Virus record (IMG/VR): IMGVR_UViG_3300030098_003144
Location: 1 to 37,839 of that record
Direction: 5' to 3' (one strand)
Length of the DNA: 37,839 bases
Source: a virus
Part shown: in pieces, positions 1-37,839 of the stretch
How positions within the stretch are numbered: the first letter of the stretch is position 1
Layout: each line of letters begins with the position of its first letter
Translations under genes and position numbers: made by a program
Notes under the pieces: model-generated
Seen by the model: only the letters and a program-made list of their open reading frames with translations
What the model was told of the DNA's origin: nothing
Databases searched by the model: none

Positions 1-127
1 CTCTGCACGCTATCATTGACAGAGGGGTACGGGGGGTCAGTCCGCCTTCAAAACCCATTAATGCCTCAGATAAATTTGCGACCCCTAAGTCGATTTTCTT
101 ATAGAGGGCTTTGGATGTACGAACCAC
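1..127 (-). CDS. Start of an unidentified gene running off the left edge (5' end only)
   Basis: An open frame continues through the left edge. It probably starts at a GTG (125-127) inside the last codons of the giant gene: on the minus strand GGAGGGGG stands 5-8 bases before this GTG. The 42 readable residues begin MVRTSKALYKKIDLGVANL and contain no stop. An alternative start is the in-frame ATG at 56-58, preceded by GAGG. The product is not recognised. Its position directly after the ejection-protein block makes another late phage gene likely. Overlapping the upstream gene by about 29 bases fits the compact style of the region. Too little is visible to exclude a chance open frame. Confidence 0.4.
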   Translation of the reverse strand, partial: MVRTSKALYKKIDLGVANLSEALMGFEGGLTPRTPLSMIACR

Positions 128-3100
128 CCATACCCCCTCCGATATCCTCAGGAGCTCTTAGAGAGGATCCTCGTGGCTCTGAGGGCACGATAGGACCTGG
201 ACTCGTCTGACTAGGTGCTGTCTCTTGTGGTAACAGCGGTTGTGCTGCTTGTCTATCAGGTAGGTTGTCAATAGCGTTGCGTACCCCAGCGTATGTAGCA
301 AAGTCTTCTTTTTCAAGATCGTCAGGGAACCGTCCAGGGAACAGCTCCATGACAAAATCTTCCATCATAATCCGAGGATTTCCTTGTAGCATACTAGGGT
401 CAACACCCATTGTGGTAAACTCTTTATTACTGTTTCCACCGTACTTGCTAAACGATCCCCTCATATTTCCTGTACGGATAGCTGAGTGTAGTCCAAGACG
501 TACTAGGGTTTCTCCTATATAAGGGAATATCCTCAGAGCATTGATTAGATTCTTTTGTGTATCATCACCCCAGTCGCCCATAGCAAGACCCTTAAGCCCA
601 CTAGCTGTTCCCGTGATATAATTAATAAAACCTGCTAGAGAGATCGGAGAGACAGCCTCAGGTCGTTTGCCTATATACAAGGCTCCCATTATCTCCATAA
701 CCATAGCACCGTAGAGACCGAACATAGGAAGTCTAGAACCTAGTAAAGCTACAAAGCTTCCTGTGTCATTCTCTAAATCATCTATCATATCTTCCCAGTG
801 ATAGCCACCAGCCATCATTGTAATAATACTGTATACCATATCAAGCATAAGATTTGTAACTAGTTTAATCGTAAATGTGTAGCCGTCATATTTAGAGGCA
901 TCTCTAATTAATCTTTGTGATGTAAAGAGCATAGGATAAGTTCTATACTGGTGTAGAATCTGACTCAAAGCTTCAGAGCCTACGTTAAGATCCATAACAT
1001 TAGGTGCGGTAATAATAGTTTCTACCTGCATCTGCAATGCGTTCCTCATGTTATAGTACAGATCCATACGGGCTTTGTGCTTGACAGGGGTCACACCTTT
1101 CTTTGAAGAGTCTCGTTTAGTCTGAGCCCACTGTCTCATTCTGAATAGGTGGAAGTAGTGTTCTCCAGCTTCTGCCGTATTCATTGTCCTAGCACCAGAG
1201 TCCATCTCACCAAAGGCAGCAATAGCCTGTGGAGTCATAAGACCGTTCTGAGCCATGATCATAGCTAGTCGCCACTTACTCTTTCTTCCTTTACCCCATC
1301 CAGAGGCAGCTGCTAGTTTTTTCCAAAGCTTCCAAGAAGTCTTCTCGTCTTGTAGTAGCTTCTCCATACTTACAAACTCACCTTTAGATACTTCAAAGCC
1401 AGGCTTTGTTCTAGCGGTAAGTTTATTTATTTCTGGAATCTTATTATCTTTGTTTTCAGGTTTTGCGTTATGTGCGTCTATTGCTGCGTTATGTGCATTA
1501 ACTCTAGCCTGTTCTTGCTTTACCCACTTTTTAGGATCAGCTTCATAAGCAGCCACTTCTTCATCGCTAGCAATCATACGAACCATAGCCATCCACTGAC
1601 CTCCTTGATAAAGATCCATGATAGCGTTTCTTTGTACTAAGTCAATTTGAGCTCTAAGTTCTTGGTTAACTCGCTGAGCGTGTCTTGTAACTTTACCCGC
1701 CCACTTATTCATCCAACCAGCGGTACCTGTGCCTGTATCAGATAAGAACTGATGACCAGCATCTAGATCATCCATACCAGGCATATCTTCTTGTTTTGCT
1801 AATCTAAGACTATACAGCATATCTCTAGCAACTTTAGAATCATAGTTTTTACTTAGTGGCTTAAGATAAGAAATGACCGGGATTAACAGGTTTTTAATTC
1901 CATCATATCCAATAGTGTGAACCAAGCCAGCCATACTACCTTCTACAAAGGAACTAGCAAAGGCTAGGTTTGTACCGTAGACAGATTTAATAATATCATT
2001 TGTATAAGGAGCAGCATGTGCCAGTGTTGGGTCGCCACCACCGTCACCATATCTACTTGCTACTCCTTTAAGAACTACGTACTTACGCCTAAGTACTTCA
2101 TTAAATGATGTATGTAGCTTAGCTTGCTCTGTTCTTTCGAGAGACCTACCTTGACCATCAGTTACACGAATACCACTACGAGCATTAGTTATATTTGAAA
2201 AGAGATTAAGCAAATCCTGATAGTTAAGATCCGTCCTAGTTATTTCTGAGAATGCGTCTACTTCATGTACATCATGTCCATGAGTTTTTGCAATGTTATC
2301 AGCAAGGACGGCTGGGTTTAGTTCGATAAATTCTTTAACACCGACATCGTCTAAGACTTCAGAAACCATTGGTATAAAGGTATTGTCATATACAAAGAAT
2401 GCTTTATTAGAAATTCTATGTAAGAAAGCATCTGTTAAGTAGGAAGCTACTGAGTTATATTCTGTATTGATAATTTGAGAAGGATCTAAATAGTACCCAT
2501 TAATATTACTGTCGCCTAGTTCATTAATCTTCCTAAGCTCTTGCAAAGTCTGTCTAAGATTTGCTTCTGATCCTCCAGCATATCTGTTATCTCCGTCAAT
2601 TGTCTTCTTGTAAACAACTGATTTAATTCTTTTAATTTCATCAGTATGTTCTGCAACACCTTTTTTATGATCAAAAACATCTTTCCAATTGAGGACTTCA
2701 TTATTAGTTAACAGATCGGTTGTTACCATTATCCATGCTTGAGATAATCGAGAGCCTCGTTCTAGGTTACTTCCAGAATGTAATGGCTCAGGATCGGTTA
2801 TGTATGTCATACTATCATTTAAGAACTCTGTTCTAGATAAAGTTCTACGTCCTGTGATCTTTTTATAATTAACAAAAGCTCGTTCTAAAATAAAGTCAAA
2901 CCACATAGGGTTATCCTTTTGCATTGAACGAAGATTGTTCTTTAAGTCATTAGCTCGTGGTAATAAGTTAGCTGCGTATAGATATACGGGATGTATTTGA
3001 TTAGTTTCTTTTTTAACCTTATCAATTAGTTTTTTATGTAACGCATCTCTAATTGAAGTATCTCTTGCTATATCTACATGACCATCAGAGAATAGCTTAG

Positions 3101-6100
3101 TCGACCATGGTATAAGTTCCATCTTATTAGGATCAGCGTAGTAGTTACCAAGTTTTCTATTAAGCTCGAACATATCTCGAATAAAGGCATTATACTCATC
3201 AGCAAGAGCTGATATACCTTGTGCTACGTCTCCATCATACTTACTTAAGTCATACTTCTTGTCGATAATCCTTCTAATAACATCTTCTTGTAAAGTAGCA
3301 ACCAGTCTAGCTTTTGCTTCAGGGTCTAATGTTTCTTTATACATTTTACTTAGCTTAAATGGATTTGCAACATCTTGTATCCATGTTGCATCAATAGCTT
3401 TAGCCATAGCACTAGATCTTCTTTGTGCTGCAGCACCTGAAATAATACCGCTATTGCTTGGCAGTATAGAGTTACTGGTCAAGATAGAACCCTCGACTAA
3501 AAGATTTGACATTAACACTGCAGCAGTATAAGGACTATTGTAAGTATATTGAGCACCTGAAGAAGATAATAGAACATGTCCTTTAATACCTTCAAGAACA
3601 CTTCCTATAAGTTCACTCTGTTTACCAAAGTTTCGAAGGGCTCCACCTATTCCTTGATTATATCTTCCACCAAAGTGCTCAGACATATTCTTAGTTATCA
3701 TATAAGCAAAGGCAGCCATAAGAGTAGTATCACCCGATCGTATAATTGCTTTACCTGCGTAATCTACATTACTTGTTTTATGAGCTGTAGGATGTAAAAA
3801 CTCTTCGTTAATAATAGCTTCAGCTTCAACTTGCTCTTGTCTAGTAAGCCCCCAGATATGTCTGCCAAACTGCTCTGGAGAATCTTTATCACCCTTAGCG
3901 TATCCATGATTTTTTAACATATTGTCAAGATTAACTTCTTGAGCAATGTATTGACTATATAAATTTTCATCTGCTGTTGTCCAAGTCGCTGGGTCAGAAT
4001 CACCATACTTAAGTCTTAGTCTATTTAGTTGCTCTGTTACCTCTTGTTTGTCGTCAACAAGTTCTAGATATTGCTCATCAGTCATAAGCTCTTCACCTTT
4101 ACCTAGTACACTTGTATCATACTTTCTAAGCTCAAATGGTTCTTCATTATCAAAGAGTTTAGTAAACCTTGCATCTCCTGCAAGATTGCCTACATCAGGC
4201 ATACGTACACCCTCTGCATCGATACCCATTACAGCGTCAAGCATTGTCATAAGATGATCGAACTCTCTTGGAGATTCATCCATATAGTCTACAAAGATAT
4301 GAGCCATGCCTTGGAACTGATCTCTTATCCAACCAAAGACATCTCCCATAAATTTCTTCAAGTGTTTAAAGAAACCAGATGATCTAATTTCTTGTATTTC
4401 CTCAGAGATAGTTCCTCTAGGATCTCCAAGAACTCTAGCAGCTAAATAGTATTGAGTAAACGCAGCAACTAGTTCGTTTGGTTTAGAGGTGTCAGTAAAG
4501 TAAGCCATCTTCATTCCTGTTGCTAGATTAGATTTGTTACCTTCACTTTGTTTAACAAGTTTATTTAGTAGCTCTAGATTCTCAGGTCTTCTAAGTTCTG
4601 CAACAAGGTTGCTCCAAGCAGCTGAGTTTTCATTCATGTATTTAAGGATAGCTATTTCAGAAAGCTCGTGGAAAAGAACTTCAATAGCAGATGCTGTATC
4701 TGCCTGTCTTAGTTTTCTATGATCAAGACCTATGAAATATCCAGGATCGTTTGTAGGATCTCCTTTAATGTTTACGGTTTTAGGCATAGCAATGCCACGA
4801 CCATTCCACTCTACCATTGATCGAGGCATCTGTCCTGCTTCTTTACCTACGTTCCAAGACTGATTAACTTCTTGTACGTTAACTTCAATAGCAGCTGGCT
4901 GTCTATAGCTAGATCTAATAGTTACAAGAGAATCATCTCCTTGTCTTTTTTGAATCAGCTTAACAAGAAGATTAGCAGTAATCATAGTATCATTAACTAC
5001 ATATTCCATCAGACGAGCTTCTGCTTCTTCTGCAGTACCATAGTCTTCAAGTATCTTATTATAAGTTTCTTCATTCATTCCTTCGGGTACATTAGGCTCT
5101 AGCCCTAATGAAATGTCTTGCAGAACAGCAGCTTCAGCTGATGTACCAAACTTCTCTCCAGCTTCGAATGCTCTTGCACTGTTAGCCAAGCTTAGTCTAG
5201 CTCTATGAACGTCAGCTCTAGTAGTGTTGCTGTACTTTAAGATTTGCATAGCATCAAAACTTCTAAGAGCAATTCTAGCAGCTTGTGAGTCTGCTTTAGC
5301 TATTTTACCTAAGGTTAATAAGTCAAAGGAATTTCCGTTAAAGGTAGCTACCTTAACACCCTCATTCTGTAACCTTTCCAATTCATTTAAAATTTCTTTA
5401 GCTTGTTTCTCAGTAAGCCATTGATCACCCTTTGAGTTTCTTCGAGTAAATGTTTCATATTCTAAGGCACTATCTGAAGATTGCACAATAGCTGCAACAG
5501 ATATTTTTCTAAGATCAAGATTATTTGTAATGTTTGTTTCAATATCAAGACCTACAACACGATCTACTTCTGTATCCCATCCTTCTTTAAACTCTGGGAG
5601 AGTATCAATTTGAGTTCGGGTCATACCAGAAAGCAGTAACATGTTCTTAAAGTCTCTAACGTTCTCATCTATTTCTGTAGAAGTATCGTATAGGTCTTTA
5701 AAACTTATGTTCGCTTCAGTCTTATCTCGTTTCTGAGCAAAGCCCACATACAAACCTTCCATCCTCTTCTTTTCAATCCGAGTTTGAATTACAAACTCCG
5801 GGTTAACGTTAGCCAAGTAACCGATAGCTGATCTCAATGCATCTGCTGCTATCTCATCAATAAAACCATCGTTAGTAACATTACCTTTATCGTCCTTCAC
5901 TTTAGTTATGTTGTCAATATCATCTAATAGTTTAACTAGATGTGGGTACACATATGCATTACCCCTATATTCTTCAAGAAGGTTAGATTTTTTCCTAAGC
6001 CTTTTAAGAGTCTTAGCATTTAAAGTAACTCGTTGGCTTGCTCTCCATCTTAAATCTTTTGCAGTCAAGTGACTATCAGAAGCTTTCATGCTTTCTCCAA

Positions 6101-9100
6101 CTGGTTTATCTACCATTCGAATAGTTTCAATTGAATCTAGATAAGCAACATATCCTAAGCTGTCTAGATTGGTTTCAATAAACTTAATAGTTTCTGCATG
6201 TTCCTTAGAGAGATAGTATTTTTTTACATGGCTGTGCCACATGTCAGTAATAAATGGAAGGAAAGTTTTTCTAAAGTAGTCATCAATATCTACATCGCCA
6301 ACATCTTCTGTCATATTTTCCCAATGAGACCTAGCTAGCATAGCGATTGGATTGGCTTTACCTTGCCACCCTACCTTACCACGAGCATCCGGTTCAATTG
6401 GAATACCGTGGAATGAAATGTCAGGAGACATCTCACGCCACATTAGTTCATTCTTAATATCTTCAAGTGTGCCTTCAGCTCTACCAATAAACTCATTAAC
6501 AACATCAAAGACACTATCGTTCTTGTTTTCTAAATTAGTTAGCTCCTTAGTTAACCATGGCATTACTACTACAAGTTCTTGAGAAGTAACGTGAGGGTTG
6601 CGTAGCATAAATCCTAAGACCATCAATAGGTTTAATCCGTCTTCAGATTCAATCATTCCACCAATCTTGTCGTGAATTCTACGGCTTCCGTATCTATCTA
6701 ATCTATGTAATATTCGTTGTACAGGAGAAAGGAAAGCAGCTTTATATACAGGTACGTCAAACTCTTTAGCACCAGGGAATAGTTTTACCGTAGTAGTTGT
6801 AGTAATATAATGTTCAGCATCAAGAAAACGGCTTGTCTTTCCTGAGATTGTTTGATCATCTCCTACTGTTTTTAATTTACGCTCTCCTTCTTCTACTAAG
6901 AATTCCATAGCATCATGAAGCATTTGTTCATTGTGTCTATCTTCAGTAAAGTTAAATCCTTCCTTCTGTCTAAGGTTTGAGGATAAAGCTTCTCTGGCAG
7001 TTCTTTGTATTTTACCATCACCTCTTTCAATAGCTCTGGTATTTACATGCACACCATGTCTAACAGCATACTCCATCATTTCAATTGTCTTATAGTTAGA
7101 TAAAGTGTTTATAGCTTCCATTAATGTTTCAGGAGTAATCCCTATAACCTTACGTTCACCTACTATAGTTGCTGAGCGTAGAGTAATTGTAGCTAGAGGA
7201 CTTCGCTTAACTAGAGCAGAAACATTCTTTTTACCTGCCTTATCTGTTGTTGCAGCTTGAATATCTAAAGGTACTAAAGTACCGTCAGCTTGGACCCTAG
7301 TATCTATTAAGAACATATCAAAGTTAGATATACTATCAGCATGAACTTCTTGAAGTGCGTTTAAGAATAGGGCTGTATAATCTTCTAAGCTAATCTTATT
7401 ACCACCAGTTTCTGGACTTATGATAGGAGATAAAGCACCTTCTCTAAACGCTTTGATATTTTCTTCTGATACATGATAGTCAGTCTCAAGTTTCTCTGTT
7501 ATATAATCCATAAGACCCCATTGATCAGCACCGTGGACAAAGAGCATATCAGCATCAATACCTTGCATAAAGTCTGTGCCTTCTACTGTTGCAGACGATC
7601 TAATATACTCACCTGCGTTAATACTATCTTCAGTAAGAAGCATGTAATCTTCACCCTGTAGTCCGTGCATTAATGGAATTTGAAGTAGGTTTCTTCCTGT
7701 CATGCCCGACCTAATCATATCAGTATAAGACAGTATACCATCTTTAGCTTCAGGTATAAACTTAATACCTACAGCTGCTCCTTCTTCATGTAATGATAAA
7801 TGAGAAGCACCTCTTGTTTTAATACCATATGATATTCTGTATAGTTTATATAGATTAGATAATAAGTTAAACTTGGCTTTATAAATTTCAAGTGGCAGCT
7901 CGCTTGCAAGAGCTTCTTTAATAGTTCTTAATCCCATCATAATATTATAATTTTGTGAGTTTGCTGGAGGAACAACATCAGAATGTAGGAAGCCAAACAT
8001 TTCATCTAGCTCTTTTAGATAATATAGTGTTGGATATTTATCTACACCGTCTATTTCTATACCGACTTCAGCTGCCCAGCTATCTAGATTTGTCTTTAAT
8101 CTATATGCGTGGTTCTTTACATTAACTTTAGTAGGACTAAGAAGACTTGACTTCTCATCTATATCTAATTCAGGGAAGACTATTTCGTTTAATGAGTCAG
8201 CATAGATATCAATATCTTGTCTTTGATCTAAAGGAATAACATCATTAAGTTCTTCTTGTTTATCCACATCCAAATCTAAATTATCTTTAAACCCAGCTTC
8301 AAGTTCGTTAATAAGTCTGTCATAGTATTTCTCTCGTAACGCTAGAGATCCAACTTGTTCCCAAGAAACTTGTTTAATTAGAGGACGCATTCCAGCATAA
8401 CCACCAGGATTAGCTGTTCTCAATCCTATAAGGTCAGAAGCGTTTCGGACATCCCCACCTCTTTTAACAGCAGTACCTTTTCTATCTGATGGGTAACGTT
8501 CTTGGGCTATTCGGGCACCAAGATCTTCAACCTGTGTGATTACTTCCATAGGTAGACTGACTTGTTTATTTATCTGAAGGAGAAGTTGTCTATACATTAG
8601 TTCAGCTTCTTCGTTTGCATTAGCTTTTCGAAGTGCTTCAACATCCCGAACCATTTGTATTAATTGATCATATTCATTATCAGCAAGCAAGGAGGATTCT
8701 TTCCACCTCTTTGCAATAACGTCATACATAGTTTCAGCATCAAGTTCAGAGAATATTTCAAACTCTTCTCCACTCTTACTTGTTACCGTAGTACCGTTCA
8801 TATAATCGCTAGTTGCAATAGGACCATAGGCAGCTTCATAAAGCATTTCGTCTCTTATTAAACTCTCTTCAATAAGTTCTCTAGCTTCTGCTTTCCAAGC
8901 ATTAATAGCATCCTGTCGTTCATCTGCAGTTTTCGTTGGATCGTCAATAAAGTATTTATCTCTTAAAGCATATGCTCTATTGTTTTCAAGGTTCCACATA
9001 CCAAGAGGAGCCTTGCCTCCATCTTCAGTCAATAATCCGTAGAGTGCTTCAATATCTGCTCGAGTTAAAGTACCTGCTTGTATGGCATCACCATTAACAC

Positions 9101-12100
9101 CTTCTGCTATTAGTGCGTCTCTTCTAATTTTAAATGCTTCAGATTGTGTCAACTCTTCTACTCTTGTCGCAACTTTAGAATAACTAATATTAACGGGATG
9201 TATGTTCATTGTATCAAATACAGTTTGATAGTATCTCTTAGAGTCGTGTGATCGAGCATAGGCAAAGTATAATGCATGATCTTGAAGACCCATCAAATCT
9301 GTAGGGTCATAATCATATCCCATGATACGTGCTTGTAATTCCAATACACCTGGATCAATATAGTGAGCTACAGAGTTTTGTAAGTTCTGTGCTCTAAGTG
9401 CTTGTATATCTCTCCAAGCCATTCGATCACCAGTTAGCATTTCGTTAATACGCTCCATGTCAGCGTCAGTAATCGCCTCTCCATTGTTTACTTTTTCATC
9501 AACAAAAGCTTGAACTTTTTCTAAGCGTTTGCCAAGGTATGACTCAACCTCTTCTACAGTCTTGTTAGTCAGATCTGCAATTGCAGCAATTCTACCGTTA
9601 AGTAAAGCTTGTGCATCACTAGCTCTCATAATAAACTCTGCGAATTTTCTTTCTTCAGGAGTTAATGCATCGTTTAATTTTTTAAGCTCAGCTTGCGCTT
9701 CTGGAGATCTAGCTGCATCAAGAGCTGATTGCATTGAGCCCGGTCCAACTCCACCTCTTACATCTTTACTGCCTACTTGAATACCACCTTCGACAAACAT
9801 TTGTTCAAATACTCTTCGCTTTAGGGCTGCACTATAGTTCATACTCTTTCTAAGTAACTGACTTCCCTCACCCTGACCTGCTTGATATAGAAACTCTGAA
9901 AGATTACCTAGATCATCCATAGTAAGATCTAAACCATAGTCACTATTTATTTTTGCAAGTTCTTCTTGGGCTTGAATATTATTATGTGCGTTCATAAAGG
10001 CTTCTTTGCCACCACCATAAAGAATAGTAAGAGGTCCTGGTTTAAATAATCGTTCCCTTACTGTTTCAAATTTACCTTCAGGATCGTCTTTCATTTCTTT
10101 TTTAAGACGTTTGTAAATTTCTTGACGGGTCTCTGTCGTTGTAGCCATATCAATACCTAGTGCTGTAAATAAAGTTTTAAATTTATCTAACTTAGCATCT
10201 GGATTGCTTTGTAAAACCGCAGATGCCCATTCTAGACCACTGGTAATGTATCTATCTATAAGATCTACTTTCCATCCTGCATATTCTGGATCAGCATCTA
10301 AATCTGCTTGAGACCGTCCTGCTGCATCTTCATTAGACATAGACTGTATAAGTCCCTGCAGGTTATCTACCATTTCTTCCCATGTAAGATCCATAAACCA
10401 GAAAGTGTGTAGACCAGCAAATGACTGATCGTTTTCATTCCAGTTATCCATGGCATCATCGAAAGTATCGTACTTATCTTCGATCCTTAGTGCTTGCTCA
10501 AAGATTTGATACATCAAACTATGACCTATAGGCTTTCCTGTAACGTCTGTATCTGTAGCACTAAATAGATGTGGTTGTAATCTAAATAGTGCTGATAGTC
10601 TACCCAAGGAAGTAGTAGGAACAACTACGTCAAAGCCAGTACCAAACCATTCGGATTGTGTTGCTTCGTCTGAACGGAATTGTTTTCTAAATCCTATGAT
10701 AGCATCATGGATATACATCTCCAGTACTGGACCCATATCAAGCTGAAGTTCCATTAGAGCTTCTATGAGCTGATCATTATCCATCACTTCGCCACGAGGT
10801 GTTTTATTATTGATATATGGAGATAATCTAAATGGTACTCTACGCCCAACATTATGCATCGGATGTCGATCGCCAATTATTTCTTCTGCCGTTCTTGCTC
10901 TCCACTCTTTCTTTAAATCTGCAGTTATCTCAACATTTAAAGCATACTTAATACGGTTACGGTATATCTCATCCTCTAAGACTCTCATCAATGTCCAGTC
11001 TTCTACAGGTGCCCATCGTTGTACATCTCCCTCTAAAGGAGCAAGTAACATTTTATTGCCGCTACGGGATGTGTCAAAATCGTCTGAGCTATCTTTGTTA
11101 ATTACTTTATTTCGGACATCTCCATCTGGGTCAGTTATTAAAGCCCAGTTATCTTCTACATCTGCAGGATCAGTTTTATCTACGATTCGTCGAATGGTAC
11201 CAGGGGCATTTCGCAGTGCAAGCTGAACCAGACCAACACCTAATTCAGCAGCACTTGCATAGTCTTCTTTACCATTTCCTAACTCTATGAAGTAAGTAGC
11301 AGGGTCTACGTTTAAGAATAATGCAAGACCTTGGAACAAATCATTTAGTGGAATATCTCCTAAGGAATCAGGATTAATACCTGTGTTATGGAAGAACTCA
11401 TTTTGACCTTTATCGGTTAAGTAGTTTTGTATAAAGTTATTAGCAACCTTATGTATATGTTCAAGAAACTTTTTTTCATCACCAAAGGTAAAGTCAGACC
11501 GAGTCTTATTAGCAACAATTTTAAAAGCTTCGCCTTTATTATCGATTAACCTTTGGTCAAAAGCCTTTGTATTAAGATCAATCTGAGCATTCTTAAGCAT
11601 TGTAATAATCTTACGTGCAGCATAGATGCTATACTTACTATGTTGATTATCAGGATCGTTTAATGCTTGACGTAAAGTTTCTGCGGTGTATGCATATTCC
11701 TGCCTTAGGTTAGTATCTAGTCTAGATATTAGTAAGGCTAAAGTTTTCTTAACACCTTCAATCTCAAACTCCATACTAGTAACCGATAGCATATCGTGTG
11801 ACGAAATGTCAGCAGTGACTAAGCTATCTTTAAAAATTAATTCCGGTCTAAATCCATAGATATTTCCGGGCAATGCTTTCTTTAATAGCCAATGTGGTAT
11901 TGCTTCAGCGTCTGACCATTTTGCACTATTAAGGGTATAAAGCAATCGTCTTGCATATTGTCCTAAAGCTGTTGCTACTTCTATATTAGTTTGCGCTGAA
12001 GATGTTACCATGTTAGCCTCATCTTCCATTAGCGTTGCTCGTTCAAGAGTTGTCATCTTAATTGGCGCTGGTCTATCTGGATCCCATTGATCTATAACAA

Positions 12101-15100
12101 AAGTATCAGCTTCGATAATACTTTGAGCAAGATTGCTAACCTGCTTGCCAAGCATATTGATATGACCTACACCCATCTTACTAATCTGTGTTCTTTTTCT
12201 CTCTTGCATTTTATCAAAGAGTGGTTCTATTTCATCTCTAGTATACTGGTCTTTTTTTCCGTGTCTATTTTCTAGCTGTCTTCGGATATTATTAAGCTTG
12301 TGCTCTCCTCCAAACAGAGATTCAAAAGCACTAAGAGGTAGTGAAGATTCTACAACCTTAACACCATTTACTGTGTACTCCCATTTCCTATTGAATAACC
12401 ATTCAGCTCTTTCTAGACTTGCTTCTTTCTCTTCTATTGCTGTAGCTAAATCTTTAGCTGTGTCTATTAATCCCGTAGCCCACTTACCACCATGAGTTTG
12501 TACTACCAACACGTTAGCTTTAGTTACTTCTCTCCTTAATGCTTGAAGAGCTTTAAGTTCTTCTTGATGTACCTTATCGATTTCTTTATCGTATTTAGCT
12601 TTTGCTGTTGCGAAAGCTTCTCCAAGTTTGGTTTTTTTATTTAGTATTGCATCTCTTACTGTATATAGTTTAGCTTCCCAATCACCCTCTATACCTTTAG
12701 GGAATCCCTTCTTTAAATATTTCTTTCCTAATCGATCAATAAGTTTCTGCTCAACTTCTGTCCACGTATAACCTTTTGTGGCGGGAGCCAGTTTTCCAAA
12801 TGTTCTTTTTAGCCAGTTTTGTTTTTGAACAAGTCTTGCAATAATAGGAGCTATTTGTTCAGCATCTCTCTCTGCTTCCATACCTTCCTTAAATGCCTTG
12901 TTTTTAAAGTATTCAGCTTCAATCTCAGTATAGGATTTTCTTAATGCTTTTATGTTTAAGCTTGCTTCTACAACTTTTTCAGTAATAGGGAGATCATCAA
13001 CATTATTTTCTTCAAACCATCGCAACCTAGCTTCAAGTCTTTCTAATGTTTTGACCATTTTAAAGTTACCTTGTTCTTTTGCAACCTTCATAAGAAAAGC
13101 TATTGTTGTAAAGACACTCTGGGTATCTGCATCATTTATAGGCGCTGGCTCTTTAGGCGTACTGCTTGTATCTGTAGGAGTAATATCAATATCTTCTCCA
13201 TACTCTTCTTTAATCCAAGCCTTAATATCCTCTATTAGAGCAGCGTGATCATTGGGATCCATAGCTTGTTTAACTAAAACATCTACACCGGTTTCTGTTT
13301 CTTCTGTAAGCTCAACACGATCCCTTAACTCTAGCTGTTGTTCTTTTGGTATAACAGTAGCTTCACTTGTTTGTGTTTCTATCGTCGTCCAATTAGCAAA
13401 ATCATTATCACCATATTCAACAATAATATTAATAACACTGATAGAATCAATTTCGACTCCATGTGTATTACTCATAAGAATAGCATAGGCGGATAATTGT
13501 TTTGTATGGTTCTCTGTTCGCTGTTTAACGTATTTGCTATTTTTATGTAAAGGAGTCTTTTTGCCTCCACGACGTTTGGTCTTAAGGTCTACAATTTTAA
13601 TAACACCTGTCTCTGGATGTATTAGTAGAATATCAAGTTCACCAGCCATTCCAGCTTGATCGTCGTATACAAAGGTACGATCAGCTTTTATAATATATCC
13701 TTCTCTAAGCCATTTCTCTTTATACTTAGTGATTCCTTCAACTAGCTTATTAAACTCTTCTTCAGTTTCTATTATATACGAACCGTCTTCATTAACAAAA
13801 TCTTCCCACCTGACTTCTTCGCCAAGAAGAATAGCCCTTGCTATATTATCTATTTCTGTTCCAAAGTGACCACCGCTTTGAACCAGAAGTTCCATATCTG
13901 GTTCGATCGTATTATCTTTGGTAACTTTAGTAACCCTACTGTATACTTTACCTGTTCGTTTGTTTCTATAGTAAGAGACATCTTCACCCTCATCATCTAT
14001 TTCTTCAACTCTTTCTATAACTTGCTGTGCATCATCTAGTTCTTGTATAAACTTTTCAACATCTATTGCACCTGGTTTAGGTCCATCTACTGGAGGTGGT
14101 GTTGGAGCCTCATCACCAGCTGGTGGTGTCGGTGGTGGAGGCACATCGTCATCACCCGGTGGCGGTGGAGGAGGCGGATCCTTAGGTTCTGGACCTGGCT
14201 TTCCACCAGCAGTCTTTTTAATATGGGTAATAGACATTACACCCTCTTGCTCAACTTCTCCGTCTCTAAGTATTCGCAAAGATCCTATACGAACCTGAGG
14301 TATAGTATCGGGTCCTACTTCACCCAATATCACTACCTTATAATCCCCTGTGTTTTTTACTGAGGGTATTTGTATATCAATCCCTAATTCTGTTTCTACT
14401 TCTGCAAACAAATAATCAAGGTTTTGCATCAAAGGTGCAAGCTGTGCATCTGTGCGTATAGCCTGTACATCTGAGTTAAGAACTAACTGGTTATAAATTC
14501 TAGTCAGCTCTTTGAGATGTTCAATAGCTTTAAATTCTTGTTTTAATTCTTCTTCTGTAAAGTCATACTTACTTGGATCTTCTAGTAGCGCAGTATCAAG
14601 TAGTTTTATTTCAGAAAGAACTACAACAACATCATCTGATAAAGCTTTTAGATCAACTTCCTTTGCTTTAATTTTCTTAAGCAATTCCCCCCAGTTTTTG
14701 ACATCGTACTTTTCAAAGAGTTTTTCAGCCACCTCAACTTCGTTTGATATATCTTCAATAGTTTCAACAAGATCTTCTTCGAGTAATTTTTCAACTCTTC
14801 CTACTCTAAGTTGAAGTAGTCTTTTAACCATAGTAAGCTGTTCAGCTAACGCTATAGCTAGGTCTTGTATTTCTACTTTTCTCAGTTCTAATACTTCACT
14901 ATTAGTAATACTTTCGTCTAAGAATAAACTTTCAGCATTCAGATCAATTCCTAATTCATCTATAGCTTCTTCAAGAGTTTTCTTTAAATTCTTTACAATC
15001 TCTTGACGTGCTTTTAATACTTCCATTGCACGATCTGCAAAAGCTTTGCCTTTCTTTTCCATGATCGCTTCCCATGCTGCGGTAATTTCTTCTTCAGATA

Positions 15101-17288
15101 TATCTGTAATATCTCTGTCACCAAAGTATTCATCAAGTTCATCTCTAAGTACAGCACCAAAGAACTCTGAAGTATCTCCTTTAGGTGAGGTTGTAGTTCC
15201 GTCTTTCTTTTTAGTACCAAAGAAATAAACAAGTACCTCTTGAGCCGTCCAAGTTTTTCCAGCTTTTTTACCACCGGGCTTTCGTTTCTTTCGCTTAGTA
15301 AAATTTTGAGCTATTGCTTCAGCATGTCCTAATAGGAAAGCTTGACCTATAGCCCGTTGCACACCTTCTGAATCTATACCCCTACGTTGTGCTGCAGCCC
15401 CTGCAAGTTTAGCTACTGCCATGATTATATCTAAAGAATCTGTATCAATAGAACTTTTTCCTGAAGAATCTGTTGTTGTGTGTTCTTTTATAATTTTTAA
15501 TAAATCTAATTCAACTTGTTGTAGTTGTTCTATGGTGGGTGTTTCAGGAAATACTACATTACTAAGTATAGATACAATCCCATCCAAGTTTATATCTTTA
15601 CCTTGTATTTTCAAGTTTGCTAATAATCTTGATATACGTATACCTACAATACTACCAGTAACTGCTTGCTTTACAAACCTAAGGTTGTCTTCATTTACTT
15701 TTACAGCTTGAGCTGCAGTTCTAACAGCATCTCTAATTTGAGCAGGAACTACTTTTGGAGTAAATACTTTACTACCTACCCAGGCACCACCACCCACAAC
15801 ACCCATACCAGCTTGTCCAAGTTTGCCCATAGACCACGAGAATGCTGGGTTAATGAATGGTGTAATAGCAGCTTCGCTTAGTGATTGTAGTCCGACAAGT
15901 TTCCAATCATACTCATCTTGCATACCCCATTCAATCTTATTTGCTTGGTTTCTAATTTCAGCCAACCCACCAGTAAGAGCACCTTCGGCTGAGTTAGCAA
16001 GGAATAGGTTTCGACTTAATTTTGTAAATGGGTTGTACCAAGCGGCTTTAACAGCCCCCTTCTTTGTTATTAACCAGTGAGGTAGAGCTGAAGGCAGCCA
16101 TCTAGTAGCGCTTTGAACTTTAGCCATTCGATCTATAATTCTCATTTGTTTATTTAAGTCTAAAGCTCTATCCCCTAGTTTGCTTAACTTACCAGCTAAA
16201 CTAGCTATTAATGCTGCACTTCCTACACCTGCTGTAGCTGCTGTAATAACAAGACCTGCGACCATTTCACCAACCATATCAGGTTCGTTTAGGATACCAT
16301 CCACAACAAATGAATATACACCACCCGCAGCATGTTTCCATGCACCGTTAGTTTTATCACTCCACATAATAGAGTTTCGTGCATAGCTTAGTTGAAGAAC
16401 CATATTAGCCATATAGAACCATTCGTGTTGGTTCCTTGCTTCAGTTACTGTTTCAGGAGTAAGACCTACACTTTCTAGATAAGTCATATAACTAGGATTG
16501 ACTCGTTTCATGTATTCATACATGAACTCTGGATTGTATTCATCAGGTACTTCTAATCCCTCTAAAGTTATATTACCTTCGGCATCACGTTCTTCTGTAG
16601 CAGCTTTAATAGAAAGTTTTTCTTCATCTGTAAAGACATGAGCTTTTACTTTGAATAGTTGGTAAGGTGTATCATACCAGCCACCAGCTTTTGCTATATT
16701 AATATGTCCTGAAATAGGATTATAATAGTCTTCCGAGGATCCGGTAAATCCTTTAGCTATATTTAAATGAGCAAGATCACTGATCCATTGACGTAAGTAT
16801 TGCTCTGTATTAACTATGCTGCCGTCTTCGAGTTCAGCATCTTTATTTGATATATCTAACCAAGTGTCTTCAAGTGTCTGTCGTCCTGCAAACATTAGAG
16901 AAGCTGCTAGGTTTTCGTTCTGGGCGTTCATGCCCCATACACCGCCTGTATGGGCTGCTGCCATCATGATGCGCTTACCCTCTAGTAAAGACAGAGGAGC
17001 CCATTGTAGCTCACCTGTGGCTGTGTCAATGGATGCTGTCATAAAGGGTCTTTGTTCTTTATAGTTTTGCTGCCACTCTTCTACATCAGGAGAACCAATA
17101 TCTTGGAACAATCCTTTTTCGTCACCAAATCTACCACCCCAATCTGATAAAGGTGCAATCTTAAGCTGTTCTTTAAAGAAAGGCATTGTGGTTTGCCTAT
17201 TGTTAGCTATTGCACTAAACAACTGGTCATTGTTGTAGCTAGGAAGGGGTGTTATAAAATCTGCTTCCCCTCTAATAATTGGTTCCAT
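99..17288 (-). CDS. Giant virion-associated multidomain protein (5729 aa): predicted RNA polymerase, PD-(D/E)XK nuclease, DEDDy exonuclease, zinc-peptidase-like
   Basis: One uninterrupted frame of 5729 codons whose ATG overlaps the stop of the upstream gene (TAATG). By eye the order is: membrane-prone segment (about 334-367); basic patch (665-678) and coiled coils (about 700-1000); proline-rich linker (1030-1076); PD-(D/E)XK nuclease (about 1125-1290); more coiled coil (about 1400-1700); single-subunit RNA polymerase signatures (2149-2682); unassigned (2750-3900); DEDDy exonuclease (about 3905-4115); zinc-peptidase-like segment (about 4160-4330); unassigned helical region; and hydrophobic segments near the C terminus (about 5470-5540). 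It is the last gene of the ejection block, so packaging and injection with the DNA are inferred. Phage N4 is known to inject a giant (about 3500 aa) virion RNA polymerase, and phage 'polyvalent proteins' are known to combine nucleases, peptidases and large helical domains. The frame shows no break. The overall role is inferred; individual domains are listed separately. Confidence 0.9.
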   Translation of the reverse strand: MEPIIRGEADFITPLPSYNNDQLFSAIANNRQTTMPFFKEQLKIAPLSDWGGRFGDEKGLFQDIGSPDVEEWQQNYKEQRPFMTASIDTATGELQWAPLSLLEGKRIMMAAAHTGGVWGMNAQNENLAASLMFAGRQTLEDTWLDISNKDAELEDGSIVNTEQYLRQWISDLAHLNIAKGFTGSSEDYYNPISGHINIAKAGGWYDTPYQLFKVKAHVFTDEEKLSIKAATEERDAEGNITLEGLEVPDEYNPEFMYEYMKRVNPSYMTYLESVGLTPETVTEARNQHEWFYMANMVLQLSYARNSIMWSDKTNGAWKHAAGGVYSFVVDGILNEPDMVGEMVAGLVITAATAGVGSAALIASLAGKLSKLGDRALDLNKQMRIIDRMAKVQSATRWLPSALPHWLITKKGAVKAAWYNPFTKLSRNLFLANSAEGALTGGLAEIRNQANKIEWGMQDEYDWKLVGLQSLSEAAITPFINPAFSWSMGKLGQAGMGVVGGGAWVGSKVFTPKVVPAQIRDAVRTAAQAVKVNEDNLRFVKQAVTGSIVGIRISRLLANLKIQGKDINLDGIVSILSNVVFPETPTIEQLQQVELDLLKIIKEHTTTDSSGKSSIDTDSLDIIMAVAKLAGAAAQRRGIDSEGVQRAIGQAFLLGHAEAIAQNFTKRKKRKPGGKKAGKTWTAQEVLVYFFGTKKKDGTTTSPKGDTSEFFGAVLRDELDEYFGDRDITDISEEEITAAWEAIMEKKGKAFADRAMEVLKARQEIVKNLKKTLEEAIDELGIDLNAESLFLDESITNSEVLELRKVEIQDLAIALAEQLTMVKRLLQLRVGRVEKLLEEDLVETIEDISNEVEVAEKLFEKYDVKNWGELLKKIKAKEVDLKALSDDVVVVLSEIKLLDTALLEDPSKYDFTEEELKQEFKAIEHLKELTRIYNQLVLNSDVQAIRTDAQLAPLMQNLDYLFAEVETELGIDIQIPSVKNTGDYKVVILGEVGPDTIPQVRIGSLRILRDGEVEQEGVMSITHIKKTAGGKPGPEPKDPPPPPPPGDDDVPPPPTPPAGDEAPTPPPVDGPKPGAIDVEKFIQELDDAQQVIERVEEIDDEGEDVSYYRNKRTGKVYSRVTKVTKDNTIEPDMELLVQSGGHFGTEIDNIARAILLGEEVRWEDFVNEDGSYIIETEEEFNKLVEGITKYKEKWLREGYIIKADRTFVYDDQAGMAGELDILLIHPETGVIKIVDLKTKRRGGKKTPLHKNSKYVKQRTENHTKQLSAYAILMSNTHGVEIDSISVINIIVEYGDNDFANWTTIETQTSEATVIPKEQQLELRDRVELTEETETGVDVLVKQAMDPNDHAALIEDIKAWIKEEYGEDIDITPTDTSSTPKEPAPINDADTQSVFTTIAFLMKVAKEQGNFKMVKTLERLEARLRWFEENNVDDLPITEKVVEASLNIKALRKSYTEIEAEYFKNKAFKEGMEAERDAEQIAPIIARLVQKQNWLKRTFGKLAPATKGYTWTEVEQKLIDRLGKKYLKKGFPKGIEGDWEAKLYTVRDAILNKKTKLGEAFATAKAKYDKEIDKVHQEELKALQALRREVTKANVLVVQTHGGKWATGLIDTAKDLATAIEEKEASLERAEWLFNRKWEYTVNGVKVVESSLPLSAFESLFGGEHKLNNIRRQLENRHGKKDQYTRDEIEPLFDKMQERKRTQISKMGVGHINMLGKQVSNLAQSIIEADTFVIDQWDPDRPAPIKMTTLERATLMEDEANMVTSSAQTNIEVATALGQYARRLLYTLNSAKWSDAEAIPHWLLKKALPGNIYGFRPELIFKDSLVTADISSHDMLSVTSMEFEIEGVKKTLALLISRLDTNLRQEYAYTAETLRQALNDPDNQHSKYSIYAARKIITMLKNAQIDLNTKAFDQRLIDNKGEAFKIVANKTRSDFTFGDEKKFLEHIHKVANNFIQNYLTDKGQNEFFHNTGINPDSLGDIPLNDLFQGLALFLNVDPATYFIELGNGKEDYASAAELGVGLVQLALRNAPGTIRRIVDKTDPADVEDNWALITDPDGDVRNKVINKDSSDDFDTSRSGNKMLLAPLEGDVQRWAPVEDWTLMRVLEDEIYRNRIKYALNVEITADLKKEWRARTAEEIIGDRHPMHNVGRRVPFRLSPYINNKTPRGEVMDNDQLIEALMELQLDMGPVLEMYIHDAIIGFRKQFRSDEATQSEWFGTGFDVVVPTTSLGRLSALFRLQPHLFSATDTDVTGKPIGHSLMYQIFEQALRIEDKYDTFDDAMDNWNENDQSFAGLHTFWFMDLTWEEMVDNLQGLIQSMSNEDAAGRSQADLDADPEYAGWKVDLIDRYITSGLEWASAVLQSNPDAKLDKFKTLFTALGIDMATTTETRQEIYKRLKKEMKDDPEGKFETVRERLFKPGPLTILYGGGKEAFMNAHNNIQAQEELAKINSDYGLDLTMDDLGNLSEFLYQAGQGEGSQLLRKSMNYSAALKRRVFEQMFVEGGIQVGSKDVRGGVGPGSMQSALDAARSPEAQAELKKLNDALTPEERKFAEFIMRASDAQALLNGRIAAIADLTNKTVEEVESYLGKRLEKVQAFVDEKVNNGEAITDADMERINEMLTGDRMAWRDIQALRAQNLQNSVAHYIDPGVLELQARIMGYDYDPTDLMGLQDHALYFAYARSHDSKRYYQTVFDTMNIHPVNISYSKVATRVEELTQSEAFKIRRDALIAEGVNGDAIQAGTLTRADIEALYGLLTEDGGKAPLGMWNLENNRAYALRDKYFIDDPTKTADERQDAINAWKAEARELIEESLIRDEMLYEAAYGPIATSDYMNGTTVTSKSGEEFEIFSELDAETMYDVIAKRWKESSLLADNEYDQLIQMVRDVEALRKANANEEAELMYRQLLLQINKQVSLPMEVITQVEDLGARIAQERYPSDRKGTAVKRGGDVRNASDLIGLRTANPGGYAGMRPLIKQVSWEQVGSLALREKYYDRLINELEAGFKDNLDLDVDKQEELNDVIPLDQRQDIDIYADSLNEIVFPELDIDEKSSLLSPTKVNVKNHAYRLKTNLDSWAAEVGIEIDGVDKYPTLYYLKELDEMFGFLHSDVVPPANSQNYNIMMGLRTIKEALASELPLEIYKAKFNLLSNLYKLYRISYGIKTRGASHLSLHEEGAAVGIKFIPEAKDGILSYTDMIRSGMTGRNLLQIPLMHGLQGEDYMLLTEDSINAGEYIRSSATVEGTDFMQGIDADMLFVHGADQWGLMDYITEKLETDYHVSEENIKAFREGALSPIISPETGGNKISLEDYTALFLNALQEVHADSISNFDMFLIDTRVQADGTLVPLDIQAATTDKAGKKNVSALVKRSPLATITLRSATIVGERKVIGITPETLMEAINTLSNYKTIEMMEYAVRHGVHVNTRAIERGDGKIQRTAREALSSNLRQKEGFNFTEDRHNEQMLHDAMEFLVEEGERKLKTVGDDQTISGKTSRFLDAEHYITTTTTVKLFPGAKEFDVPVYKAAFLSPVQRILHRLDRYGSRRIHDKIGGMIESEDGLNLLMVLGFMLRNPHVTSQELVVVMPWLTKELTNLENKNDSVFDVVNEFIGRAEGTLEDIKNELMWREMSPDISFHGIPIEPDARGKVGWQGKANPIAMLARSHWENMTEDVGDVDIDDYFRKTFLPFITDMWHSHVKKYYLSKEHAETIKFIETNLDSLGYVAYLDSIETIRMVDKPVGESMKASDSHLTAKDLRWRASQRVTLNAKTLKRLRKKSNLLEEYRGNAYVYPHLVKLLDDIDNITKVKDDKGNVTNDGFIDEIAADALRSAIGYLANVNPEFVIQTRIEKKRMEGLYVGFAQKRDKTEANISFKDLYDTSTEIDENVRDFKNMLLLSGMTRTQIDTLPEFKEGWDTEVDRVVGLDIETNITNNLDLRKISVAAIVQSSDSALEYETFTRRNSKGDQWLTEKQAKEILNELERLQNEGVKVATFNGNSFDLLTLGKIAKADSQAARIALRSFDAMQILKYSNTTRADVHRARLSLANSARAFEAGEKFGTSAEAAVLQDISLGLEPNVPEGMNEETYNKILEDYGTAEEAEARLMEYVVNDTMITANLLVKLIQKRQGDDSLVTIRSSYRQPAAIEVNVQEVNQSWNVGKEAGQMPRSMVEWNGRGIAMPKTVNIKGDPTNDPGYFIGLDHRKLRQADTASAIEVLFHELSEIAILKYMNENSAAWSNLVAELRRPENLELLNKLVKQSEGNKSNLATGMKMAYFTDTSKPNELVAAFTQYYLAARVLGDPRGTISEEIQEIRSSGFFKHLKKFMGDVFGWIRDQFQGMAHIFVDYMDESPREFDHLMTMLDAVMGIDAEGVRMPDVGNLAGDARFTKLFDNEEPFELRKYDTSVLGKGEELMTDEQYLELVDDKQEVTEQLNRLRLKYGDSDPATWTTADENLYSQYIAQEVNLDNMLKNHGYAKGDKDSPEQFGRHIWGLTRQEQVEAEAIINEEFLHPTAHKTSNVDYAGKAIIRSGDTTLMAAFAYMITKNMSEHFGGRYNQGIGGALRNFGKQSELIGSVLEGIKGHVLLSSSGAQYTYNSPYTAAVLMSNLLVEGSILTSNSILPSNSGIISGAAAQRRSSAMAKAIDATWIQDVANPFKLSKMYKETLDPEAKARLVATLQEDVIRRIIDKKYDLSKYDGDVAQGISALADEYNAFIRDMFELNRKLGNYYADPNKMELIPWSTKLFSDGHVDIARDTSIRDALHKKLIDKVKKETNQIHPVYLYAANLLPRANDLKNNLRSMQKDNPMWFDFILERAFVNYKKITGRRTLSRTEFLNDSMTYITDPEPLHSGSNLERGSRLSQAWIMVTTDLLTNNEVLNWKDVFDHKKGVAEHTDEIKRIKSVVYKKTIDGDNRYAGGSEANLRQTLQELRKINELGDSNINGYYLDPSQIINTEYNSVASYLTDAFLHRISNKAFFVYDNTFIPMVSEVLDDVGVKEFIELNPAVLADNIAKTHGHDVHEVDAFSEITRTDLNYQDLLNLFSNITNARSGIRVTDGQGRSLERTEQAKLHTSFNEVLRRKYVVLKGVASRYGDGGGDPTLAHAAPYTNDIIKSVYGTNLAFASSFVEGSMAGLVHTIGYDGIKNLLIPVISYLKPLSKNYDSKVARDMLYSLRLAKQEDMPGMDDLDAGHQFLSDTGTGTAGWMNKWAGKVTRHAQRVNQELRAQIDLVQRNAIMDLYQGGQWMAMVRMIASDEEVAAYEADPKKWVKQEQARVNAHNAAIDAHNAKPENKDNKIPEINKLTARTKPGFEVSKGEFVSMEKLLQDEKTSWKLWKKLAAASGWGKGRKSKWRLAMIMAQNGLMTPQAIAAFGEMDSGARTMNTAEAGEHYFHLFRMRQWAQTKRDSSKKGVTPVKHKARMDLYYNMRNALQMQVETIITAPNVMDLNVGSEALSQILHQYRTYPMLFTSQRLIRDASKYDGYTFTIKLVTNLMLDMVYSIITMMAGGYHWEDMIDDLENDTGSFVALLGSRLPMFGLYGAMVMEIMGALYIGKRPEAVSPISLAGFINYITGTASGLKGLAMGDWGDDTQKNLINALRIFPYIGETLVRLGLHSAIRTGNMRGSFSKYGGNSNKEFTTMGVDPSMLQGNPRIMMEDFVMELFPGRFPDDLEKEDFATYAGVRNAIDNLPDRQAAQPLLPQETAPSQTSPGPIVPSEPRGSSLRAPEDIGGGMGGSYIQSPL
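609..896 (-). other. Membrane-prone C-terminal region of the giant protein
   Basis: Residues about 5465-5560 hold two hydrophobic stretches: LVTNLMLDMVYSIITMMAGG at about 5470-5490, and a second at about 5510-5540 that contains FGLYGAMVMEIMGALYIG. The long helical C-terminal part with paired hydrophobic segments resembles the terminal 'large polyvalent protein-associated' domains (LPD38 type) of phage giant proteins. That name is a resemblance, not a confirmed hit. Membrane contact during injection is inferred. Confidence 0.4.
4299..4811 (-). other. Domain in the giant protein: zinc-metallopeptidase-like, HExxE variant
   Basis: Residues about 4160-4330, starting about 60 residues after the exonuclease. 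A helix reads EVLFHELSEIAIL (H4207, E4208, E4211), where zinc peptidases normally have HExxH. About 65 residues on, NELVAAFTQYYLA (E4272) looks like the usual third-ligand helix. It is followed by FFKHLKKFMGDVFGWI, which resembles the helix that closes such domains in phage and mobile-element polyvalent proteins. The second histidine is replaced by glutamate. E4211 could still bind zinc, or the domain may be inactive. The call rests on the pattern of helices and these motifs. Confidence 0.5.
4944..5576 (-). other. Domain in the giant protein: DEDDy 3'-5' exonuclease (DnaQ / PolB-exonuclease type)
   Basis: Residues about 3905-4115. Exo I reads VVGLDIETN (D3915, E3917). Exo II reads FNGNSFDLL, fitting N-x3-F-D (N3984, D3989). 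Exo III reads YVVND (Y4096, D4100), the Y-x3-D form that defines the DEDDy branch. All four acidic residues and the tyrosine are present with normal order and spacing (about 70 and 111 residues). The closest familiar relatives are the proofreading exonuclease of family B DNA polymerases and the stand-alone 'PolB-like exonuclease' families. No DNA polymerase domain was recognised next to it, so a proofreading role is not supported; nucleic-acid trimming or degradation is more likely. Confidence 0.85.
9039..11441 (-). other. Domain in the giant protein: single-subunit RNA polymerase of T7/N4-virion type (predicted)
   Basis: All four family signatures occur in the correct order. The T/DxxGR-like box reads HNVGRRVPF (R2149). 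Motif A reads DTDVTG (D2246), matching the D-x3-[ST]-G start of the family, then IGH after a two-residue insertion. Motif B reads KPGPLTILYGGGKEAF (K2416, T2421, Y2424, G2425), matching T7 KRSVMTLAYGSKEFGF at K, T, Y, G, K, E and the final F. Motif C reads ARSHDS (H2681, D2682). Spacings are 97, 170 and 266 residues. T7 has 112, 94 and 181; N4 mini-vRNAP, as I recall its residues (R424, D559, K670, D951), has 135, 111 and 281. The long B-to-C gap is closer to N4. Domain borders are rough. The weakest points are the first two boxes; motifs B and C are the strongest. Confidence 0.68.
13419..13916 (-). other. Domain in the giant protein: PD-(D/E)XK nuclease, Cas4/RecB-like
   Basis: Residues about 1125-1290, directly after the proline-rich linker. 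Visible signatures are GGHFGTEID (H1141, E1145), AGELDILLI (E1217, D1219), a following strand IKIVDLKTK (D1234, K1236) and TKQLSAY (Q1264-x3-Y1268). The D, then D-x-K, then Q-x3-Y order is that of metal-dependent nucleases of the Cas4/RecB/AddB exonuclease group. All catalytic positions look intact. In this family the acidic residues bind the metal ions that cleave the DNA backbone. Cleavage of host or competitor DNA after injection is an inference. The domain lies about 860 residues before polymerase motif R2149. Confidence 0.82.
14060..14201 (-). other. Proline-rich linker in the giant protein
   Basis: Residues 1030-1076 contain 23 prolines, including one run of seven and one run of four, mixed with Gly, Asp and Glu. 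The segment separates the coiled-coil N-terminal part from the PD-(D/E)XK nuclease. A stiff, unstructured spacer of this kind marks a domain boundary and supports treating the two sides as independently folded units. Confidence 0.9.
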
Positions 17289-20200
17289 TAATCAGTTTCC
17301 TTTTTCATTCTAACTAGTTTATATTGTCCTTCGGGAACAAAGTCGTACCATTTACCGTGCTGATAAACTGCGCTTCCTTTTTTATTACCAGGATCATGGT
17401 ATTGATACATAGGTCTGCCTGCATGAAAGCCTCTAAGATCTATCCATAGACCTTTAGCTATAAGATCTTTATGTTCTGTTGCAGTCCAGTATGAATATCC
17501 TTTCTGTTCTTGTTCTTTATTTATAGCATCAACATCTATATTACCAAAATCGGCATCAGTTACAGTCATCCATGGTATGCGTACAGTAAGTATACCATCT
17601 TCCTCGGAAACACCTTCAGTAAAGCCCATCATACCTTCAGCCTGCAGCTCTACCATTCTTTCTACCTTCATCTTTAGACTAGGATTACTACGGATTCCAC
17701 GAACTTCATTACTAATTGCATTAGTCATAGTATCCATATCCCAACCAATATCATCCAAATCCCCATACTCATCGATGTAACGATCAGCAAACAGACCAAG
17801 TTCTTTAAGATGTTTAGGTATGGTTTCTGGGTCTAAGTCATACTTTTCAGGATTTATTGTAAGCTCTCTAACAACCTTAAGATGTGTCTCTGCTAGACCC
17901 ACTTCTTGGGATTGTGGATTTTCTTTTTGAAACTCAAAAGATTCTTTTCTTACTACTTCATACGCCTGCATAACATTAGCTTCAGTAAGTCCCCCTACCT
18001 CTCCAGTAGCAATTAGATTATTAAAGTTTCTTTTTACAATACCGCTTGTTAAAGCTTCTCTTTCATTGCTAGTTAGGGTTATCTCAGAAGCCACAGATGT
18101 TCCAAGTCTAGGGATATTAACCCATGCATCTAAGGTTGTTTCTTTAGCATCTTTAGTTTCTGTAGGCATTAGCCATCTAGTAAAGTTTGAGGTAGGAACT
18201 ATTTCAAAATTGAGCATACCACTTTCAGACATAGACATTGGAACTGGAAGACCTGCTGCTGAGTCTTGGAATGCGTCATATAATCTAAAGGCAGCTCTTA
18301 GATCCATTGCTCTGCCTTGAGCACTGCCTATAGCAGCTGCAGCAAAAGCACCCTTTAGTTGGTTTCTAGATTCAGGAGTTGCTAACATAATCTGCATAGC
18401 ATACAATAAGGCTGTTTCATATTGTTGTACTGGTTCACCCGCTGACCCCAACCAGAGAGTAAACAAACCCGGTTGATCTGTATTATGTGTATAATCATCT
18501 AGATCCGGCATAGCTTTCTGGACTATCTGACCAACATGAGTATCCTTTACTGCTAACCAGATATCTCGTACAATAGCATCAGACTTATTAGCATTGATAC
18601 CAGTGGTCCTCCACTCTTCTCTTCTTGCTACACTTTCCTCATCGTTAGGCAGTAAGAAAGCTGCTGCTTTTACAAACTCATCAATACCACCTCTCAACGC
18701 CACCGTTAATTGTTGTCTTTCTTCTTCAGTAGCAGAAAAGTCAGTCGTATTCAAAACCATTTCTAATGCCTGTGTTGGTACCCAGGTATTATCTATCCTT
18801 CCATTCATAGCCAAGATAGAGTCTACTACTTCATTAGGAACTCCTGCAGCATTAAATCCTGATTTACCTTCAAGTCCTGCTATAATAGATCCAGCTGTCA
18901 TGATGTCTATAATTTCTTGAGGAGTTGTATTGATAATAGACATTGCGTCATTAGGATCTAAAGATGCCCAGTCACCGCCAGATGCTTGGTCTAGTTTATC
19001 TAAAATCATATCCAAAGCCATGCCTTGTAGCATACCACCACCCGCATCATCTAATATACCTGACCACAATACCCAGTTACCTGTTTTCTCTGCACCGTTT
19101 TTTAGACCCATTAAGAATCTGCCTATACCACCCATTGTTTCTGGAATCTCTCTACTCCAAGTTTTTATATGAGATAGCCCCCTCTTAACCTGTGTAACTA
19201 GATTTGCATCTGTCCGTGCAGATGGATTATTACTAATTGCTTCGGCATATTGCATTCCTATAAACTCAGCCCAGTTACTATCAGCAAATACATCCATTGC
19301 GCCTGTTCTTGTTAGCTCAACCATTCCATCAAAGTTTGCATAGCTAGCTTTAAATGTTGTAATATCTTCTTCAGTAGCACCTGCAGCTAATAGTTGTTCT
19401 GACTTTAGATTAATAAAGTCTGTCCATGCTTCAGACATACCGTTATACTCTTGCCAAAAAGCTGTATACTTATGTGGTTTATTCATTAATTCTTGCCATG
19501 CTTCTGGCGATACACTAACACCAAGCAACACTTGAGAAGCTGCAGCTTTTGTAGGATCATGAGTAATACCTTTAAGCTGTCCTTGAGTTGCTTCCTCTAC
19601 ATTTTCAGCTTCTGTTTCAGCAGCACCTCCTCCAGCTCCAGCAGGATCAATTGCCCTTTCTGAAACATAGTCATACATATCTAACAACCATCTTTCTTGA
19701 TGACGTGTAAGACCCCCGGTGAAAAATGATGTGGTTAACTTACCCCATGCTTCGTATTCAGTTCCATACTTTTCGTTGAATGTTTCTAAAACGGATTGTT
19801 TGTACTCGTCTAAAGTGAATTGACGAAGATCCACTCTATTCATCAATACGTCTACAACACCTCTTGCAGCAGATAAGGCTGCAGTTCTTTCTTCTTTAGT
19901 TTTTGAAGCTAACTCATGTAGAATAGGTAGAGGTGAGTCTTTACCTAATATCTGTTCAAAACGGTCTATAGGTTGATCAGGGTCTACTTCTTCTGGTACT
20001 TCTTCTGGTTCTGTAGCTGCAATCTCTGCTTGAACTTGGGCTTGTAAGTCCTCTAATTGTAGCCAATCAATATTATCTACATTCGTAGCGGTAAGGGATC
20101 TGTTACCTAAAGTAGATCCTATTATAGAATCTAACCATTTAGGGTTTGTTTTCATTAGCTCTGCTATATCTTCTTCAGTTAAAAATTTAAATACTTCCGG

Positions 20201-21151
20201 GCTAGGTTCTTGGGGAGTAGGTTCTTGATCAGCATAGTAATCTAGGTTAGTAAACGGACCGTAGTCTTTTTCAAGTTTATCAACAAACGTTGGTGACAAC
20301 CCAGCCATCAACAAGTCTTCATTAGTCCAGTTATAATGCTTCTTTAGTTTTCCCATACCCATCATAGCAACAGCTGGAGATGAGTCTTTAATAACCTTAA
20401 CTAAATCCATAGACTTCATCCTAGCATCATTCGCTTCTCTATTTCGTAAGCGATCTTTATCTACAGAACTTACTTCGTTGTCTTGAATACCAAGCATTGT
20501 ATTGAATACTTCTATAATAGTAGAGTGATCTGCCTCTTCCCCATTTGCTTGAGCACCTTTAATATAAGCTGCACGTAATTCTGGTAGGGTTTCCCATAGC
20601 TGTTCTATTCTTCCCTCATGGTTTGGAATAGCTTTTAATGATTCCACTACAGCTCTTTCGTCTCCTCCTAGATCAGAAAAAGCTAACACTTGATCAATAA
20701 ACTTATTCATCCAAGCAGGAGAAGGTTCATATCCACGATCTGTTTCAATAAGATCATCACCTCTATTAAGAGCCCTGTGTGTCAAATTCTTTATTCTGTT
20801 GTAAACAATTAACTGAGCTTCGTCTTTTTGTTCTTGAGTAAATTCTTTTCTTTTAAAGGTTTTAGTTGTCCAGTCCCACTCTAAACCATGTCTTTCTTTA
20901 TTGACTCTTCTTAGTTCTTTCCATGCTGTAAAGTCATAACCTTCTGAATACTCCTCAACCGAAGGAATATCCATTGGAGGTGTTTTGAAGAGACCCGTTT
21001 CAATATCCATTTCCATAAGATATTCATCTTCTTTTCCTGTCCATGTTTTATAATATCCAAGATCTTCTAAGTTTTCTGTCTCTTCTACCATACGCTCCCA
21101 AGTAGCTTTACGCTCCTCAATAGGCATGTCCATAAGTTCTTTAGGTAACAT
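17288..21151 (-). CDS. Internal virion (ejection) protein, 1287 aa, gp16 position
   Basis: A 1287-residue, largely helical and acidic protein with no recognised catalytic domain. Its length is close to T7 gp16 (1318 aa), and it sits late in the ejection block, just before the giant gene, whose ATG overlaps its stop. A strong GGAG lies just before the ATG. A Gly/Ala/Glu-rich linker near residues 500-517 and an acidic, proline-containing stretch near residues 390-400 separate putative domains. No transglycosylase active site like that of T7 gp16 was seen. In T7 such proteins form the trans-envelope channel for DNA entry; that role is inferred here from position and size only. It could also be a separate co-injected protein. 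Confidence 0.7.
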   Translation of the reverse strand: MLPKELMDMPIEERKATWERMVEETENLEDLGYYKTWTGKEDEYLMEMDIETGLFKTPPMDIPSVEEYSEGYDFTAWKELRRVNKERHGLEWDWTTKTFKRKEFTQEQKDEAQLIVYNRIKNLTHRALNRGDDLIETDRGYEPSPAWMNKFIDQVLAFSDLGGDERAVVESLKAIPNHEGRIEQLWETLPELRAAYIKGAQANGEEADHSTIIEVFNTMLGIQDNEVSSVDKDRLRNREANDARMKSMDLVKVIKDSSPAVAMMGMGKLKKHYNWTNEDLLMAGLSPTFVDKLEKDYGPFTNLDYYADQEPTPQEPSPEVFKFLTEEDIAELMKTNPKWLDSIIGSTLGNRSLTATNVDNIDWLQLEDLQAQVQAEIAATEPEEVPEEVDPDQPIDRFEQILGKDSPLPILHELASKTKEERTAALSAARGVVDVLMNRVDLRQFTLDEYKQSVLETFNEKYGTEYEAWGKLTTSFFTGGLTRHQERWLLDMYDYVSERAIDPAGAGGGAAETEAENVEEATQGQLKGITHDPTKAAASQVLLGVSVSPEAWQELMNKPHKYTAFWQEYNGMSEAWTDFINLKSEQLLAAGATEEDITTFKASYANFDGMVELTRTGAMDVFADSNWAEFIGMQYAEAISNNPSARTDANLVTQVKRGLSHIKTWSREIPETMGGIGRFLMGLKNGAEKTGNWVLWSGILDDAGGGMLQGMALDMILDKLDQASGGDWASLDPNDAMSIINTTPQEIIDIMTAGSIIAGLEGKSGFNAAGVPNEVVDSILAMNGRIDNTWVPTQALEMVLNTTDFSATEEERQQLTVALRGGIDEFVKAAAFLLPNDEESVARREEWRTTGINANKSDAIVRDIWLAVKDTHVGQIVQKAMPDLDDYTHNTDQPGLFTLWLGSAGEPVQQYETALLYAMQIMLATPESRNQLKGAFAAAAIGSAQGRAMDLRAAFRLYDAFQDSAAGLPVPMSMSESGMLNFEIVPTSNFTRWLMPTETKDAKETTLDAWVNIPRLGTSVASEITLTSNEREALTSGIVKRNFNNLIATGEVGGLTEANVMQAYEVVRKESFEFQKENPQSQEVGLAETHLKVVRELTINPEKYDLDPETIPKHLKELGLFADRYIDEYGDLDDIGWDMDTMTNAISNEVRGIRSNPSLKMKVERMVELQAEGMMGFTEGVSEEDGILTVRIPWMTVTDADFGNIDVDAINKEQEQKGYSYWTATEHKDLIAKGLWIDLRGFHAGRPMYQYHDPGNKKGSAVYQHGKWYDFVPEGQYKLVRMKKETD

Positions 21152-21159
21152 TATATCTC

Positions 21160-23013
21160 CTATGCGTTCATCAGATCACTTGTGTGATTTGAGTGATGTG
21201 CTTTCCTGTGTATTATATGGTTTTTATTTTGTTCACCCCAAGTAGGATCTTCGAAAATTTTATCTAGTTCTTTTATAGTTCCTTGTATAGCTTCAAATCT
21301 TTCTGGTCCTTCAATGTATATGTTTGTAGTTTCATTCCACTCTTTAAAATCTTCCCAATTTATAGGAGCCGTTTTATCTTCTAGTGACATGATATAACGA
21401 TCTATAGCTTCTCTTAAAAAGGCACCCCGTTCTGTAGTTTGATCATGGTACTCGTTGCTCCTGATATCTTTGGTTCGTCGTTTAATTTTTTCCAGATCGC
21501 CTTCTACTACTTCTTCTTGTAAAAGGTGAACAAGTTCGTGAGCCAATGTCTCTATTGGATCCAAAGCTTTTTCGCTAAGAGCAAAGAATAGTGGGGTATC
21601 TCCAAGCAATAAATCTTTACCACCATATTTTTTGTCTACCGAAACTAACTTTTCATCCCTACCTAGAACTGTATCCTTTCTCCTGGTATCTAGTCCTATA
21701 TCACCCCTGTGACTGATGTCATCGTCAGGAATCCATCCTTGAATACCAGCTGTACCTAAATCATGTCGATGCTCTTTTTTAAAATCTGTATCCTCTAGTT
21801 CTGCATAAAATATTCTATGTGGATCATCGGGATCTACTTGATGGTCTATCCATGGGTGTTCACCCACATTCCATGGAGTATCCGATACTCTTAATTTTTC
21901 TGTATCATCTACTGACTCTAAATTTCTAGTTATAGAAATAGTAGTGTTGTCATACCACCTATCACTGCGAGGAATTACCGCAATATGAACGTCTGGATCA
22001 TAATTAGATGATAGCTCTTTGCCCCAAAGCAAATCTATATATTCCTTGTATGGATTATTTGCTTGGATAGGGTTTTCTGCTTGTCTAAGGAGTGCTAGGT
22101 CATATTCGTTTTGCTCCATTCCCATATTCAACATTCTTATCTGAGAAGCTTTCATGTAAGGAAGTTCATTAACGTCCCAAGCTGCGTCAAGACTATTTGC
22201 AAGTAGACCAGAATATTGGTTTTGTATTCCATCTTGCAACTCAGTCCGTAATGTGTAAGCTATATCGCTTGCATCTTTGTAAGCATTAGAAAAGGCAGCA
22301 TACTCTTTCCTAATCCATTTTTCTCTGTCTTTACGAACTGCCGGATCATCTATATCAGATAATTCTTTTAAACGATTACCCATTTCGGTTGCTGTTTTAA
22401 GTAGATCCATTGCATGCTTGTCTGCCTCGTGATACTTTTTCTTTATTTCGAGTATTTCAGGAGTATACTTAGGTATAGGTATAAGTCTACCTTGGTCTCC
22501 AACTACCCTTAATGCATTGCTTAATTCTATATTTCTTTCTTCTTTAGATAATGAACTGATTCGGTGGTTATTTATTATAATCTCGCCACTCTGTATACGC
22601 TTAACTGTTTCCTCATCATAACCTTCTAACCCTGTTGTAAAGCCAGTACCACTAGGCAAAGGGGTTTTTTCTCTAGGATACGTAAATACATCACCCGTTA
22701 AGACTGTGCTTAAACCACTAGCTAGAGGTACTTGAACAAGGGTACCAATACCTGGCTGCTCCCCCTTTTTTAGATTGTTCAGTTCCCGGAACTCTTCTAC
22801 AGATAAACCAGATGCTTGAGAAAGCTTCCAAGTGGTATCGCCTTTGTGTACTACATAATCTCCATGAGTAGGCTCTGAAGGTTTAGTACCATAGGTTTCG
22901 ATTCTATTATGTATCTCTTTTAGATTATGTATATTATTTAAATCTTCGTTTCGAAGCGAATCATTTATATTATGTAATATAGGATTAGTAGTATGTTTAA
23001 ATTCAGGATCCAT
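21160..23013 (-). CDS. Internal virion protein with LysM domain and HExxH zinc metallopeptidase
   Basis: A 617-residue protein. A LysM peptidoglycan-binding domain occupies about residues 53-96 (GDYVVHKGDTTWKLSQ, then NNLKKGEQPGIGTLVQVP). A zinc-peptidase helix reads LAHELVHLLQ (H492, E493, H496), and TERGAFLREAID further on offers E528 or E535 as third ligand. The middle (about 170-480) is helical and then polar, with no family recognised. The start overlaps the upstream stop by one base. In the ejection block, a LysM plus peptidase suggests a virion enzyme that binds the cell wall and cuts peptide cross-links or a protein substrate during DNA entry. The substrate is unknown. Confidence 0.8.
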   Translation of the reverse strand: MDPEFKHTTNPILHNINDSLRNEDLNNIHNLKEIHNRIETYGTKPSEPTHGDYVVHKGDTTWKLSQASGLSVEEFRELNNLKKGEQPGIGTLVQVPLASGLSTVLTGDVFTYPREKTPLPSGTGFTTGLEGYDEETVKRIQSGEIIINNHRISSLSKEERNIELSNALRVVGDQGRLIPIPKYTPEILEIKKKYHEADKHAMDLLKTATEMGNRLKELSDIDDPAVRKDREKWIRKEYAAFSNAYKDASDIAYTLRTELQDGIQNQYSGLLANSLDAAWDVNELPYMKASQIRMLNMGMEQNEYDLALLRQAENPIQANNPYKEYIDLLWGKELSSNYDPDVHIAVIPRSDRWYDNTTISITRNLESVDDTEKLRVSDTPWNVGEHPWIDHQVDPDDPHRIFYAELEDTDFKKEHRHDLGTAGIQGWIPDDDISHRGDIGLDTRRKDTVLGRDEKLVSVDKKYGGKDLLLGDTPLFFALSEKALDPIETLAHELVHLLQEEVVEGDLEKIKRRTKDIRSNEYHDQTTERGAFLREAIDRYIMSLEDKTAPINWEDFKEWNETTNIYIEGPERFEAIQGTIKELDKIFEDPTWGEQNKNHIIHRKAHHSNHTSDLMNA

Positions 23014-23576
23014 TATCTCATTCCTTGTTGTCTAAAAGCTCTAGCTTTCAGTATTTCCATAAGTTCTTTTCGTTCTTCTTCGGTAAGTTCATCACTAGTA
23101 TCTTCAATATATTTTACCATAAACTCATCCACAGCTAACCTAACTTCTTCTTTAGCCTTCGGATCTGCATCATCACTTTGTAAACTTTGAATATATTCTA
23201 CAACAGATCCAGCTTCTTGCAGATTTTCTATACCGATTAGTTTTCCTTGAAGTTCGTTTATTATCCTTGCACCGTTTTTCTTTTCAAGATCGTCCTTCTC
23301 TTTCTGTGTTCTTTTCGCAGCTTCTGATTTTACAAGCTCCGCACCAGCTTCTAATATACTTTGACGAAGAACAGTAGACATCTTATAATCAGCAGCAGCT
23401 TGGGAATTTTCCACACCACTTATCTGACCTTCTGAATTTTTATTTAGTTGGTTAGTATCTGTGTCTCTGAATCGTGGGTCTGTTTCTGTAAACTTAGCGT
23501 TAACTATGTTTACTTCTTGCGACATATCAGGTAGTTCTAGAGGTCTTACATCTTGTCTTTTTTGTTGCGGTCGCAT
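23013..23576 (-). CDS. Ejection-block protein of unknown function (187 aa)
   Basis: A short, highly charged, helical protein rich in Glu, Lys and Gln, with no signal peptide or membrane segment. It is linked to both neighbours by one-base stop/start overlaps, so translation is probably coupled. No family was recognised. Its position between the gp14-like protein and the LysM-peptidase suggests a structural or assembly role in the internal core. The gp15-type core protein of T7 may be represented by this gene together with the upstream 320-residue gene, but no sequence evidence for that is visible. Confidence 0.75.
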   Translation of the reverse strand: MRPQQKRQDVRPLELPDMSQEVNIVNAKFTETDPRFRDTDTNQLNKNSEGQISGVENSQAAADYKMSTVLRQSILEAGAELVKSEAAKRTQKEKDDLEKKNGARIINELQGKLIGIENLQEAGSVVEYIQSLQSDDADPKAKEEVRLAVDEFMVKYIEDTSDELTEEERKELMEILKARAFRQQGMR

Positions 23577-24538
23577 TATAGAACACCTCTCTTATAGATA
23601 TTAGATACTAATTGCCCAGCTATTCTAGCCATAGCTCTAGGTTTATCTTGGATATTAGTGGAATCTTTAAACTTCTTTAATCCTTTCTCAACCACACCTT
23701 TAGTTTCTACATCTCTGTAGTCTAACATGTTTGCCATTACAGGAGCCACATCATCAATAGACAATGTATCAAGATTAGCGAATAAAGACTCATCAACCTG
23801 CCTTTTACCTTCAGAAGTAATACTTCTAGCGATATCCAAATGAGGTTTAACAGCTCTTTGAATAGGTTTAAAACTATTTACCTGTACCGCATACTGTTCG
23901 GCAGCATCAGGACCTTGATCATTTACGGTTAGGTTCTGCCCTACGACATACTTGCCAGTATCATCTTTTATAGAAACTCTGCCATTAACAATCTCAGCTT
24001 CTCCTAGTTTATTCATTCTTTCTAATACTGAGATATCTTTTATATGCTCATACTCAGGTGCTAAAGCATCTAAGGTTTTGCTTGGATCGCTAAATAGCTT
24101 TACTAAAGATTCTTCTAATGCTTTAGAATGTGAGATAGTACTCTTATGTGCAAAGTCTGTTGTAATATATTCCTGCAATTGGGTAAGCTTAGGCATATAG
24201 TGATTAGCCACATCATCATTCTCAACGCTATTTACATTCTGTAGAACAAACAGCTTATCCATAGGTGAATAGGCTTCACTTAACTTAGCATCTATCTCTT
24301 GCATTCTGTAGGCGTTAAACTTTTCCCTAGGTAATCCAGATAAAGCTTCGTAAGTATCATTATATACTGTTCTGTTTTCAGGAGTAATATCAAAAGGTAC
24401 AAACTCTAGCCAGTCTCTAAGAATATTATCACCCTGATAACCTTTAATCCATTCATTACTTCTCTGTACTTGAAGATCAGTATAGTTTTTATTTACTATA
24501 TCTGAAACAGATTTCTTTTTTATAAAATCCATACTCAT
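23576..24538 (-). CDS. Ejection-block protein of unknown function (320 aa)
   Basis: A soluble, mostly helical protein with no signal peptide, membrane segment or catalytic motif that I can name. Its ATG overlaps the stop of the gp14-like gene and its stop overlaps the next start, so it belongs to the same translationally coupled operon. By position it could be part of the internal core or ejectosome (T7 gp15 region), but at 320 residues it is far shorter than T7 gp15 (747). Confidence 0.75.
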   Translation of the reverse strand: MSMDFIKKKSVSDIVNKNYTDLQVQRSNEWIKGYQGDNILRDWLEFVPFDITPENRTVYNDTYEALSGLPREKFNAYRMQEIDAKLSEAYSPMDKLFVLQNVNSVENDDVANHYMPKLTQLQEYITTDFAHKSTISHSKALEESLVKLFSDPSKTLDALAPEYEHIKDISVLERMNKLGEAEIVNGRVSIKDDTGKYVVGQNLTVNDQGPDAAEQYAVQVNSFKPIQRAVKPHLDIARSITSEGKRQVDESLFANLDTLSIDDVAPVMANMLDYRDVETKGVVEKGLKKFKDSTNIQDKPRAMARIAGQLVSNIYKRGVL

Positions 24539-25164
24539 TATGTGTTCGCCTGATAATAAGAACCTGCAACAGCCATAGTTGTTTGTCCAATACCTGACAT
24601 AAGAGCACTGCTATATGCTTGGCTTGGGCTTTGACCATAGTATTGACCTGGTGTGATTTCAGAAATTTTAGTAAAGCCAAAGTCACGCATGTTCAATGTC
24701 TTTTGATACTCATCATCAATAAGACCTTTCTCTAGCGCTGAGTTTACATTGACAGTATCTCTTGCTTTGTGATAGTTACTCATTGCATTCCTAAGCATAG
24801 CTTTAGAAGTAGCTGAGTTAGAGTTCATACGTCCTGCTAGTTGTCCTTGCAGATCACCATAAGCTTTGAACATACCATTAGACATTTGAGACATAGTATT
24901 ATTAGTACGTTCCCGTTGCCAATAACGATTCTTTTCTCTAATCTTTAGAGCTTCTTCACCTATTGCCTGGTTTCTAGCCCACTTCTCCTCTTCTTCTAGA
25001 AGTTGGAACCATGTAGCATTAGCCCAATCTTTGGCTCTAAGTACTTCACTTTCTCTCCACTTGGCTATGTTCAGTGCTGCTTGTTGTTTTGCTGCTCTTG
25101 CTCCTGCTATGGATGATAGAACACCACCTACTGCTTGCATTGCTAATGCGCCTGTTACTGCCAT
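24538..25164 (-). CDS. Internal virion protein, T7 gp14-like (208 aa)
   Basis: Size is close to T7 gp14 (196 aa). The N terminus has a small-residue, membrane-prone stretch (ALAMQAVGGVLSSIAGARAA, residues 6-25) followed by a long helical region rich in Ala, Glu, Arg and Asn. This is the usual look of the smallest ejection protein, which in T7 forms the outer-membrane part of the channel. A strong site (AAGGAGGTAAACC) precedes the ATG. It is the first gene of the ejection block, directly after the large terminase gene. The assignment rests on position, size and composition. Confidence 0.7.
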   Translation of the reverse strand: MAVTGALAMQAVGGVLSSIAGARAAKQQAALNIAKWRESEVLRAKDWANATWFQLLEEEEKWARNQAIGEEALKIREKNRYWQRERTNNTMSQMSNGMFKAYGDLQGQLAGRMNSNSATSKAMLRNAMSNYHKARDTVNVNSALEKGLIDDEYQKTLNMRDFGFTKISEITPGQYYGQSPSQAYSSALMSGIGQTTMAVAGSYYQANT

Positions 25165-25175
25165 GGTTTACCTCC

Positions 25176-26849
25176 TTACCAATATCTTTGATTTGTTTTA
25201 AATGGGTTACGTTTCCGGGGCATATCTTCTCTTAAGACCGCACCAGAAATTCTTTCACCAAGAAGACCGAATATCCTATCATTAGATAGCCACTCTTTAA
25301 CTACTTCCTGGTGCTTCTTATTTTCATTCTGTTGAATAACCTGATCAACGTCAATACTCATGTTGTCATACCAGAATTTAACAGAGGCTGATAGGACATC
25401 TACACGGTCATCTCGTGGCAACGCACCTCGTGCGTCATGAAGCCGTGTGAGCTGTCTTTGGGTTTCTTCGTTCACGATAGCCTTTCGGTTAAAGACAAGC
25501 CTGTGCTGGGCTAATACGGGCTCTAAAGCCTCAAGCATACGAGCTTCCTTCTGCCCAGCCACTCTGTACTCTTCAATTCCTACCTTATGACCGCAAGATG
25601 AAGCCACAACGGGAGCCAAAAGCTGTCCAAACATAGCATCACCGAAGTTACTTTCGACATGTATGTTCTTTATTTGGTATTCATTAGCTAATTTGGCTAT
25701 CTTGGTGAGGACTGCCTTATTGTAGCCCCCATCAAGACCTATTAAATCATGGATAAATATGTATCCGTTCGCAAATGAACTAATACAGACAGCTGTTTCG
25801 TCTGTACCACGACCTGACGGGTCTATAAACATAGCTGTGTGTAGATAGTCTGTATAATTATCCGAGATCCACATGGGTTCATAGATAATATCACCCGCCA
25901 TTCCAAATGATGGGACTCTTTTCATAGGTGTAGAAGAAGCCCATATGATTTTCTCAGGACAGATCATAGGATCTACGTCAATTACCAGTAGATCTGCTAA
26001 TCTTAAAGGATACTTCTCTGCATCTGCAAGAGATGTGTCTAGCTTATAATGTAAAGCAAATAATCTAGGACCGATCTTAGCTTTTCTTCCCTCTAATACT
26101 TCTTCACTAAACCTCTCAGGCTGAGTAGGTTCGCCAGCTTCCCCTTGTAACTGCCATACCCAACTATTGACATTCTCACATTCGGACTCATTGTTCTTGT
26201 CTGGTATAACTGCGGGAAACTTTGTAATAGGATAACCTTCAGCTAGTGTATTGTAGATAGAGTCCCTAATCTGAGGTGTACCTAAGAACAAAACTCGACC
26301 ACCTACGTTACGTATCTGTTCAAACTCTGACACTTTGTTTAACAATTTCTCCCTAGCATTGGCTGTTTCACAATTACCCTCAATCTCTACGTCATCTGCT
26401 ATAACATACTCAGCGTGACTACCTGTAATTTGAGAGGATATACCTCGGGCAAAACAGGATTTATCCTGACCCATCTTAGTACGACACTCTACATTAAAAC
26501 CAAATGCATTATCTGTTGTATGATCCCCTGGTCTCATGTGTTCACAGTAAGGGACAAGGTCTAAGATTTTTCTAGTCATGCTAATAAACTCCGCAGCCTT
26601 GTTACTGGTAGCGGATACAACCATGATAGTAGTGTTAGGATCCTTTAGTAAGAACCAAGAAGCTAAGCAAGCTGTGATAACTGACTTACCAAAGCCACGA
26701 CCAGCCTGTAGCTGCATATCCTCAGGTCCTTCTTGTAGAGCGTCAGCCATAGCGTACTGCGCAGGTGTAGGTTCACCTATACCCATATACTTAAAGCACG
26801 CCCACATGTGATTGCGAAAGTCTTCAAGCATTTCTTCTGGTATATTCAC
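25176..26849 (-). CDS. Terminase large subunit (packaging ATPase and nuclease)
   Basis: 557 residues, close to T7 gp19 (586). The Walker A box is GRGFGKS (50-56) and Walker B reads YVIADDVE (148-155). A coupling-type motif FLGTPQ follows at 188-193. The RNase H-like nuclease half has IDPSGRGTDETAV (D343), VESNFGD (E399) and DRVDVLSA (D484), the three acidic positions expected for the metal site. It pumps phage DNA into the prohead and cuts concatemers, acting with the small subunit. The start is GTG, overlapping the upstream TAG by one base. Three genes upstream is the candidate small subunit. Confidence 0.95.
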   Translation of the reverse strand: MNIPEEMLEDFRNHMWACFKYMGIGEPTPAQYAMADALQEGPEDMQLQAGRGFGKSVITACLASWFLLKDPNTTIMVVSATSNKAAEFISMTRKILDLVPYCEHMRPGDHTTDNAFGFNVECRTKMGQDKSCFARGISSQITGSHAEYVIADDVEIEGNCETANAREKLLNKVSEFEQIRNVGGRVLFLGTPQIRDSIYNTLAEGYPITKFPAVIPDKNNESECENVNSWVWQLQGEAGEPTQPERFSEEVLEGRKAKIGPRLFALHYKLDTSLADAEKYPLRLADLLVIDVDPMICPEKIIWASSTPMKRVPSFGMAGDIIYEPMWISDNYTDYLHTAMFIDPSGRGTDETAVCISSFANGYIFIHDLIGLDGGYNKAVLTKIAKLANEYQIKNIHVESNFGDAMFGQLLAPVVASSCGHKVGIEEYRVAGQKEARMLEALEPVLAQHRLVFNRKAIVNEETQRQLTRLHDARGALPRDDRVDVLSASVKFWYDNMSIDVDQVIQQNENKKHQEVVKEWLSNDRIFGLLGERISGAVLREDMPRKRNPFKTNQRYW

Positions 26850-27196
26850 TATCTACGTCTCCTTGGTGGGGTAAAAGCTAATAAGGCAAAGATAGCTAAG
26901 CTACTAGGGGCTGGAGATATACCATAGTATACAGGGGAATCTATAGTTAGATCCCCCGCATCTGTAGTTATATCAACTATAGTAGACTTAACTTCATTAA
27001 ATGTGTTGAAGTATTCTATAACAGAATCCACTGCCTCTTTACCGACTATGGTTCCTATTATAGCAGCAACTAGCGTTAATGTCAAGATCTTTTTTTCAAG
27101 TTCTTTAATTTTTTTATCTTTTGCTTTACCTCTATCTTCACATTTTTTTAGCTTACTAAGATTATCTTGCTTATGACAATCACAATTACAGTTCAT
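26849..27196 (-). CDS. Small protein with one membrane segment and a PEP-CTERM-like C terminus (115 aa)
   Basis: The N terminus is Cys-rich (MNCNCDCHKQ), followed by a basic coiled coil (about 13-40), a hydrophobic segment (ILTLTLVAAIIGTIVG, about 41-56), a polar domain, and a C terminus that reads PAPSS, then LAIFALLAF, then TPP and four arginines (95-115). Pro-x-Pro, hydrophobic helix and an Arg cluster is the tripartite form of PEP-CTERM sorting tails; here the helix is short. Its ATG overlaps the stop of the 34-residue gene and its stop overlaps the terminase start. The site between the terminase subunits is where T7 carries its spannin gene, so a lysis or envelope function is possible. 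Function is not established. Confidence 0.7.
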   Translation of the reverse strand: MNCNCDCHKQDNLSKLKKCEDRGKAKDKKIKELEKKILTLTLVAAIIGTIVGKEAVDSVIEYFNTFNEVKSTIVDITTDAGDLTIDSPVYYGISPAPSSLAIFALLAFTPPRRRR

Positions 27197-27300
27197 TAAT
27201 ACTTCTTCTTCATCTTCTTGCCGGTTTTCTTAGCGTGTTTTTTGGCAGCTGCCTTTCCTTTAGCAGTATAAGCAAATTTCTTTTTTCCTACTCTTGGCAT
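27196..27300 (-). CDS. 34-residue strongly basic protein of unknown function
   Basis: A short frame beginning MPRVGKKKFAYTAKGKAAA and ending KKMKKKY. It has an excellent ribosome binding site (AAAGGAGGCG before the ATG) that lies inside the end of the small terminase gene. Its TAA overlaps the next ATG. About half of its residues are Lys or Arg, suggesting nucleic-acid binding. Very similar tiny basic proteins (MPxVGKKKFxYT...) are common in tailed-phage genomes, from general knowledge, without a known role. Confidence 0.8.
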   Translation of the reverse strand: MPRVGKKKFAYTAKGKAAAKKHAKKTGKKMKKKY

Positions 27301-27301
27301 A

Positions 27302-27520
27302 TTACGCCTCCTTTCTGAATGGTATACTATCTTTAAATTTACCCTCTAAGAAATCTAATGTCTCATCAGGGATGCTGTCTAATTGTTCTCTATTATCTGA
27401 TATGATCCCACGCACCACCTGGTATAGACCAGGGGTACATTTATCGGGATCACTCAGATCGTCTAACATACACTCAATTAAAAGTGATTGCAATCGTTCT
27501 ATTCTATCTGATTTATTCAT
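27302..27520 (-). CDS. Terminase small subunit (predicted, 72 aa)
   Basis: Starts at ATG 27520, one base after the tail fibre stop (TAATATG). The longer frame upstream lies inside the fibre gene and was not used. The protein is acidic and helical; the segment DPDKCTPGLYQVVRGIISDN resembles the helical DNA-binding part of T7-like DNA maturase A proteins. T7 gp18 has 89 residues. It would recognise phage DNA and recruit the large terminase subunit. Location close to the large subunit supports the call; the short length leaves some doubt. Confidence 0.7.
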   Translation of the reverse strand: MNKSDRIERLQSLLIECMLDDLSDPDKCTPGLYQVVRGIISDNREQLDSIPDETLDFLEGKFKDSIPFRKEA

Positions 27521-27521
27521 A

Positions 27522-30500
27522 TTATGTTTCCATTGAGAAGTCGTCTCTTCTCTTGTTATGTCCTGTATAATCATACTTACCATATCTATGCATACTATAA
27601 GTACCTCCATATGTACCATTACGAAGAACATTATCAGTGTATAGACATTTTAGCATAATTGGTTTAACATTCTCAGCATCAGTACTGACAGTGTGCAGGG
27701 CATATCCGCCCCGCTGCTCGTTATTGGCGATATTTATGTGCCGTGTTCCTCCATATTCCTCATGCCCTGTACCGAAACTCATACCCCACGGATGGAACGT
27801 ACTCTGCTGAGCTCCATATTTGGCTATAAAATCTATATAATTATCTTTTACTCTAACTTTATTCATTCTAAGGGTAGTTGGGGGATCAGCTCCACTGTAA
27901 GGATCTTTAAGAGCTCCTGTTCGTATACCAAAGATTGAACCTAGGTAATCCATGTTATTGCCATAGTGTGTTGTGTCATGAGATGTTCCATAACCATATC
28001 CACCATTAACGGTTTCACCTGCTCTGTAATGGAACTTATCTCGTTGAGTTGAAATACCTCTAGGAATATTAGTTACATAAGTATAATCAGTTCTAAATGT
28101 ATTGTTAACAATATCTGTATCAAATACACCATTACAAGCATCAAAGCCGTAACTAATTAAACAACCATATCTATTAAATATAAAGTAATTATCTGTAATA
28201 GAGATTCCGTTAATAGGACATCGCCTACTTATATATCCGCCCATACACTCAACAAGAATACCGTGTTCCCAACTTGTGCAAGAGTTATTGGAGAATACTA
28301 AATCCTGTATAAAGCCACTCCTATACTCACCATTACCTGGCTCCATACCTTTGCCTGTGATGACAAACTTACATCCCTTGGAAATACTTACTTTCTGGTT
28401 TGCGTTAGAGGAGCTAAAGTTTCCACCATCAAATCCACCTGAAACATCAAAGCCACCAGAGGTAGCTGATAGTCCATACTTATTCGGATCCCATGTTTCT
28501 GTAGCAGTACCACCATGTAGATAGTTCTGAGATCCGTCCATAGTACATCCAGTTACTTTAATATCCCAACCCTCAACATGAATAACATAGCTTGAGTTAT
28601 CTACACCACGGCTACATGCAAGTCGTCTTACGTTCCATGCTCTAGATACCATATCACAGTCTTGGATTCTAATATTCTTAGTACAGCCTGTAAAGTATAC
28701 AGCTGAACAGATGTTATGGAACTTACAGTTCTTAATCGCAATATCGTAACAGGTTAAAGCTGTGTCTATATTCTTAATTCCATAATGACAGCCATTGAAA
28801 GTACAATCCTTAACGGTAACATTTGTACAGCCAATTAGTTTAATGCCTGTACTGTTAGGACCCGTGCCTGTCCATAGTGGTGAGTTAAAAGTACAGTCTT
28901 CAAACCGAACATTATAACAACCTTCTAAGATTACAGCTTCTGCCCATCCATCAAATGTACAATTTTTAAATACAATATCTTGACCGTCGTTAATACGTAT
29001 ACCTCTTTCGTAACCGATACCTAGTACGCCATAAGATCCACCTTTATTGCCTACACCCGTACCTCCACCGCCTACATTAGGAACAGACCCTCCTAGATTA
29101 TCTAGAGTACCGCCTAATTCTCCAGCACCTAGAGATATACCTGTACCTACATTTTTTTGAACTAGCTTACCCGGTCCATATGTACCAACAGCGGTTGTAT
29201 CTTTTGTCATTCTATTGATATCACCCCAATAGAATGTACTACCAAGATCTCCTTGTAAGCTTATGCTGTCAAAGCTAGCAAGAACTTCCTTGTTTGCAGG
29301 GAAATTATGTGCTGCTACGCCTAAGTTAGCTTCAAATGAGCCATGACCTGTATCAACAAAACTCAATGGGTTTGTTGGTAACTCATAGTAACCGCTACAT
29401 AGGTTTTCAAACTTCATATTCTCAAAACTGAGGCGTGAAGGTTGTGAACCAACGTTAGGATTTTGATTAGCATTAGTAACATGATAGATATTTTTATAAA
29501 TCCTAAACTTATTAGCAGTCATATGTGAAGGTACTGGTGTTTCAAGTTCTATTTGAGTTGCATTAAGTACTTTCTTAATTCTATTAGTCATTGTAAACCA
29601 CATTCTATTATCACCACCAGAACTATCTTCTCTAATATATTCTGTATGTGTAGCATCTACCTTGACAATCCTAATAACATCTCCTTCAAAGAAATCATCC
29701 GTCTCTGTTAAGGTAAGAACTGTTTCTCCTGGTCTACATGCAGCAGTAATCTTAACATTAGTCTTAAATCCACCAGCATTGTCAGCATCTACTGTTCCTG
29801 CTATGTCTTGTAAGTAAACACCAGCTGATTCAGCACCCGCTGCTGACCCTGTTGTATCGGTAGGAGCAATCATATAAGGATATATAGAAGTTTCTGTATT
29901 GTTTGCCCATGTAGTACCGTCGTTGTCAATACCTTTCCACTGAAGATGACCGTTTCGATAAGTAACGTCTTGTCTGTGTGTGGTATAGAGCCTATTAGCT
30001 GCTGCTGGTAAACCAAAGGTTGCTCCATTATCTCCCAATAGGTGTTTAGCTCCGTTAAACTCTAACACTTTAAGAGTATTTGCAGTAGGTGAGCCTGTAT
30101 GTCCTAGTGTTGAAGTAATCCAAGCATCTTGAACAATACCTGAAACATCAGTCCCAGCTGTTCCTGCAAAGTTAGCATCAGTACTACTAGTAACACCTAC
30201 AACAGTACTGGTTGTGTCTAAAGCAGCCATAACCCATTCGCTACCTGATGAGCTATATTTAATAACCTGATCATTTGTTGGGCTGGAAGGAACATTAGCT
30301 AAATTTTCTAGCTTGATATTAACAGCACCTGCAACGTTTCTTAAATAGTCAGCACTATTTGCCCATGCAGACCCAGTCCATCTAAGTACATCATTTGCAC
30401 TCTTAGATAGAGAATCCGTAACATCGCTAAGTCGCTCAAGACTTGAGGCTGTAATCTCATCGTAAACGTGTTCACAAGTAGCTACTTTCTTTTCATTGCC

Positions 30501-31646
30501 TCCGCTTTCGTTGCCAACTCCTGCTGCTTGCGTTACTGCCTTTTGGTTAGTATGTAAGTCTGTATTACCATCAGTTGTTATATAAGAACTAGCAGCAACA
30601 ACAGTCCAGGCTGAGCCATTCCATCGAATTGTATTGTATTGAGCTATAGATCCACCGCTAGTTAGTCCTACCCAGTCTGTATCCGCAGATGTTCCTGAGC
30701 CTGTATGTACCACTGTATCTCCACGTGATGGTGGATGGCTTGTAGGTGTACCTCCATAAATAGTATCATAGGTAGATGCAGCATTGATATCTCCAGATCC
30801 TTTATATGTAATACCTGTACCTAATGTATCTACCTCTGCCTTTAGGAGTTTACCTTGCTCAGCTGTAAGAGCTACAGTAGTACCACCTGTAGTTAGATCA
30901 TTAACTAATGTAGCACTTAAACCATCTGAAGTAGCAGTTAAAGATCCACCATTAAGTTTAATACGTAGCTTATCGTCAGTTGTACCTGTACCCTGAACGC
31001 CTAATTCGGTATTAATACCTAGAGTAGAAGCACCGATCAAAGAGTTAGGAATCTTACCATCAGAGTCTAGCGATGCCACACCATTAGCCTGACCAATAAA
31101 CGGATCAAACTTACCACGGTTAAGATCACGAATAATTCCTTCTTGTAGTAAGTTAATTACTTGCTGCATACTGTGGTTTAATTGGGCTGAAGTAATTCTA
31201 CTGCCTGCTGTCCATGTAACAAATCCTTCTTTACTGTAGGTTCGTCTTAGAACATAGGTATCATGGGTAGCATAGTCAAATGTTGGAGTTGTGTACTCTG
31301 TACCATCAATAGTAATCTTATAATCAGCTGCAGTAGCTGACATGACTACGGTTTTATCATCAGTTAGCTGATACATAGGACTGCCTGAAGAATCTGAGTT
31401 AGGCAAAGTCCATAGTTTCCACACTTGTTCACCAGTAAAGGGCGTAGCTGGTGCAGGAGTGACAGACGAGATATCGAATGTGCGTACTACTACGATCTGA
31501 TCTTGATCTGAAACATTAGCATCTAAAGTTAAACTTGTGTATGGCGTTTCACGTAATGATGTACCCGGTCTTTCTGCCCAATCAGAAATCGTTTTAGTGG
31601 GTGCCCATAAAATCCCACTAGGGTTTGAGTTATTGTCGTATGCCAC
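27522..31646 (-). CDS. Tail fibre / tailspike with T7 gp17-type N terminus and beta-helix (1374 aa)
   Basis: Residues about 1-175 match the tail-attachment part of T7 gp17; the family signature FVTWTAGSRITSAQLN is at about 145-160. Fibre-type repeats follow (ANGVASLDSDGKIPNSLIG, and LENLANVPSSPTNDQVIKYS). From about 700 to 1340 there are many short Asn/Cys/Gly-rich turns such as IVFKNCTFDG, VRFEDCTFN and VTVKDCTFNG (about 892-1000), typical of a right-handed parallel beta-helix as in tailspikes. It should bind, and may degrade, the host surface polysaccharide. No catalytic residues could be assigned. The start is GTG, eight bases after AAGGAG, and 12 bases separate it from the upstream tubular gene. 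Confidence 0.9.
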   Translation of the reverse strand: MAYDNNSNPSGILWAPTKTISDWAERPGTSLRETPYTSLTLDANVSDQDQIVVVRTFDISSVTPAPATPFTGEQVWKLWTLPNSDSSGSPMYQLTDDKTVVMSATAADYKITIDGTEYTTPTFDYATHDTYVLRRTYSKEGFVTWTAGSRITSAQLNHSMQQVINLLQEGIIRDLNRGKFDPFIGQANGVASLDSDGKIPNSLIGASTLGINTELGVQGTGTTDDKLRIKLNGGSLTATSDGLSATLVNDLTTGGTTVALTAEQGKLLKAEVDTLGTGITYKGSGDINAASTYDTIYGGTPTSHPPSRGDTVVHTGSGTSADTDWVGLTSGGSIAQYNTIRWNGSAWTVVAASSYITTDGNTDLHTNQKAVTQAAGVGNESGGNEKKVATCEHVYDEITASSLERLSDVTDSLSKSANDVLRWTGSAWANSADYLRNVAGAVNIKLENLANVPSSPTNDQVIKYSSSGSEWVMAALDTTSTVVGVTSSTDANFAGTAGTDVSGIVQDAWITSTLGHTGSPTANTLKVLEFNGAKHLLGDNGATFGLPAAANRLYTTHRQDVTYRNGHLQWKGIDNDGTTWANNTETSIYPYMIAPTDTTGSAAGAESAGVYLQDIAGTVDADNAGGFKTNVKITAACRPGETVLTLTETDDFFEGDVIRIVKVDATHTEYIREDSSGGDNRMWFTMTNRIKKVLNATQIELETPVPSHMTANKFRIYKNIYHVTNANQNPNVGSQPSRLSFENMKFENLCSGYYELPTNPLSFVDTGHGSFEANLGVAAHNFPANKEVLASFDSISLQGDLGSTFYWGDINRMTKDTTAVGTYGPGKLVQKNVGTGISLGAGELGGTLDNLGGSVPNVGGGGTGVGNKGGSYGVLGIGYERGIRINDGQDIVFKNCTFDGWAEAVILEGCYNVRFEDCTFNSPLWTGTGPNSTGIKLIGCTNVTVKDCTFNGCHYGIKNIDTALTCYDIAIKNCKFHNICSAVYFTGCTKNIRIQDCDMVSRAWNVRRLACSRGVDNSSYVIHVEGWDIKVTGCTMDGSQNYLHGGTATETWDPNKYGLSATSGGFDVSGGFDGGNFSSSNANQKVSISKGCKFVITGKGMEPGNGEYRSGFIQDLVFSNNSCTSWEHGILVECMGGYISRRCPINGISITDNYFIFNRYGCLISYGFDACNGVFDTDIVNNTFRTDYTYVTNIPRGISTQRDKFHYRAGETVNGGYGYGTSHDTTHYGNNMDYLGSIFGIRTGALKDPYSGADPPTTLRMNKVRVKDNYIDFIAKYGAQQSTFHPWGMSFGTGHEEYGGTRHINIANNEQRGGYALHTVSTDAENVKPIMLKCLYTDNVLRNGTYGGTYSMHRYGKYDYTGHNKRRDDFSMET

Positions 31647-31658
31647 TGATGATTCTCC

Positions 31659-34256
31659 TTATCGTTTCTCTAGTATACTATCTCGTTTACTGAACTTACC
31701 ACGAAGTTCAATGTTTGTAATGTTAAATGGTTCTGGATAAGAGCTCCTTATGATAATAGTTACTTCGTTAGAAAGCCCAAAGACTCTCGCTTTAAGTTCA
31801 CCATCATCAGATACTTCATCCATATCTAATAAAGTGTTTAATGAGTCTACATTAAGTAGACCAAAGGAAGTTATCTCTTCCGTTCTGTTTCGCCTAGATA
31901 CAACAACGTCATACTGACCAGACTTATTGTGTCTAAGATTTATAGATCTAAGGTTTAGCACCCCATCTTGTGTATTATTATTCTGATCTCTTACAAACTG
32001 TTCACTTAGTTCTATAACAGAGGTATATTCCTTGCCTACTACAAATTCATTTCCTTGCACCCTACCTGCTATATGAAGTTTAGTTACATTATCCGTATCT
32101 ATAGGCTCTGCCTGGCATTCATAAACCCACCTTTTATTTAAAGTGGACATTACAACGACCCTATCAGCAGTACTAGTTAGATAAGGTACTGTAATGGTTG
32201 TTATGTTTGTTTCATTATCATATTCCATATTTGTAGTATAGAAATTAGCATCTAACCTAGGCGTATAATCAGTTAAATCTGATTCTATTCTTAAAGGAAG
32301 CTTGTACAAATAAGCGTACTCTTCTTCTCTAGCTACCATGTAGATATTATCACCCATGATACCTATCTTTTCTATATTAAATTCTGGATTAAATACCTGC
32401 CTAAAGAAAGCATTCTGTACAACCTGATCACCAGCAAATCTATTAGTATACATGTACAAAACATTACGTTCATTCTCATCTGTAAAGAAAATGGTGTCAT
32501 GTGCAGGTGAAGTAGCTACTTCTTTAACACTATCAGGTAGATATCCTGGTACATGATTAGATACAGGTACAGCTTGATTGATATTGGAAGCTTCAGAGTT
32601 AAAATAAATATATAATCTGTTCTGACCAAAGAAATAAATCTGGCTTGACATTAGCTGGGGTTCAATTTCCGGTAGTGTAGAGTAGAATGTAGTAGGAGCT
32701 ATCTCCGCAGTAAAGGGAGTAATCTGGTTCTCGGAACCAATCAGTTCAAACTGAGTATCTCCCTTGGTATTTATAAACAGAAAGTCGTTAAATGGAATCG
32801 TGTGTGTAATAGGTGAATACTTATTAGAACTTACACTTAGATCAATAGGATCTGTAGCTACAATTGTAGTTGGATCATCAATCCAGAAATTATCCCAGTT
32901 ACCCATACGGCTGGAGAAGAGTTTATCTCCTGATGATAAGAACAATCTATCTCTATAGAAAGATATAGAACTAATCTGAGATTGTTTTGCTTTACCATCA
33001 TCAGTCATAAATGGACTAGGTCCTGGATTTGTGTCCTTAGTGCCTGATTCCCTAGGATCCCAATCAACCATACGTAATGACCACGTTTCTTCTTTAGAAT
33101 CATAGGCTAATTGCATAGGCATTCTCTTCTTATCTATAACAGATAGTTTATCGGGAGTCCTAACCTTATGTAAGTACGGTGATTTTTCAGAATCTTTAAC
33201 CCTATAGTATCCGGGTGTTGTTGTTCCATATTTTTGTGCAAAGTAATAAACTTTACCATTGCCTGTTACGTCACCAACACCTGGATATAAAGTTTTGATT
33301 ATAGCTTCAGCACCATTAAAGTCATTTAAGTCTCTTTCAGGTGGTGGAAGTTTAATCTTAGATAAGTCTAATACAGACTGTCCAAGCTCTGGTTTATCGG
33401 GGTCAGGGTATATGTACTCTTTAACAGGAAGTCTCTTGGTTCGTCTAACCTCATTAGTTTCTGGGTCTTGAACTAACTCCCAACGATTCGTACTACCAGC
33501 ACCCCCTGTATCGTTTCGAGGTGACTCTGCATGACTTGTAATAGTACCAGATACATCATCCTTTACCTTCCATATTTCGTAAGTGCCTGGTGGAAATCCT
33601 TGAACTTCATGTGTCCCATCTATAGCTTTATCTCCTGCTACATATGCACTGTACTGAGTCCATATAACAGCTTCGCTTTCAGGATCAACACGAGCTGCTG
33701 ATTGATAGTTAGCTTCTCTGCCTACTAAATCTGTTTCCTCTGTCTTTGTACCACTAAGATCAAAAGTAAAATCATCTTCTGTATCTGAAGTAAAGCCTGC
33801 GTAAACCTCAGGGTTCAGTAAAAGTAAACTAGTACCTACTGCTACCCGTTTAAGATCAGCAGTCCCATGAGTTAGATAGTTCAAACATTCTGTAGGTATA
33901 GATTGGTAGTCGACATCAACGAGTTCAAAGTTATCGTTAGCGTCTAGTCTAAAGATACGTAACAAATCCGATTTCACGGTAGCTTCTCTATCTATACAGA
34001 TTAAGAATTTATGATCTTCGCTAATAATAAACCAATCATACCATATATTGGTACTAGCTAGAGATATTCTTGTAGGTAATCCATTAGCTCCTGTGACTAA
34101 TTCAGATCCTCGCCTTCTTTCTACCGATCTTTCAAGCGTACAATAAACATTATCTAAAGTAGATGCCTCGTTAGGCATACGCTTTGATGGTGCTTGTCTA
34201 CCAACACCACCACTTAATGAATTAATCGGAATTAAAGTAGGGATATATTTAGCCAC
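31659..34256 (-). CDS. Tail tubular protein B (T7 gp12-like, nozzle)
   Basis: I choose the GTG at 34256, giving 865 residues beginning MAKYIPTLIPINSLSGGVGR. GGAGG stands four bases before it, and that N terminus is typical of gp12 (short lead, then SGGVGRQAPSKR and a YCTLERSVERRRG segment). The ATG at 34301 would add 15 residues and lacks a visible site. The body is beta-rich, as expected for the beta-propeller nozzle that ends the tail and holds the fibres; T7 gp12 has 794 residues. It overlaps tail tubular protein A by eight bases, so translation is probably coupled. Confidence 0.92.
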   Translation of the reverse strand: MAKYIPTLIPINSLSGGVGRQAPSKRMPNEASTLDNVYCTLERSVERRRGSELVTGANGLPTRISLASTNIWYDWFIISEDHKFLICIDREATVKSDLLRIFRLDANDNFELVDVDYQSIPTECLNYLTHGTADLKRVAVGTSLLLLNPEVYAGFTSDTEDDFTFDLSGTKTEETDLVGREANYQSAARVDPESEAVIWTQYSAYVAGDKAIDGTHEVQGFPPGTYEIWKVKDDVSGTITSHAESPRNDTGGAGSTNRWELVQDPETNEVRRTKRLPVKEYIYPDPDKPELGQSVLDLSKIKLPPPERDLNDFNGAEAIIKTLYPGVGDVTGNGKVYYFAQKYGTTTPGYYRVKDSEKSPYLHKVRTPDKLSVIDKKRMPMQLAYDSKEETWSLRMVDWDPRESGTKDTNPGPSPFMTDDGKAKQSQISSISFYRDRLFLSSGDKLFSSRMGNWDNFWIDDPTTIVATDPIDLSVSSNKYSPITHTIPFNDFLFINTKGDTQFELIGSENQITPFTAEIAPTTFYSTLPEIEPQLMSSQIYFFGQNRLYIYFNSEASNINQAVPVSNHVPGYLPDSVKEVATSPAHDTIFFTDENERNVLYMYTNRFAGDQVVQNAFFRQVFNPEFNIEKIGIMGDNIYMVAREEEYAYLYKLPLRIESDLTDYTPRLDANFYTTNMEYDNETNITTITVPYLTSTADRVVVMSTLNKRWVYECQAEPIDTDNVTKLHIAGRVQGNEFVVGKEYTSVIELSEQFVRDQNNNTQDGVLNLRSINLRHNKSGQYDVVVSRRNRTEEITSFGLLNVDSLNTLLDMDEVSDDGELKARVFGLSNEVTIIIRSSYPEPFNITNIELRGKFSKRDSILEKR

Positions 34257-34896
34257 GGAACCTCCAGTATCTAAATCGTCTTGGGTCGTTATACAAATCA
34301 TTATGTCTTGATAGAGCAGCTCTCATAACATCACTAGAGCTATTAAATATAGTATTTCTACTGTTATTAACATTGTCTGCTCTGCTCATAGCTCTGAATA
34401 CTTGTTCAGATTCGGTTAAGAAAGCGTCTGAAACCTCATCACCTTGAACAACAAGTTGATAATGTCTCATTGAAGTAGCTAGTATAGCTCTTTGCATAGG
34501 TGTTGAGATATCATCCCATGCTAACTCAACAACTATCTCTATATAATAGTCAGTATCCTTTTCCCAAGTATAGGTATTCTCTACAGTATTGTATAATTTC
34601 TGTTGTCTATCAATACCAATAATAGTATTACCGTCATCGTCTACATGATTGGACACAAGTTCTGCAGATAATAACTCACTCGGTAAGTTAATATCACCAG
34701 CTGTGGATAAGTTATATTTACGAACATATCTATTGTTAACTACTCCTCTGATCTGATGGTCTTGAGAAACACGATCAAGGACAAACTCAGCTAAGCCTGT
34801 ATCCACCCCTGAATTGTTTTCTAAATCGGATACTAGACTTTCTCCTGCTGCTAGCAACATTTGGTTAACAGCATCCAGTCTTGAGATACTACCCAT
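34249..34896 (-). CDS. Tail tubular protein A (T7 gp11-like, gatekeeper/adaptor)
   Basis: 215 residues from the ATG at 34896 (MGSISRLDAVNQMLLAAGES), close to T7 gp11 (196). The opening, LDAVNQMLLAAGE with SLVSDLE and later GLAEFVLDRVSQ, is characteristic of this family. Eighteen further codons upstream are in frame but run through the terminator hairpin and were excluded. The ribosome binding site is the extended one described separately. The protein links portal and nozzle and closes the DNA channel. Confidence 0.93.
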   Translation of the reverse strand: MGSISRLDAVNQMLLAAGESLVSDLENNSGVDTGLAEFVLDRVSQDHQIRGVVNNRYVRKYNLSTAGDINLPSELLSAELVSNHVDDDGNTIIGIDRQQKLYNTVENTYTWEKDTDYYIEIVVELAWDDISTPMQRAILATSMRHYQLVVQGDEVSDAFLTESEQVFRAMSRADNVNNSRNTIFNSSSDVMRAALSRHNDLYNDPRRFRYWRFRG

Positions 34897-34909
34897 GATC
34901 ACCTCCTTA
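34897..34909 (-). promoter_or_regulatory. Fully extended Shine-Dalgarno sequence for tail tubular protein A
   Basis: On the minus strand TAAGGAGGTGATC stands immediately before the ATG at 34896. All 13 bases pair with the general bacterial 16S rRNA 3' end (GATCACCTCCTTA). Most phage sites match 5-8 bases. It follows the terminator at once, so it may boost translation of the fewer transcripts that read through. Confidence 0.85.
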
Positions 34910-34910
34910 A

Positions 34911-34948
34911 TAAAAAAAGACCCCCTGCCCCGGAGAGGCAGAGGGTCC
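34911..34948 (-). terminator. Intrinsic terminator after the capsid gene
   Basis: On the minus strand the stem GACCCTCTGCC pairs with GGCAGGGGGTC (11 pairs, one of them G-U), with a 7-base loop (TCTCCGG), then TC and seven T residues. It sits about 22 bases after the capsid stop. T7 places its main late terminator at the same point, after gene 10, so capsid mRNA is made in excess over the tail genes. Confidence 0.9.
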
Positions 34949-34970
34949 ATGTATATAACTAAACTAAGAA

Positions 34971-36239
34971 TTAGCCTTTAGCGTATTCTTGTGTATAGTC
35001 TAGATAAGCGCCTTCACGAATCATCGTGCGGTTATCCACTTGTCCTGCTGAAGTATCAAGACCAGTCAATAGTGCTGCACATTCTGGACGAAGTACACCA
35101 GTACCACCCATCATGGATGCTACTGTGAAGTGTGTATTTCGACGAACGTCTTCAACATTATCAACCTTAACGCCTTGAAGCTTCAAGCTTGCAACTGCTT
35201 CTGGTGTCCAAATAACGCCTTTAACCAACCCAGCTGCGAAGTCAAGATTATACTTAGCTTCACCTAGTGAATCGGCTGTACCAGCTGCACTACTGAGGTC
35301 AGTCTGAACGATGTGATTGGACTTAATGATAGTAACTCCCATGTAATTGAGAGATGCTGAGATTGGACCCATACCTGCGTTGAGACCCATTCCCAAGCCA
35401 CCCATTTCGGCTGTACCACCGAAGTATGGACGACGACCACCACTATCAAAGTCTGCATTATCACGAGCAACACCAAGCGCACGGATATCCATGTATGCTT
35501 GAGGTGTTACAGCACAGTATACTTGAGAATGATCGATGTCATTTTCTTGTAGGTGGACTACAAACTTCTCGATTGATTCAAGAACACCGAGAGCAGCGTC
35601 GGATCGCTGTGAGGCTGTTGAAGCTGTGTTACCTAGCGCAGTGAAGCGGATTGCCGCACTATCACTAAATGCACCACCACTATACATCACACCATCAAGA
35701 CCAAAGTCACCACGGATTTGTACATCTTCCGCCATTTGTGAGTTAGTAGCTGCTTGAACTAGGTATGAGAAGATCTGTTTATCCCGTGTATTGGACAGAG
35801 TCATGCCTGCTTGACGAGCCAATTCTGATCGCCACTCCCACTGAGTCAACATCATATCAATGTTGTCAGTTTCAAAGTGAGCTGCCATTGGTCGTTTGTC
35901 CAATGTGACTGTGAATGTAGTCGCCTTGTTGTCAGCACCGCCAATTAGTTCTTGACCCGCTGCCCATGCTGGCTCTAAGCCTACAGTACCAGTAATTGGA
36001 AATTCCATTGTTGTGCCACTTGCGATTGTTTTCGATGTGACAAGAGGTTCGAATGAGTTGTACTGATCGTAAGCGTGAATTACTTCACCGGACCAGATGG
36101 GTAGCCATAGCTTACCGCTACCTGCTGTTTCATTCCATGCACCACCAGTGTATGTTGGGTTAGCACCGCTAGTCCCAACGGTTTCAGCAATACTACCACG
36201 ATATGGTAGTTGTGCTGCTGTTAAGTTTGGGTATGACAT
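34971..36239 (-). CDS. Major capsid protein (T7 gp10-like)
   Basis: 422 residues, somewhat longer than T7 gp10A (345). The order scaffold, capsid, terminator, gp11, gp12 fixes the identity. The sequence is rich in Ala, Gly and Thr. It has an early WSGEVIHAYDQYNSFEPLV and a TVTLDKRPMAAHFETDNIDM segment, as in podovirus capsids with the HK97 fold. The ATG is preceded by AAGGAGTAAGGT. Expression is probably high because it has a long leader upstream and a terminator downstream. Confidence 0.92.
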   Translation of the reverse strand: MSYPNLTAAQLPYRGSIAETVGTSGANPTYTGGAWNETAGSGKLWLPIWSGEVIHAYDQYNSFEPLVTSKTIASGTTMEFPITGTVGLEPAWAAGQELIGGADNKATTFTVTLDKRPMAAHFETDNIDMMLTQWEWRSELARQAGMTLSNTRDKQIFSYLVQAATNSQMAEDVQIRGDFGLDGVMYSGGAFSDSAAIRFTALGNTASTASQRSDAALGVLESIEKFVVHLQENDIDHSQVYCAVTPQAYMDIRALGVARDNADFDSGGRRPYFGGTAEMGGLGMGLNAGMGPISASLNYMGVTIIKSNHIVQTDLSSAAGTADSLGEAKYNLDFAAGLVKGVIWTPEAVASLKLQGVKVDNVEDVRRNTHFTVASMMGGTGVLRPECAALLTGLDTSAGQVDNRTMIREGAYLDYTQEYAKG

Positions 36240-36407
36240 TATACCTTACTCCTTGTGTTGATGTAATAAATATGACAGTTACGGTTACATAGTTTCTAAA
36301 TTATTCCTACTGGAGTTTTACTCTATGGTGCTTCCTTCTAATAGAGTCCCGTGTCCTTTCGGGGGGATTCTCTATATGCTATCAGCTTTACCTCCTAGCC
36401 TGTCTAA
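36240..36407 (-). promoter_or_regulatory. Leader of the capsid gene with alternative hairpins
   Basis: This 168-base gap is the largest in the window. Three blocks can pair in two exclusive ways: ACTCTAT (36320-36326) with ATAGAGT (36341-36347, 14-base loop), or ATAGAGTCCC (36341-36350) with GGGATTCTCTAT (36364-36375). A further stem lies at the scaffold stop (36387-36393 with 36414-36420). None is followed by a T run on the minus strand. T7 has its strongest late promoter at this point, but no known phage promoter consensus is evident here. The function (promoter, processing site or leader control) is inferred. Confidence 0.45.
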
Positions 36408-37388
36408 CTAGGCAGGTAAATTATTAAAATCTGTATTAACCATACGTGCTTCTACTGCTTGTCGGAATCGTTGGTCTGTAGTAAACCTTGGATTATTCCG
36501 ATCAGCATAAAACTCACGCTTGGTTTTATAACCAACATTACTATCATAAGCTACAGAGCTTTGCTCTAAGCCTGGTGTAGGTGCTGGTTCATTAGTTCTT
36601 TTTGATTGATTAGCTTTTTCAAATGTATCAGCTAATCCTCTTAATGTAATTTCATAGGCAGGACCTGACAAACCTACATTAATTTGTGCTTGTTCTTCTT
36701 TAGATAAGTTCTTAGCAGCCCAGTCAAAGATAGAGTCAAGCTTTTCTTTACCACCAACTACTGCGGTAGCATCAGAGTATGCTTCTCTCATCTTAGCTTG
36801 CTGAGCTGTTAACAAATCGTTAACCATCTTATCAGTAAAACCGTACTGTTTAATTTCAGCACGTGTTTCAGGAGTCAAGTCACCCTTAATGGCAACTTCC
36901 ATACCCCACTTATCCCAATCCTCCTGACTAATTTCTTTATTAGTTGGTTGTTTAGGAGCAGCTTCCTCAACAGAAGGGATCCGTAGTTGTTCCTCACCTG
37001 TTGGTTGTACAGGTTCAGGAGCTGGTGCTTCTTGTTGAGGAGCATAGTTAGGATTCTGCGTATTGTTTTCAGCATACGTTCTCTTTAGATCTGCGATCTC
37101 TTGTTGCCCTTGCGTATATTTTTTCTGGGCTTCTTTGAGTGAATCAAACCACGCCCCAGCGTCCTTGAAGTTAGGCGGTATTTGATCTCCACTATTTTGG
37201 ACGTATGTTTCGAATGCTGCACGTTCCCGTACTGCGTTCGCATCTTCCGGCATTGCTGTTTGCGACGCTGCAATCTGAGCCATTTGCTCAGCCGTTGGAT
37301 CTGCTTGTGGCATTGCGCCAGGAGTTGTACTATTTTCTGCACTATATGTTGTTTCTTGTTGATAATCTAAATTTGGTTGTTCTGCCAT
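36408..37388 (-). CDS. Capsid assembly scaffold protein (T7 gp9-like)
   Basis: 326 residues, close to T7 gp9 (307). The N-terminal half is acidic, Gln/Pro/Ala-rich and low in complexity (for instance APAPEPVQPTGEEQ). The C-terminal half is charged and helical, ending KTKREFYADRNNPRFTTDQR and FRQAVEARM, which is the general make-up of podovirus scaffolds. It lies directly before the capsid gene. AAGGAG precedes the ATG. It shapes the prohead and leaves before packaging. Confidence 0.9.
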   Translation of the reverse strand: MAEQPNLDYQQETTYSAENSTTPGAMPQADPTAEQMAQIAASQTAMPEDANAVRERAAFETYVQNSGDQIPPNFKDAGAWFDSLKEAQKKYTQGQQEIADLKRTYAENNTQNPNYAPQQEAPAPEPVQPTGEEQLRIPSVEEAAPKQPTNKEISQEDWDKWGMEVAIKGDLTPETRAEIKQYGFTDKMVNDLLTAQQAKMREAYSDATAVVGGKEKLDSIFDWAAKNLSKEEQAQINVGLSGPAYEITLRGLADTFEKANQSKRTNEPAPTPGLEQSSVAYDSNVGYKTKREFYADRNNPRFTTDQRFRQAVEARMVNTDFNNLPA

Positions 37389-37424
37389 TCAATAATCTCC
37401 TTACGATTGTTCTGTACCCCAGAG

Positions 37425-37661
37425 TCAAAGGATTTTTAGTAGGAAGCTTATGCCTCCTGAAATTAAAATTGCCACAGTAGCAGCATACGTTGCTGCTTTT
37501 GTTTGCAATATAGAAATATTCTTTTCTAAGTTAGACAATCTCTTGTCAACTAAATCTAATCTTAGATTAGCTCTTTCAAGCTCATTAATAACCAGTCTTT
37601 TATATTCTTGCCAGCCGTTTGTTCCTCCGTCGTGAGTTTCCCATGGATCTTGTGGTGACAT
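37425..37661 (-). CDS. Small coiled-coil protein with a C-terminal membrane segment (78 aa)
   Basis: Residues about 18-55 form a charged coiled coil (EYKRLVINELERANLRLDLV and on). The end is a single hydrophobic helix (AATYAATVAILISGGISFLL, about 56-75). The plan, soluble coiled coil then tail anchor, resembles XhlA-type holin-associated proteins and small tail or head accessory proteins, but no family is certain. AGGAAAGG precedes the ATG. It sits between the gene at the right edge and the scaffold, where some podoviruses carry unassigned small genes. Confidence 0.65.
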   Translation of the reverse strand: MSPQDPWETHDGGTNGWQEYKRLVINELERANLRLDLVDKRLSNLEKNISILQTKAATYAATVAILISGGISFLLKIL

Positions 37662-37674
37662 AGCCCTTTCCTTT

Positions 37675-37839
37675 CTACTTTTCTTTTAGTCCTACGATAT
37701 CTGATGCTTGCTTACCTGAGTCTCTTATATACTTAGGACTGTCATCAATAATTTTTCCAATTGGAGGATAGGTAATTGAGTAAGTATCAGCATCACTAGG
37801 ATCTGTACATGTTACCAGCTTACCCCTACGATCGTTAAA
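37675..37839 (-). CDS. C-terminal end of an unidentified late gene (partial at the right edge)
   Basis: A frame open at the right edge, with 54 readable codons before TAG. The end contains DPSDADTYSITYPPIGKIID and finishes ASDIVGLKEK. In T7-like genomes the portal gene lies upstream of the scaffold, so this could be the end of the portal or of a small gene between the two. The visible part has no diagnostic motif. The frame is in phase with no stop and is followed by a good ribosome binding site for the next gene. Confidence 0.6.
   Translation of the reverse strand, partial: FNDRRGKLVTCTDPSDADTYSITYPPIGKIIDDSPKYIRDSGKQASDIVGLKEK

Follow-up and report, generated by a model that had tools for sequence, protein, structure and literature searches.

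The window, by which we mean the whole 37,839-base virus record analysed here, comes from a T7-like phage known solely from environmental DNA. The minus strand carries its assigned late genes, which in gene direction encode a head-assembly protein, the major capsid protein, two tail proteins and a long fibre-like protein, followed by a small-terminase-like gene, the large terminase gG, and then gF, gE, gD, gC, gB and gA (Table 1). The block terminase-gF-gE-gD-slot-gB-gA, in which gC fills the slot, recurs among related contigs, which were gathered by terminase scans and comprise at least 80 loci. The slot is empty in many of these relatives, where gD is followed directly by one long protein and then by gA; in L023 it holds a protein of 430 aa that has neither LysM nor HExxH. 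Gene order and size, and these alone, suggest that the gC block occupies an 'ejection position'; no search matched gF, gE, gD, gC, gB or gA to T7 internal virion proteins.

Table 1. Genes of the late block and features of gC, with positions in the window
Feature	Position	Strand	Basis
gG, large terminase subunit, T7 type	25176..26849	-	PF22530 E 4.5e-34; PHROG 38 E 2.9e-90
gF, 208 aa, conserved block gene	24538..25164	-	block comparison with relatives
gE, 320 aa, conserved block gene	23576..24538	-	block comparison with relatives
gD, 187 aa, upstream neighbour of gC	23013..23576	-	39% identity over 85 residues to same-slot L018 gene
gC, LysM and HExxH protein, 617 aa, ATG start	21160..23013	-	ORF, Pfam, motif count
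gC LysM domain, residues 53-96 (Pfam match 53-84)	22726..22857	-	PF01476; six-frame match 22741-22857; sister alignment
gC long helical stretch, residues 185-278	22180..22461	-	first AlphaFold model, block pLDDT 69-86 only at about residues 191-250
gC C-terminal zincin-like region, residues 281-617	21163..22173	-	common to L018, more weakly to L012
gC HELVH, residues 492-496	21526..21540	-	motif count, shuffles
gC E528, favoured third zinc ligand (E-x-G-A)	21430..21432	-	aligned in gC, L018 and L012
gC E535, second ligand candidate	21409..21411	-	absent from L012
gB, 1287 aa, candidate ejection protein, downstream of gC	17288..21151	-	L018 homologue E 7e-16
gA, giant, 5729 aa, candidate ejection protein	99..17288	-	29-40% identity to L019 giant over most of its length

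A sequence-only reading of this DNA had placed a LysM domain and a HELVH zinc-peptidase motif in one protein, and both are indeed present in gC. The LysM domain matches PF01476 with E 1.2e-7 and 32 bits, above the cut-off of 20.9, and scored 33.3 bits in a six-frame scan of the window record. HELVH is the sole HExxH among the listed window proteins. A bare HExxH is weak evidence, because composition predicts 0.087 such motifs in gC and 0.27 across all window proteins. The surrounding TLAHELVHLL (residues 489-498) fits the extended zinc-protease pattern, which we take to be PROSITE PS00142; 5 of 2000 shuffled versions of gC reproduce this pattern, as do 18 of 2000 for the whole set of window proteins, and one further match, in an L044 giant, was found among 614 ORFs.

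The sole close copy of gC lies on the L001/L003 sister contig (88% identity), which stops at residue 443, before HELVH. When viral contigs were scanned, gC matched one contig, its catalytic part and gB matched none, and the gF profile returned nothing new. Relatives of gC were found in 22 phage records, with every match confined to the LysM part.

The same-slot protein of L018/L019 is 689 aa long, carries LysM at residues 48-88 (E 1.5e-5) and resembles gC in its N-terminal part (E 6e-5). The genes flanking the slot match those of the window on both sides (gD, 39%, E 3e-15; gB, E 7e-16), and because of this synteny we regard the L018 protein as the orthologue of gC. The arrangement of LysM and a zinc-type site is kept in the orthologue: near its C-terminus stands GHEIGGHG...HEIGAEWSEA, with HExxxH where gC has HExxH, about as far from the end of the protein as in gC. 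When the last 178 residues of gC were aligned with their L018 counterpart, 2 of 2000 shuffles reached the observed score; for a longer region, 13 of 1000 did. The corresponding site in the orthologue gives the zinc site of gC stronger support than the bare motif does; the HExxxH itself may be a variant or an inactive site.

A third carrier of the motif is a 2481-aa protein of L012/L016, in which HEGFHVMQ...NPREWGA, from residue 2115, is followed by a lysozyme domain (2302-2472). Its similarity to the L018 protein was reached by 9 of 1000 shuffles. Compared with gC directly, the L012 protein scored no better than shuffles (292 of 2000 and 528 of 1000 reached the score), and direct homology of gC and L012 was dropped as a certain relation; the two are likely related by way of L018, to judge from the L018-L012 similarity. 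Scans of viral contigs with the L012 and L018 regions recovered only these regions and their duplicates, and a search of phage records with the L018 protein and with the L012 zincin region gave no match.

In a three-way alignment gC, L018 and L012 have in common the H, E, H and Q of the site and the E-x-G-A that follows. The earlier reading had named E528 or E535 as the third zinc ligand, to be decided by structure prediction, and both residues lie where it put them. The models were too poor to decide (mean pLDDT 34.5 for full-length gC, AlphaFold from two sequences; 37.9 for residues 281-617, predicted from four sequences), and it is the alignment that favours E528: the corresponding Glu is kept in gC, L018 and L012, whereas that of E535 is present in gC and L018 only, so E528 is the better candidate. 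This comparison aligns E528 in three proteins of which only gC and L018 are well supported as homologues, and gC and L012 are not. The combined motif was found only in gC, L018, L012 and their duplicates among the 614 ORFs (342,302 residues), and was written after seeing these three proteins.

Searches for a known family gave the C-terminal region no name. Pfam assigned gC nothing but LysM up to E 1, and the C-terminal region of the three members matched no Pfam peptidase family up to E 10, the one match being ANTH (E 0.27). A profile of the zincin region matched PDB entries only at E 0.044 or above, all unrelated proteins; those of clostridial neurotoxin light chains (E 1.1 and 1.3) spanned 29 profile positions round the motif and were taken as chance. 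The zincin profile matched nothing in a scan of genome contigs, and Foldseek found no match for the model of residues 281-617. MPTase-PolyVal (PF18818) was matched in none of 18 records up to E 10, and PhageMetallopep (PF18894) had no match in gC, with weak matches below the cut-off in the gA proteins of both the window and L019 (the 18 records were picked from loci in hand, not at random). Neither Pfam nor the PDB profile search placed a peptidoglycan-peptidase family on gC. In low-confidence models only, HExxH and the conserved Glu are predicted on helices; the models were too poor to bring out the zincin core of a three-stranded sheet with two helices C-terminal to it. The zincin assignment of the C-terminal part is thus drawn from the motif, its context and its retention, and from neither a family match nor a reliable model.

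Could the HELVH region be non-catalytic, that is, a structural domain with a chance or decayed motif, so that gC merely tethers the channel to the wall through LysM? The change from HELVH to HEIGGH in L018 would fit this, as would the lack of a family match or a usable model for the C-terminal region and a high ratio of replacement to silent changes in gC residues 144-443. The rarity of the extended pattern in shuffled gC and the alignment of H, E, H, Q and E-x-G-A across three divergent proteins argue in the other direction, and we consider this explanation quite improbable.

Between the window and L003, gC residues 1-443 differ by 68 replacement and 22 silent changes, compared with about 75 and 107 in gD, gE, gF, gG and gK pooled (Fisher P 8e-8). 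The corresponding dN/dS is 0.82 for gC and 0.07-0.31 for gD-gG, the gC value covering residues 1-443, with the catalytic part lying beyond the end of the sister contig. Such fast change would suit a host-facing protein; it could equally reflect relaxed constraint. As a separate observation, the shared late gene with the lowest identity between the window and L003 is the fibre-like gJ (27522-31646; 77%, against 88% for gC and 93-99% for the others).

Wall modules were surveyed in 25 records, picked from loci in hand and not at random, with tests for lysozyme, LysM, Amidase_2, SLT and M15_4. Six sister proteins went into the lysozyme profile, which hits T4 lysozyme in a PDB search (E 1.1e-10). 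Lysozyme was found in five of the 25 records (L012, L036, L062, L071 and L073) and LysM likewise in five (the window, L003, L019, L036 and L073), while 17 had neither by these searches; SLT (PF01464), Amidase_2 and M15_4 (PF13539) were each matched in none. LysM without lysozyme occurs, among the 25 records, only in the window, in L003, which ends before the zinc motif, and in L019. The window has no SLT and no lysozyme-profile match, which bears out the earlier statement that no transglycosylase domain was seen here. The 68.5-kb L019 record has no lysozyme-profile, Amidase_2, SLT or M15_4 match. None of these four stood among the best 25 of 37 Pfam and the best 25 of 51 PHROG families for 40 L019 proteins, or in ten unassigned L019 proteins scanned in full.

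All other LysM proteins found in related loci (L011, the L070/L072/L073/L074 group, L026 and L036) carry a lysozyme domain; L026 and L011 do not belong to the 25 records. In L036 a 1907-aa protein in the gB slot (L036:13918-19641) ends in LysM (1676-1719) and lysozyme (1747-1901), and the LysM-lysozyme cassette of L026 is homologous to this C-terminus (36% over 250 aa), indicating that wall modules move between carriers in the block. Among 23 non-redundant blocks with a terminase and a detectable gA homologue, a set that excludes the window, L003, L012, L071 and L072/L073, two have lysozyme and two LysM, one of them both, so that any recognised module is present in three. The proposal that the wall opener of the block is always a lysozyme, which gC replaces, was ruled out, since most of these sister blocks have no recognised module. 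The L023 slot protein (residues 265-430; L023:14634-15131) and the C-terminus of the L073 lysozyme-LysM protein (residues 921-1077; L073:14413-14886) are homologous (36%, E 8e-26), which links the post-terminase lysozyme gene to the gC slot.

One explanation of gC is that it is a virion-associated wall hydrolase, in which LysM binds glycan and the zinc peptidase cuts stem or cross-link peptides, replacing the lysozyme of some relatives. LysM in phage proteins usually accompanies peptidoglycan enzymes, and this counts in its favour. So does the company that LysM keeps in related loci, where it comes with lysozyme except in the gC/L018-type records (3 of 25). Neither the window nor the L019 record yielded a lysozyme-profile, Amidase_2, SLT or M15_4 match, which also fits; the absence of a recognised hydrolase, however, says little, because LysM and lysozyme were both missing from 17 of the 25 records in these searches. 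gC, on the other side, matches no peptidoglycan-peptidase family, and to our knowledge hardly any HExxH zincin is known to cut peptidoglycan, which counts against it. L012 has the zinc motif and lysozyme together, so the protease is not its only wall tool. Published work points both ways: PMC8954989 describes hydrolase domains that swap between ejection proteins, and PMC6116005 gives endopeptidase domains of virion lysins as almost exclusive to phages of Gram-positive hosts. Wall hydrolysis by gC, the main alternative to the reading that we prefer, seems to us rather unlikely on this evidence. Its evolutionary version we regard as unlikely: in a T7-like clade, a peptidoglycan peptidase of the HExxH clan, guided by LysM, would have taken over in the ejection machine from the enzyme that cuts glycan and would open the wall by cutting its peptides, a sister phage carrying the HExxxH variant.

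It is also conceivable that gC is mainly a lysis enzyme, an endolysin, and not an entry protein. Endolysins commonly join LysM to a catalytic domain, which speaks for this, and no other recognised endolysin was found in the L019 record. gC, however, lies between block genes and beside two giants, outside any recognised lysis cassette, and its hydropathy, at most 1.27 over 19 residues, points to no strong membrane or signal segment. Related LysM-lysozyme or lysozyme modules are fused to long proteins (1907 aa in the gB slot of L036, 2481 aa in L012), and in L023 the slot is held by the protein lacking both LysM and HExxH. We consider an endolysin very improbable.

The reading that we prefer, tentatively and at somewhat less than an even chance, is that gC would be a LysM-tethered, zincin-type protease delivered with the ejection set and cutting a protein at the wall, in the manner of the metallopeptidases found in polyvalent phage proteins. 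gC would be released together with the other internal proteins, and its N-terminal LysM would dock it on the glycan of the host wall. The C-terminal part would act as a zincin-type metalloprotease, with H492, H496 and E528 as ligands and E493 as the base. Held at the wall, gC would trim or unlock the phage's own giant ejected proteins, gA and gB; alternatively, it might remove a host envelope protein that blocks the channel. We infer the presence of gC in the virion, its zinc binding, its protease activity and its substrate.

The motif of L012, followed by a domain of the T4-lysozyme type, resembles the fusions of MPTase and lysozyme in polyvalent proteins that PMC5512222 describes. That paper defines the MPTase by HExxH on one helix and a Glu on the next, describes large phage proteins that can join it to lysozyme, and proposes protein processing as its role. 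For N4, the preprint PMC12633501 reports an HExxH motif in the virion RNA polymerase, an ejected giant, and ejection proteins that appear to have no wall enzyme. Like the polyvalent MPTases in P1 DdrB and the N4 virion RNA polymerase (PMC5512222, PMC12633501), gC has HExxH followed by a conserved Glu and lies beside giant late proteins, and in L012 the site lies within one, fused to lysozyme. It differs in that it has no PF18818 match, carries LysM and is a small separate gene, and in the HExxxH of L018.

Of the two functions that the sequence-only reading had offered, wall opening by peptide cleavage fared poorly, given the lack of a peptidoglycan-peptidase family match, the motif and lysozyme side by side in L012, and the protein processing proposed in PMC5512222. 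The second function, in which the presumed substrate is a protein at the wall, agrees better with these results than wall-peptide cleavage does.

Wall passage by short-tailed phages is known in detail for few, T7 above all. gC is comparable with the N-terminal transglycosylase of T7 gp16, as characterised in PMC8954989, in being a candidate wall tool in a candidate ejection block of a phage with a T7-type terminase, and in having mosaic carriers of hydrolase domains; it differs in its chemistry, in being a separate LysM protein, and in that no SLT or lysozyme was found in the window. With the sister proteins that combine T4-type lysozyme and LysM (L026, L036, L011 and L073) it shares the clade, the gene block and a LysM adjoining a catalytic domain, which is lysozyme in those proteins and the zinc motif in gC. 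With LysM endolysins and autolysins (for example, the LytE match) it shares LysM, whereas the catalytic domain is unrelated by any search here.

The pairing of domains in gC appears real and unusual, and the combination would be new as far as the searches reach, with parts of known kinds. For many HExxH domains of phage polyvalent proteins we know of no demonstrated substrate. Purifying and testing a LysM-zincin protein that is small and separate is far easier than doing so with a giant of 3000-6000 aa, and a protein of the gC type could settle whether such domains cut the wall, a phage protein or a host protein. The literature searched yielded no LysM-zincin ejection protein, and the term 'LysM' is missing from the main texts of PMC5512222, PMC6116005 and PMC8954989; this does not prove that none has been described.

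Several further features were seen in the giant gA. Residues 1143-1301 (13386-13862, minus strand) form a stretch resembling PD-(D/E)XK nucleases (PDDEXK_1, E 0.057), which is also similar to a region of 'RNA-polymerase subunit' proteins of crAss-like phages (best E 3e-4). The stretch at gA residues 1070-1292 corresponds to residues 3549-3768 of the L019 giant, indicating that the nuclease-like module moved within the giant. Around residue 4207 (4647-4760, minus strand) gA has HELSE and, downstream, NELVAAF, the counterparts in the L019 giant being HEVME and TELIAAF; PhageMetallopep matched the HELSE area weakly, below its cut-off (E 2.4e-4 for one genome). This gives the phage a second zincin-like site, of the HExxE type. 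Around residue 3915 (about 5530-5550, minus strand) stands LDIET, which by eye suggests that a DnaQ-type 3'-5' exonuclease domain may start here.
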